A stretch of DNA of 64,000 bases from Leucosporidium creatinivorum (Eukaryota; Basidiomycota; Microbotryomycetes; Leucosporidiales; Leucosporidiaceae): assembly GCA_001600635.1 (NCBI GenBank), contig BCKL01000001.1, forward strand, positions 585,327-649,326, in the 5' to 3' direction. Under the pieces are notes generated by a model that did not search any database, was not told where the DNA came from, and saw nothing but the letters and a program-made list of their open reading frames with translations. Both the position numbers and the translations under genes were made by a program. Shown here one piece after another: positions 1 through 64,000 of the stretch. The stretch's first letter is position 1. Each line of letters starts with the position of its first letter.

Positions 1-148
1 GAGCTCGACGAGCTGGAGTCATCGCAAGTCTCCGCCCGCTCAGCTCTCCAAGTCCCCTTCCGCTCAGCTCGGCGATGACTTCTCGGGTCGTCCTAACTGT
101 CCATGATCAATGCTACACCGGCGGGACTCGCTCCCCGCGTCTAAATGT

Positions 149-3100
149 CTAGTTCTGCATCCCGAGATCTCTCAGCCACTGCGGCAGCTCACCTTCTCCC
201 TCACCCGCTCCACCGAATCCTTGACCCGCCCATTGGCAGTATCCCTCCATCGGCATCCCCAAACTCAGCCCATCGCCGCCTTGCAGCAGCGAAAAGATGT
301 CGACCGAGGAGAAGGGATCGATGGGGATGTTCGTGGCCGTGTCGAGCTCACCGAAGGAGAAGGCCTCGGCTGTCGAGGAGAAGGAGGGGAAGGTCGGCGC
401 GAAAGTTGGATCGGCGGAGGGAGGCAGAGTGGCCTGAGGGGGATGATATCGCGAGAACGATGCCGTTGGTGCTGAGAAGAATGACGTGGGAAGTGTTGAA
501 GTCGGTGCAGGCGGAGGTTGGTAGCGGCCGAAGGATGGGGGAGGTTGGTAAGGAGCGATGGGAGGGGCGGGCGGAGGGGGTGCGGGGCTGTACAAGTTAA
601 TGACCTGTAGTGAGCAGGGTAAAGAGGGAATTAGCGCATCGCTCGATGGGAGCGAAGAAGAACAGCACACGTAGGGCGTCGGAGAGCTCGGTTCCGGCGC
701 TGGCAGATCAGGGAGGCGAGGGAGGGAGTCGGGATTCTCCAAGTTGGCCAGTCGACCCCAGCTCGAGTCCCAGAGGTTGCGGTGAAGATCCACAGGCGCC
801 TTCTCGTCCTCCTCTTCTGGCCGTGCTCGCTTGACTCCGCCGCCGAGTCCAAGTCGTCCCTCGGCCTTCATCGCCGAAGTCCCGCACCATTCCTCAGTGA
901 GGCGTCGCAGGATCTCCGCACTTTGCGTAGCGCACTTCCAGCTTTGACCCATCTCCCTCAATGCATGCTGGCAGTCCTCCGAAGCGGCGAGAGCGGTGGT
1001 GAACTTCTTGGGGGCGTCTTTAGCGTTGATCGCCGAGAGGAGATGGACGGTACCGGCGAGAAAAGTGACTTGAGTGAGGGTGATAGTGCTGTAGCGAAGA
1101 CCTGGAGAGATTCGGTGCATCTGAGAGGGGGGATCGCGAAGGGAGATCAGCTCGGCGGCCGTTAGATATGGTCCGAGCCTCCGCTGCTCACCTCCAGCAG
1201 ATTGACGATCTTGGATCTGCGCGGATATCATTCTGGGTTAGCGGTCGAACTCAGGCGCAGGACGTTGAGAGCACTACGACTCACGCAGCTCGCTCGCAAT
1301 GCTTGACAGCGACTCGGTTCACGGCGAGGAGCTCCTTGCCGTCAACTCGCGTATAGTAGGGACGATGAAGGAGGATGGAGATGAACCAGTAGGTGCAGTG
1401 GAGGGTGATGATGTGGCTTGGTGGAGGGGTGCGGCTGTAGGGCGACAGCGCGATCGAGACAGGCAGCTCGGCGTGCCATCGCTCGAGTTCGACGCTGTAG
1501 AAGCAGTAGCGGGTCAGCGATCTCTTTGATCAATAATGGAGGTACACCTCGGTTGAACGTCGACGGAGATGGCAGCGTTTACGAGAAGGAGAACGATGGG
1601 GAGGAAGGAGGCCGAGCGATAGCTTACTGGAAAGCTGAGACTTTGGCAATCACGCTCGAGGCGTACAAGCGACTTTTGAAGCTGTAGAGCACTGCGAGAG
1701 GAGGGTCAGCCTCGACCTTGAGCAGAGAGCGCTCGAGCGACTCACGCCGAAGAATCCGCTCGAGAATGGTCATGAGCTTGCCCGCATGGTGAAGTGTCGA
1801 CGAGCGATACCCAGGAACGTCGTTAATATCGGTGAGTGAAGCGCGCCAAGGGAGCCGATCCTCCTCCTCGTCGATGGCCGGCAGTGAGGTTTCGTACGAG
1901 TCGGCCGAGAGGTGAGGCGCCCTACCGAGGTAGCAGCCCCAAAGCTTGTCCTGTAGTAGCCACGTGCAGAACGTCCGCTCCCGCTCCCGCCTGACCTCGC
2001 TGCTAACGAGTTGCCGCTGCTCAAGCGGTTCCAGCGAGACGGCGAGACCGAGGTTCGAGGCGGAGAAGTTGGCGATCCCGTAGTAGAGGTAGCCAATCTT
2101 GTGACGAGCTGCTCCGGCGTAGTAGTCGGCGAGGAGGAAGAGTCCTTGGATGCTCGAGAGCAGTGCTGCTTCCGACTCGACCTCGATGCGAGTCTTGGCT
2201 CGTTCGGCATACACTTCGGCGTCGATGGGTCGTGGCGAGTAGGCACATGCGATGGCAAGCAAGCTGAGGGGTAGAAGTGGGCTGTAATAGGCGGTACGAA
2301 TGGGTGCGGAGGACGAGGAAGGGGAGAGGCAAGTGGCCATGTCTCGTCGAAAGAGCGCTTCGTTGACGAAACAGGCCCATCTGCGAGGGATGTCGACATC
2401 AGCGTTCGGTTCTGTCGAGCTATGGGGAACTCACGAGTTGAAATAGAGGAAAAAGAGGTCTAGTAGTTCGTTGTGCAGCAGCTCGTCCATGCCTTCGACC
2501 TCGGGCAGGTGCCTCGCCCAGTCGATTCCCTCGCCCGAGGCCATCTCCGAATCCTCCGCAGGCGACGACGACTTGGTGCTCGATTGCGGATCCGGATGTT
2601 CGGGGCATAAGAAGGTAGTCGAGCCGCGAGATGCGGGAGAAGGTCGTGCAGAGGGAGGAGAGGGTGCGATGAGCGCCGAGGTGGAGGCGAGCGGGTCACT
2701 CAGATGCATGAACTGAGAGGCGTGGCCGTAGAGGCGGTACTCTCCTGTCGTGTCGTCAATCTGTAGGGTGGTTTGCGGTCAGTAGAGCTCATCCTGCGAA
2801 AGCTCGGCGAAAAGAAGCGGGGCTTTGGACTGAGCTGCGAGTCGCTTCGGGGCTGACCTTGAGCTGCTGAATCCCCATACGATTCACGTCTTCTTCGTCG
2901 TCCCCCTTCAAGCTATGTCCCGCTGTTGGCGCCTCCGCTTCGAGCCCGCTAGTCGTAGCATCCAATCCGTGGGATTGCAGGATCGCTTCGAGGTCCTTGA
3001 CGCGCTTCTCCAGAGCAGCGACGAACGCTTTTGATGCTGGCTTCCTCCCATCGTGCTTCTCATCATAGCTACACTCTTCGTGGTAGAGCACACAGGCATC

Positions 3101-3312
3101 TGCGAGACAGCGTGGGGAGGTCGGAGCGCTTTAGCTTCCTTGTACGCTCTTCTGCCCAGTGTGGACGATGTGAGGAGAGAAGACGTACCACAAGGAGTCG
3201 ACCCGGAGCACCTCACTTTCCTCCTCCGACAGGACGAGCAACTCTTCGAAGCGTGCTTCCGAGGCGCCCGCTTTCCGCCTTCTGCGCTCGCTGCACGCAC
3301 TGCAGGAGGCAT
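149..3312 (-). CDS. Zn2Cys6 fungal transcription factor, spliced
   Basis: This is a nuclear DNA-binding regulator. The N-terminus carries a complete Zn2Cys6 cluster. CSSCRRRKVRCSGSTPC is joined across an intron (donor near 3187) to DACVLYHEEC, giving the exact C-x2-C-x6-C-x5-C-x2-C-x6-C spacing. A short helical linker (LEKRVKDLEAIL) follows and is a plausible dimerisation coil. The exon at about 1680-2340 encodes the fungal-specific TF domain: RPIDAEVYAERA, then ALLSSIQGLFLLADYY, then RTFCTWLLQDKLWGCYLGR. This order is typical of the XlnR/NirA class. A later exon near 1350-1520 reads WHAELP...LHCTYWFISILLHRPYYTR, which is also family-typical. The C-terminal 200 residues are rich in proline and serine and look like an activation region. 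The start at 3312 (MPPAVRAAS) lies just before the basic stretch; an in-frame Met at 3432 is the alternative. Target genes cannot be named from sequence. Confidence 0.86.
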
Positions 3313-3675
3313 TCGGGTGGCGTAGAGCTGTGTCAATGAGACCCCTGTACGAGCTGGCGCTCTGGCGTAGTTGAAAGCGGAAGACGCGGGATTCGGAGAA
3401 GGCAGAGGAGCGGAGCGCCGACGAGCGGCCAATTGAGTCGACCTGTCGGTTCAGTTCTTTGCTCGCGGGCGCCTTGGCTGTCAAGTCAGGCTAAGGTCCA
3501 CTAATCGCCACGTGGAGCCCTGCAGGCGATCCACCTCTCCAATTTTACACTCTCCGTCTGGTTTCCGTCTCTCGGTCGTGCCCGCTCGGCTCCGTTTGGT
3601 TACAACATGGCCATGCATTTCGTCTTTGGGAACAGAGTAGGATAATCAGAATGCTCTTAGTCTTGATCCAGAACT
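3313..3675. other. intergenic, promoter side of the Zn2Cys6 gene
   Basis: This stretch separates the transcription-factor start from the stop of the PHO81-like gene, both on minus. It should hold the promoter and leader of the transcription factor and the termination signals of the next gene. No ORF with coding character, RNA gene or repeat is visible. Confidence 0.4.
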
Positions 3676-6600
3676 TCAGGTCGCTTGGGTCTTCGAAAGG
3701 AAGGCGCTTGAGGCGTACGAGAGCTGAGGAGGGGATCGGAGTTCAGTCATCATAGGCTTCGAGGACTGACGGGAGCGACGACTCACCACTCCTGAGGCCA
3801 TATGAGCATCCACGAGGGGAACTCGGCTTGTGGTGCCGAAGGTGGTGATGAGGAGACCGTGCTCCTTCGCGCTCTGTATCAAGCTCGGGACTTGCATCTG
3901 CGGAGGGCGAGGCGAAGGTCAGCTCGGCAGTCGCTAGCGCACCCGTATCACAGAAGCTCACCAGAATGGTAGCGTCGAGCATCACACCGAGCAGGTTGTT
4001 GGCCTTGGCGAATTTGACCGCCTCGCGAATGCTCGTGCACCTCCGGTCGTCCTCGGCGCGGTTGGCGGGGACCATCTTGCCATCAGGGTTGCTGCGCGAC
4101 AGTCCACAGTACGAGGCAAAGAAGACGGAGAAGTTGGGCTGCTTCCAGTTGAGGGCGGTGCAGACGACGGGGTTGAACGAGGAGAAGACGATGCGCCGGT
4201 GGTGCTTGTCGTCGCCGTTCTGAATCGTCTCATAGACCGAGGAGAGGACGCAGTCGACGAATTGGTTGATCTCGAGGGTGGTGTTGAGCCGAAGACGGCG
4301 GATGTCGGAGCGAGTGGGGTAGCGGATCTCGAGGTTGACGCCAAAGGAGGGCGGGAGGACCTTGAAGGAAGCGACGGGTCAGCGCTGACTCGAAGCTAGC
4401 TGAGACAAGCCAAACTCACCTTCAGGAGATCGTCTAATGGCACCAGTGCGTTGGCGATGGCCGTGTACCATGCAGCAGGGTCGGACTTGTCGACCACCGA
4501 CTCGGCGTTGAGCGTCTTGCCCGTCTTCTCAGCCAGCGCGAGGAATTGAGCGGCGGTAACCTCGCCGACGTGGACGTCAAAGCCATCGACGGGGAGCTTC
4601 CATACGGGGTAGGCGACTGGTACGCCGTCTGAGGTGACCTGGACGACGATGCGAACATGCTCTCCCGACAGCGAGGAAGCCGTGACGACCGAGGGACCTC
4701 CGGAGCCCGATGGTGCTGGTGTTGGATCGCCAGCAGCAGTGATGGAGGTTGTTGATCGCCAGTAGGTCTCGAACTGTACGAAAGGAGGGAGGGTCAGCGA
4801 TTGAGCAGGAGGAGTGAGCTCGAGAGGGCCTCACCTGTCCACCGAGCTGCAGAGTTGCACGCTCGAAAGGCTTGACAATGTTGAGCTCGAAAGGAATGTC
4901 TCCGATGACCTTGAGCGAGGGGTCGAGCAATGGCACGACGTAGGAGCCCTGAGCTTGCAGCTCGGCAAAGGTAGCAGGGATGGCGACCGCCTTGCCCAGG
5001 ACCTTCGATCCGAATGTCGGCAGGACGTCGAACTCGAGGGAAAAGTTGTTGAACGAGTCGACTTGGAAGGGGAAAGCCTCGCGCTCGTCGGCGAGGGGGA
5101 GGATGACCGAGTGAGGGACGGCGACAGAATCGGGCTTGGGCGTCATGATGAGCTTGAGCGAGGGGTAGTGGCCGCGACCTGATTGCTCGTTGAGGCGGAT
5201 TGCAGGAGGGAAGGGAGCGCGAGTGGTGTTTGGGTGGCCGAGGAAGACCTGGACGAGCACCTTCTTGTCGAGGTAGCTGTGGCCGTCTGTGAAAATGAAC
5301 CGAGGTTAGCTTCGGTGTAGCAGCTGATAGATGACCTCGACTCACAGATGCGGAAGGGGATAATGGGAGGAGGAAGAGAGAGGGAAGGGATGAGATCCGA
5401 CTCGAGGTCCATCGGCTCCATGTCGGCCGAGGACATCGAGCCCGTCGCTAGGTTGTCGAGGTGGGGGAGCTCGGGCGAGAGAGCGCTGTCGGCAGTGGCG
5501 CCAGCGGCGAGGAGGAGGTTGACGCAGTCGATATGACCATGCCACGCGGCGTAGTGGATGGGCGTTCTCCGGAACTCGTCCTTGGCGTGGACGTTCGAAC
5601 CCGCCTGCAGCAGAACGTTGACCGATTCGGCGTGTCCCTCGCTGGCGGCGTGGGTGAGAGGAGTCGCCTGGGAGTACTTGTCCGCGACGTCGATGCCCGA
5701 GAAGCCTCGCGTCGCCTCGACGAGCAAGCGCAGAACTCCAGCGTGACCCTCCCGAGCGGCGAGGTGTTGGGGCCAGTATCCAGCGGGGTTGGGGAGAATC
5801 TTGGCGCCGCGTTGGAGGAGAAGGCGAGCGATATCCTCGTGTCCGGATTGGCAGGCGAGCGAGAGGGCGTTCAGATCCTCGTTGGTCGAAGCGGGCGTCT
5901 CGAAGCTGACTCCCTGGTCGAGGAAGGTCTGCACGACGGCACTGCGACCGTTGGTGATGGCGTAGATGATGGCGCTGTAGCCGTCTAAGTCGAGAACGGT
6001 GGCGTCGGCCGAGGCAGAAACGAGAAGGCGGCAGACGTCCGAGTGGCCGTTGATGGCGGCGTAGTGAAGAGGATGACGACCGTAGACGTCGGCTTGGGAG
6101 ACGGCAACCCCTTTCTCGAGGCACACTGCGACGAGAGAGAGACGCCCAGCGCTGGCGGCCTATCGACGATGGAAGACGGTCAGCTCAGGCTCGCCCATCG
6201 CAAGACGTGAGCGGAAGCGCACCTCGTGCAGGCTCGTCCGGCCGTTAATGTCGTCCACGAAGGTGAAGTCGAGTAGTGAGGTAGGAATACCGCTCTCTTT
6301 CGGCACTGCAGCCTCTCCATTCACCGCCGTTGCGTCTCCGTTGACCTCGACCTTCTTCGGCTCCTCCTCCTCGAGCACCGCCCTCCACAAGATGCGCGAC
6401 ACGGGCGCCCTGACCTCCGTCTGCGACTCGGGGAGGAGGATCTTGAGGATCTCCTTGGTAGCGGTGCGGTCGTTGGACTTGACGGCCACGACGAGGGCGT
6501 GTTCGAGGTCCTCGAGAGCTTCGGCGCTGTCGGCGCGCTCGATGTCCATCGTCCAGATGGTGCCGCCGGAGACGCCGTTCGTCTCGATACCAGTGCCGTC

Positions 6601-7725
6601 GGCGAGTGCTTCAGGCCCTCGGCGCTTGCCTTCGTTGCCGACGAGGTTCTCGAGGGAGAGCAGGTTGGCGGAAGCCACTGCGGAGGCATTGGGGTCAGCG
6701 AGGTTCGGGCTCGAGTCGAAGAGGAGCAACTCACCATCCGAGAGCTCGGCAATGAACTCACGGTTGAAGACAGGTTGAACCTCGACTTGACGTGCGAGGT
6801 AGAGTTGTCCATCGTGCTCGCCTTGTTGCGCTGAGAGAGGCCGAGAAGGAGGATCAGCACTCGCGCTTCTCGGTGGGCAGGAGATTACTCACGTCGCTGG
6901 TCGCCAAAGCGGTCGGCTTGCCTACGGCAGGCCTTGTCCCACTTCTTGCAGATCTTGCGGAAGGCGGTCGCGTTGACCTCGATGTAAGTCTGCGCCGACG
7001 GGATTCGGTGAGCTGCCCCACTCCTCGCCGATTCGGTAACTTTCATAGACGCACCTGTAGCCTTCCCAAGTCACGCTCAAAGTTCCGGAATCCCTCGTAA
7101 AGAGCTCCATAGCTACTGCTGTCACGGCTGAGCGCCTTGACCTTGCCGCTCGCATCGGAGAGCGAAGCGGTGAGCAGCTTGCGCTTGTCGATGAGGGTGC
7201 GGAGGCGGACCTTGAGCGCCGACTCGCGCTGGTAGTAGAATGCGTTGATCTGTAGCGAAGGAGCGTCAGTCCTGCTCTGTTGGCCAGCACACTCAAGTCC
7301 CCCCGGCGTTTCAATTGATATGCTCCTTGCGACGCACCTTTTCCAACTCGCGCTCCAGCTTGAAGAAGAAGGCAGCTTTGTGCGCTTGGAGAAGCTTGCC
7401 GGGTCCTGCACCGTTGTGTCCGGCGCTCGCCGTGTGCGCGATGAGCTGAGGCTCCGTCGAGGGATGGAGAGGCTCCTCCGGACCGGGCGGTCGAGGTGGC
7501 CTGATTCCTGCTGCTAGAAGAGCGGCATCTGCTGGCCTACCCTTGGCGAGCGAGTTGATGATCTTCTTCAATCCCTGCGAGCGCCCGAACCGAACGAGAC
7601 GAACGCCGGTCAGCTCGTTTCTGGGTCGGTTCTGTAGCCCGAGGACTCGCCTTGTAATCGCAGAATTCACTAGACCAGCCTGGATGTAAAGAAGCCTGAC
7701 TGGCCAAGGTCTTGCCGAACTTCAT
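3676..7725 (-). CDS. PHO81: PHO81/Nuc-2-type phosphate-sensing CDK inhibitor (SPX-ankyrin-degenerate GDPD)
   Basis: The product should sense inositol pyrophosphates through its SPX domain and, by analogy with Pho81/NUC-2, inhibit the Pho85-type cyclin-dependent kinase when phosphate is scarce. It starts MKFGKTLASQ and then shows SPX landmarks: FCDYKGLKKIINSL after splicing, AHKAAFFFKLERELEK, and the third helix RNFERDLGRLQTYIEVN. The middle (about 5350-6730) carries at least five ankyrin repeats, for example YGRHPLHYAAINGHSDVCRLL and RRTPIHYAAWHGHIDCVNLL. The C-terminus has the glycerophosphodiesterase fold in the non-catalytic Pho81 form. HVRIVVQVTSDGVPVAYP stands where active enzymes have their glutamate/aspartate motif, and I see no HRG-type catalytic histidine ahead of it. 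That argues for Pho81 rather than the enzyme Gde1. The last exon (GVLSYASSAFLSKTQAT) is the least certain junction. The gene has many short introns. Confidence 0.88.
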
Positions 7726-8398
7726 GGCGAGCTGTTACGTTTCCGAGCAGGAGCACGAGTGCGAGAGCGCTGGGCAAGCTCCGGTGGGCGGGTTCACTGT
7801 AGTCGAGCTACTTTGGGCGAGGCGAAGACGGCGAGAGAGCTGTATGATGTACCGGGATTAGCTGCTGCTCCCTCACTGGCTCACGAGACGCGACTCCCTA
7901 CGCACTTGGAGATGAATGCGAGTGCGAGGTGAGGGGAACGGCGCTGTAGGGCAGCAAGCTTGAGGTGGCCGAGGGCTGAGCTGGTGCTGTCGGCAAAGAG
8001 TGCAAGAACAAGCTGCGAATGCTCGGGCGAGCCTGACGACGTCGACGAAGCTTTGCAAGTCCCTTTCCAAGCAGCGATCCCCTTGCCAGCTTCGCGGCCA
8101 ACACGTTCTTGTCGCTCGGATGCTGCATTTCGATACAGGTCTTGTGAGGTTGTCTAAAGCAATGAGACAGCTAGCAGAGTTTGACATTACAGCATAGGGG
8201 CTTGTTCAGCCTCAACTCGACAGAGTCGCCCCCTCTTCCTTCGGTCGTCTCCTCCGCCGAGCTTGTTTAGCTGTACTCGCATCTCTCTTGCGGTAGTCGG
8301 CGGCTTGGATACACATCTCAGATCACAGACAAAGCTATCGCCACCCCTCTGCAAGCCCAGCAAGCGCCCACACCCTTCCAACCAGACCTTCTCGGCGC
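7726..8398. other. intergenic, leader of PHO81 and 3' flank of F-box copy C
   Basis: No recognisable gene. The part next to 8399 (about 8290-8398) is a copy-specific 3' flank. The stretch around 8325-8370 (CACAGACAAAGCTATCGCC, then GCAAGC.CAGCAA) recurs beside copy B' at about 24990-25035, so it belongs to the duplicated unit. The rest is taken as promoter and leader of PHO81. A minus-strand ORF of 76 codons near 7898-8128 shows no family signature. Confidence 0.45.
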
Positions 8399-9631
8399 TC
8401 ACAGACATTGCTCTCCTTGCTCCCATTCGTTCCACTCAAGGCTGATCGAGCGCGCCTCGCACAGGGCTCTGATCAAATCCTCGTCCCTCTGCTCCCTTCG
8501 ACGGCTGGTCCAGCCGATCGAGTCACCCTCGACCCGCGCGTCGCCGAGCTGAGTCGAGTCGCCGAGCACCAGCTCGCAGAGGACGGGGAGGACTGCAAGG
8601 TCGGCGAGGGCTTCTTGTACGTAGCGACTTGATGCTTGGACCGTTCCGATGTCGAGAAACCGCAGGCTCGGAGGAAAGAAGGGCAAGAACGGCTCCTCTT
8701 CGTCGACCGCCCCTAGCCTGGGAGCATCATTAATCGTCGCAAAGTGCAGCGAAACGAGTGTGCGACAGGTGCTGACGGTGTAGCAGACCCCCTTGTAGCT
8801 TCCGTACCCCTGATCAACGCTTTGTGCGTACTCTAGCACCAGTTCGAGCGTGTGCAAGGCGACGAAGGGCGACAAGTCCCAGGCCTCGTCCTCGTCGGGT
8901 TTGCTGGGGATGGCAAGGGAGGTGAGGGAGGCCTGGGAGTTGTGGAGAGCGAAGAAGAGATGCTCTTGTTTGAGCTCGGCACCACTGAAGGCGTGGAGCG
9001 AGTTGAGTTGGAAGGAAGGTCGAGGGGTGTCGTCGGGGACATGTCGGTCGGAGTGGCTGGCGGAGAGGCCCCCGAGGTGATCCAGACCTGTGAGCGCACA
9101 GAGCGCCTCTAACCACTCTGGTGTTGGTATAGCCCCGTCGTTGTAGGCGAGTGAGCGAAGTTGCGAGCCGAATCGACCGAGCGCTCGGTTGCTGTGACCT
9201 TCCTCCGACGGCTCGAGGCGCAGGGCGCGAAGATTGGGACATTGACCACGTAGCTCATCCAAGATCTGAGCACAAATCTGGTCGCCGAATGGGTGTACTA
9301 GTACGTGCGGCACGAACATCTCAGCCTCTTCGACGTGAGCGCCGAGCTCTGGTCGCTCGGCGAGGGTCTGGCGAAGGCGGTAAGAGGAGTAGTTGAGGTA
9401 CCGCGAGATGGTGCTGTGCGAGAGAGTCTGTACTGAGTCTTGTCTCCTCGTATTGCTGATGGTGAAAGCGAGGGAGCGATACAGCTCGGCGCGAGCGAGT
9501 AGGAGGAAGGATTTCGAGGCGAGACAGCAGCGGGAGAGGGTGACCTTGTCGGGCCATCCACAGCGTTCGTCTCCCCAAAGCAGCTTGAGGATCATCGAGA
9601 CGATCTCGGGAGGGAGTTGTGGCTGCACCAT
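8399..9631 (-). CDS. F-box-like protein, copy C of a local family
   Basis: A single-exon protein of about 410 residues starting MVQPQLPPEIVSMILKLL. This LPPEI...IL..L opening is an F-box-like helix, followed by LSRCCLASKSFLLLARAELYRSL, the usual continuation in fungal F-box proteins. The rest has irregular leucine-rich segments such as CPNLRALRL, LRSLAYNDGAIPTPEWLEAL and PPSLRFLDIGTVQASSRYVQEAL. These suit a substrate-binding solenoid but do not form canonical LRRs. By analogy it would be an SCF ubiquitin-ligase adaptor; no substrate can be inferred. The Met at 9631 is chosen because conservation among copies B, B' and C becomes strong there. An upstream in-frame Met at 9712 extends into the leader. 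Its first 60 residues are almost identical to copy B' (25067-26305), while its middle differs. Confidence 0.75.
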   Translation of the reverse strand: MVQPQLPPEIVSMILKLLWGDERCGWPDKVTLSRCCLASKSFLLLARAELYRSLAFTISNTRRQDSVQTLSHSTISRYLNYSSYRLRQTLAERPELGAHVEEAEMFVPHVLVHPFGDQICAQILDELRGQCPNLRALRLEPSEEGHSNRALGRFGSQLRSLAYNDGAIPTPEWLEALCALTGLDHLGGLSASHSDRHVPDDTPRPSFQLNSLHAFSGAELKQEHLFFALHNSQASLTSLAIPSKPDEDEAWDLSPFVALHTLELVLEYAQSVDQGYGSYKGVCYTVSTCRTLVSLHFATINDAPRLGAVDEEEPFLPFFPPSLRFLDIGTVQASSRYVQEALADLAVLPVLCELVLGDSTQLGDARVEGDSIGWTSRRREQRDEDLIRALCEARSISLEWNEWEQGEQCL

Positions 9632-10384
9632 GGCGAGAGAGAGCGGACGAAGAGACAAAGGGCGGCGGGTGAGAAGAGAGAGAGAGAGCTCGACTGGGAG
9701 GTGCAAGTGCAAACGGTCAGCTCTGCCTTGCTATCGCTCTGCACAGAGCAGCTCACCTAGTCGACCTCAACAGCACGCACAGCGAGCAAGCGATCTCAGC
9801 GACTCCGAGCAGGGAAGCAGCAGCGACGAAGTCTCTGCACACGAAGTAGGAAGTCAGTTCTGCTCTCCCTACTCTGAGCTCTCTCCCTCCCACTCACCTT
9901 CGAGCTTTCAACGACTCGCCAAGCAAACAGCAGCTGAGCGGACGAGGCTTGAGAGTGACCGACGTGGAGGAAGCTGTAGGAGAGTGCTGAAGGGGTGTCG
10001 AGGTGCAGCAGAGGGTGGTAGAGCTTCCTTCTCGTCTTGTACGAGCTTTCCAGGTGAGCGAGCGAGTCGAGACGAGAAGACGATTGAACTGGAGGAGAGC
10101 AAGAGTAGAAACGAGCTCGAGACGGCCAAGTCGAGAAAAGGGAGGACCGAGCTCAGCTCAGCGAAGCAGTAGGATGCTGTATGACGTGAGAACCAAGCTC
10201 GACGTATCAACTTACTGATCAGCGACGCCGCTCTGTCCTCGCATGCCGACAGGGTTGTCTGCAGCATCGCCGAGCTCTCACTCGTCGTCGCTCGAGCCCT
10301 CGCCAGGCTCCACGAAACGCACTGAGCCAAACCTATCTATGCACATCAAGTACCAAGCACGTCACAGCGCTCCCTACCTCCACC
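9632..10384. repeat. duplicated F-box 5' leader (copy C) and 3' flank of the macro gene
   Basis: From about 9720 to 10170 the sequence closely matches, in the same orientation relative to the gene, the regions upstream of copy B' (26410-26960) and copy B (15430-15970). A marker is GCCAAGCAAACAGCAGCTGA at about 9918, seen in B' at about 26590 and as its reverse complement before B at about 15740. GTGAG-type donors and CTGAC/CAG-like acceptors inside it suggest a spliced leader transcribed on minus. The remainder to 10384 is the tail of the macro-domain gene, with no other feature visible. Confidence 0.6.
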
Positions 10385-11935
10385 CTACTTCTCCTCCACC
10401 GGCGCATCAGGCATCATCGCCTCAACGCTCTTCTCCTCAATCTCGCTGCACAGCCTAACGCTCGCCAACTCCTTCGGCATTCCCTGCGGCTTCTGCGACG
10501 CCTCGTCTAGGGTGATGGCGCTGGTAGAGCCATCTTTGACGCTGTTCGAGTGGAGCAAGTCCGACGAATCGGCTCCGGCGGAGGGAGGGGTCGGCTCGAT
10601 TTCGATGGGCGCGGGACCGGGACGGACAAGTGGGTCGGCGGTGGTGGCGGTGGCGTCAGTATCGGTGGTAGACGTGGGAGCAGCGGGTGCGGGAGGGAAG
10701 AATTCGGGGAGGAATTCGACGTCTGAAGAAGGGGACTGGGTCAGCGCCGAGAAGCGAAAGGGGAAGGAAGGAGAGCGTACAGGAATCGGCGTCGATTTGG
10801 CGGAAGACGGTGAAGATGATGATGTCGATCTTGGAGCCACTTGGACCTTCGAGGAACTTGCGCACTTCGTCGAGGGCGGTGCGGGTCGCATCGTCGAGGG
10901 GGTAGCCGTAGCTGTCGAGGGAAGGGAGGTCAGCCAAAGCTCGCGTGGGATCTACAAGCACTTGAGAGGCACATACATGCCGGTAGAGATACCCGAGAAG
11001 GCCTGGTGAAACGATACTTGTCAGCACAGCTCTCGCCAACGCATCTCGGCGCGAACTCACAATCGTCCTCAAGTCGGCCTCCACCGCCAACTCCAACGTC
11101 GTCCTATAGCAGCTCCTCAGCATCTCCTCGCTCCACTCCTTCCTGTTCCTGCTGTAGATCGGTCCGACGGCGTGCGCGATATGTTTCGAAGGCAGGTCAT
11201 GTCCCGTCGTGAGCTTGACCTCGCCCGTCTCGGCGCCGTTGAGGAGGGTACATTCGTCGTAGAGAGCGGGTCCAGCCGCCGAGTGGATGGCGCCGTCGAC
11301 TGTTGTGGGCAGAAGGTGAGCTTGGTACGTGATAGCGAGCCGTAACAAGCTACACACCTCCTCCTCCGCCGAGCAGCGACTTGTTGGCGGCGTTGACGAT
11401 GCAGTCGACGGCCAGGGTCTGTTGAGGGAGGGTCAGTCGTGATCTAGCTACCCGCTACTCCAATACTCACGGTAATATCGCCCATCCTACGAGCACACAA
11501 GCGCTAGTCAGCTATCTTTCCGTCATCGCGCCTCCCTGCCGCTGCACCAACTCACCAGAGTACGACCTTATCGTTGAGAGCAGCGACGTGTTCGAAAGCA
11601 GTAGCTTCTGGCGCCTCCAACTTGTCCTGCGAGTACAGCGTCGCGAGTGTATCGAGCTGGCGAGGGTCGACGCCCGGCGCGCGCTCCTGCGTCTCTGTAG
11701 TCGATTCGGAGGACTCGGCGGGAACTGCAGCCTCGGCTACAGCTTCGGGCGCTACTTCTGCGGGCTTGGATTCGGTGTTACCCATCTCTACGAGCGGTGC
11801 TGGCGGGGTGTCGGATGAGGTGGTGGGGGCGAGCTCGTTACGGGCCGCTTTGCTGCTAGAGTCGTCCGGTACAGGCGAGGCTGGTCTCTTGTTACCGTTG
11901 GTAGCAGCTGGAAGCTGATCGGGTACAGAGGACAT
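10385..11935 (-). CDS. macro-domain protein, MacroD-type ADP-ribose hydrolase-like
   Basis: A macro domain binds ADP-ribose. MacroD-type members remove mono-ADP-ribose from acidic residues or deacetylate O-acetyl-ADP-ribose. Spliced exons give ITTLAVDCIVNAANKSLLGG, then GGVDGAIHSAAGPALYDEC and THDL..KHIAHAVGPIY-like segments, followed by the late loop G-I-S-T-G-x-YGYP. The NAAN and GGGVDGAIH motifs are the ADP-ribose-binding and catalytic loops of the MacroD class. An N-terminal extension of about 100 residues is acidic and low-complexity (Ala, Glu, Ser). The C-terminal 150 residues after the fold are also disordered (Pro, Thr, Asp) and end PVEEK. The start at 11935 (MSSVPDQLP) is preferred; an in-frame Met at 12007 adds a basic stretch that could be a mitochondrial presequence. 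SNU13 is read divergently next door. Confidence 0.82.
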
Positions 11936-12442
11936 GATGGTAGAAGCGAGAGCTACCCAGGCTACCCTCCCGTTTCGACTCAGCCAAAATCGCCTTCGCT
12001 GAGGCATCCCAGGCTCTCTTTCTTCCCCTTTCCTTCAACCCTCTTCTCTTCATCGTAAGGCGCCGATCCGTTTTTGGAAATCTGCGCTGGACTAGAAGCC
12101 TGCACCTCGTTGTTCTCCCGTCCTGCGAGGCGGCCAGCAAGGTCGAATCTTGCGTCAAACTCGACTTCTCCGCTTCTTCGAGCTCCAAGTCATGCTGGCC
12201 AGCTTCGGGGAGAGGCTGTAGGGCAGCAGGAGGCAGGAAACTCGGGAGGACCGCGATGCGGTGCAGTAGTCATGCGGCGTGCTGATTTGCAGCAGCTGGA
12301 AGCTGGCGAGGCGGGGCGTAGATGCAGATTGCTTCGCAAGCCAGCTGTACGTTCCTCAAGCTACAGAAGCTGACATTCTTTCACCACCTACAGGAGCAGT
12401 GATCTCTTACGTGAGCTCTACTCCAACACATCCTCTACTACA
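11936..12442. promoter_or_regulatory. divergent promoter region, macro gene / SNU13
   Basis: About 500 bases between two divergent starts. They must hold both promoters and probably a spliced SNU13 leader. No TATA box or operator stands out, and no further gene is visible. Confidence 0.4.
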
Positions 12443-13136
12443 ATGGTGAGTTCCTCGGTCGGGCTCACGTTCTCGCTCTCCCCCCCTTCGGCGTTCTTTC
12501 GCCTCAGCCCTTCCTTCCCGTTCGTGATCTCTCAGTATCTGCCACTAACGTCTTCGCTTCCCTACGCAGGCCGAAGTCAACCCCAAAGCGTTCCCCCTCG
12601 CCGATGCTGCCCTCACCAACCAAATCCTCGACTTGGTTCAGCAAGCCTCGCACTACAAGCAGTTGAAGAAGGGAGCCAACGAGGCTACCAAGGTGCGTCT
12701 CTTCCGCACTGAGCCTGCCGCACTCGAGCCAGTCACTGACTCCGTATCTCTGCGCCGAACAGACCCTCAACCGTGGTATCTCGGAGATCATCATCATGAC
12801 CGCCGGTTCGTCGCTCTCTGCCTCCTCTGCACCTCTACGGCAACTAACGCCTATTCTCCACCAGACACCGAGCCCATTGAGATTTTGCTCCACCTTCCCC
12901 TCCTCTGCGAGGACAAGAACGTCCCCTACGTCTTCGTCCCCTCCAAGACCGCCCTCGGCCGTGCTTGCGGTGTCTCGAGGCCCGTCATCGCCGCATCGAT
13001 CACCACCTCCGAGGCTCGCGAGCTCAAGGGCCAAATTGATACCATCAAGGTGAGCAGAGAGTCGCCCCGACGAGCTGAGCAGAGCTGACTCGCCTTTTCG
13101 CTTTAACAGAACGCCGTCGAGCGCCTCCTCATCTAA
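12443..13136 (+). CDS. SNU13: SNU13 / 15.5K L7Ae-family RNA-binding protein
   Basis: Snu13 binds kink-turns in U4 snRNA and box C/D snoRNAs and is a core part of the U4/U6.U5 tri-snRNP and of snoRNPs. Five exons are readable: 12443-12445 (the ATG alone), 12570-12692, 12763-12805, 12865-13049 and 13110-13136. The spliced protein runs [16 protein letters not shown]..., with the L7Ae signatures [19 protein letters not shown] and [19 protein letters not shown], then [17 protein letters not shown]. It ends NAVERLLI. It is about 126 residues, the normal size for Snu13. The RGISEII and RPVIAASI segments distinguish it from Nhp2 and from ribosomal L7Ae proteins. The exon 1/2 junction falls directly after the start codon. 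Its 3' flank was copied to about 28995-29160. Confidence 0.93.
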
Positions 13137-14028
13137 GCGATGTTCAGGCTGGTTGGTCCGCGATAGCGTTTCGAGCTCTTTGTTTGACGCGTGTGGCCGT
13201 TACCCCATCCCCTGGTGTGAATATTGGAAGGCGGGAGGAGGAGGAGCTCGGTGCAGGCCTTCACTGGTTTCGATATCTTTCTCTTCTTCCTACGAACTTC
13301 GTGCAGTACTCTAGTGTGCAAAGTGACCCCCTCCTTCTTTTGTTGGCGCCTACCAACCTGTAGCTCGTCGAGAGGATGATCGATATGACCAGAAAATGCT
13401 CGGCGAAGCGAACGCCGAGCTGGCCAGACTACCCAGCTGCTCGTCGAGAGAGACTAAGGCTACTCGGTACATGTCCACCGTGATTCTGTGTCGCAGTCGG
13501 CTAGCGCTTAGCTCACTTCAGCTCGGTGACCCCTCTCGATGGCTCGACTTCGTCCAGCCAGCGCGACTCTTGCTCTCCTGCGCTTCGCTCTCGCTTTCTC
13601 GACTCGTTCGCTCGCTCCGGAGACTCGTCATCGACCACCAGGGAGCTCGGACGCCCTCTACTGCACCTCGGCGCCCTTTCAGCGCTCTTCTCGAAGCACG
13701 CGTCGAACGCGTCGCGTTTGCAGCTACTTCTTCGCGACTCGTTCAGAGCTGAAAGGTAAGCATAGAGGGGATCGGAGGATTCAAGAGAACAGAACTGACT
13801 CTCGACGGCGTGTCTAGAGTGACTGCTGCTGCTGTCGCTGCTGTTCGGTCTCGTCGCCCAATCCCTCTCGCTCTTTTCGAGACCTGGCTGAGGTCAACTA
13901 GGTGCGCTTACTCTGCAGACGGCAGATAAGGATTGAGCTCACCCACCTCAATCTCCCAGGTCGGCTCGGCTCCTCTCCTCCATCCTCCTCCTTCGACCGA
14001 GGTCCTCCCTCCCTTCCCTCGCCATATC
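13137..14028 (+). repeat. left arm of inverted duplication: SNU13 3' flank plus F-box A leader
   Basis: The first part is the SNU13 3' region, including CGTGTGGCCGTTACCCCATC at about 13190. It recurs as the reverse complement near 29110-29150. From about 13380 the F-box A leader begins and matches 28322-28970 on minus. Inside the leader an open frame starting MLGEANAELARL at 13396 matches MLGEGSAELARL at 28937 in the other arm. CTGAC-like branch sites (for example near 13795) suggest that the leader is transcribed and spliced. No other gene is visible. Confidence 0.65.
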
Positions 14029-15231
14029 ATGCTACTCCTCCTACCGCCGGAGATCATCTCCACCATCATCGCTCACACCTCGGGAAGGGAGCGCCACCCT
14101 CCAAGCCTGCTGCCTCACGGCTAAATCCCTCCTCCCCTTCGCCCGCGCCGAGCTCTACCGCCGCATCGAGTTCCATATCCACCAAGCGTGGGGTCACGAG
14201 AACGTCACGACCCTGTCGGAGCACACATTTCTCCACTTCACTGGGCACTATAGCCACCTCCTTCGCAACACCCTCGTCTCCCAACCCGAACTCGGCGTCC
14301 ACGTCCGAGAGCTTCGCATCATCGTCAGCAGTCTTCACGGGCTCGGATTCGAGGATCAGATCACCGCGCAGATCTTGGACGAGCTCCGTACTCGGTGTCC
14401 AACCTCAGGGAGATCTGCCTTGGCGCAACTCATTACGGCCGCACCGACGAGACTGACCAAGCAGTCGCGCGGTTTGGACGACAGCTGCGCGTGCTCGCCT
14501 ACGACGAGGATCGCAGTTGGACGCAGGAATGGTGCAAAATGCTCTGTGCGCTCCCTGAGTTACAGCACATCCACGGCGTGTCCGACGGCGACCTTCCTGT
14601 CGAAGCAGCCATCCCGCCGACATTTCGCCTCAAATCCCTCCACAACTACTTCATCCCCACTCAAGACTTCCTATTCCACCTCCTTCATAACTCACACACC
14701 TTCCTCACTACTCTTGACATCCCTAGTATGAGCTGGGACGCTCGTGCTTGGGATTTGTCGCCCTTCGTCGCGCTCCGCTCCCTCAAGCTCATGCTGGGCT
14801 ACGGTGAGCCTGTCGGGCTATGCATCGAGCTCAACGTCGGACTGGGCTTCACCGTCGGTACATGTCTCAATCTCCTCTCGCTCACCCTCGGAATGGATCC
14901 CGATTGGCCCAGGCTGGAGACGCTCGCCGAAGACCGGGCCTTCCTCCATCTGCTACCTTCCTGCCTCCGCTCCCTCAACATTGGAGAGGTCCACGTCTCC
15001 GACAAGAATCTCCCGGAAGCCCTCGCCGACCCTACAATCCTCCCTGTCCTCCGTACTCTCGTCCTCGGCGATTCGACTCAAATCGACGACATGCGAGAGG
15101 AGAACGGTACGTCGACATGGGTCAGCGGTCGACGAGAGCAGACGGTACTGCGCCAAGTGAAGGAGTTGTGTGAAGCAAGGTCGATTTTCCTCGAGTGGGA
15201 CAAGTGGGCGCAAGGCGCGCGGGACTCATGA
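14029..15231 (+). pseudogene. F-box-like copy A, broken by two frame shifts
   Basis: The reading frame opens MLLLLPPEIISTIIAHTSG at 14029. Near 14090 it shifts: the homologous sequence ATLQACCLTAKSLLPFARAEL is in another frame, and the codons for about five residues present in A' are missing. The second frame runs to DELRTRCP at about 14400. There one base is missing (TGTCCAACC where A' has TGCCCCAAC), and the third stretch, NLREICLG onward, continues to the stop at 15231 (KWAQGARDS). No pair of GT-AG sites explains either shift. The remaining body keeps family segments such as AWDLSPFVALRSLKLML and LVLGDSTQIDDM. It is either a young pseudogene or carries assembly errors; the second shift is a single base and should be checked in reads. 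Confidence 0.72.
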
Positions 15232-16076
15232 GCGCGACCGGCGCCGAGGTGCTGGAGGGGCTGCTGTGAGTTTGTACTAGACGATGGGCCGCAGATATTG
15301 TCATTCGATACGATATTGTATGTCTGGTGCGATCAGTGGGCTCGCGGGAGAGAGGCGAGAGAGAGAAGCCGTCGTCGAGCCGTCGATTTAACGCCGAGGA
15401 GGAGTAACTGAACAGCTTGCCATGGCTATACCAGGGCAGAGAAGCAAGCGAGTGTGCTCTTTCACTGCTCGCTGCTCCTGCACCTTCTTCAGCTCGACTT
15501 CGAGCAGCTTCGAGCTGAGCTCGGTCCCTCCCCTTCTCGACTTGGCGGTCTGGAACTCGCCTCCGCTCTCTCCCTCCTACGCTTCATTCGTCTCTTCGTC
15601 TCGTCTCGCTCGCTCGCCTGGAAAGCTCGTACAAGACGACAAGGAAGCTCTACCACCCTCTGCTGCACCTCGACAAACTCTCAGCACTCTCCTACAGCTC
15701 CCTCCACGTCGACCGCTCTCAAGCCTCGTCCGCTCAGCTGCTGTTTGCTTGGCGAGCCGCCGGAAGAACGAAGGTGAGTGGGAGGCAGAGAGCTCAGAGC
15801 AGGGAGAGCAGAGCTGACTTCCTACTTCGTGTGCAGAGAACTCGTCGCTGCTGCTTAGCTGCTCGGAGTCGCTGGAATCGCTCGCTTGCTCGCTGCGCGT
15901 GTCGCTGAGGTCGAATTGGTGAGCTACTCTGGGCAAAGGGGGAGGGGGAGGAGTAGATAGATAACCGTCCTGCCTTGCAGCTGTTCGCTCGAGCCCTCTC
16001 CTTCCCGTCAACATCGACTTCCTCCCTCGCCCACCCCCACTCCGACTCCGAGCCTCCTCGCCCGCTCTCTCTCGCC
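15232..16076 (+). repeat. 3' flank of copy A and spliced-looking leader of F-box copy B
   Basis: From about 15430 to 15970 this is the plus-strand counterpart of the leaders of copies C (9720-10170, minus) and B' (26410-26960, minus). Candidate introns are visible: a GTGAGT donor near 15774 with an acceptor at about 15835, and an acceptor CTTGCAG just before 15980. It also resembles the copy A leader more distantly, for example in the shared GCACCTCG...CTC order, so A and B look like an older tandem pair. Nothing else is seen. Confidence 0.55.
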
Positions 16077-17303
16077 ATGGTACAGCCACAACTCCCTACC
16101 GAGATCGTCTCGATGATCCTCAAGCTGCTATCGGACAACACGCCTCATGGATGGCGCGACAAGGTCACCCTCTCCCGCTGCTGCCTCGTCTCCACGTCCT
16201 TGCTCCCACTCGCTCGCGCCGAGCTGTATCGCTCCCTCACTTTCAGCATCGCCAATCCTCAACTACAGGCCAAGGTGCAGGCTCTCACAGAGAGGTCACT
16301 CCACCAGTTCCTCGACCATGCATCCTACCGCCTTCGCGAGACCCTCATCTACCGACCCGAGCTCGGCGGTCACGTCGAAGAGGCTCGTGTCACTGCATAC
16401 TCGGCGGGACACCCTGTCGCGGATCAGATCTATGCACAGATTCTGGATGAGGTCCGTGGTCGATGCCACAACCTCCACGCCATCCGTCTAGACACATCGG
16501 AAGAAGGTCACAGCAGCCGAGCGCTCGCCCGATTCGGTTCGCAACTTCGCTCGCTTCGCTACAAGGACGGCTTGATACCTACACCGTCGTGGTTCGAAGT
16601 CCTTAACAAGCTCACCGGTCTGGAGGACATCTTCGGGCTCTCTGCCAGCCGCTCCGACTTCACAGCCCTGGACGCTCCTCGACCGAACTGCCAACTCAAG
16701 TCGGTCCACGCTTTCAAAGGCGCTCAGCTCAAGTCGGACCTACTCTTCCTTATCCTACGCAACTCGCACGCCTCTTTGAAGTCCCTCACCATCCCTAGCT
16801 ATTCCGCCGAAGGAAAAGCGTGGGACCTCTCGCCGTTCGTCGGCTTGCAAAGGCTCGAGCTGGTCTTAGAGCTCGCACAGGGCATCGAGGAAGGGTCCGG
16901 AAACGACATGGGAGTAGGTTACACCGTTGGCACCTGTCGCGCACTCGAGTCGTTACGGTTCGCGAGGCACGACGAGGGTCCCAGACTCTGGACGGCAGCC
17001 GACGAGGTCCCCTTCCTCCGTATCCTTCCACCAACCCTGCGCTTCCTCGACATTGGGACGGTTCAGGCGTCAAGCACCTACGTACAAGAAGCCCTCGGCG
17101 ACCCTGATGTCCTTCCCTCCCTCCGCGCCCTCACCCTCGGCGACTCTACGCAAACTGGCGACTCGTGGTACGCTGGGAGAGGGATGTCCAGCTGGAGCAG
17201 CTGCCACAGACGGGAGGCGGACAAGAAGGCGATCGAAGAGTTGTGCCGAGTTCGCTCCATTCAGCTCGAGTGGGAAGAGTGGAAGCAGGGCAGGCGACGC
17301 TGA
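16077..17303 (+). CDS. F-box-like protein, copy B
   Basis: A single-exon protein of 408 residues. It starts MVQPQLPTEIVSMILKLL, the F-box-like helix shared with C and B', then LSRCCLVSTSLLPLARAELY. The body has leucine-rich segments, including RCHNLHAIRLDTSEEGHSS and FGSQLRSLRYKDGLIPTP. It ends EWEEWKQGRRR. The middle and C-terminal parts are very close to copy B', including ASLKSLTIPSYSAEGKAWD against ASLKSLAIPSYTAEGKAWD. The F-box region differs more from B' than C does. An upstream in-frame Met at 15975 lies in the leader next to a likely splice acceptor and is less probable. A role as a substrate adaptor of an SCF ligase is assumed only from the F-box-like start. Confidence 0.75.
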   Translation: MVQPQLPTEIVSMILKLLSDNTPHGWRDKVTLSRCCLVSTSLLPLARAELYRSLTFSIANPQLQAKVQALTERSLHQFLDHASYRLRETLIYRPELGGHVEEARVTAYSAGHPVADQIYAQILDEVRGRCHNLHAIRLDTSEEGHSSRALARFGSQLRSLRYKDGLIPTPSWFEVLNKLTGLEDIFGLSASRSDFTALDAPRPNCQLKSVHAFKGAQLKSDLLFLILRNSHASLKSLTIPSYSAEGKAWDLSPFVGLQRLELVLELAQGIEEGSGNDMGVGYTVGTCRALESLRFARHDEGPRLWTAADEVPFLRILPPTLRFLDIGTVQASSTYVQEALGDPDVLPSLRALTLGDSTQTGDSWYAGRGMSSWSSCHRREADKKAIEELCRVRSIQLEWEEWKQGRRR

Positions 17304-17558
17304 CGAGGAGCGCCGAGGAGCTTGAGTCGAAGAGGGATGAGGAGGAGGCGGAAGCATAGGGCTTGCTGTGTCTGTACTACATCACCAGTGACAACCCGCT
17401 CGATCGACCGCGAAGAGGAGAGGCGAGATTCGACCTTCTCTGAGCTGGCTTCGCGGCGAACGCTGCCTCTCCAAGTCTCGATTGAGCGGAGGCCAAGCAA
17501 GCAATTCACAAAGAGCACAGAAGTACGAAAGAAACAAGCAAGAGATACACAAGCGACC

Positions 17559-20500
17559 CTACTTCGACGCCCACGGCCAGCCCTTCTTCAACTGACTGAC
17601 CAGCTCGATCCCTGCCGAGAACAAGACTGCCCTCCTCGCGCTCACCGCCTTCCTCCCCTTCTTCCTCTCAATCGCCTCCTGCGCCTCACTCGTCCCCGCC
17701 AACACAATCACATCATCATCGTAGCTCCACACCTCCTTGGCCACCCACTTCTCCAACTCGGCGTACTCGGCCGTGCCCTCGGCGGGACGGCGGGTGGGCG
17801 AGAACCACGTGCAGGCTTTGTCGAGGATCTTGAAGTTGGTGGGGCAGGAGACGGAGAGGTAGAGGGCGTGGGGACCGCGTTTGGGAAGGGAGTAGAGGTT
17901 GCGGCGGAGGGCGAGCTCGTCTTTGAGGGTGAGCGTCGCGGCGCTGGGAGTGGAGGCAGCGGGAGCGGGAGCGGGAGTGGGCGCAGGCGAGGCGGAGACA
18001 GAAGCGGAGGGTTTCCTGGCCGAGGCGGTGAGAGAAGCGCGAGGCTTCTTGCCGGTAGGAGGAAGGTGGTCGTCGACGCCGGCGCTGCCGTCGGTGCTGT
18101 CTCGAGCGCGCTTGCGAGCCGTCGAGGTAGTGGTGGTGGTGGAAGTAGCGATGGGACGAGAAGGAGTGATGTTAGGGAGGCGAGAAGGGACGGCAGAGGA
18201 TCCTCGAGTCGCCTTCTTGGCAACCGGAGCAGGAGCGTCGGACTCGACGGCGCGCTTCTTGCCCTCCTTGATGGCGGCCATCCTTCGAGCTTCGGCTTGC
18301 GCAACAACAGCAGCGGCCTCGATAGCCTCCTGCCTCCTCTTGGCTTCGGCAGCCTGCTCGCCGTGACGACGAGCGAGTCCCTCCATCTCCTTCTGCGCTT
18401 GACGGTGACGGCGTTCCTCCTCCTCCTCCTGCTTCTTCTTCTCGGCCTCGACCCTCCTCTGCTCCACCTCCTCCGCCACCCTCTGCGCCTCCTTGACCCT
18501 CTCCTCCGCCAAAAGTCGCAACCTCGCTTGCTCCTTCTCCCTCGCCTTCCTGCTATCCTCCTCGGCGGCGGCGGCCTTCTCCCTCTCAACCCTCTGGCGC
18601 TCCACCTCAACAGCAGCCTTCTCAGCAGCGATCCTGCTCCTCTCCTGCTCCTCCAGAGCGATCCTCTCCTGCTCCTCCTCGAACTTCAGCTGCTCATCCA
18701 CCTCGTAAACGCCGTTGACGAACGCCACCTGAGCCGCCGTGAGGGGGAGCCAGTCCGAGCTGACTCGCTCGAGTACGACGACCGGCTGGACGACCTCGGG
18801 CTGAGGCTCGACGCCCTCGGAGCGGAGGAGCTCCTCCATCCTCCGGTCGTCGGAATCGGGGAGCGAGTGCGAATCGTCGTCCTCGGCCTGCTTCTCGACG
18901 ACGGGAGCGGGGACGACGGTAGAGACGAGTTGAGCGCTGGTGGTGGTAGGAGCGGGAGTGGGAGCAGGAGCGGGAGCGGGCTCGGGAGGGTATTGGTCGG
19001 CCTTAATGAAGGGCGAGGGGAGGGAGCGTTGACGCTGCATCTCGGCGGCGGCGAGTGCGCTGGGATCGCTCTCCTCGACGTTCTTACTATCGGCGTTGAC
19101 AGCGACGTTGGGAGCGGCAGTGACGACGACCTTGGGATCGAGGCTGCTGTGCTGGGTCGAAGGTTCGGGGTCGGTCGAGTGCGTCGAGGCCGGAGGAGCG
19201 GAAGCGGCGGCGACGGGCTGCTGCTGCTGCTGCTCCACTTGGACGATATCGAGGCGGGAAGTAGTGATGGCGACTTCGATGGGTTGAGACTTGCGGGATT
19301 GGGAGTGAGAGGAGGATGGAGGTGTAGGCTTGGGCGTCGGAGGGGAGGGGTTCTGCGCGGTGGGAGAGGCGAGGGGAGCGGCGGAGGCTCTGCGAACGAG
19401 GGAGTGGGTCAGCGTACAGGATCGAGCGAGCTGTGAGGAATGCGACGTACCCGTGAGGCTGAAGTGGCGCGGCCTTGTCGATCTGGTCGGCGTTTCCCTT
19501 CTGCGCCTCGGCGACGGTCACAACCTCCTTGACCCTCTTCTCGACGACGACGACCTCGTGAGGGTGCTTATCAACGACCTCCCTATCCTTGCCCTTGCTC
19601 TTCCTTGCCGCCTTAGCCTTCTCCTCCGCCGCCTTCGCCGCCTCCCTCTCCTCGCGCGCGCTCTTCCTCGCCTGGTCCCTGTAGATCTCAGCGACTCGGA
19701 CGCCGACACGAGGGAAAAGGCTAGCCCTATTCGTGACAAAATGGGCCTTCCACTCTTCCTCCGAATGTTGCGGGTGCTGCGCGAGTCAAATCCGAGTCAG
19801 CTCGGCGCGCGCTCTTCTCGCGCACCGTCCTCCTTCACTTACGGAGAGGTCAAGATGCTTCCAAACCTCGGTCCTGTCCAGCTCCTTGATCTCCGCTACA
19901 GCGAGCTTCTGTACGATCAAGTACTCGTCCTCGTCGGTGAAGACGGGGTTCGGCTGGCGCGGTTCCTCATCCTCGGCGTCCTCATCTTCGTCATCCTCGT
20001 CCTTGTCCTCAGCGGCAGCAGCAGGAGCACTGATCGACTTCCTCCTTTCCGACGAAGGGCCGGCTACCGGCTGACGATCGTCGACGACTTTGGCCTTCTT
20101 GGCCTTAGGCGTCTGGACCTCAGGCGAGGAGGACGAGCGGAGGACGACGGGCTTGTTCTTGCCGTTGGAGATGGCGGTCGAAGTAGAGGCGCGACGAGAT
20201 GGTTCGGCGTTGGTAGAGGAGGGTCGAGGAGCTTTGGGCTTGGGTTTCGGAGTGGAAGCCGGCGCGGCGTTGGCGCTGGTAGAAGGCCTGCGCGCGGCCT
20301 CCTTCCTCTCCTTCTTGAGGCGGGCGAGTCGTGCGTGGACGGCATCATCGACTTTCTTCTCGCTGTTGTTGTCTCGGCGGAAGGTCTGCCAAGAAATCGC
20401 CGTGTGCTCGGGGTACTGCGAGAGCCGAGACGAAGCAAGGTCAGCGAGCGGCGCCGAGAGAGAGCAAAGAGAAGCGAGAGACTCACGTCCTCGGCCAAGT

Positions 20501-21134
20501 TGCGGTAAGCAAACTCCTTCGACTCGTCCCGCTCCTCTGCATCGGCCAAGTAGCGAACGAGTCGCCCGAGGTCCTTGGCGACGAAACGAGTCCTCGGCCT
20601 CTTCTCCTCTTCGCTCTGCTCCTTCTCCTCCTCCTCATCTTCCTCCTCGCTCTCCTCCTCGGTCGACGGCTTGGGCGAAGGTTCCCTAGCGCGCTTCTTG
20701 CCCTTGTCCTTGCTCTTGGGAGCGGGCGAGGCGGAGGCGACCTGGGCGGCGGCGGCGATGGCTGCCTTCTTGGCCTTGCTCCTCTTGCGCTTGATATTGG
20801 CGATACGGCGGTCAATGTCCTCGCGACCTGTCCTCCTGTAGTGCTCCCTCCAGGACTCCTCGGTGTGGTGCGGGTGCTGTGAGAGAGAGAGCGGCGCGTG
20901 AGCGGGGGGGCGTCTGGCGGCGAGAACAGGCTGTAGGACAGCAGGCTCACCTTCTGGGCAAATTCTTTGTACAGAGAAGGGCGGAGACGGGTGTCTTGAG
21001 GATGCTTGACGAGGAATTCGGCCAGCAGCTGGCGATCCTCGCTTGTGTACTCGACTCGCCTGATTGTTTGGGCAGGAGAGAGGGTGAGAGGGAGGTACAG
21101 AATGCTGTAAGAGATGTACTCACCCTCCAGCCAT
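17559..21134 (-). CDS. RAP1-like protein with three Rap1-type Myb modules
   Basis: Probably a telomere- or chromatin-bound protein of the Rap1 family. Exon 1 gives MAGG and splices into RVEYTSEDRQLLAEFLVKHP. Three modules follow the pattern of an acidic start, a helix, then an H/YP-x-H(T/S)-x(2-3)-W-x(3)-(Y/F) end. Module 1 closes HPHHTEESWREHYRR (about 20870). Module 2 opens FVAKDLGRLVRYLADAEE and closes YPEHTAISWQTFRRDN (about 20360). Module 3 opens FTDEDEYLIVQKLAV and closes HPQHSEEEWKAHFVTN (about 19750). Basic, disordered linkers separate them. The long last exon (17559 to about 19390) holds a Glu/Arg/Lys-rich coiled coil of about 150 residues. It then has a Ser/Pro/Ala linker and a folded-looking C-terminus, ALRRNLYSLPKRGPHALYLS through the end at GWPWASK. 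I see no N-terminal BRCT domain, unlike yeast and human Rap1. The C-terminus may correspond to the Rap1 RCT but I cannot show this. Confidence 0.78.
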
Positions 21135-21310
21135 GTCGTGCTACAGAAGCGGCGACTGAAGCTGAGCTAGAAGTGAGACGTTCAAGTCCAAGAGACGTCG
21201 CGCTCTCACGGCTCTGACTTCGACCGTTTCGCTGCTCGCTAGACCCGCCGCTCTCGCCCAAGCTGGCTACCACTCGGCGCTTATCGGGGCTCAATGCTTC
21301 TCAGCCAGGA
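21135..21310. promoter_or_regulatory. short divergent promoter, RAP1-like / shugoshin
   Basis: Only 176 bases separate the two start codons, so the genes must share a promoter region. Co-regulation of two chromosome-associated proteins is plausible but not shown. Confidence 0.45.
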
Positions 21311-23699
21311 ATGGTAGTGAATCCTACATACGAGGCTTACGATAATTGTACGTCGTTACAGCCCTCTCCCTCGCGCTTTCAGCTTGTTGAACGACCAGCT
21401 CACGCTTCTGTGCGCTTTACAGTCAAGAAGAAGCATCTGGCGCAGAATAGGGAGATTATACACAAGAATACAGAGCTATCCAAGTGAGCCCCACCCTCAG
21501 ATCTGCTGCAGAAGTCGCTCTCACCGCCAGACCAAACAAGCCGGCCTGTTGATCGCTCGTCTGACCTGGTTCCGCAACCTACAGACTCAACGCCGAGCTC
21601 AACCGAACCGTCACATTACTACGAGCAGAACGGTTATCCCTCAAGGGCTCCCACTTTCAGCTCGAATGCGAGAAGGCTAGCTTGAGGACCGCGCTCGAGC
21701 GCGCCGAGTCGAGGGAGAGGGAATTGCTGGCTAGGCAGGAAGGGCAGGTGAGAGGGAGTTGGGGCGGAATGGATCAGGATCAAGTAGAGGTGAGTCTCTG
21801 CTGCCTCGTGCTTCTCTCGCGCCTTGCTGATCCTCGGACTCGCCGAGCAGACGATGCGCCGCTCGCTCGCCAGCGCTATCGCAACTCTGAACGCTTGCGG
21901 TTCTATCCTGCCTCCCGCCGGAGACGAGCTCAGTCGACCAAGCTTTGTCGGTTCATCACCCGCTACCCGTGAGCCCTCGTCCTCGGCTCTCTACTCGCCG
22001 AGCTGACCCTCGCTTCCGCAGCTACCCCTCCCACTCCCGCCTCGGCTTCGAGTTCCACCTCCTCAACCGCTTCTCTACCACCCAACGCCAACGTCTCGGT
22101 ATCAAGACGACGGTCACTAGCGAGTCGAGCAGCCAGGGAGACGATGACTGCTCGGCCGGATCTGAGCTACATTAGCGAGGGCGGCGAGGGGAGCGCCGAG
22201 ATGGACGATGGAGGGGACGATGATGGTGGATGGAGAGGACCTGTGCTCGAGGGGTGGGCTTCTCCTCTACTTCTACGCCGAGACGTCTTCGCTGACCCTC
22301 CGACTTCCTCGTATAGCCTCCGCGAGGAATCGCAACCCTCCTCGCAACCTCCTTCTGCCTTCTCCTCCCCCGGCGCGGCGCCCTCAAGCACACACTACAC
22401 CTCTCCCGCTCCCGCGCCCGAACCTACCCCCGTCTCACCACCACCACCTCTCACCTCCTCCCCGAACCCCACTCTCGCCGCTCTCTCCCTGTCCTCCTCT
22501 TCCAAACCACCACCGAAGCCCCGCACTACCGCACCGCCTCCAGCACCCTCCTCCACTTCCAACCAGACCTCAGCCGACCGACGACCAGCGAGAAGGGTCT
22601 CGGGGCTTGTTCGACCACCACCGCCGCCTGCTGTCGCTGCGCCGAGAGGAGAGGGAAGGGCGAGGATCAGCGAGTTGGAGGAGGAGGATGGTGCGAGGAA
22701 AAGCGCGAGTGCGAGCTATAAGGGCAAGGAGAGGGAGGCGTTGAGTGAGGTGCAGGTGCCCTCCAGCTCAGAAGTCGAACGAGCAGGCGTGAGGAGGACT
22801 ACCAGTAGACAGAGGCTCTTGGAGATGTCGTCCAGCTCTTCTGAGGGTGAAGAGGAGCAGCAAGAGGAGGAGGAGGAGGATCCCTCAGCCGACGAGTACG
22901 AGCCCGAGATCCCCGCTCGACCACCGACGCCTTCGCCGCCGAGACCTTTGCGACCGCCGCCTGCCTTGTCATTGTCGGCGGTGGGGTCGGGGAGTAAGAG
23001 TAGGAAGGTGCCGACGGAGACGGTGGCGGGAGCGGCGAGCAAGGTCAATGCGAGGAAGAAGGTCATCGAGTTGGGAGCGGTGGATGAGGAAGGTGAGTCG
23101 TTGCGCATGTTCGTCACGGAGAGAGTCCGCTGACTCTACTCGCCCACACAGCGACATCATCAGGAAGGTCTTCCTCGCGCACGGCAGATATCTCCGACGA
23201 GGCAGCGCTGTCCGCCGAGCCGAGCGAAGGTCGTCGAGCTCGCAAGTCGGTCAACTACGCTCTGCCCAAGCTCAACACGTGCGTCTTCTTTCGCCAGCGC
23301 GCTTCTTTTCTTCTCTGCGCTGACCCTTGCTCTCTTCACTCCAACAGCAAGATGCGCCGCCCCGAAGACTACGTCCCCCTCACCTCCGTCCAAGCGGGCA
23401 AAGCTCCTCGCAAATCGACCCTCAAGCCCGTCCACTCCTCCACCTCCTCTTCTTCCTTCAACTCCCTCCCCCGCTCCAGTACAGGGCCCGTCAAACCCCT
23501 CTCAGCGAGCGGAGGAACACCAACACCGAGCACTGCTGCCTCCGAACGAGCCGAAGGCAGCGAAGATGATGAGGAGCCGGATGATGTCCTGCCGCCGAGG
23601 AAGAGCAAGGCGGGTCAGGAATTGGAGGAGAGGAGGAGGGAGAGGGCGCTGGCTGCAGGAGCGGCGAAGATTGGGAGGAGGCATTCGGTCGCCGTCTGA
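21311..23699 (+). CDS. SGO1: shugoshin
   Basis: Shugoshin protects centromeric cohesin by recruiting PP2A. The protein starts MVVNPTYEAYDN at 21311. It soon enters the conserved coiled coil KKKHLAQNREIIHKNTELSK, spliced to LNAELNRTVTLLRAERLSL and on through ERAESRERELLARQ; this is the PP2A-binding dimer helix. A long Ser/Pro-rich middle follows, with an acidic run near residue 380 (EEEQQEEEEEDPSADEYEPE). The C-terminal shugoshin basic motif is clear after the last junctions: GRRARKSVNYALPKLNTKMR then RPEDYVPL. This motif binds phosphorylated histone H2A. The first exon is too short to stand out on its own and its start was set by reading upstream in frame. The end is at KIGRRHSVAV. Confidence 0.9.
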
Positions 23700-23889
23700 T
23701 TGAGGGTGAAGCTGTTTCGTTTTGGCTTATTCATGGGCTGGTAGTGTGATTTATTGGGACCTATCATTCGTTTCCTAATGACCTACAGACACTGGAGAGC
23801 AGGCTCGGATTTCGACCTCAGCGATTCGCCGAGGTTGCGTACGCGTAGCTCGTGGTTCGTCTCCTTCGTCTCTCTCGTCCAACCTCACC

Positions 23890-24908
23890 ATGAGCAACCA
23901 GCCAGCAGCAGCCGATTCTGCACCTCAATACTCATCTCTCCCGCTCCTGCGCACCTCGATTCGCGTCACTAACCTCGTACAAACCCTCACCGCCTTCTCC
24001 TTCACCACTTTCCTCGTCCTGCACCTCTCTGCGCCACTCGCCGCCATTTTGGGAGGCGAGGATGCCGCTAATGGGGTTATGCTTGTCGGGAGGGAACTGT
24101 ACCAGGGAAGTTTGAGCGAGAAGCTGCTGGTCTTTGGGAGTGCGATTGGACATGTGCTTAGCGGAGTGGTGGGGAGGGGATTGAAGACGGCCGAGAGGAA
24201 TCTGAGGAGGACGAAGAGGAGGACTGAGTTGCGGGAGGTGACTAAAGGTGAGTTCTGAATGAGCTACAGAGGAACGCCGAGCTGATTTCGGACCCGTTCG
24301 CAGCCCTCGCCGAAGCTCAAGGAGACGAACTGCCGTCGCTGGGGCATGAGAAGCATCCCACCGCATCGACGCTCCTCAACGTGGATTCCACCCTGGAGCC
24401 CTCATCACCTCTTTACGACACGGACTCGGCCCTCGCCTCCTCCCTGCCCATCGTCGGCGCTCCCTCGCTCATCCCTCCCTTCACCCTGCACCACATCACC
24501 GGCTACCTCCTCCTCATCCCACTCTTCCAACACCTCCGTCTCCACCGCTTCATCCCCCTCTCTCACTCCCTCGACTCCATCTTCTCCTACTCCTTTGTCG
24601 CTCACTCCCTCCGCTCCTCTCGCTACCGCTTTGCCTCCGTTCTCGGATACGCTACACTCACTGGCTTGACCGCATACCATGCCATCACTGGTATTCGAAT
24701 CCTATGGGATCCTACTGCGCCGAGGGGACTGGGGAAGAGGGGGACCGAGGGCAAGAAGGGCTCGCCGAGCAGCTGGCAGGTGGTTGCTGCTGGATTGGTT
24801 GCGGGAGTGGGGCTGGGAGCGGTGAGGATCGCGACTAGTGGAGTAAAGGGACCCGAGTGGATTGGAAGGAAGTTCGATAGGGCGTTGAGCGTAGGCTGGG
24901 GATTCTGA
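23890..24908 (+). CDS. Mcp1-like mitochondrial membrane protein (DUF1691)
   Basis: Two exons join at TKALAEAQGD (intron about 24250-24301). The protein has several membrane segments. One is LVQTLTAFSFTTFLVLHLSA; the next region includes KLLVFGSAIGHVLSGVVGRG; later come TLHHITGYLLLIPLFQHL, FASVLGYATLTGLTAYHAI and VVAAGLVAGVGLGAV. The HVLSG, HHITGYLLLIPLFQHL and YHAITGIRILW pattern, with histidines inside the helices, resembles the Mcp1 transmembrane domain and the succinate-dehydrogenase membrane-anchor fold. Yeast Mcp1 is a mitochondrial outer-membrane protein that partners Vps13 in lipid transfer. The assignment rests on this helix/His pattern and is not certain. Confidence 0.7.
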
Positions 24909-25066
24909 GCTTGGTCGTCGTAATCTAGCCACTCGTCTCGCAGCTCGCCAGGTGTGCTTGTGCGAGTCGGCTGTTTGGATAGTCACTTTACAGCACAGAC
25001 AAAGCTATCGCCAAACCTTTGCAAGCTCAGCAACACCACATCGACCTCCAAGCTCCTCGGCGCTCC

Positions 25067-26305
25067 TCACTCAGTTCGCTCGCCTTGCTTCCACTTCACC
25101 CACTCGAGCTGAATGGAGCGAACTCGGCACAGCGCTTCGATCGCCTTCTTGTCCGCCTCCCCTCTATGGCAGCTGCTCCAGCTGGACATCCCATCCCCAA
25201 TGTACCACGCGTCGCCAATTTGGGTGGAGTCGCCGAGGGTGAGGGTCCGGAGGGAGGGAAGGACATCAGGGTCGCCGAGAGCTTCTTGTACGTAGGTGCT
25301 TGACGCCTGAACCGTTCCGATGTTGAGGAAGCGCAGCGTTGGTGGAAGGATACGGAGGAAGGGGACCTCGTGGGCTGCCGTCCAGAGTCTGGGAGCATCG
25401 TAGCACGTCGCCAATTGCAACGACTCGAGTGCGCGACAGGTACCAACGGTGTAACCTACTCCCATGTCGTTTCCAGACCCTTCCTCGATGCCCTGTGCGC
25501 GCTTTAAGACCAGCTCGAGCTTTTGCAAGGCGACGAACGGCGAGAGGTCCCACGCTTTTCCTTCGGCGGTATAGCTAGGGATCGCGAGGGACTTCAAAGA
25601 GGCGTGCGAGTTGTGTAGAACAAAGAAGAGTAGGTCCGACTTGAGCATGGCGCCGGTGAAGGCGTGGAGCGACTTGAGTTGGCAGTTCGGGGGAGGAGCG
25701 TCCGAGGCCGTGAAGTCGGAGCGGCTGGCGTAGAGCCCGAAGATGTCCTCCAGACCGGTGAGCTTGTTGAGGAGCTCGAGCCATTCCGGTGTAGGTATCG
25801 CGCCGCGCTCGTAGGAGAGCGAGCGAAGTTGCGAGCCGAATCGGGCGAGCGCTCGGCTGCTGTAAGTTGTGTAATCTTCTTCCGATGTCTCCAGGCGGAT
25901 GGCGTGGAGGTTAGGGCAGCAGCCACGAAGCTCGTCCAAGATCTGGGCGCCGATGCAATCCGCGAAAAAGTGCGCCACCGAGTGTGCAGTCACGTGAGCC
26001 TCTTCGACGTGACCGCCGAGCTCGGGTCGGTAGATGAGGGTCTCGCGAAGGCGGTGTGAGGCATGGTTGAGAAAACGGCGGAGTGACGTCTCTGTGAAAC
26101 CCTGCAATCTGTCCTGTCGTCCAGCATTGGTAATGTTGAAAGTGAGGGAGCGATACAGCTCGGCGCGAGCCAGGGGGAGGAAGGATTTCGAGGCAAGGCA
26201 GCAGCGGGAGAGGGTGATCTTGTCGGGCCATCCGCAGCGTTCGTCTTCCCAAAGCAGCTTGAGGATCATCGAGACGATCTCGGGAGGGAGTTGAGGCTGG
26301 ACCAT
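25067..26305 (-). CDS. F-box-like protein, copy B' (mosaic of B and C)
   Basis: A single-exon protein of 412 residues starting MVQPQLPPEIVSMILKLL and ending KWKQGERTE. The first 60 residues (LLWEDERCGWPDK, LASKSFLPLARAELYRSL) follow copy C almost exactly. From about residue 90 to the end it follows copy B, for example TLIYRPELGGHVEEA, then AQGIEEGSGNDMGVGYTVG and PPTLRFLNIGTVQASSTYV. The 3' flank again matches C. It lacks stop codons or shifts and looks intact. It is the inverted partner of copy B in the duplicated block. An upstream Met at 26407 is in frame but lies in the leader. Confidence 0.75.
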   Translation of the reverse strand: MVQPQLPPEIVSMILKLLWEDERCGWPDKITLSRCCLASKSFLPLARAELYRSLTFNITNAGRQDRLQGFTETSLRRFLNHASHRLRETLIYRPELGGHVEEAHVTAHSVAHFFADCIGAQILDELRGCCPNLHAIRLETSEEDYTTYSSRALARFGSQLRSLSYERGAIPTPEWLELLNKLTGLEDIFGLYASRSDFTASDAPPPNCQLKSLHAFTGAMLKSDLLFFVLHNSHASLKSLAIPSYTAEGKAWDLSPFVALQKLELVLKRAQGIEEGSGNDMGVGYTVGTCRALESLQLATCYDAPRLWTAAHEVPFLRILPPTLRFLNIGTVQASSTYVQEALGDPDVLPSLRTLTLGDSTQIGDAWYIGDGMSSWSSCHRGEADKKAIEALCRVRSIQLEWVKWKQGERTE

Positions 26306-27121
26306 GGCGAGAGAGAGCGGGCGAGGAGACAAAGGGCGGCGGGTGAGAAGAGAGGGAGGGAGCTCGACTGGTAGGTACAAGTCGGCACGGTCAGCTTGCG
26401 TGTCCATCCCTCTGCTCAGGGTAGCTCACCTAGTCGACCTCAGCGATACGCGCAGCGAGCGAGCAATTCAAGCGACTCCGAGTAGCGAAGCAGCAGCAGC
26501 GAGGTCTCTGTACACTCAGTAGGAGGTCAGCTCTACTCTCCCTGCTCTGAGCTCTCTACCTCCCACTCACCTCGAGCTTCCAACGACTCGCCAAGCAAAC
26601 AGCAGCTGAGCGGACGAGGCTTGAGAGCGGTCGACGTGGAGGAAGCTGTAGGAGAGTGCTGAAGGGGTGTCGAGGTGCAGCAGAGGGTGGTAGAGCTTCC
26701 TAGTACGCTTAGCTGAGCTTTCCAGCCGAGCGAGCGAGTCGAGACGAGAAGACGAGTAAAGCGCAGGAGAGCAAGAGTCGAGCGAACTCTCGAGGTGGCA
26801 AGTCGAGAAAGGGAGGGGACCGAGCTCAGCTCGAAGTCGGGCTGAAGAAGGTGCAGGAGCAGCGAGCAGTGAAAGAGTACTTTCGCTTGCTTCTCTGCCC
26901 TGGTACAGCCATGGCACGCCCTCCAAATACTCCTTCTCGGCGTTGAATCGACGGCTCGGCGACCAATTCGGCCTCAATCTCTCGCCTCTCCTTCACATGC
27001 CCACCACCGATCGCACAAGACATACTACATCGTATCGAGTAGCAATCTCTTCGCCCCATTGTCTAGCACACGCCCACAGCAGCCCCTCCCCCGGCGCTCT
27101 GCAACCTCACCCTCGCTCGCC
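26306..27121 (-). repeat. leader of copy B' and 3' flank of copy A'
   Basis: About 26410-26960 is the right-arm counterpart of 15430-15970 and of 9720-10170. It is closer to the copy C leader than to B: both have CAACGACTCGCC and GAAGGGGTGTCG where B differs. The rest (26960-27121) is the 3' flank of copy A'. No separate gene is seen. Confidence 0.55.
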
Positions 27122-28321
27122 CTAGTTCCACTTCTCCCACTCGAGGTAAATAGACCTCGCCTCACACAGCTCCTCCACCTGACGGAGTACCGTTTCCTCC
27201 CTTCGAGCGCTCGTCCAATCCATAGGAAACTCGTTGTCGCCGTACGGGTCGCCCACCTGTGTCGAATCGCCGACGAACAGCGTTCGGAGGGACGGCAGGA
27301 TGGTAGGATCGGCGAGGGCGTCCGACAGGGTCTTGTCGGAGATGTGAATTGCTCCGAAGTCGACCGTACGGAGAGTGGGGGGTAGGAGATGAAGGAAGGG
27401 CTTGTCGTCGGCGGTTGTCCCCAGCTTCGGCCATTGGTAGTCAGTTCTGATCCCGAGGGAGACGAGGTTGGGACACGACCCGATGGTGAAGAGCACTCCG
27501 CTGTCGTAGGGACCTAGTTCAATGGGCTCACGGGCCGCCAGCAGGAGGTCGAGTGAACGGAGCGCGACGAAGGAGGACAAGTCCCAGGCGTATCCATCGG
27601 TGGTCTGAGTGGCGATGTCGAGAGCTGTGAGAGTAGTATGCGAGTTTTGGAGGAGGAGGAGGAAGAAGTCCTCGTCGAGTTCGTCCAAGCCGCAGAAGGA
27701 GGTGAGCTGAATGGCGGGCGGCGTTACTTCGTCGCTAGGGAGTTGACCACATGTGACTCGGTGAAGACGTTCCAGGTTGGGGAGAGCAGAGAGCATGTCG
27801 AACCAGACCTTGGTCCACTTGCGATCGTCCTCGTAGCTGAGCCCGCGAAGCTGCGAACCAAAGCGAGCGACCGCCTGGTCGGTCTGATCGTGTCCTTCGT
27901 TGCTCTGCCACAGGCTAAGCTCTGTCAGGTTGGGGCATCGCGTACGAAGCTCGTCGAGTAGTTGTGCGGCAACTCGATCGTCTAATCCGAGCACGTCGTT
28001 GCTGATGTAGATGCGGACCTCCTGGATGTGAGCGCCGAACTCAGGTCGCCAAGAGAGGGTGTCGCGAAGGCGGTGCCCGTGGTTTCCGAGGAAGTGGTGG
28101 ATGGTCGACTACGTCACAGCTGTGATGGCTCCTTGAGACCGTTCTACATTGACGGAGAAGCTGATTCGGCGGTAAAGCTCGGCGCGGGCGAAGGGGAGGA
28201 GGGCTTTGGTCGTGAGACAGCAGGCCTGGAGAGTGGCGCGCTGATCTGCAGAGACTTGATGTCTTCCAGGGATGTAGGAGATGATGGTGGAGATGAGCTC
28301 CGGCGGTAGGAGCAGGATCAT
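27122..28321 (-). pseudogene. F-box-like copy A', interrupted by an in-frame stop
   Basis: The frame opens MILLLPPELISTIISYIPG at 28321 and includes the F-box-like continuation ATLQACCLTTKALLPFARA. It meets a TAG at 28109-28111, about residue 71, directly after AITAVT. The same frame continues without shift through STIHHFLGNHGHRLRDTL and then LLDELRTRCPNLTELSL to the stop at 27122 (YLEWEKWN). Aligned with copy A, the TAG stands where A has a glutamate codon (TLSEHTF), so a single G-to-T change explains it. A shorter product could start at the Met at 27994. Unlike copy A it has no frame shift. It could be a recent pseudogene, a truncated gene or, less likely, a readthrough case. Confidence 0.7.
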
Positions 28322-29165
28322 GGCGATTTAGAGGGAACGGAGGGAGGAGCTCGGTCGAAGGAGGAGGTTGGAGCCGAGCCGACCTGGGAGGGTAGAGTGG
28401 GTGAGCTATATCCTTCTCTGCCGTCTGCTGAGGAAGCGCACCTAGTTGGCCTCAGCAAGGTCGCTTAAAGAGCGAGGGGATTGGGCGACGGGGCCGAAAG
28501 CAGTAGCAGCTGTACACACAAGTCGAGAGTCAGCTTTGATTTCCTGTATCCTTCTTGAAGATTCTCTGCTCACCTCCCAGCTTCGAACGAGTCGCGAAGA
28601 AGCAGCTGCAAACGAGACGCGTTCGACGCGTGCTTCGAGGAGAACGCTGAAGGGGCGTTGAGGTGCGGTAGAGGGTGTCCAAGCTCCCTGGTAGTCGATG
28701 ACGAGTCTCCGGAGCGAGCGAACGAGTCGAGATGGCGAGAGCGAAGCGCAGGGAAGCAAGAGTCGCGCTGGGCTCGAGAGGGAAGTCGAGCCGTCCAGAG
28801 GGGTTACATCGCTGAAGTGCGCTGAGAGCTGACTGAATACGAGAGGCAGACTCGGCAGACACTTGTCGCGTAGTGTTAGCGTCTTTCGGCGAGCAGCTGG
28901 ACAATCTGGCCAGCTCGGCGCTCCCTTCGCCGAGCATTCTCTGGTCATATCGATCATCCTCTCGACGAGCTACAGGTTGGTAGGCGAGAACGAAAGAAGG
29001 AGGGGGTCACCTGCACACTACAGTACCGCACAAAGATCGTAGGAAGAAGAGTGGACGATATCGAAACCAATGAAGGCGTGCACCGAGCTCCTTCTCCTCC
29101 CGCCTTTCAATATTCACACCAGGGGATGGGGTAACGGCCACACGCGTCGTGCACAAAGGAAACTG
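28322..29165 (-). repeat. right arm end: F-box A' leader and a copied SNU13 3' flank
   Basis: About 28440-28970 is the inverted counterpart of the copy A leader (13380-13890). About 28995-29160 is the inverted counterpart of the SNU13 3' flank (13150-13330), here with no SNU13 gene beside it. The match ends near 29160, which sets the outer breakpoint of the duplication. Confidence 0.7.
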
Positions 29166-29214
29166 CTGCACAACAGCTCCTCTCTAGGACCCTCTGTCAA
29201 TTCGCACTTCATGA

Positions 29215-29665
29215 GCGAGGAGGGGCAGATGAAATGAGGCCTGGTCGGCGACGGCGACTCCTGCTCCGGCTCCGATGGCGGACGTGGGGTTTGACGAGGT
29301 TGGGGACGAACCGCATGCTACTAGAATATCCAAGGCTTTGGTATATTATAATGTTGAAGTAACCGAGCGAATCACGGTAACTTATATTAGCTTCAGAGCG
29401 TCGGCGAGGGAGATTAGGCGAACGAAGCAACTCACTCCGTTGCCTGTGGGATTCGTGGAAAGAGCAGGAGCCTATCAGTAATGAACGGAGCGGTAGGACA
29501 GCGCCGAGAGCAACACGCAGCTCTCCACAGCTGTAGAAACGGGCTGTGAAGTGCCCCCTTGGTGAAAGGACTCGTCGGCTGGATCTCCCAAGACTGGCTG
29601 AGCATCTCTCAAGTTCGGTCGCCTCCGAGTTGAGCGACGAGCCCTTCTCGATAGAGCTGGAGCAC
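29215..29665 (-). pseudogene. deleted fragment of the MFS sugar transporter
   Basis: About 29240-29560 matches 51390-51720 of the intact transporter, with near identity over 29318-29395, where both read TATATTATAATGTTGAAGTA. About 29605-29655 then matches the transporter N-terminus (53405-53460, encoding SSIEKGSSLNSEA). The 1.7 kb between these parts in the intact gene is missing. Introns are retained, so this is a DNA-level copy and not a retrocopy. The start ATG is lost (CACGTG in place of the ATG context). It lies directly outside the inverted duplication, in the same orientation as the parent gene. Confidence 0.75.
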
Positions 29666-29887
29666 GTGACTTCGTCACAGGCCACGCTATGCGAGCCGTC
29701 GCAGTGGAGAGCGCTGACAGGACTCGGGAGCCGACTTCCTTGCTCGGCGCAAAAGCCTTCGCCGAGATCTCTCGAAAGCTCTGATGTCGGATGCAGACAA
29801 ATCATGATTGCGAATGAAAAGGATGCTAGATAAATATGAATTAAGCTAGTGCTACGCGAATCGGATGAAAGTGTCTATATGAACAGC
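29666..29887. other. short intergenic, no gene seen
   Basis: The sequence between the transporter fragment and the stop of the arrestin-fold gene includes an unusually AT-rich patch near 29800-29880. It probably holds 3' processing signals. Nothing else is recognised. Confidence 0.3.
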
Positions 29888-32800
29888 TCAAAGTTGAGGC
29901 ATCTCGGGGACAGGCTGAACCTTCCGCCTCAGCAGCGGCGCCTTGAACGATGCCATGCTGTTGGCGCGGCCCAGATCCGTCAAGTTGAAGCTCGCGTCAC
30001 TGTACTCGGAGGTGACAGAGTTGGCCCGAGCCAGGTCGCTGTTGCTGCCCGTGTTCGCGCCCGAGAGGCGGTGGAGGGCGGCTTGACGAGTCTCGAGGGC
30101 GGCGATCTTCGACTTGACGGAAGGGAGGATGGTGGTGGGTCGACGCTGAGGGGGTGGTGCGGGTGCTGTGCGAAGGTCGTGCATCGAGCGAGCGGCGCGG
30201 AGGGTGGTGGTTGGAGCGGCCTTGACCTTGCGAGGGGAAGAAGGAGCGAGGCGAGGGCTGCTGACCGAGATGGTGGGAGAGGCGCGAGCTGAGACGGGCT
30301 GAGAAGGTGTGCGAGCTGCCTCGATCTCGGGTGACGACTTAGCGGAGGAGGAGTCGAGCTCTGGGGCATCAGAGGTGTTGCCAGCCGAGAGAGTTGGCGA
30401 GGCCGCCTCGCGCAGAGACTTGGAAGAGGCCTTGCGAGTGACTCCAGGGCTACGCTTGAGCGAAGACATGGAAGGCTTTTTGTTGAGCTCGAGGCGAGTG
30501 GAGGCGTCGCGAGCGGCTGAAGCCTTGGTGGGGCTGCCGAAGGAGGGGGCGCCAGTCGGCCGAGGAGGGAGAGGTCGAGGAATGGAGCGAGGAGGACCCA
30601 TATCGTTGCGAGAAGGCTGTCGACGGATCGGCGACTGGGGAACGGGGAGCTCGACGTTGGCCTTGACGGGGGAGGTAGGGGTAGCGAAGGCGAACTTGTC
30701 GGATCGCTTCATCGCCGACTTGGGCATCTGAGCATCCTGCTTGACCGGCGAAGAAGGCCTCGAGCGAGTGATCGGCGAGCGAACGGCCGCCTGGGAGCGA
30801 CGAGGCGAAGGAGGGGGCATGAGCACTTGACGCTCGACGGCGGGCTCCTCGTCGTCGACCTCGTCGTCGCTGAACCGCGACTGCATCACAGCATCGAGCT
30901 CGAGCTCGTCGTCCGAGTCCGCCTCCATACGTTGCTGCTGCTGCTCGACGAGGCGAGGACCGTCGAGAGTGAGGGGATCCTGCGTTCGGCCGCCGAAGTA
31001 GGCCTGGTCGTCGGGTACGTCGTCGAGGTCGTCCAGCTGTAAGTCGTCCATTGGCTGCTCCGCGTACATGTTCTGGAAAGGCTCGTATCCACCGTCGTAG
31101 AGGCGTTCTCCTCCTCCGCCGAAGTAGCCATCTCCCTCGCCTTGCTCCTCCCACTGCTCGATCTCGGCGCTTGAAGCGACCGAGCGAAGAGTGCTCTTGG
31201 TAGGCGAACGTCCCTCCCGTCGAGCGGTGGCGGAAGCGATGGCCGAGGTGATGCACTCGAGCGACATGCGGTGGGTGAGTTGGCGTTCGAGAGCCTTGCC
31301 GACGACGACCTGGTCGCGAGGGAGAGGAGGAAGGGGCGCCATCATCGACGCCTTGGAGGCGAAGCTGGCTGCCTGGTGCGGCTCGACGACCGACTGGGCG
31401 CGAGAGAGATCTGTCGTCCGAATCGAGTCGGCCGAGGCGACTCGCGAAAGGGCGGGAGCAACTGCTGCGCGAGTGGCAGGTCCACGGCCAATGTTGAGAT
31501 CCTCGAGACGAAGCGAGTCCATGCTAGCCATCCTTGCCGGTGGCTCGCGACGAAGCGTCTCGGCGCGAGTGTTTCCAGCTCCTCGAAGTTGGTCGATGCT
31601 CCAGCTCTTGGCGAGGGCGCGAGGTGGGAGGTTGGCGGTGCTGATGTCTCCCGAATGGCCGGGAGGAGGGTCGAGGGAGAGGAAGTTGACGACGCGGATG
31701 GGAATGTCGGCGCTGACGTCCGCCGAGAGGGAGCCGCCGACCGAGACCTTGATGGCGTAAGTGATCTCGACATGGCGTCCGCGAGGGATGCTGAGCTCAT
31801 CGGGCTGTGAGAAAAGCGAGAGACGATAAGCGAGAGCTTGACGGGCGTAGCTGCGAAGAACGAGACTGACGGGAACGAGAAGGAAGTGCGAAAAGTCGGC
31901 GCTCTCTCCACCCTCCACGCCCATCCAGTTGCCCTTGGCAGTCACTCCCTTGCTACCCTTCTTGCCCATCTCCAGCGTCGACTCGGCGACCTTCTTGCGA
32001 GTCGTCTGAGTGTGGCAGGCGTCGGCATCGATGTCGCCGTCGGGACTCGTGCCGTCGTAGCCTCCCGAGCCGGCGTCGAGGTAAGGCCGAGGACGGAAGA
32101 TGGTGGTGGTGCGAACGAGAGAAAGAGTGAGAGACTTTATCTGCTCGAGAGGCGGGAGATAATCAGCTCAGTTCGAAAGATGGAGTGCAAAGTCGAGCTC
32201 ACCTTCTTGCTGGACTCGTTCTCGACGCTAATCTCGACGTAGCAACGCTGACCAGCGACCCAGTTGGCGCGATGCATTCTCGCCGAAAGGTTGACCTTGC
32301 CCGATCCACCCATGAAGAGACCTTTCGCCGCGCTGGCGACGAGAGGCTTGAGTGCCGGAGCGAGGAGGACGGCGGGGTTGAAGTAGGGGAAGATCTCGAC
32401 ATGGCGGTAGAAGTGGGCGATGGAGCGATCCTTGCCGTTCGACGACTTGAGCTTGATGGAGCTGTGAGACGAATCGGTCAGCATTCACTCGGTTCGAAGG
32501 GGAAGCTCGAGACTCACCCGATGACGATGTAGCGAACGACGCCTTGCTTGCTCTTCCACCCTCCCTTGGCACCCTTGCCAATCGGTAGGTGCATGCTGAA
32601 GGGTACGGTGTGCTGACCTACGCGAGCCTTGTGGAAGCCTTCGAGGTCGGCGGCCGAGTCGAAGCAGGGAAGGGGAGAGTTGGGAGCTTTGGTCGTTCCC
32701 TCGAGCGAGGAGATGGTGCTGGCGTGGTGGTAGAAGATGTGACGAGCGTCTTGCGAAGAAAGCTCTGCGAGAAGAATTGAGGTCAGGGCAATCGAGGGAG

Positions 32801-34694
32801 GAGACGAACGAGTTCACTCACCCTCGAAACCGACGACTCGAACTTTCGGCCTTCCCACCCAGACCTCGCTCTCCATGAGCTTTGGCTTCCGCACTCGAAC
32901 CTCCATGCGACCTTTGAGCGTTCCACCTTCGACAACAAGCGAGCTCTCGAGAACGACATCGAGCTCGACTCGCGCCTTGCTCGCCGCCTTGCCCTGCTCG
33001 AGCATGACCGGCGAAGTGACGACGGCGAGGGTTGAAGGACGGGAGGAGGCGTGAGAAGAGGCGCGCTGGCGAGTAGAGGCGGTGGCGGCGGAAGAGGCGG
33101 AAAGAGCTGGCGATTCGGCCATGGTAGGGAGAGGAGGAGGGAGGACGCTGTTCCTGCTCGGCGCGAGTAGGCGGTCGAGCTCCTTGCTCCTCCTACTGGG
33201 GTTGGCGCCGACGGTGAGGAGGGTGCTGTGTCGTGCGAGTGCCGAGTTGGAGCTACTGGCTGTCGATCCTGCCTTGGTGGAGCGCGAGTCGGCGGCCGCT
33301 TCGGCGCGAATGACCGTCTCCTCGCCGTTGCGCATGCTCTCGCTCGTCTCGTGCGGGCTGATATGCTCGCCCTTGGCGTAGCCATCCTGATCGAGAGCGA
33401 CGAATGCTCCACCCGTTTCGGCGGGCTCGAGTCCCTTCATCGAAGCCTGCGAGCGCATGGCGACGACCTCGGAATTGGGCCTCGACGCCCTGGGGCGCTC
33501 CTGCTCCGTCTCCTCAGCCGTCTCCTGCTCCTCCTCCCGCTCCTCGTCCTCCTCTTCTCTCGACGACGGCCGAGGGATCCGATCCGTGGCGCACATGGAG
33601 CGCGACCTCGTCCTCGCCGGCTGTCGTAGCTCCGAAGGGTAGGAAGGAACGTGACGCTCCGCCGCCGACTTGTGCAGGCGCTGCTTCTCCTCCTGGTAGA
33701 AGCGATGTTGCTGCTGAAGCTGGCGCTCGAGGTTGCGACGCTGCAGTCCTCCGGCGCTGGAAGGAACGCTCTCGCTCGGGCTGCCTACGCCGTAGCGGTC
33801 GTCGTCCGATTCCTCTTCCTCGACGTCCTGCTCCTCCTCAACCGCTTCTTGACGTTGCGGGTCGTTGTACTGATACGACTGGGTGGGCTCGGCCTGCTGC
33901 TCCGAGGCCTGGAGAGCTGCAAGTTGTCCGAGCTCGAGCATCGACTTGGGCCGAGCGAGCGAAGGCTGCCGCCGACGGTCTTGGAGGAAGGCGGGGAGTC
34001 GAGAAGGGGTAGGAGCGGGTGCAGGAGCGGTAGTGGGTCCCTCCTCTTCCTCGTAAACGGGGTGAGGGCGATGGTAGGAGGTGTACTGCTGAGGCGGAGG
34101 AGGAACGAAGGGTTGCGAGTGGGTGTACTCCATCGGAGGAGCGGCGTAGTGGTAGGCGTAAGGGTTGTAGTGGATCTCCTGCATACTCTGCGCGTGTCGG
34201 AGCTGTCCAGGCTGAGGGAATTGATGCGCGTAAGGTCCGGCGCCGGAGTTGGTCGACGAGGGGAGCGAGGAGAGGGATGCAGGCGAGTAGTCCAACGCCG
34301 AATCAGACTCCGACGAGTGCTCGAATTCGGATAGCGGCGACAGCGAGTGATGTTGCTGCTGGTACATGCCATGCTGCTGGTGCTCCTTGCCGAGCACCTC
34401 TGGCGTGCCGGCGGCGATGCGAACCCTTCGATGCCCGTTCGAGTCGCTCGAATCGCCTTTGACCATGGGTTGGCTGTACCGTTGCATCCCACCCCTCCCA
34501 TTCAGCCCTTCGTCGTAGGACATGGAATGCTGCAGTGACCGGGGCTGCGCATAAGGCTGTTGTTGAGCGACGTGCTGGTGGAAATCGCGCTGGTGCTGCT
34601 GTAGGTGAGCAGGGACGGTAGGCGAAGGATGGAAGGTGATGCCTAGTCCAGATACAGCCGAGTTGCCCGAGCTGGACGCCGCGGCGGACGACAT
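29888..34694 (-). CDS. arrestin-fold protein (alpha-arrestin-like), large
   Basis: A large protein starting MSSAAASSSGNSAVSGLG. The first 500 residues are Gln/His/Ser-rich and disordered. An arrestin N-like sandwich then begins (KARVELDVVLESSLVVEGG, GRMEVRVRKPKLME, PKVRVVGFEGE) and continues in later exons: FSMHLPIGKGAKGGWKSK, VVRYIVIGSIKLKSSNGK and FYRHVEIFPYFNPAVLLAP. The C-like half follows: ARMHRANWVAGQRCYVEIS, then LSIPRGRHVEITYAIKVSV and SADIPIRVVNFLSLDPPP. A disordered Ser/Pro tail of about 600 residues ends PVPEMPQL. Alpha-arrestins link membrane permeases to Rsp5-type ubiquitin ligases, but I did not find a strict PPxY motif, so the ligase link is open. Introns are short. The start at 34694 is the first Met of a long open exon. 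Confidence 0.78.
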
Positions 34695-35010
34695 CGAGCG
34701 AGGCGACAGAGAGTTGAGCGACTGAGCTGCTCGGTAGTTGTGTGGGGAGGAGGATGAGGCCGAGGGGCGGTGTGTACTCGATTAGGTGGTCCCCGGTAGT
34801 CGACCTACGCGCTTAGCGGTGTACTGCAGAAAGACGAAGAGTTGGTAGAAGGAGAAAGGCTCGGACGTCGTTGGCCTCCCGTAAGGTTCACGCTGGAAGA
34901 GAGTTGACCGATCATCTAACTCGGCGAACAAATCGACGCGCTGTTGGCTTCTCTGCAAAGAAGCATCACCAAAATCAGTCCAGAAACTGCCTGTAATATC
35001 ACACTACCAT
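34695..35010. other. intergenic, leader of the arrestin-fold gene
   Basis: About 300 bases upstream of the arrestin-fold start and downstream of the C2-protein stop. No gene, repeat or RNA is seen. An acceptor-like CTGCAG near 34826 could belong to a leader intron. Confidence 0.3.
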
Positions 35011-38000
35011 TCACGCCGCCTCAGCCAAACTCCTCGCCAACTCCTCATCCTGTTCCTCCCTCCTCCTCCTCGCTTCCTCCTCCCCAACTCCTTCCTCCGC
35101 CATCCTCTTCGCCAGCTCCTCATCCTCCCTCTCCCTAGCCTCCCTCTCACTCTGCAGCCTCTCCTCCTCTCTCATCATCCTCGCAAACTCCTCATCGGCC
35201 TTCTTCTCCCGCTCCTGGCGCTCGGATTCTCGGCGCTCGTTCTCGCGCGCGAGGGCGGCGGCCATACGTGCGTCCTCGCGCTCTTGTTGGATACGTTGGG
35301 CGAGGGCGGCTTGGCCTGCGTGGATGCGGGAGGCGGAAGCCGAGGAGGCGGCCGACGAGGCGTTGGCGGCGCTGGAGGAGGATGAAGCCGTCGCCGAAGC
35401 GGAGGTCGAGGTCGATGCTGCTGCCGTCCGTTTGCTGTCGCCCGTCGAAGGCGTGGTAGCAGGTCCCTTGCCCTTTTCCGCCGCGGTCGGTTTGACGCTG
35501 TAGATCGGCGGTGGTAGCTCGGCGTCGTCGAACCGATCCTCCTCGCCGTCCTCGCGACCCTGCGCCTGCGCTCTCTCCCTTTCCTCGACCCTCCTCCTCT
35601 CCCTCTCAGCTTGTTGCTCCCTCTCAAACTCCTCGAGCTTGGTCCTTCCAGCGGGAACGGCAGGACTAGCGACCCTCGGCGGCGTATCAGCGCGGAGGCG
35701 ACGAGGAGGGGTCGGCGGAGGCTGTGGTGAAGGGGAGCGAGCGGCAGGAGGAGGAGGAAGGGGAGGGGCGAGGGGCGTCTTGGGTGGAAGAGGGGGAGCG
35801 GTAGCGCCTTTGTAGGCGCCGGGAAGGGGGACCGAGTCGGTAAAGTCGAGGGAAGACGAGCGCCGAGCCTCGACTGGAGGGCGCTGCTGCTGAGGCTGCG
35901 CGGTGGAGGGGCGGTAAGGGCCTTGAGGGATGACTGGTGGGGAGTATGGAGCTTGCTGCTGCGGAACAACGGGAGGGGATTGCGAGCGGCGGTGTTGAGG
36001 GGGAGGACCTCGATGCGGCTGGAACTGAGGCGAAGGCGTCGAAGTGGGCTGGTAGGAAGTCTGGTGCGAAGGAGCGTGGGCTGGGTAAGGTCCTTGACCG
36101 TAAGGCTGGGTGGAAGGGGGCGTAGCCGGCTGCGCGGGCGTCCAAGCTTGCGGCTGAGGAGGGGCAGGCGAGGGGGAGGGTCGATAAGCTGGCTGTTGAT
36201 GCTGGTGAGGAGGAGGAGCCGCATGAACTGGCGAGGTAGGGTGGTGAGGTATATTGGCGGGGAAGATGGCGCCAGTGGTCTGCACCTGAATCTGAGGCGT
36301 CGGCGATGGCTGAGGCTGAGTCGATCGCGCCCAATTGTCGGCCTGGTAGCCTTGAGGCGCCTGCGTGAAGGCCGAAGGCGCTCCCTGTACACCAGTCATC
36401 CATCCGACCGGCGCCTGTCCCGCGTGAGCGACTTGGCCTGGCTGCGATGGCGGCCCGCTCGATCTCCGCTCTCCTTGCTGCTGTTGCTGAGGCTGCCACT
36501 GTGGCTGCTGCTCTTGACGAGGAGCATGCTGAGAATGATTGCCGTGGTGCTGCTGTTGCTGCTGAGGACCGGGGTTACCTTGCTGATGCGGAGGTGGTGG
36601 GGCAGGGCTCGTCGCGGGCTGAGGCATCGAATGGCGTTGTGGAGGGGGACCTGCTTGATCTGGATCGAGATGCAGGTGCTGGATGGGGAGTTGCGGGTCG
36701 GACTGATGCTGAACGTGCCCGGAAGTGGGGTGAGGAGGAGGGCGAGCTTGCTCGGCGAAAGGTTGAGGTGTACCGTGCAGTTGGAAGTGGGGCTGCTGGT
36801 GGGGAGGAGCGCCGGCTTGAGCTGAGTGGTGGTGACTAGGCTCGGGTGAGGGTGTAGGCTGTTGAGGGTGAGCCTGGGGGGCCGCTCCGCCATTCTCGCT
36901 CTCCTCGGCTGTCGCCTCCATCGCCGGCTGGGGCACGCCCTGCCTCCCTGGCCTCAAGAAGGCGGGGATCTCAGGCGGCTCGGGATCTCCAGGCAACGGC
37001 AGCACTGGAGGTTTCCTTGTCGGCGCAGGAGGGTTGGCGCCAGCAGCGACGAAAGCCTGAGCCTTGACTCCCTTTCCTGGCACTGGCGGTCGGCCGTTTC
37101 CGTTCGGCGCAGGTCGAGAGGCGTATCCATTGCCCTCGCTTTGGGCTAGAGCTTGTTGGATCTTGGGGCGAGGAGCGGGGACGAAGCGGCCGGAGGGATT
37201 GTCGGCGGGGAGAGGGAGGATCATCGGTCCTCGAGCCACGCGAGTCGCGGGGTCGAGCTTAGAGGGTCGACGTTGGAGGGAGGTCTGTACGTACATGGTC
37301 AGCGTCGGTCGTCTGCAGATGCGAGCAGAGGACGAACAGCAGGCAGCACGGCGGGGTAGTAGGTCTGCGATGACAGCCGGGCATCAGCTCGGTCGGAAGG
37401 CAGACTGTCGGGGAAGGCTCACCATCTCCAAGAACACCTCTCCCATGTACTTCCCGTTCAGCTTGACCTCCACCCACTCTGTAGCGAAACCTAAGATCAG
37501 CTTGCGCTCGCTCCCCCACTTCGAGACGTGCGCTTCCTCCGCCGAGCCCTCGAAGCAGCACAGCGAGATACTCACCATCAAACTCGTTATCCTTCCACTT
37601 GCCATCAATCACCACATAAGCCTCTCCGACCATTTCGCTCTCCTGCTTAGACTCCTGCCTCATGACGGTAATCTTGAGCTTCTGCTGCTCCCCTTCCACC
37701 TCGTAGACGGTGAAGCGGAACTCGTCATCCCATACTGTAGCGGTATACGATCCGTCAGCTTAGCTTGAGCGCTGCCAGAGCAGCGTAAGCTCACTTGGAG
37801 TCTGTCCACCGCCCGCATCGACCTTCGTCTGAGCCTGAGTCGAATTGGAGAGCTCGACGAGGCAGAAGGGATCTTGCTTGGAGAACTGCAGACATACAGC
37901 GAGTCAGCCCTTGCTTCTTTGAGCTGCGAGAGTGGCTCGGGAGCTACTTTATGAGGATCAGCGAGATGCTGTGCTGTGGACGCGTCGGGAGGGGATTAGC

Positions 38001-38092
38001 TGTGTACAAAAGCAGCAGATGATGCCCTACATACCTCGAACGACGATCACCACGAGCTGCGCGCACTCTCGTTTGGCTGGTGAGGAAGCCAT
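35011..38092 (-). CDS. C2-domain protein with long proline-rich tail (Inn1/Fic1-like)
   Basis: The N-terminus MASSPAKRECAQLVVIVV begins a C2 domain. After introns it continues FSKQDPFCLVELSNSTQAQT, then TPVWDDEFRFTVYEVEG, KLKITVMRQESKQESEMVGE and FATEWVEVKLNGKYMGEVF. This DPFC...WDDEFRF pattern is a typical C2 core. The next 650 residues are rich in Pro, Gln and His with many PxxP stretches, for example APPLPPKTPLAPPLPPPP. The protein ends in a strongly charged coiled coil (ARENERRESERQEREKKADE to ELARSLAEAA). A single N-terminal C2 followed by PxxP-rich sequence is the plan of yeast Inn1 and fission-yeast Fic1, which couple the contractile ring to septum synthesis. The coiled-coil end is unlike those. 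One small exon between the first and second C2 strands (about 37890-38035) could not be placed. Confidence 0.7.
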
Positions 38093-38546
38093 GATAGCGG
38101 AGGAGGCGAAGAGGTGTGAGCTCGTCGCTCGCCGTACTTAAATCTCAGCGGAGCTCGAGTGAGTTCAATGTGGTGATTCGACTTGGCAGATTGTATTGCA
38201 GTCGCTCTTCCTCGGCTGCTCGCAGGTCGAGTCACTGGCCTTCCTTGATTTTACTGCGAGCACCGCACTCTCGGCGATTGCGAAGCAGCTCGCTCTCACA
38301 CAAGTCGGCGGTCCCGCTGATGAGTGCAAACTACGAGAAGCAGGTCGCAAGGAGATCTATGCCAGATAAGCCAAGCTGCAAACGAGCTGCTTGATCTGCA
38401 CCTGAGCAGCTTCGCCAGCCTGGCCGAACGATGTTCGGCGTTCAAGGTCTCCGCCGCTGTACCTCGTTCAGCCCCATAGTCAAGTCCAAGGCATGCGCAC
38501 TATCTTACAAATACTCCTACACGTCTCTTCGACTGCCGACTACCCC
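38093..38546. other. intergenic, promoter of the C2 gene
   Basis: About 450 bases between the C2-gene start and the RPA34 stop, both on minus. It should contain the C2-gene promoter. No further gene is visible. Confidence 0.35.
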
Positions 38547-39742
38547 TCAATCGCTCTCATCCGCCTCGGCCTTGACCTTCTTACTCTTCTTCTCCTTCTT
38601 AGCCTTCTTCTCCTTCTTCGGGCTCTTGACCTCCTCTTCCTCCCCATCCACATCCATCTTGACCTCCGCCTCAACCTGCTCCAATCGTTCCGGGATGACA
38701 GGCTCAGGCGCATTGTCAAACTGACCCTTTCCGCCGACGGCCCTCATCCCCGGCAGGAGGATCCTCATCTTCAATCCTTCGGGCTGTTCACGCTTGAGCT
38801 TCTTGGCTGCTACGACTTCGGGTTGGAGCAGCTCGGTGGAGGACAGGATGCCACCCGGGACGGGGGAAGGTTGGGAGGTGATGAGAGTTGAGGGTTGGGT
38901 GGAGGAGGGGCGGAGGGAGGTGATGGACGAGGGAAGGGCGCGGGTGATGACGAGGTGGTGGGCGAGATCATGAGGAGCTGTTGAATTGAACTCAAGTTAG
39001 CTGCACCGAGCAGGAATCCCGAGTGAGAGAGATTAAAGACCGACCGGCGAACAGCTTATCCCCTTTGCTCTTCTGCGGCAGCAATGGCACCAGACTCCTC
39101 ATCTCCTCACCACCATGACTTCCCTCCTGACGCTTCCTCTTCTGTCCCGCACTGGCATCCTCCTGCACCGCCTCGTCGGCGAAGTGAACCTCGTACTCGG
39201 TGCTGCTCTTCTTCGGCGTGAAGGTGGCCAGAGGGCCCTTGCCGACCTTCTTCGGCTCGGTAGGGAGGTTAATCACCAATCCATCGAGCGCAGGGGGCTT
39301 GACCTGTAGGTGATCGATCAGCGTGGGAAGCGCGAGAGCTGCAGCGAGTGCGACGCACCCCGTCGGGCACCCTGATCGCCCACAGCTGGAGGGCCGGGTT
39401 GGCATTGAGGTCGTCCAAATCGATTGAGCTCTTTCCTACAAGTCCGCTGACCTGCTTGAGACCCTTGGGAGGCTTGTACTTGCTGCGAAACCCGTCGGCG
39501 AAGGGTCAGTCTTTTTTGCGGCTTTCGAGGGCATTCTGCTGGGCTACAGCCTAGCTAGAGGTGACGTACGAGCTACGCGTAGCATTGACAGCTGGTGCTG
39601 CTGCCTCCTGCTGCTGCTGCTCGGGCTCAGGCGAAGCGGAAGAGCGATCAGAGCCAGACGAGGATGAGGCGGAGCTGCTCGAGGCGGAGGAAGAGGCAGC
39701 AGGCGAGGCTTCCTTGACGGCTTTAGTGGACTTCTTGGCCAT
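38547..39742 (-). CDS. RPA34: RNA polymerase I subunit RPA34 (A34.5-like)
   Basis: A34.5 forms a dimer with A49 on RNA polymerase I and stabilises elongation on rDNA. The gene starts MAKKSTKAVKEASPAAS with a Ser-rich lead. It then enters SKYKPPKGLKQVSGLVGKSS, matching the family's (F/Y)xPPKGF opening. Later segments are LQLWAIRVPDGVKPPALDG, TEYEVHFADEA and SLVPLLPQKSKGDKLF. The C-terminus is a lysine-rich tail (KKEKKAKKEKKSKKVKAEAD), as in A34.5. Size and disorder are as expected. The protein family is poorly conserved, so the call rests on the opening motif, the mid-region PLLP and the Lys-rich tail. Confidence 0.72.
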
Positions 39743-39857
39743 GGCTGTAGGTTGATATTGAGATAACGAGGTGTAGTTGCAAGAGGGAGAACTCGAGTTT
39801 CCCGACCGCGCTTCTCTCCCTTCGCCTGCTCGCTTCGATTGTTCGCCGAAAGCACGA
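39743..39857. promoter_or_regulatory. 115-bp divergent promoter, RPA34 / acidic unknown
   Basis: The two start codons are only 115 bases apart (if the downstream Met at 39858 is used), so the promoter must be shared. This suggests coordinated expression of the unknown protein with a Pol I subunit. Confidence 0.45.
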
Positions 39858-40889
39858 ATGGCTTCGACTACAGCGCTCAGCTCGGCGCAGGAGACCCGAT
39901 TGATTCACTACCTAGACGACGAGCTATCCAAGCTACAGCGCGCCTTTGAAGCGCGCCATTCGCCCTCATCTACGCTCCCCACCCTTTCGCCTTTCCTCGA
40001 CCAAGTCCTGGCGCTCCTCTCCTTCATCCTCAAGATCCCTTGCAGCGCAGCGTCAGACAGCCTATTGCGTACCGCCTACTACCTCACATTGACCGGCCTC
40101 CTCCCCGACGCGCTCAGCTACGAGCTCCCACTTGAAACGCTGCCGGACCTCTGGAGGGCGCTTCGGCGATTCGACGCAGGATGGGTAGCAGTCCTCCATG
40201 GTCAAGCATGGGATTCTTCCGCCGAAGCGGCCGCTGCTCTCCCGCCGAACACTACTCCCATCCTACTGAGCTGGACCGAGCGCGCCCGCTTGAGTTCCCT
40301 CGTCACCGAGATTAGGTCTACCCTCGCCATCGCCCTCGGCATCCCCGTACATGGAGGAGAAGGAAGGAAGGAGTATAACCCGAGAGGCGAGGTGGTCGAA
40401 CCGAGGATGAAGCCGTTGGAGACGGAGATGAGTAACGGCGAGGAGGGAGAGCATGAATCGGGGGCGCTGGTGGATGGTGCGGAGGTGGGAGGAACACCGA
40501 GCTTGGTGGAGGATGGGGAGGATGATGAGATGGAAATTATGGAGGTCGACACCCCGGCGGACGAGGATGAGGACGACGACGACTTTGAGGAGGTGGACGT
40601 CTCCCCTTCGGCCTCACCGTCTACCGCCTCTCGCGCCCTATCTCCCCTCTCTCCCGGCTCGCAACAACCGCAAGAAGCCTTTTCCATCCACTTCCACGCC
40701 CCTCCATCAGTACCAGTCTCGACAGACGTCGTCGAGGCCCTCAACTCCGAACCCAAAGCGGCCATGGATCCGGACGAGGAATACGGCAACTTTGATGGAG
40801 ATGAGACTGAGGAGGATAGGGGAGTCAAGATTGAGTGTGAGAAGGTGTTTGAGGGGACCATTGCGGCGTTGAAGGAGATGGGGGCCTAG
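39858..40889 (+). CDS. unknown protein, helical N-terminus, acidic C-terminus
   Basis: I do not recognise this family. A single-exon protein of 343 residues starting MASTTALSSAQETRLIHYLD. The first 180 residues look helical and folded: LPTLSPFLDQVLALLSFIL, LLRTAYYLTLTGLLPDAL, WRALRRFDAGWVAVLHG and ARLSSLVTEIRSTLAIAL. The second half is acidic and disordered (DEDEDDDDFEEVDVSP). A short conserved-looking end follows, DPDEEYGNFDGDETEED then KVFEGTIAALKEMGA. The divergent partner is RPA34. The acidic tail would suit a nucleolar or chromatin role, but this is inference. An earlier in-frame Met at 39777 would extend into the shared promoter. Confidence 0.65.
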   Translation: MASTTALSSAQETRLIHYLDDELSKLQRAFEARHSPSSTLPTLSPFLDQVLALLSFILKIPCSAASDSLLRTAYYLTLTGLLPDALSYELPLETLPDLWRALRRFDAGWVAVLHGQAWDSSAEAAAALPPNTTPILLSWTERARLSSLVTEIRSTLAIALGIPVHGGEGRKEYNPRGEVVEPRMKPLETEMSNGEEGEHESGALVDGAEVGGTPSLVEDGEDDEMEIMEVDTPADEDEDDDDFEEVDVSPSASPSTASRALSPLSPGSQQPQEAFSIHFHAPPSVPVSTDVVEALNSEPKAAMDPDEEYGNFDGDETEEDRGVKIECEKVFEGTIAALKEMGA

Positions 40890-41634
40890 TTGAGTGTTCG
40901 GCGTTGGCTTGAGGCAGAGATGGGAGGGGGCGGAAGGGCAGAGAGCATTCGCAATAGTACTATGATGTCTTTGTTGTACTTATGAGCCGTTCATCCTGAT
41001 CTGAAGCTTTCGTTCAGCGAGCGCGTAGGTGAAGCGGTCGACGAGCAGCTCGAGACGGCTCAGCCTCCCGCGTTCACTTGCTCATTTCTCGCTTCTCTCG
41101 ACTTCGTCTACGGTAAGCTGTCATAGCTCAGCTTTAGCACTGGCCTAGACCCTACCACCACCCACACGCTCAGCTACAAACAGGACAGCTCTCGCCTCTC
41201 TGGAATCGCGCTTAGGACGGATTGAGGCTTGCTGAGGACGTGCGGCTCGACCAGGAGACCGCGCGGAAGCTACAGGTGAGTCTTAAGTCTGCTCTTTTGC
41301 TGCTGTTGGTCGAGGGAGCGGGTAGAAGGGCTACAGCTCGGCAGAGCCACGCATCTCGTGGGTGGAGCAGGCGGACGGGGAGGAGAGGTGGGATGGGAGA
41401 GAGGGAGGGCTATAGAGGAAAGAGGGTACAGAGCTTCAGCTGATCTTACTCTTTCCTGCTCGCAGAGGACCTCGCGTGCTCGGACGAAGCTCGGCTTAGC
41501 TCTCTCGGCTTTCCTTCGCGCCTGGACTCGACTGAAGGTGAGCAGCTCGCTACAAGCCTCTCCAGGATTAAGCTGACCCTCTTCTGCTCACCCATAGCCC
41601 CCATCCTCGACGCCCTCTCGCATCCTCCACGGAC
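40890..41634 (+). other. long leader of the next F-box gene, likely spliced
   Basis: No ORF with coding character. Several consensus intron ends are visible on plus: a donor GTGAGTC near 41275 with an acceptor CTCGCAG near 41465, and a donor GTGAGC near 41538 with an acceptor CCCATAG near 41598. This suggests a multi-intron 5' leader for the gene starting at 41635. Confidence 0.4.
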
Positions 41635-42798
41635 ATGACCTCCGCCGAGCCTCCCACCCCCATCGCCTCGCCTCCCTCCTCGCCGCGCCTCCCTGTCGAG
41701 CTACTCGCCCAAATCGTCGACGAAGCTGCGGGAGACCGCGACCACGTCGACTATACCACCCTCCGCCACCTCTGCCTCTCGTCGAGAAGCATTCTCCCCT
41801 TCGCTCGACAAGCACTGTACCGCGAGGTTAGGGTCACCTTCCAAGATGTCGACCGAGATCTCGAATACAGGGACCCGGCTTCTTTCGATCCCGATGGCCC
41901 CGACACAATCCCAGACGGGGCGCAACTTCAAGCTGCTCTCGAAGAAGCTCCCCATCTCGCGAGCCTCGTGCGCACCGTTTGCATTCACTTCGCCAACGAT
42001 TACCATTCGGCGGCTCCTTTCGTGGCGACTACTACAGCTCCATTTCTTGAGATGTGCCGCAACATCAAGGCCTTTCGAGCTTCCGGTGCACACGTTGTCG
42101 AGGAGGAAGCCAGCTCCATCGCCGCAGAGCTTTCCGCTAATCTCCCCGACCTCGTCCATCTCAGCATCGGACTCGGCTTGGATACCGTCCTCCTTCTATC
42201 TCGTACAACGAGTCTCAAGCATCTCCACCTGTTCGAGCTGGACGAATATCCCTACGCCGAGTTCATCTGGGTCGACTCGCTCAAGGCCGTTTCCTTCGCC
42301 TTCAAGCTCGTCTCACTGCAATGGGACATCTCCGGCCACCCTCAGCTGTTCTCTACCCTCACTCGGAGCTCCGCTTCGTCCCTCGCCCGCCTCCGCTGCG
42401 TTGACGAAGCATCGTCCGATCTCGCGCCGCATTTGACGGCTTTCACCCATCTCTGCTATCTTGAATTCGCGGACCATTCTGCCAGTCCCGGGGAACGGTA
42501 TGACGCCGGTGTTCTAGCCGCTCTCTCATCGTTACCCCACCTCTTAAGTCTACGCCTGTCAGGCGTCGGCTGTCCTCTCGCGCTCCTCAGCCACCTCCCG
42601 CTGAATTTGGAGGCGATCAGCTGCGATGGGCCAGGAGTCAACGGAGCGATGTTCAAAGATTTGTTGCTGGACAAGGGGCCACTCAGTCTTGGTCGTGTTG
42701 TTATCGAAGACAACGGGTGGGTCGACTGGGGAAAGCTCGGCGCCGAGCACGGCTGGCAGGTGGAACGCTTTGGGGAGAAGGTCGTGTTGACGAGATAG
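41635..42798 (+). CDS. F-box-like protein
   Basis: A single-exon protein of 387 residues. After a short Pro/Ser-rich start, LPVELLAQIVDEAAG forms an F-box-like helix, followed by LRHLCLSSRSILPFARQALY, the same continuation seen in the copies at 8-28 kb. The rest has leucine-rich segments: LPDLVHLSIGL, TTSLKHLHLFELDEYP, LTAFTHLCYLEFAD and LPHLLSLRLSGVG. It ends GEKVVLTR. It is a more distant member of the local family. The substrate is unknown. The start at 41635 fits directly after a leader intron acceptor. Confidence 0.72.
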   Translation: MTSAEPPTPIASPPSSPRLPVELLAQIVDEAAGDRDHVDYTTLRHLCLSSRSILPFARQALYREVRVTFQDVDRDLEYRDPASFDPDGPDTIPDGAQLQAALEEAPHLASLVRTVCIHFANDYHSAAPFVATTTAPFLEMCRNIKAFRASGAHVVEEEASSIAAELSANLPDLVHLSIGLGLDTVLLLSRTTSLKHLHLFELDEYPYAEFIWVDSLKAVSFAFKLVSLQWDISGHPQLFSTLTRSSASSLARLRCVDEASSDLAPHLTAFTHLCYLEFADHSASPGERYDAGVLAALSSLPHLLSLRLSGVGCPLALLSHLPLNLEAISCDGPGVNGAMFKDLLLDKGPLSLGRVVIEDNGWVDWGKLGAEHGWQVERFGEKVVLTR

Positions 42799-43319
42799 GA
42801 GGGACGAAATGGATACTTGCTTTGCTATGCTGTAACATACAATGACTGACTGGCTGTCTGCTGTCGCCTTGAGAGAAGCGAAAGAGAGACGACGAGGTCG
42901 GCGTTGGATTGCCGAGTAGCCAGCCCGCGTAGCTAGGTCTAGCAGGGTGTGAGCCGACCAAAAAGCTCTGCAGTAGTGAGCCAGATAGCAGGCGCAGCTC
43001 GATAGCTTCCCTTGAGACAAGATCTTGAGAGCGAGAGAGCACAATCGCCGGAAGGCGAAGCAGCGCCGAATTCGCGTCGAGGGTCAGCAAAGCTGTCTCG
43101 GACCCTGCAGCTGTTCCCCAACTGGTCGAGTAATTGTCCAAGCTTCTCCAAGCCCTGCTGCATTTCACCTCGACCCACCTCGCTCGACCCTCTCCTCTCC
43201 TGCTCAAGCCAGCTCGCGCTTCGACCCTGTTTTGCTCTTCTCCCTCTCGCCTTGATCGTCGTCACTTCTGGCCAGCTACTTGTCTCTACTAGTCAAGGCA
43301 CCTACCAGCAATCTACGAG
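42799..43319. other. intergenic and leader of the next F-box-like gene
   Basis: About 520 bases without a recognisable gene. The second half is likely leader of the gene starting at 43320. No repeat of the 8-28 kb leaders could be matched here. Confidence 0.3.
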
Positions 43320-44572
43320 ATGGAAGCTCTACCACTCGACAAGCTCAGCCTCGAGGACAAGAAGGGAGCGCAGGAGCAGCCCTCGACGAGCAGCAAGAGC
43401 AAGCGGTCGGGCGCGGCGAGGAGGAAGCTGAAGAAGGAGAGGCTCGCCAAGCTCCCCAAGCTACCACCAGAGATCATCGGCCGCCTCCTCGAGCTCTGCT
43501 ACCCACCTGTGGAGTCTGTGAGCGAGCTGGTCGAGCTGCTAGCCAACGGGCTGAAGAACGAACGAGCAGCCTTCCTCGTTGGAGCATCCCTCGTTGCTCG
43601 AGATTGGACCGAAGAGGCACAGCGACTACTGTGGCAAACCATTCTGCTTCGCGACGACCGCGACTTCGATTCCTTTCTCCTCAGCGCCAACAAGAAGAGG
43701 CTCGCCGACGGCTTCGCGCTGTGGCCCTCGTTCTCGCAAGGTCAGGAAATTGGCGGAAGCCGAGCGTTTAAAGTACTGTCATCCGCTGGAGGGATCTATG
43801 AACTTTCTCTCGCCAATGTCGGGACCATCGATGATCCGCTCCCAGTCACCGTCTTCGCCGAACCGAGCCTCGCAGGTGAGTAGAGCGGTATTCGACCTGG
43901 GTCAAGGCTGACACTCTCCGGCCTACTGCAGGCGTGATTGCACTTACACTTCACAGTCTCGTTGTTCGAGAAACGCCTTCTCCCTCGCCAATCTCCTTCG
44001 CCGTCCAACTTCTCTGGTTCATCGACGTACCCTACATTCCCTACCTCTTCTCCCCCGCACGGCTCCTTTGCGCTCTACTCAAAAAGCAAGCTATGGTGTA
44101 CCTTCACGTCAGATTCAGTGACGCCGACCAAGCAGCCGACATCCAACGCTGCTTCGCCTCCGAGACCCTCGAACCCCAACTTCGCTTCGACACCATCTGG
44201 AAGCTGACCCTCGACCTACAAGCTCCTGAATTGGACGTCACCAACTTGGTGAGGAGTTGCACCAAGCTGGGTATACTCATCACCAACCAGATCTCACAGA
44301 AGCTCCTGCTGGCCGCATGCACGACTCTCGAGGTGCTTTGCCTTCGCCGATTGGAAGTCTCTTCGGCAGACTACCCCGAGGACGTTTATACCGAGGCAGA
44401 CTACAGCCTCATTCTCGACTGGATGACCGGACAACATCCCTACCGAAGCCCATCTTCCCTCAGGGCTCTTGAGCTTCCTGCCATGCCGCCGGCGCGCCAC
44501 CTGCACAGCGCGGCTACTACTTTCACGACCATGTGGTGCAGAATGAGCCAGATTGCGCTGAGGTGGAGGTGA
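43320..44572 (+). CDS. F-box-like protein, two exons
   Basis: It starts MEALPLDKLSLEDKKGAQEQ, followed by a lysine-rich stretch (SKRSGAARRKLKKERLAKL). Then come LPPEIIGRLLELCYPPV and LVGASLVARDWTEEAQRLLW, a clear F-box-like helix and its continuation. The intron lies near 43874-43931, after AEPSLA. The second exon gives GVIALTLHSLVVRETPSPSP and loosely leucine-rich sequence (FDTIWKLTLDLQAPELDVTN, CTTLEVLCLRRLEVSS). The stop follows RMSQIALRWR at 44572. The end is abrupt for this type of protein, so another exon is possible. Confidence 0.65.
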
Positions 44573-45104
44573 AGGTGAGGTGCCATGTCGACCGGCTGTC
44601 AAGAGGTCGATCGTCGCTGATGCTCGACCCCAGCAGCGCCGAGCGCGCAGAAGCTTTGTGAGCGTTGAAGTACGAGTCCCAGACCTGAGCTGAGTAGCTG
44701 GGGGAGTGGAGCTTAGCTTGTTCCGGAATACGACGATGTAGGCGAAGCATCTCCAGTCTGTCGGCAAATGCGAGGCGAAATCGGGCTCGGCGATGGCCCA
44801 AGGCGGCGCCGAAGCTCATGAGTGTGCACACGAGAGGCTGAGAGCAGTTCCAATTACTTCCAAGAAGAGCTGCAGACGCCTCTGTAGCTCTTCAGTTTCG
44901 GAGAAGAACTCCACTTCGAACCGACAGACGCCTCTTCGCCTCAGCCCACACTCGACGTGCGTCTCGATGGCAGCTTCGCCTTGGTCGTCCTCCAGCTCAT
45001 TCGCCTCGTGCTTCACCTCATCCCCTGCATCCGACTCTGCACCTTTGTCTCGTTCATCGCCCGCCCGCGCCCGCTCCCAGAGTCGCCGCCGCATTTCGCG
45101 ACCG
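44573..45104. other. intergenic or upstream exons of the next gene
   Basis: An open frame on plus extends upstream from 45105 to 44793 in the same phase as the next gene, but its composition (Ser/Arg-rich) does not look conserved. It may be leader. No other feature is seen. Confidence 0.3.
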
Positions 45105-45967
45105 ATGAGCAAGAGGGTCCATTTTGTCCAGCCTGAAACCCGCCCACAAAGTCAGGCGGTGAGCGTGCTGCTCGCTGGGACTACTCCCATCCATCAACGC
45201 TGGAGCGCGACCGGCAAGAGCATTGAGGCGCTCGAGCGGGATGAGCGCGACTCGCAAGAGCAGCGAACGAGGAGTCGAAGGAGGGAGCTCAAGTACAGCA
45301 TCTACACGAGGGATCATGTCGAGCTCCTCGGTGAGAGCTAACTCTCAGGGAAGCATCGCCGAGCGCAGCTGACGCCTTTCGCAGCCAAGGACGACTCGCT
45401 CATCTGCAACTGGCTCAGGACGATGGATTGTGAGTTTGACAGATCTGTAGCTGATCCACGCTGACCATCTGCGACCTAGTACCACCCTCGCGCAGCGTCA
45501 CGCCGGCCCCCTCTTTCGACCGACTCCCCGAGATTCCTACGCCGCCTCTTTCGCCCTCTTCTTCTGAGTCGACGCCCAGCGGTTCGCCTTGGAGCTCCTC
45601 TGACCCCCGCACGCCCGAACTCTCCACCTCGACCTCCGCCTTGGCGAGCAGTCCACCCTCAGCTTCGGCTCACACCCCTAGCAGGACTTCCCGCCTCTTT
45701 CACCCCACACAATGGCTCGGCCGTTCTCCCTCCACCTCGACATCTCCTCCGTCGTCCCCTCGCTCCTCCACCGACCTCGACGAACCCGCTACCCTCTCTC
45801 CCAAAGCCGAGGAGTGGGAGCTCGTCGCCGAAGATGAGCAGGAGGATCATGGCTGGGAGGATTTCCAGCATCCTCTGGGCGAGAGGGGAATGAGGGCTAT
45901 GATCAAGCCGCATCCCTTGGTCAAAGCGGGGAGGAGATACAAGACGAGGGCTTTGGAGGGAGCGTAG
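45105..45967 (+). CDS. unknown basic/serine-rich protein, three exons
   Basis: I do not recognise this protein. The start MSKRVHFVQPETRPQSQ is chosen because an upstream extension is low-complexity. Exon 1 ends RRRELKYSIYTRDHVELL. A short exon AKDDSLICNWLRTMD follows, joined in phase to LPPSRSVTPAPSFDRLP. The middle is Ser/Thr/Pro-rich with many SP/TP sites (possible kinase targets). The end holds a compact stretch with an acidic, tryptophan-containing core (EEWELVAEDEQEDHGWEDFQ) and then MRAMIKPHPLVKAGRRYKTR. Both introns have good GTGAG and CTGAC/CAG or CGACCTAG signals, which supports a real gene. Confidence 0.6.
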
Positions 45968-46207
45968 TCGACTTGGAGGCTGGAGCGAGCGGCGTTCGGA
46001 TTGCATGATTTACCCTTGAGTTATGTTTGGATTGAGGAATGTCTCCGATATTGATGTGCTGTAGTGACCTTGTAGCTTTGCGATATTAAGCTTTACTCTC
46101 AACTTTCGCGAGAAAGACGAAGAAGGAGCGCCGAACTCACTTTAGCTCGCCGTCGAACGCCACATTGAGACAAGCGTGTAGTGTATAGCAACAAGAACGA
46201 AAGACAG
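45968..46207. other. convergent 3' region
   Basis: The 240 bases lie between the convergent stops of the unknown gene (plus) and REV1 (minus). They should hold both 3' ends; no other feature is seen. Confidence 0.35.
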
Positions 46208-49200
46208 CTAACCAAGGAGACTACTACCGTAAGCAAGCCTCACCGCCTCCTGCACCCTCACTCGCGCCCTCCCCAAGGCATCCCACCACGCCCTCGCCGA
46301 GCCCCTCGCCTCAGCCTCCCTCCCACACTCCTCGCTCAAGAGATACTCCCACCATTCCAGCACATCTATCGCCTTCGCCACATTGCACTCCTTGTCCCTC
46401 GCAACGCACTTCTCGAGATACTTGGCCAGCTTCTCGAGATCGCTGTCGAGCGGAACCTCGCCCTTCTTCTCCTGCACCCACTTCTCAAGGACGTCGCGAA
46501 CATCCTCGAGGGTCTCCCGCCGCATGAAACGTGATGAAGGGCGAACGACGACCTCGCGCAGGCCAATGCGGTGGGCGTCGGCGTCGCGAAGAGCTCGGCG
46601 ATGAGTCGTGACCTTGAGGCTCGCTTGCTGCTTGAGCTGAGTGCGCCCCTCTGCCGTGAGTTGCTTGCGGACGGAGGTGGAGAATGAGCGGAAGTCGGTG
46701 ATGTTCCACTCGAGGAGGTCGAGCTCATCGTCGGTGAGGAAGGGGGGATTGGGTGCTGGAGGAGGAGGAGGTGGAGGGTCGGCGGGCGACGAGGCAAGCG
46801 AGAGGGTGAGGTCGATGGCGGAGGGAAGAGGAGGAGGGGTAGTCGACTTGCTCTTGCTCTTGCTGCGCTCATTGCCGAGAGTAGGCTTGCTCGAGTGACC
46901 GCGGAGCGTCGACTGGCGCTTCTCGGGCTTGGGTGCGAACTTGCTCCTCCTCATCGTCGCTAGCTGCTCCGACTGCACGTCGCGAGGGAGGGCACGGTAG
47001 ATCTCGGGGTCGATACCGTAGTGTACGAGCTCCGAGTCGGGGACTTGCTGCGTTGACGGAGGCGTGGGAGGAGCTGCTCGCTTGCGGCGGTTGAAGAGGG
47101 AGGGAATGTGCTCGGAGGGGCGCTCCTTGTGGATGGGAGCAGACTTGACGACGAGGCGAGCGAGCTTCTTGGGAGGTGGCGGTGGCGAAGAGGTGTCGGA
47201 GTCGGAGTCGCTGAGAATGATGATGGAGGGATCCTTGCGAAGGGAGCGCCGAGCCGACGAGAGCTGCTGAGCTGGCGGAGGGAGCATCACTTCGAGCGGT
47301 GAGGGCGACGGCTCGTGCTCCTTCGGCGGCGGAGGTCGGAGTAGCTCGGTAGTCGACTTGGAGGGTTTGGTGGGCGGCGGAGGAGGCCGAGGAGCGGCGG
47401 CGAACGACAGCATCGACTGCCCCTTCTCCCTCGCGGCATCGACCGACCTCCCATCCTTCTCAAGCTTCTGCAGCTGGATCCCAATCCCCCGCAGCTCCTT
47501 CGGCTCGATCTTCATCCTCCTCAGCAGCGTCCGAGCGACTTCGCCGACGACCTTGCCATCGTCGGTCGCGGATCCTCCTGGTCCGGCGATACGATCCGAC
47601 GAGTTCTGCGTGATGCAGTGACCGTGGCCGAGGAACTTGGGAGGGTCGATGGACGAGTCGGGGTGGCGTTGCATGATCTTGAGGCTGAGAGAGCGAGCCT
47701 TAAGGCCGGCCTCGCGAAGGCGTTTGGCTGTCTCCTCGCCTAGCTCTCGCATGAAGCGCTGTGAGAGGTCGAGAGGGTCAGCTGCGGCAAGCAGCGGGCT
47801 CTTAATACAACTCACCTTGACCTGCTCCTCCTCCTCGAACCGGATCCCGTAGTTGACCTCGGTCGACACCGACTGCCTCGCCTTGCCCACGTCCAAATCC
47901 CTGTCGTCAACTCCCCTCGCAAACTCGGCAAACTTCCTTCCCTGCTTCTCTCCTAACACCCTCATCAACTCCGACTGTCTGACTCTGAGTAACCCACCAA
48001 CAGTCGTGACCTCCAACTCCTCCTCGAGCTTGTTCCTCGTGCTCCAGCCGATTCCGGGCAGGTCGTCCACCGAGAGCGGATCGAGAAAGGAGGGAACAAG
48101 GTCTGGAGTGAGGTGAAAGGCGTTGGCGGGCTTGGCTTNGCGACTGGCGAGGCGGGCGAGGAGGATGTTGTGCGAGATGCCAATGGAGGCGGGNCAGCCT
48201 GTAGCGGCGAGAATCTCGGCGCGGATGGAGTGGGCGAGGTCGAGAGCGGGGTCGGAGGAAGTGGAAGAGGCGGGATTGGAGGGGAGCTTGATTTCCATGA
48301 GGACCTCGTCGATCGAGACGGCTTGGAGGAGGGAGGCATGCGAGAGGAGGATCTCGTAGAATCGAGAGGCGATGCTGTAGAGTGACGATAGGATCAGTAG
48401 TGATCTTGAGGGAGAATCCAAACTTCGAGCTCACCTCTTGTAAAGATCAAACTCGAACGGGATCGTAACGAGCTCGGGGCACGTCTCCCTGGCTCGACCG
48501 AGACTGCGAAGGCGAGAGCGAGGCGAGTCAGCTTCAGGCCCATGAACGCAAGGGAAGCAGATAACTCACCTGATACCGCTCCTGACTCCCTTCGCCCTCG
48601 CCTCATACGAGCAAGCCGAAATCTCGCTCGTGCTCGACGCCGAATCCTCGCCTCCCCTCGAATGGCACACGGCGACGGCCTTGCTTCTGAGCTCCGGCCT
48701 CGTAGTAAGCCCCGCACTGACGAAGAAGCAATCAAAGTCGACATGGAAGATGATGCGGTCGTCGCTTGGCGTCCCGGTGAGCTTCTTCGCTCGAGTCGGC
48801 TGGGCGCTGGAGGGCTGTAGGCTGGCGACGAGGGCTTTGAGCTCTTCCTTCCCGGAGCTGAGGAAGTGTAAACGCGACTGTTGGAAGTACTTGACGAGGA
48901 AGTCGGGGGCGACAGAGGTGTGTTTGGCCATCCACTCCGGGTCGCTGAGCAGAGCGACCGTCTTCTCAGACTTGCCGGCCTCGGGAAGATATCCTCGCGA
49001 CTGCTTGGTAGGTGCATGAGGAGAGTCGGTAGTGGCGGGGGAGCGAGGTGCCGGTACTTGCTGTTTGACGGGGGTGGCGGGAGTAGTGGGACGAGGAGGA
49101 GGCTTTGGTCGAGGCTGAAAGACGGCGCCTGTCGTCTTCGCCGAAGCTCGGAGAGCGTCTTGGGCGAGACGAACTCCTCGTTCCGAGAGAGACTCGATGG

Positions 49201-50110
49201 TCTCGATGTTGTCCTTAGCCGTGGTCGCCGAGTCCTTCTCGCCTATCGCCTTCATCGCCGAGGTGGTAGGTCTTGCCGTTGCCGGCGCCGAGCCGCTCTG
49301 CTGTGCTACCACGCTGGCCGGTGTCGATGGTACCGCTCCTCGAGCTACCCCCATGCTGAAGAGACTCTTCTGCGCCGACTGGGTGCCGAGGCGACCGAGT
49401 CCGTCGTCAAAAGCGAAGAGTCCCTCGCGCTCGGGGTTGACCTTGGCGGCGAAGAGCGAGTAGTCGCGCCAATCGAGTCGACGTCCTGCCTTGACGGAAT
49501 CGGTGATCCAGTCGGGCGTCGCGACCTTGTACGCCTTGAGCTCCTTGCGCTTGGAAGGCGTGAGCGTCGAGGCGATGATGTGCGTAACTAGGCCGAGCTT
49601 GTCCAGGTAGGGGACATATTCTCCTCCGTACAGCACGATGAGGTTGCTCAGTTCTGGTAGCGGGATCCCAGTGTAGCCATTGATCTGTTGTGGTGTAGTG
49701 GTCAGCTGAGGCGTATCGCTGAACGGCGTCCGGCCCACGTAGATGGAGAGGTCCTTGAACAGCTGGGGGCGCTGTACCCCATCTTGAGCAAGTAGGTGCT
49801 CTCGCTGATGCGCCAGCTTCTTCCGCTTGTTGCGCAGGTACTTGCCTTCGAGCCGTCGCAAGTCAGCTTCAGGTGTCGCTCGAGGGTGTAGCTTCTGTAG
49901 CTCACCTCCTTCGCCGAAGCCCGTGACATCATATGCACTATCGTAGTCCTGCTCAGGCTCCTGCTCCGGTACACGCTTGGACGAGGAGGCGAAGGCTTTC
50001 AAGTCGGGTTGAATGAGAGCGTTGTCCTCGATGGCGAGCAGCGACTCTTCGAAGCCGTCGTCCGAGGCCAAGAATGCATCGTAAGAGTCCAAGCCCGAAG
50101 GCTGCGCCAT
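46208..50110 (-). CDS. REV1: REV1 translesion DNA polymerase (deoxycytidyl transferase)
   Basis: Rev1 is a Y-family polymerase that inserts dCMP opposite damage and scaffolds Pol zeta. The start is MAQPSGLDSYDAFLAS. The BRCT domain lies near residues 120-220: after an in-frame intron is removed, SIY joins INGYTGIPLPELSNLIVLYG, and KVATPDWITDSVKAGRRLDW ends the fold. The catalytic domain opens RIIFHVDFDCFFVSAGL, the metal-binding aspartates of the palm. ISACSYEARAKGVRSGI and the second motif AVSIDEVLMEI follow, with the carboxylates D and E in SIDE. PLSVDDLPGIGWSTRNKL is the helix-hairpin-helix of the thumb. A little-finger region with RLREAGLKARSLSLKIMQRH comes next. A Pro/Ser-rich linker leads to a helical C-terminus (about 46208-46500), the place of the Rev1 partner-binding domain. 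Two ambiguous bases lie within the palm and fingers at 48139 and 48194. Confidence 0.92.
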
Positions 50111-50487
50111 TGCTGAAGTGTCGCGAGCTGAGGTCGAGATATGGTCGAGGGAGAGAGGCGAGCCACCTTCGCGCGCGAGACAAGGCTCTCGAGTTGACTT
50201 CTTGGGAGGAGTGTCTGAGACGACGTGGGAAGTACGAGGGCTTTATGTACACAAGGACAGCTCGCCGAGCTGCTCCTTCTCGCTTTGCAGACCCAACCGA
50301 ACCTTCGCCGAGCCGGAACCTCTCCCTCATCGCCGAGCACTGATCAAGTCGTCGCAAATTGCAAGACGATAGTGCGTGGGAGGTATAACACACTCCAAAA
50401 AAAAAACCTAAGCAAACGAACCGAGACGATCAAGCTAACCAGAACTGATTTGACGAAGGCGAGACCAGCGCCGAAGCGCCGAGCAGA
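50111..50487. other. intergenic, promoter of REV1
   Basis: It separates the REV1 start from the stop of the sugar transporter, both on minus. A run of nine A at about 50398-50406 is the only clear simple sequence. No gene is seen. Confidence 0.35.
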
Positions 50488-53462
50488 CTATTTCTCCGCC
50501 TCGACAAGGACGTTTCCACCCTCCTGGACGACGATCTGGACAAGGCAATAGCGGAGATCAGTTTCAGTCCCCTGCGAGGTGTGAGACGGTCCAGCGCGAC
50601 TAGACAGCGCCGAACTTACTCGCTTCGTCGCCTGAGAAGCTGCCACAGGTCGGGCGGCGCTGAAGATCTCCTCGAGCTCCTGCAGTTTGAGAGGTTCCCA
50701 AAGATTAGCGAACGACCCGAAAGTGACGGCGGCCTTACTCAGCGGTCGTGTTCAGCAGCCGTACGCACCTCGAGAGTTCGGCCTTGAGTCTCGACACAGA
50801 AAAAGTACCAAATCGCGGCCTCCACAACGTTCCAGCATACAAACACGAGCGCGTACCGATTACCTAGGTTCTGGAGGCCGATAGGGCCGGCATATCTGTG
50901 TCAAAACTAGGTCAGCGGCAGTAGAAAGCCCTCCGACGAGTCTGGGCGACTCCAGATTAGCTGGCGGCGACCCCAGACGAGCCGGTAGCGTCTCGGGACG
51001 GTACAAAGATTAATAACTAACGCGTTGATGAATCCGACAGCGCTGACGGTAAAGGCGTAGAGCGACATTCCCTTGGCGCGAGAATCTGCGAACGCCGAGA
51101 GGGCCGAAAGCGTCAGTTTCAGCGCTTGAGAGGCTCCAGGGTGAGCCGTAGAGCTCAAGCTCACTCGTCTGTAAGCACTCAACAGGGTACAGAGCCTGAA
51201 GAGGAGTGTAGGTGGCCGAGTAGAGGATGTTGAAGAGGAAGAAGAAAGCGACGGCCGCTCGTCCGATGTTGAGATTCTGCTTGCCGACCTCCATCTTGCC
51301 CCACTCTTCGGAGAGAGCGGCGTGGACACCAAGTAGTGTAGCGCATCCGAGCGTTCCCCAGATGAGGATGGGGCGACGAGAGGCTCGGTCGGCCACGGCG
51401 ACTCCTACTCCGGCTCCGATGGCGGAAGTGATGGAGTTGACGAGGTTGAGGACGAACTGCATGATACTAGAATAGCCAAGGCTTTGGTATATTATAATGT
51501 TGAAGTAACCGAGCGAATCACGGTAACTTATATTAGCTTTAGAGCGTCGTCGGGGGGGAACAGGCGAACGAAACAACTCACTCCGTTGCCTGTGGGATCC
51601 ATGAAGACGAGAAGAGCATGTCAGTGATGTGTAGAGCGCCATGGGGGCATCTAGGGTAGTATGGAGCTCTCCACAGCGGTAGGGACGGCCGTGAAGCGTC
51701 GCTCGGCGACAGGACTCACCGCTGAACTGGCCAAAGATGCCCATAGTGACGACCATGAAGATGCGCCACCTCGCCGCACCCGTGTTGAAGAGCTCGCGGT
51801 AGTCCCACCACCTCTTGTCGGCTCCAGTAGTCGAGATATCTGCCTTCATCTCGGCCCCCTCGAGCTCGACGAGAGGGTTGGCCGGATCGCCGTTGCCGTG
51901 GTACTTGGTGAGGATGGCGCGAGCTTCGTCGTCTCGGTCGTTCGCGATGAGCCATCGAGGCGACTCGGGCTGTGGAAGAGGGACGAGATCGGCGAGGAGA
52001 ACGGCGAAAGAGTAAGCGCCCGCGACCGCCGAGCGCTCTCAGCGACAGACCAGAACTCACGAGGAAGAAGACGGAGCAGCAGAGGACAACAGCGGGGAAG
52101 CACTGAAAGAGAAGAGGAAGGCGCCACGACCAGTCGGAGGTCATGTACGAGGTTCCAAGAGTGATGGCGGCAGCGGGAATGGATCCTCCGAACCATCCCT
52201 ACGAGTCGAGCAGGTCAGCAAGGCTCGACCCAAGTGAGTGCGGTCGTGTCAAGCCTGCCCGACTTACACAGTTGTAGAAACCGGTAGCTCGGCCGCGCCA
52301 GGCGGGAGGAGCGATCTCGACACAGTAGGAAGGGCAAGCGCAAGTGACGGGTGCGATGCCGAATCCTGAGGAGCAGTGTGTGAGCTCAGTAGTCTACTGA
52401 GTAGCCTGCCTTCCCGCTCACCGAGGATGAAGCGACCAGCAATCTGCGACGCGGAGGTCAGCGAGCGCCGAGGTCGAGCTTGCACTGTGCAGCGGCGACA
52501 ACTCACGAATTGACCACGAGTCTCAGCCGAAGTGACGACGACGGATCCGATGATGATGATAAGACTTCCTGCAGAGCGGGAAGGGCCGGGGGAGGGAGTG
52601 GAGCGAGGGCGAAAAAGTCGAGAGAGGTCAGCGACGGTCTCGAAGGGAGAACAGCGGTGATAAGGAGAAGTTGAAAGGTATACTTACCAACGAACATCCC
52701 GACTCGACGTCCCCAGCGATCGGTGAGGGGTCCAGAAACGAAAGCACCGGCCTGAGGGATCGCCGAGATGTCAGCGCCGAGCAGCGACACTGAGTTACGC
52801 AAGGCTCACCATGTTTCCAACGGTGTAGATGGCGAAGCTGTAAGATTTCAAGGACACTGAAGCGTCAGCGGGATTGTCCAGAACAGCGACACTAGGTGAT
52901 GACCGGCGAGAGGATATGAGGCGCTCACATGATGCCGGTCGTCGCGCCGAGTTTGCTACTATTGAACTTGTGCTGGTAGGGAGCCATGCCGTTGATAGCC
53001 TGTAGAGCGAGCGGCGAGATGAGCTGGTGCTCCGTAGCGGTCTGCAGAAACGAACTCGGCGACTCACGTTCATGAGCGAGCCATCGTAGCCGTTGGCGCA
53101 GGATCCGAGGAAGCAGACAAAGATGCAGTAGTACATGACCATGGCAGCGCGAGACCAAGTTGCGGTCTTGTGCTCGGCCTGAGTGGCGACGACGAGAGCA
53201 GCTGTCGGAGTCGGCGGAGAGCGGGGACGGGTTCGGCGAAGAGAAAACAGGTCAGCTAGCGGTCGCTGGCAGACGGCAAAACGCGCGGCGACTCATTAGC
53301 ATGTTACATACCGGATCTGACTTCCTGGACGGCGTTTCCCTCCTTGTTGAGCTCTGCAACTCGGTGAACTCGGCCACCAAAGCTCGACACGGGCTGAGCG
53401 GATCTCTCGAGGTCGGTCGCCTCCGAGTTGAGCGAAGAGCCCTTCTCGATAGAGCTGGACAT
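50488..53462 (-). CDS. MFS sugar transporter, lactose-permease-like
   Basis: A 12-helix plasma-membrane sugar:proton symporter by family. It starts MSSSIEKGSSLNSEA. Exons give WSRAAMVMYYCIFVCFLGSC, ANGYDGSLMNAINGM, then GPLTDRWGRRVGMFVG (the D-R-x-G-R-R motif after helix 2) and FIAGRFILGFGIA. PAWRGRATGFYNCGWFGGS and the loop motif FFLPESPRWLIANDR come next. The second half includes IFMVVTMGIFGQFSGNG, LGYFNIIIYQSLGYSSIMQF, VADRASRRPILIWG and FVCWNVVEAAIWYFFCVETQ, then GRTLEELQEIF. PESPRWL and VETQGRTLEE are standard for the sugar-porter family; the GNGLGYFN core points to the lactose/cellobiose-permease branch. One junction (51513-51589) is unusual. The gene sits next to GH2 and GH1 enzymes, and a deleted copy lies at 29215-29665. 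Confidence 0.86.
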
Positions 53463-53942
53463 GTCTGCTGTTGTGTAGGATGAATGGGCTGGTGAGTGAA
53501 GATGTCCAAGCGGGAGCAAGAGAGCGAGAGACGAGCGCCGGCGAGCTCTCCCACATTCGTGGGTCTACCTACAGAACCGCGTGCTCCAGCGGGACTCCGA
53601 GCTTGCTGTGGAGCCCAATCTTCATCGATTTGGCTTGTCTCCGTAGAGATTTGCCCCGAGTCGCCTCGCTGCCCTCCCAAAGTTCAAGAAGCGGGGCGAT
53701 GTGTTGAGACTCGTGACTGCCTCCCGGAGCCCGGTAAAGCAGTGCAGTTGGCGGATATAGAACCGGTGATTCGGTCTTCACAAGCGAAGCCGCTAGTCAA
53801 GGCGAGAGAGCACCAGGAGACGAAAGAGCAGGAGGCCGGGCCGGGCTCGAATGCTCGGCGTTGAGCGGTTAAAAAGGGGGACGCTCTTCGCTTGCAGGGA
53901 GCTGCAGGTCAATTCATACGGAACTAGAAGCTGATCTTTGCT
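53463..53942. promoter_or_regulatory. promoter and leader of the sugar transporter
   Basis: The 480 bases between the transporter start and the mannosidase stop (both minus) hold the transporter promoter. No further gene is recognised. Confidence 0.35.
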
Positions 53943-56900
53943 CTATGTACTGTAGACCGGTGAATGCCACACTACAGGCCTTCTCAAGCTCGGCCTTACG
54001 GCACAACGCCATCGCCGAGATCTGCGACGAGCGAGACAGATGAGCAAGAATTCGCTCCTACGCAAAGTGAGAGAGGAACATACACCTCCAGGTGACCTTC
54101 GTATCCTTGTTGAGGCCCGAGACCGAGATAGTGCGCTCGTCGCCGGGGATGAGGTCGAGCGAGTTGTCCGAGAGCGCAACGTCGTCGGACAAGGAGAGTA
54201 TGAGGCCTTTGACGGGGCGAGCGACGCTGATGACGAGGGAGTTATCTTGCACATCGACCGAGAGAGCGACATCCGCTTCGCTAGGGAACTGGAGGAACTT
54301 GTAGCTGCGTAGGCGAGCATCGAGGAGATCAGCTCCGAAGGGCGGCGGACGAGAACGAGCTCGACCTACGGTTCGGGCCAGACTGCGAAGCGCGAGAGGA
54401 CCACCTCAGTATCAGGGTCCACCAGCTTGGCCGAGACGACGACTGCAGCCTCCGGACGAGCCTTGAACGTGGGCACCTCGAGCTTGGTCAACTCGGTGCT
54501 CTGGTTCGGCTCGATGGTGACGGTGTCCTGCTTGATGTAGATACGCTGACCAGACATGAGCTCAAACGCCTCAATGACGAGTAGAGCCTCCTTTGGTGCC
54601 AGAGTTGAGCTGCACGCCCACACGTCGACGTACGCCCTCTCGGTGTAGAGCGCCGAGTGCGGGTGAGCGAAAGTCTTCTCGGTGTAGCGCTTGACTCCGA
54701 CAGTCAACGGAGCCATCGACTGCTTGATGGCGTAGTACTGTAGTGCGAGATCGTCCTGGTCAGCAATGCTCGACAAGGGAAGCGGGACTTCAAGCCAAAG
54801 AGGGCAACAAGCTTACGGCTGGCTTAGGGCGCATGTAGTAGTCCACGATGGACCAGCTCGTGCACGGGTAGACGTCGTTCAACTGCCACACCAGAGCGCC
54901 CGCGGTGTACTCCTTTCCAGGGCCCTTGAAGTTGCGGCGCCAGAGTCGATACGCGGTCGACAGCACCTCGGCTTGAATGAGCTGAGAGGCGTAGACGCTG
55001 TCAAGAGGAGGTCAGCAAGCTGCTGGGCGAGCAGAGGAGTGCTTGGAGCTCACTAGTCCTCCATGGTGAAGCCGTGTCGGATGTTCTCGATGAGGTAGAG
55101 TTCTTGACGTCGCTCGCCGCCGTCCGCTGCGAAGAGGAGGCGAGTCAGCTGTAGCTCAAAGGCTCGGTGAAGGAAGCGAACGCTTGGGCAAGCTCACCCT
55201 TGTTGTGCGCCATCATCGTCTCCGACTGAGGGTGACGCTCAGCCGAGTTGCCGTCCAGCCAGTCGTCGATGGTGCGAATGTCGGGGAGTCCTTGCATGCC
55301 TGTGGCGTGGAGGGAGAAAGAGCGTCAAGTTTTGCACAGTTATCTCGAGGAGGGTGAACCAAAGGGAGGACTTTCAACTCACCAAACTCGCTCACAAAGC
55401 GACCGCCGAGCTGATCCCAATCTTGGTAACGCCGCTGTGCGCCATGCCACACCGACCACTGGTGGATATCGCCCACGGTAGGGTCGGCGGTGTCCTTGCC
55501 GCCCCACGGAGAGCCAGGGTGGTAGTAGACATCGGTGAGGGCGTGCACGACCTTGGGAAGGGTGCGCTCGTAGATCTCCCTCGCCGGGAAGTTCGTCTTT
55601 GACCAGTCGCCTGTGAGCGGAGAGTCAAGCTCAATCATGAGTGTAGAAAGCGAGCAAAGTAGCACTCACCGTCTCGGTCCTCGGGATCATATTCGAGGCC
55701 CATCTGCTCGGCGACCTGGTAATCCTCATTGTTGCCAGCGTACAGCGCGATGCAGGGATGAGAACGGATCCGACGAACGTTAGCCTCCGCCTCGCGACGA
55801 ACGCTTTCGACGAAAGCGGGATAGGCAGGGTAGGCGCCGCAGCCGAATGCGAAGTCTTGCCAGACGAGGATCCCGAGTTCGTCCTGCGACACGACAGGGA
55901 GTCGAGTCAGCTTTGGTCGCACAGTACATCGTTGGTTCGCGAAGCTGTAGCTGCCCTAAGCCGTGCAGGTGCGCCAATGAGCGGCGCCGAAGGAGGAGGC
56001 AGACTCACGGCGGTGTCGTAGAAATCATCGTGCTCGTAGTATCCGCCAGCCCACACTCGGATCATGTTTTGGTTACCGTCTACGAGCAGCTTGAGCCAGT
56101 CGTAGTAGCGCTGGCGAGTGGCGTTGGTCACGAACGAGTCGATCGGGATCCTGCGAAGAGATCGGTCAGCTTCAAGGTCGAAGGAAGTCGGCTGTGCACG
56201 CAGCAATTCGATCCACCAGCGAAAACAGGGACGTTGTTGACCTCAAAGAAGAAGGAGGTCCCCTCTTCGTCCTTGAGAGGATCTTGAACGACGCGAAGAC
56301 GACGAAAGCCGAACTTCTTGGAGACCGAGTGAACGACATTGCCATTCTGTTGCTCGCAGACGGTGAGTTTGAGGTGGAAAGAATAAGCGTGAGAGCGCTC
56401 ACCTTGTCCAGAAGATCCGCCTTGGCCGTGTACAAGGGCTGCTTGCCGAGGCCGACGCTCCACCAGAGCTCAAATTCGCCTGCCGCCAAAGTGAGCTTGC
56501 GTTTCTCGCCGTCCGCCACCGAAAGAAGATGATCTCCTTTGGGGTCGAAGATGGTGATGTTGATGGCGAGGTCGCTGGTGGTATCGACCTCGAAGTCGAG
56601 TGTAGCGGCGAGGTCCTCCGAGACTTTGGCAATTGTATGGCTGTTCGATGCATTTAGGAGGTCAGCGAGGTCTGCATGGCGGTCGATAGTTGACGGAGCG
56701 CGCCGTAGGAGGCGCGCGAGACTCACAAGTCAACGATGCGCGCCGAAAAAGTCTCGAGTCGGATCGGTCGCCAAGGGCCAGCCGTCATCAAGACGGGTCC
56801 CCAGTCCCAGCCGTCTGCTCGAGAAGAGATCAACTCAAGTCCAAGAGAACGGAGTGGTGAGCTTACAGTTGTAGCCCGCCTTGCGAACGAAGAGGCGAGA

Positions 56901-57595
56901 CGGATCGCCGTTCCACAGCGCCGAGTGCTTGCCTGGACCGAGATGCTTCTCCTCGAGGATCTTGCCGTGGATGAATGCCGACGCGAAGATGATGACGAGC
57001 TCATTTTGCGACTTGAGCTGCTCGGTAACGTTGACGCTGGCGAGAGGAGCGCGTTAATAGGTTTCGAAGCCGAACTCGGGAGCGCCGAACTCGACTAACC
57101 GAGCCGGCGTGAACATATTGTCCGACTCGAGGATCTTCTTGCCGTTTACTGTAGACGGTTTCAGTCAGCGAATGAACTGTGAGCGGCGCAGTAGAACAAC
57201 GACTCACGATAGACGGTTGCGAACGTGTCGAGCCCTTCGAAGACGAGCTCTGAGGTCTGCGCCGCGTTCAGCTCGGCAGCAAAGGACGTGCGATATATCC
57301 AATCCTCCTCTCCAATGCCTTGCCACAACTTCCATGCAGTAGAGGGCGATTCAGCTAGCATACATCGACTCGAAAGCGCTCGCACGCTCACCTCCTCGTT
57401 ACGACCTTTGAAGGGGTGCGGTAGGTCGTCAGAGCTCGCGAGTATTTCCACCTGCACTTGAGAGGGCATTTGAGAGCAAGTCGTCCATTTGCCGTCGCCT
57501 GAAGCGGCCAGCACGTCGTCCGGCGAGGAGAGGGCTTTGAGAGGAGACTGTCGCCATTCCCAGTCGTGAGGGGAGTCCAAGTGGATCGTATGCAT
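53943..57595 (-). CDS. GH2 beta-mannosidase, intracellular (MndB-like)
   Basis: It removes beta-1,4-mannose from the non-reducing end of manno-oligosaccharides. The start is MHTIHLDSPHDWEWRQSPLK, with no signal peptide. The sugar-binding domain includes LWQGIGEEDWIYRTSF then LVFEGLDTFATVYVNGKKIL, and the typical AGYNYGWDWGPVLMTAGPW then RPIRLE. The Ig-like domain follows (LDFEVDTTSDLAINITIFDP). The barrel has NVPVFAGGSNWIPIDSF, RVWAGGYYEHDDFYD and ILVWQDFAFGCGAYP. The acid/base glutamate is in CIALYAGNNEDYQ and the nucleophile in RFVSEFGMQGLPD. ALVWQLNDVYPCTSWSIVDY closes the active site. Length and order fit mannosidase B. The last exon (about 53943-54000) is uncertain: the splice after TKVTW leads into a basic tail. 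The gene has about a dozen short introns. It is read divergently from the GH1 gene. Confidence 0.9.
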
Positions 57596-57836
57596 CTTGC
57601 AGCACGACGCGAGATGAGGTGGTCGAGTTGTAGCCGAGTGAAGCGCGAGAGCCAGAACGGCAAGTCACGCCGTCCCCACCTTAGCCGGGACTCCGGTCGG
57701 TGCACAGCAAGACGGATCGATGCTCGGTATAGCTCAGTAAGCTCATCAAGACCGCGTGGTAGGCGACTAGTGAAAGTCACCGAGGTGCCGAAGTGGGCTT
57801 TCTTCGCCCTTTCCTCGCTCTCTCCCTCACTCAAGC
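57596..57836. promoter_or_regulatory. 240-bp divergent promoter, GH2 / GH1
   Basis: The beta-mannosidase (minus) and beta-glucosidase (plus) start 241 bases apart and so share one promoter region. This supports common regulation of the two hydrolases. No specific operator could be named. Confidence 0.5.
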
Positions 57837-60030
57837 ATGTTCTGCAGCACAATGACTTCCACTCCGTTCATCCATGGTTTTGCTTACGCCAGCTATCAAG
57901 GTGAACGCTCAGCCCTTGCCTTCGCCTTACTCCGAGCTGACTTTCGGCGCTGCAGTCGAAGGTTCGGTCAACGTTGACGGGCGTGGACCTTCCGTCTGGG
58001 ATGACATGTGTACTCGCCCAGGTGCGATTATCGACGGGACGGACGGGGGCGAGGCGACGGACTCTTACGTTCGCTACAAGGAAGATGTCGCGCTGATGAA
58101 GCAGCTCGGCGCCACGACTCACCGTAAGTAGTCCTTACCGTGCTCTACAGGGTGTAGCGATTGATCTGAACCATTCTCTGTGCAGGCTTCAGCCTCTCGT
58201 GGAGTCGCATCATTCCGCTCGGCGGCGCGGACGACCCGGTCAACCCTCTCGGCGTTCAGGTGAGCTGCTCGAGCTGAAGTTCTCGGCTATCATTGACCCT
58301 CCGGGGTCTCAAGTTCTACAACAACTTCATCGACGAGCTCCTCGCCAACGGCATCGAGCCAATGGTCACCCTCTTGTGAGCAAATTACGAGACGCCGAAC
58401 TTCGGCGAAAGCTGATATGCGCCCCTCAGCCACTGGGATTTGCCCTCGGCTCTTCAGGCTCGCTACAAGGGCTGGCTGGACCAGCAACAAGCTACTCGCG
58501 ACTTTGTCAACTTCGCTCGAGTCGCCTTCGAGGCTTTCGGCGACAGGGTCAAGCACTGGATCACCCTCAACGAGCCTTTCTGCACCTCGATCCTCGGCCA
58601 CTCGCTCGGCATCCATGCTCCTGGACGTAGCTCCGACCGCTCCAAGTCACCCGAAGGCGACTCGACGACCGAGCCCTGGATCGTTGGCCACTCTTTGCTC
58701 GTCGCGCATGCTTCGGCGGTGGATCTCTATCGTCGCGACTTCGCAGCCAGGGCACCTGGAGGGAAGGGAGAGATCGGTATCTCGCTCAACGGTGATTGGT
58801 GCGAGCCTTGGGATGATTCGGAGGAGAGTGAGTCTTGGCTGCTCGCCTCGGTGTTGCCTCACTCACTGACTGACACTTCCTCTCGCAGACATCGCGGCTG
58901 CTCAGCGAGCTCAAGAGTTCTGGGTTGGATGGTTCGCCGATCCCATTTACCTCACGGGCGACTACCCCGCTTGCATGCGGGAGCAGCTCGGCGACCGCCT
59001 TCCCACCTTCTCGGCGGATGAACAGAAGCTCGTCCTCGGCTCTAGCGACTTCTACGGCATGAAGCGAGTCGCTGAAGCTGCACTTGATTCGAGCTCGGCT
59101 GACTCTTTCTGTCGACAGCCACTACACCACCAACTTGGTGAAGAACCAGTCTGGTCCCGCCGCCGCCGACGATTACCAAGTTCGCCGAGCCCACTTTCCG
59201 TTCATACGCACTCGCTGACTCCACCTTCGTCACAGGGAAATGTCGAATACACTACGGTCGGTCCTAACGGCAACCCTCCCGCTCTCGGCTACCAGTCCGA
59301 ATGCGACTGGCTCCAGACCGGTGAGTGTCTGACGTGCGCCGAACCAGATTGTTGAGCTGAGTTGGTCTCGCACAGTCTCTTGGGGCTTCCGCAAGCTGCT
59401 CGTGTGGATCTATAAGCGTTACGGCGTCCCCATCATCGTCACCGAGTACGGACCTCCTCTCAGCTTCAAGTCTCATCCCTCGGCGAGCTCGGCGCTGACC
59501 TTGCCATCCTTTTCCCTTACACCAGGAATGGCATGCCTGTCAAGGGAGAAGCAGACCTTCCTATTGATCAGGCTCTCAACGATGGACCTCGCGTCGACTA
59601 CTTTAAGGGCTATCTCGAGAACCTCGAGTTGGCGATGAAGGAGGATGAGGTCGCCATTCGCGGCTACATGGCTTGGAGGTAAGTCTGAGGCCTGTATCGG
59701 CGTCTGAGGAAGACTCACTGATCCTGCTTACACTTTCGAAGCCTCTTGGACAATTTTGAGTGAGCTGCGATGACCTCGGCGATGTCTCGGCGGAGAGTCA
59801 AGTTGACCCCATCGCTTCTCGCAGGTGGGCTGAGGGCTACGGTCCCCGCTTCGGCGTCGTCTACGTCAACTACAAGACTCAGAAGAGGTATGGTATACCT
59901 AGCCCTCGTCGCCTCCAGCTTCAGTCTCAGACGCTGACCCGCCCCTCTCAACAGGACTCCCAAGAACTCGGCTCGCTTTATCAAGCAGTGGTTCGAGGAG
60001 AAGGAGGAGACGCTCAAGCAAAAGCAGTAG
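57837..60030 (+). CDS. GH1 beta-glucosidase, intracellular
   Basis: It hydrolyses cellobiose and other beta-glucosides. The start is [20 protein letters not shown] (a second Met at 57852 is equally good). After the first intron comes [18 protein letters not shown], the strongly conserved GH1 opening. Later segments are [46 protein letters not shown] and WITLNEPFC with the acid/base Glu. FYGMNHYTTN then relies on an intron with a GC donor (59064) and a CAG acceptor (59118). The nucleophile motif is assembled across an intron: VTE is split after GA near 59440, and the acceptor at about 59524 restores [29 protein letters not shown] and [13 protein letters not shown] end the fold, and the stop follows KEETLKQKQ. 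There is no signal peptide, so the enzyme acts on imported sugars. Confidence 0.9.
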
Positions 60031-60145
60031 ATCTCGTTATGTTCCTCAGCAATCATCAGTCAATCAGTACCTTTACAAGTCGATCCCTCGAGCGAGCTAC
60101 AACACGAATCCTACTCCCTCCTGCCTCTCTGCTCCGCTGAGCTCC

Positions 60146-62319
60146 CTAGAACGACGCCGACTCGTTCTCGATAGCGGAGAAGTACCTGCGAACATAATCC
60201 GTCATCAGCGAAAGAGCGAAGCACAAGTACCGAAAGGCAAGCTCACCGAATAGTCTCCTCAATGCCCGCCTCAATCGAGTAAGTCGGCTTCCACCCAAAC
60301 ACCTCCCTCGCCCTCGTCGTATCCGGCCTTCTCCTCGGCGGATCATCCACCACCGCCTCGACATACACAATCTCACTTCTCCTTCCCCTCGGCCTCTCCA
60401 ACCCGGCGAGGACGAGCTTATCCTCCTGCTCCTCCTCCTCGGATGCCTCCCCATCATCACTAGCGACGGAGAGAGCAATCTCCCCGCGATCGCGCATTTC
60501 TTCGACCTTGTCGCGGATCAGGGTGGCCCATTCGGCGACGGTCGCTTCGTCTTCGGTGCCGATGTTGACGGGGTCGGTGTATGAGGAGGACATGAGCTTG
60601 ATGAGGCCGGTGACGAGGTCGTGTACGAACTGTGGTGGAGTGGAGAGGGTGAGGTGAGGGGTGAGGTGCGAGTAAGGGGAGAAGGTAGGAGGAGGATGTC
60701 AGCGAGGGGGGGTGTCGAAGGCGACAAGACGACCCACCATCAGCGAACGAGTTGCAGTGCCGTCTCCGTAGATTTGGAGATCCTCTCCGCGTAGAGCAGC
60801 GACGATGAAGTTAGACACGAGCCTTCCATCGCTCGAGTTCATCCTCGGTCCGTAGCCTGCAGCGGAACAAAGTCAGCACAGCCTTCCTCGTCGAGCTCTA
60901 AGATCACTCGCAATTAAAGATCCTCGCCACCCTGACATCGACGTTATCCTGCCGATGGTAGCCGTAGGTCAACGCCTCGGCGACCCTCTTGCCCTCGTCG
61001 TAGCAAGCTCGAGGGCCGACGCAATTGACGTTGCCCCAGTATGTCTCCTTCTGAGGATGCTCCTCGGGCGAGCCGTAGATCTCTGTTCGACGAGACAAGG
61101 TCAGCTCATTGAAGCAGAGCAGTAGGAGAGGGAAAGCAGCCCACCGGAGGTGCTCGAGAGGAGGAAGCGAGCCTTGACGCGCTTGGCGAGGCCGAGCATA
61201 TTCATCGTGCCCATGAAGTTGGTTTTGAGCGTCTTTACGGCGTTGTGTTGGTAGCTGTGAGCGAACGTAGAGAGTAAGCGCGGCTCAACTGGGGAAGCAC
61301 CGAGCACTCGACTCACGCTTTCGGCGAAGCTGGGCAGGCGAGGTGGTAGATCTGGATCAAGGAGGGGCTGACTTAGCGCCATGTCGCGTAACTTTGAGAG
61401 GCAGCAGACGCACCTGGTCGACCTCAACCATGAAAGTCTCGACGACGTCGGCGCGAACCAGCTCGAAGTTAGGGTGACCGCTGTGAGGAAGAGTCAGCGA
61501 TCTCGAACTCTCTACTATGAATTCGTGGTGCTAGAGACGTACACTGCAAGTAGAAAGAGAGGTCAGCTCGATCCAGCGAGGTCAGCGAGCGCCGAGACTC
61601 ACCCCAATGCGAAATGGAGAGCTTGGATCCAGAGAAGAAGTTGTCGAGCACTACAACATCGTGTCCCATGCACATCAGACGATCTCTGCAAGCGAAGGAT
61701 CAGCCTCCAGAGCTACGGACCCGCGCTCGGCCACTCCACTCACACCAAATGACTGCCGACGAAGCCCGCTCCTCCCGTTACAAGGATCCGCTTCCTATCC
61801 TTGACAGCTAAGCGCTTTACTGGAGGAAAGGTCTGCCTAGACGAGTGGACTACACTCCGAGGCCAAGCAGCGAATTCGGACACCGCCGAGTCGGAGGAGC
61901 GGGAGCGGGCGTGTGCCAAGCTGACCGACTGGTGATGCTGTAGGACATGCTCGTGCTGAGCTGGGGTAGTAGGCCGAGATGAAGGGGGTGTACCGCCGCT
62001 GGTAGGGTTGCTGAGGTAGAGCGATTGTAGCTGGTTGAACGAGGCGAGGCGCGGATTAGCCGTGAGCGAGCTAACAGGCGGCAGAAGCTGTAGGAGAGCA
62101 GGTACACACCAAGTCGATGGGTACATCTCCCACTTTGGTCATGGGAATGCCATCGCGGTCGAGCGTGAGGGAGCGAGACGAGTTGGAAGCGAGCGACAGC
62201 TCTGAGGGCTTCTTCTTTGGTCGCCGAGCTGGCGGAGCGAGGTGTACGAGATGCGAAACTTGATCTGTAGGTGATTCGTCCAGCGGAGGCAGCAATGGCG
62301 GCGAATCACGAGACGACAT
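60146..62319 (-). CDS. UXS1: UDP-glucuronate decarboxylase (UDP-xylose synthase)
   Basis: It converts UDP-glucuronate to UDP-xylose with bound NAD, supplying xylose for capsule, wall or glycolipid glycans. The N-terminus [19 protein letters not shown] is disordered with no membrane helix, as expected for a cytosolic fungal Uxs1. The Rossmann fold begins [19 protein letters not shown] (GxxGxxG). [35 protein letters not shown] and [20 protein letters not shown] follow. The catalytic motifs are the serine-containing [20 protein letters not shown] and the Y-xxx-K of [22 protein letters not shown] and [16 protein letters not shown] are also diagnostic. Many short introns split the gene. It ends [13 protein letters not shown]. 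Its link to the neighbouring sugar cluster is positional only. Confidence 0.92.
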
Positions 62320-62396
62320 GGCGGCGAAAGGCTAAGAGCTGGAATCGCCTACTCGGGCTTGTGCTCCGCTCATTCACACGACTTTGAACTTTAGAC
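62320..62396. promoter_or_regulatory. 77-bp divergent promoter, UXS1 / eIF3j
   Basis: Only 77 bases separate the two start codons; the promoters must overlap or extend into the genes. Confidence 0.4.
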
Positions 62397-63497
62397 ATGT
62401 CTGACTGGGGTGAGTGATCTGTGAGCTTACTATCGTCTTGCAGAGCTGACCCTGATGCCCTACAGACGCTTCCTCCGGTGACGAAGCCGCTGCTCCTGCT
62501 GCTCCTGCTGTTTCGGCTCCCAAGGTGATCAAGAAGAGCAAATACGCCGACGAGGATGCTAGTGATGATGATGTGAAGGTGAGATATATTCTACTGGCTT
62601 GCGCTCTACGCCAGCTAACGCTCTGTACCTTTCCAGGACGACTGGGATGCCTCAGACGACGAGGAGGAGCTCGCAAAGAAGGCGGCGGCGGCCAAGCCTG
62701 CCGGACCAGCACCACCAGTGCGCGCCAAGGGTATCACCAAGCAGAAGATTGCCGAGAAGGAGGCTGCTGAGCGTGCAGCGGCCGAGGCGAGGGCAACCAG
62801 GGTGAGCTACAGCTTCCCTACGCCCTTTGTCTTTTTCGAGACGCGAAGCCGTACAGCTCGCTGATTCACCTACATGGCTCTGCTATCATCGCGCTCGCAG
62901 GCTCAGGAGGATAACGACCCCATGCTTCGCAAGCAACGCGAGAAGGACGCCATCCTCAAGTCCGACCTCGACAACGCTACTTCGCTCTTCGGCGGCGCTT
63001 CCGTTTCCGGTGAGCCTGCTCTGCCGTCGAGCTACAAGCATGTCTAGAGCTCATGTCATTTCGCTTCATAGACGAGGACCCATTCACCCAGCGTTGTTCC
63101 GTCATTGAGGACTTTACAGCGCTCTCCGCAACCATCTCCGAACGTCTCATCGCCAAGCACGGAGACCACCCTCTCTACGCCAAATTCGTCGAGCAGCTCG
63201 TTCGGGACGTATGCGGACCTCTCAAGGACAACGAGACCCGCAAGGCCGCTTCGGGACTCACCACCCTCGCCAACGAGAAGCAGAAGGCGGCTAAGGAGGC
63301 GACCTCCAAGAAGAAGAAGCCTGGAAAGCCTGCTCTTGGGGCCACCAAGAGTCTCGGTGCTGGGCGGGCGGATATGGGCGCGTATGACGAGGTCCTCGAT
63401 GATTCAGGTGATTACGACGATTTCGTGAGTCCTGCTTTCTCCTCTCGGTCGAGACATGAAGGTCGGCGCTGACTTCTCCGCCTCGTTGCAGATGTAA
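62397..63497 (+). CDS. HCR1: translation initiation factor eIF3 subunit j
   Basis: eIF3j binds the 40S decoding centre and helps start-codon selection and ribosome recycling. Exon 1 is short: ATG TCT GAC TGG G, splicing to give MSDWDASSGDE. The N-terminus is acidic with a second W-acidic motif (DDWDASDDEEELAKKAA), the region that binds eIF3b. KGITKQKIAEKEA then leads into the helical core: DNDPMLRKQREKDAIL, DLDNATSLFGGASV, then EDFTALSATISERLIAKHGD and YAKFVEQLVRDVCGPLKDNE. A Lys-rich stretch (KEATSKKKKPGKPAL) follows. The C-terminus DDSGDYDDF is completed by a final exon holding only M and the stop (after the acceptor at about 63491). Confidence 0.88.
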
Positions 63498-63901
63498 CGC
63501 TCTCTTCCCTGTCAATACCTCTTTCGTTCCCAGCCCTGGTGGTCTTCACTAGTGCTCTGTCTTACCCCCCATCGCAATACAGCTTCGGCCTTTGCCTAGA
63601 GCATCCTTTTCGGCCGAATCGCTTTGGCGAGCGGGTCGCTCACGCTTCTCAATGAGGGAGGCTTCGGGCGAGCGTTCACTGCAGCTGTGAAGTGCTTTAG
63701 CCTTTGGTTCCGAGGCCCAAGCCGAGCTGGAGGCGAATTGAGAAGGGGGGTCGCGCGGCTCGGCGCTCGGCGTTGCTTCGCTTGGCTTGCTCTCTCTCCT
63801 ACAGCTCTCGGTCGCAGCAGTGTATCCCGACGACACTCCAGATTTCACCTATTAACCTTGAACTCCAACTCCAAGCACCTAACCCAACACATTCCCTCTA
63901 A
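63498..63901. other. convergent 3' region, no gene seen
   Basis: About 400 bases between the eIF3j stop and the stop of the last, incomplete gene on minus. An open frame on plus (63624-63905) has no family signature. Probably only 3' untranslated sequence. Confidence 0.35.
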
Positions 63902-63997
63902 CTAACACCTCGGCGCCTTCACATCCCGTCCCAGACTCCACTGCAACGAGTCTCGCTCCACCACGCCCGTCGCCGAATCAATCCCAACGCTCCTCTC
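63902..63997 (-). CDS. last exon of an unidentified gene, runs off the window
   Basis: On minus, the frame ending at a TAG at 63902-63904 reads ERSVGIDSATGVVERDSLQW then SLGRDVKAPRC. It is open from the stop up to 63997 and preceded by TAG, which fits a splice acceptor at the window edge. The residues look protein-like but I cannot name the family. Confidence 0.4.
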   Translation of the reverse strand, partial: ERSVGIDSATGVVERDSLQWSLGRDVKAPRC

Positions 63998-64000
63998 CTA

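Follow-up and report, generated by a model that had tools for sequence, protein, structure and literature searches.

How did an inverted repeat of two F-box-like genes in Leucosporidium creatinivorum come by an arm-to-arm identity that differs so strongly from one gene to the other, and what keeps the 5' leaders of these genes alike when the proteins behind them diverge? Both questions arise in the window, by which we mean the whole stretch of 64,000 nucleotides analysed here, where a gene pair, A and B, recurs on the opposite strand (Table 1). GC content is 0.60, the genome comprises 27.7 Mb, and introns are short.

Structure and copies of the inverted repeat

Self-BLAST of the window aligned the right arm, in reverse complement, with the left arm over 4210 columns at 77.8% identity (E=0), bearing out the inverted segmental duplication that an earlier note had read from the letters. 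The four ends given there (13.14-17.36 and 29.16-24.98 kb) all lie within 70 bases of the self-BLAST ends, and both arms indeed carry A leader, A, B leader and B in that sequence. The repeat begins 49 nt past the stop codon (13134-13136) of a gene whose name, SNU13, holds, as an exon at 12864-13049 matches solved Snu13. Gene A is broken in both arms, and gene B is open in both. That one arm is a mere duplicate of assembly can for practical purposes be dismissed, given 827 substitutions between the two over 4050 aligned sites.

Table 1. Coordinates of the repeat, its genes and leaders, and spacer features in the window; leader introns are predicted
Feature	Position	Strand	Remarks
Left arm	13186-17324	+	A then B; self-BLAST
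Right arm	25049-29148	-	A then B; self-BLAST
Spacer between arms	17325-25048	none	7.7 kb
A-left 5' leader	13514-14028	+	exon 1 13514-13755, intron 13756-13817, exon 2 13818-13901, intron 13902-13959, 69 nt to ATG
A-left coding region, broken	14029-15231	+	20-nt deletion relative to A-right and another frame slip
Discordant block	14165-15240	+	64.4% arm-to-arm, flanked by blocks of about 85%
B-left 5' leader	15512-16076	+	exon 1 15512-15773, intron 15774-15836, exon 2 15837-15918, intron 15919-15980, 96 nt to ATG
B-left F-box-like gene, open	16077-17303	+	408 codons
B-right F-box-like gene, open	25067-26305	-	412 codons
B-right 5' leader	26306-26832	-	two-intron layout as in B-left
A-right coding region, broken	27122-28321	-	in-frame TAG at 28111-28109
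A-right 5' leader	28322-28819	-	two-intron layout as in A-left
Third B copy, leader and open ORF	8287-10159	-	ORF 8402-9631 (410 codons); exon 1 starts 10159
ORF with weak Rap1_C match	17562-19238	-	15.7 bits, below cut-off
ORF with MCP1_TM	24381-24905		within spacer; 22.8 bits

The B half is present a third time, at 76% to the right arm by self-BLAST; outside the window, six more relatives lie within about 150 kb and others further along the contig. Copies that are repeated, dispersed and found in both orientations might suggest a mobile element or a repeat altered by RIP, but this origin is extremely improbable: against the genome, a left-arm query finds matches of more than 1 kb only in the right arm and the third B copy; arm TpA/ApT (0.76-0.85) is near that of the window (0.72) and arm GC is 0.59-0.60, showing neither the raised ratio nor the lowered GC of a RIP-mutated repeat; and the apparent introns argue against retrocopying.

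In the spacer, the earlier note had named three genes. The Mcp1-like name is supported by one ORF, just above the Pfam cut-off of 22 bits, whereas the RAP1-like name has a sub-threshold match only (Rap1_C, E=0.016, 15.7 versus 24.2 bits), and for shugoshin no match turned up among the unspliced spacer ORFs examined, a result of little weight because their introns were left in. A mating-type region was considered and, at the level of contigs, rejected, STE3 being found only on C25 and Homeobox_KN only on C24.

The same note had warned of fold-back instability and of a spacer that flips between strains. Inverted arms of 4.1 kb with 22 identical runs of at least 25 nt, together with a mosaic suggesting exchange in the past, speak for a live inversion switch, but such a switch is very unlikely at 77.8% identity, with only two identical runs of at least 50 nt, the longest of 60 nt and none of 100 nt or more between the arms, and with Pfam scans of 11 unspliced spacer ORFs yielding no recombinase. 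The warning itself is weakened by arms that are 22% diverged around a 7.7-kb spacer; as the mosaic hints that copies have exchanged sequence before, a crossover flipping the spacer is conceivable, but nothing here shows one.

The F-box-like family

Genes A and B belong to a family with 76 matches in the genome, 43 of them on the contig of the window and 67 on four contigs. An N-terminal F-box (PF12937) was found in six of eight members at E<=0.1 (best 5.9e-6), the other two being without this match; for the window copy the evidence is weak, the query scoring 15.6 bits against a Pfam curated cut-off of 24.3. Searched against the PDB, the family profile matched FBXL2 (E=0.0026) and FBXL17 (E=0.04), while B-right alone had no match among solved structures at E<=1. 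LRR_4 in A-right reached 22.7 bits (cut-off 27), and an AlphaFold model of the three window proteins was unusable (pLDDT 30.8). The proteins are called F-box/LRR-like here, and their bodies would, as a proposed role, select the targets of an SCF ubiquitin ligase.

Uneven age along the arms

Segmentation divides the arms into three blocks of 84.6%, 64.4% and 85.2% identity, and 20 of 20 permutations used as control returned a single segment. Percent identity along both arms, a check suggested in the earlier note, thus upholds the repeat and at the same time reveals it to be strongly uneven. The block of low identity coincides almost exactly with the body of gene A. At synonymous sites, A-left and A-right differ at a pS of 0.507 (0.444-0.572), B-left and B-right at 0.199 (0.154-0.245), the intervals being separate, and B differs from the third copy at 0.45. 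The dS between the two A genes, 0.85, is near the 0.99 of either A against the M1 paralog.

That both A genes are broken, and that the leaders appear constrained, would fit a single duplication of uniform age in which selection alone made the identities differ, the dead A genes drifting fast. This is disfavoured because the synonymous divergence of A (0.51) and of B (0.20) disagrees where it should agree. In addition, a dN/dS of 0.40 for gene A places most of its divergence under constraint, before breakage, and the A-B intergenic DNA, 82% identical between the arms, agrees with B and not with A. We therefore hold a uniform age to be improbable.

The edges of the discordance are sharp. Between A-left and A-right the change point falls 136 nt past the ATG (log-likelihood gain 40.5 versus a permutation maximum of 9.6), and a second pair, at 1350 and 1361 kb on C1 and thus 750 kb away, has a similar edge just inside the coding start, 33 nt past the ATG (gain 93.5 versus 9.7). 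In this second pair identity reaches 93-94% in the leader exons and 98% in intron 1, yet coding pS, compared over 234 codons rather than whole genes, is 0.63. The opposite discordance occurs in the 1242/1267 pair, where the leader is 88% identical and the longer match that includes it 97%. Uneven identity with sharp edges is as expected of patchy exchange; arms at 77.8%, on the other hand, do not have the identity of about 99% or more of a palindrome maintained by conversion.

A shared leader with few start codons

The 16 family leaders read have in common a two-intron 5' layout with hardly any ATG, and this is conserved far more strongly than the coding bodies that follow. Their introns are predicted from splice-site signals only, some copies being without a canonical splice site, and the start of exon 1 in A-left was placed by alignment to B leaders. 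Two types were distinguished, each tied to a cluster: type I at 595-763 kb of C1, and type II, with its strong matches at 1.0-1.43 Mb of C1 (read from seven of 12 long matches, plus L051 for 1267). Nine type I leaders hold 2 ATGs against 26.7 expected by base shuffling, and seven type II leaders hold 0 against 23.1. Comparison of the two type I groups gives identities of 72-83% for exons 1 and 2, 43-59% for introns and 25-36% for proteins; for the frame-broken m715, the first 300 residues entered the protein comparison and the first 870 nt the codon comparison.

Such conservation could reflect purifying selection on a promoter or 5'UTR alone, with fast-evolving bodies and no need of recombination in the leader. 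In both types leader exons are indeed better conserved than introns, the invariant share of ungapped columns being 53-58% in exons 1 and 2, 30% and 27% in the type I introns, and 46% and 27% in the type II introns. The leader also lacks a reading-frame signal: gap runs in the exons have lengths not divisible by three in 42 of 53 and 30 of 39 cases, and variable sites favoured no codon phase in eight ungapped runs, so that a coding leader was rejected. Selection alone, however, leaves the conflict of age between A and B unexplained, as it does the discordance of the 1242/1267 pair. In the window trio, moreover, similarity is higher in intron 1 (87-95%) than in exon 1 (83-86%), and local incompatibility in type I leaders is low, with 0 of 1000 permutations as low in a PHI-like test at all three window sizes (in type II the signal is weak, p 0.027, 0.054 and 0.094). 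We consider selection without exchange rather unlikely.

Intron 1 of A-left and A-right is only 68% identical. Intron 2 behaves unlike intron 1, at 65% in the 1350/1361 pair and 64% between B-left and B-right; because the one does not track the other, exchange would have to involve short tracts, unless intron 1 is itself under constraint (in type II, 46% of its columns are invariant). A 33-mer from the core of the leader occurs on C1 only. A 26-mer from the 5' part, however, is found 22 times on other contigs, and in only two of these cases does a listed F-box match lie directly downstream, so that some of the leader may act as a promoter element of general use. No known structured RNA was detected within the window by Rfam at gathering score, and RNAalifold on spliced leaders gave z of -0.99 in type II and of +2.45 in type I, where column shuffles were the more stable.

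Origin of the mosaic

Taken together, the data are best explained, and probably so, by an old inverted duplication of A and B that ectopic recombination turned into a mosaic; in the family concerned, selection would hold the leader while the bodies diverge. A two-gene block of this F-box/LRR-like family, which is concentrated on the contig, would have been duplicated in inverted orientation long ago, and ectopic recombination, most probably in the form of gene conversion as read from one genome, would later have passed patches from paralog to paralog. The outer flank, the leaders, the A-B intergenic DNA and gene B would accordingly appear rather recent, whereas gene A may in its body have kept, or received, an older ancestry. 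The leader would be a shared promoter/5'UTR module under selection, through which ribosomes may scan to the F-box start, and behind it the LRR-like bodies that choose the SCF substrate would diverge or be swapped.

A bolder version of this mosaic history, which we offer as a doubtful conjecture, is a modular F-box system: the selected, spliced, ATG-free leader and the F-box start would form a fixed cassette, recombination just inside the coding start would swap or decouple substrate-binding bodies, and inverted duplications would be a recurring by-product. If true, new specificities could be spun off under one common control.

Comparison with known systems

In duplicated genes, non-coding similarity is usually lost first; here the opposite is seen, leader exons being about 80% alike and the proteins behind them 25-37% identical. 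A large fungal F-box family is therefore a place to test how regulation can stay common to the members as the targets they recognise diversify. It is also a warning that an inverted repeat in a cluster of this kind may be a mosaic and need not stem from one event.

Large F-box families, made up like this one of many divergent paralogs, also occur in nematodes and plants. Among fungi, Flammulina is reported to have 210 annotated F-box genes (PMC7567395). What sets the present genes apart from such fungal families is the leader they have in common, apparently spliced and nearly devoid of ATG, which stays alike after the bodies have ceased to be similar; no comparable leader was found in the literature surveyed, which consisted mostly of titles and abstract openings. 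Sex-chromosome palindromes likewise have inverted arms with exchange between them by gene conversion, and the arms are reported to exceed 99.9% similarity (PMC3723533), whereas the present arms are at 77.8% and patchy, and mating-type genes were found on other contigs. Interlocus gene conversion in Caenorhabditis is described as homogenising patches between diverging paralogs (PMC3966223), as appears to have happened here. The patch in the present family, by contrast, is mainly untranslated leader and F-box start. The var genes combine upstream classes and common 5' ends with variable bodies, and their classes resemble the leader classes tied to clusters in this genome, but the proteins here are F-box/LRR-like and have no known antigenic role.

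The inverted duplication and its surroundings

Self-comparison of the window returned a single long inverted match, of 4210 columns at 77.8% identity, confirming the inverted segmental duplication proposed in an earlier note (Table). Both arms share one gene order, comprising two F-box-like genes, A and B, and enclose a 7.7-kb spacer. The left arm begins 49 nt downstream of the stop codon of SNU13, a gene name borne out by one exon that matches the solved Snu13 (2.7e-28). A third copy matches the right arm as far as the base where leader exon 1 starts (10159 and 26832), the leader being the two-intron region before the ATG. Immediately beyond the right arm is a piece with 81-92% identity to two stretches at 51-53 kb on the same strand. 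It appears to be an incomplete copy of a sugar transporter gene; Sugar_tr is matched by the ORF at 51 kb (E 2.6e-12), and a genome search gave no further places.

Table. Positions of the duplicated arms and related features (assembly of 27.7 Mb in 63 contigs; C1, contig BCKL01000001.1)
Feature	Position	Strand	Remark
Window	C1:585327-649326		
Left arm	13186-17324	+	
Right arm	29148-25049	-	
First arm block	13186-14164		84.6% identity; leader and F-box start
Middle arm block	14165-15240		64.4% identity; A coding body
Last arm block	15241-17324		85.2% identity
Third copy	8287-10159	-	B half only; window self-comparison
Transporter-like piece	29217-29661		
Stretches matching it	51364-51717; 53389-53459		
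Distant F-box-like ORF	41689-42795	+	weak match
M1 paralog	L025:4387-5598 (C1 about 579713-580924)		open; family start-position codon is ATA
1242 copy (L042)	C1:1241773-1244500	+	
1267 copy (L051)	C1:1264679-1267390	-	

The F-box-like family

The B genes are all open (408 codons on the left, 412 on the right and 410 in the third copy), and both A genes are broken, the left by a 20-nt deletion relative to the right plus a further frame slip and the right by an in-frame TAG. In Pfam, an F-box-like match was found in six of eight family members scanned (best E 5.9e-6), that of the window query lying under the cut-off. Against PDB, the family profile matched the F-box/LRR proteins FBXL2 (0.0026) and FBXL17 (0.04), and no match was found there with B-right alone. 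A whole-genome protein search gave 76 matches at E<=0.001, 43 of them on C1, which is 6.7% of the assembly, 10 on C22, nine on C9, five on C32 and nine elsewhere; this tally is a lower bound, some matches are pieces of one gene and the query favours C1 relatives. Four contigs thus hold 67 of the 76. A short leader-like element lies ~0.45 kb upstream of the M1 paralog.

Mosaic arms

Identity along the arms is uneven, falling into three blocks under penalised segmentation of 4050 aligned sites; a softer penalty gave six segments, and under that softer penalty all 20 permutations yielded a single segment. Synonymous differences are 0.199 (0.154-0.245) between the B copies, 0.507 (0.444-0.572) between the A copies and 0.45 between B and the third copy. 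The dS between the A copies (0.85) is close to the 0.99 separating either from M1. A single duplication of uniform age does not match these values. The A-copy dN/dS of 0.40 implies that most A divergence is older than the gene damage.

The earlier note supposed that spacer orientation could vary between strains; this one assembly holds no sign of inversion, the longest identical arm-to-arm stretch being 60 nt, with two reaching 50 nt and none 100 nt. Past exchange between copies, as suggested by the mosaic, would make a rare inversion conceivable.

Two leader types

The type I leader (C1 595-763 kb) has the same layout in seven of seven B-type genes: exon 1 measures 240-262 nt and exon 2 78-83 nt, the introns that follow them 63 nt and 55-69 nt respectively, and a short stretch then leads to the ATG. 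The introns are read from splice-site signals, with the acceptor shifted a few bases in some copies. Nine type I leaders hold two exonic ATGs, both in A-type copies, versus 26.7 expected from base shuffling; exon indels and variable sites give no reading-frame signal. A-type and B-type leaders align by BLAST over only about 130 nt. A leader-core 33-mer (<=3 mismatches) has seven genome sites, all within C1 595-763 kb, and its reversed control none.

Between the three B-type copies of the window and four distant ones, exon 1 is 75-83% and exon 2 72-83% identical, versus 43-59% for introns (shuffled intron 1 realigns at a mean of 36%, maximum 63%) and 25-36% for proteins. Within groups, intron 1 identity is 87-95% in the trio and 65-89% in the distant four, whose proteins are only 25-37% identical to each other though their introns are alike.

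Another inverted duplication comprises the two F-box gene copies at C1:1242 (+) and 1267 (-) kb, 97% identical over 2.7 kb in a match running to the query end. It is much younger, its copies at most about 20 kb apart. Their type II leader has 17 matches, 16 on C1; 12, counting the query, exceed 270 nt at identity >=74%. Seven aligned from these 12 have the type I two-intron layout and no exonic ATG versus 23.1 expected; splice sites are mostly canonical, the exceptions being GC (II_1087, II_1361) and a missing AG (II_1114) in intron 1 and TT (II_1087) in intron 2. In the 1350 (-)/1361 (+) kb pair, the DNA match ends 32 nt beyond the start codon; protein identity is 44% (about 240 codons read) and coding pS 0.63, versus leader identities of 98% in intron 1 and 65% in intron 2. 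The 1242/1267 discordance is reversed: the leader is 88% identical, its differences clustering in the 5' part, against 97% across the longer match to which it belongs.

In both types, the 5' portion of exon 1 carries a 26-mer, CTTGCTCTCCTRCGCTTCACTCGTCT, with 40 genome sites (<=3 mismatches; reversed control, 0 genome-wide). Of its 18 sites on C1, 16 precede an F-box match that lies at most 0.6 kb away and has the same strand (lists compared by hand). Since only two of the 22 elsewhere, both on C22, precede one (within 0.7 kb), the other 20 not lying just upstream of a listed match, a portion of the leader may be a promoter or 5'UTR element that this fungus uses generally.

Proposed selection and exchange

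The best single account is an old inverted duplication of the A-B block in which ectopic exchange between paralogs produced the mosaic, with a family leader kept by selection while the bodies diverged or were swapped. Of the two processes, selection on the leader has the stronger support, through the exon/intron contrast and ATG depletion. Support for exchange, as read within a single genome of one strain and one species, comes from the conflicting ages of A and B, the sharp edges, the reversed 1242/1267 discordance and the incompatibility test on type I leaders (0 of 1000 permutations). On the other side, the type II result is weak (p 0.027-0.094), and intron 2 often departs from the intron 1 pattern.

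In literature titles and abstract openings and in passages of PMC4469406, PMC8893723 and PMC7567395, no ATG-free leader common to the members of a fungal F-box family was found, which is not proof of absence. Microbotryum is reported to be depleted in F-box domains (PMC4469406). Human Y palindromes have arms more than 99.9% similar (PMC3723533), in contrast to the 77.8% here.
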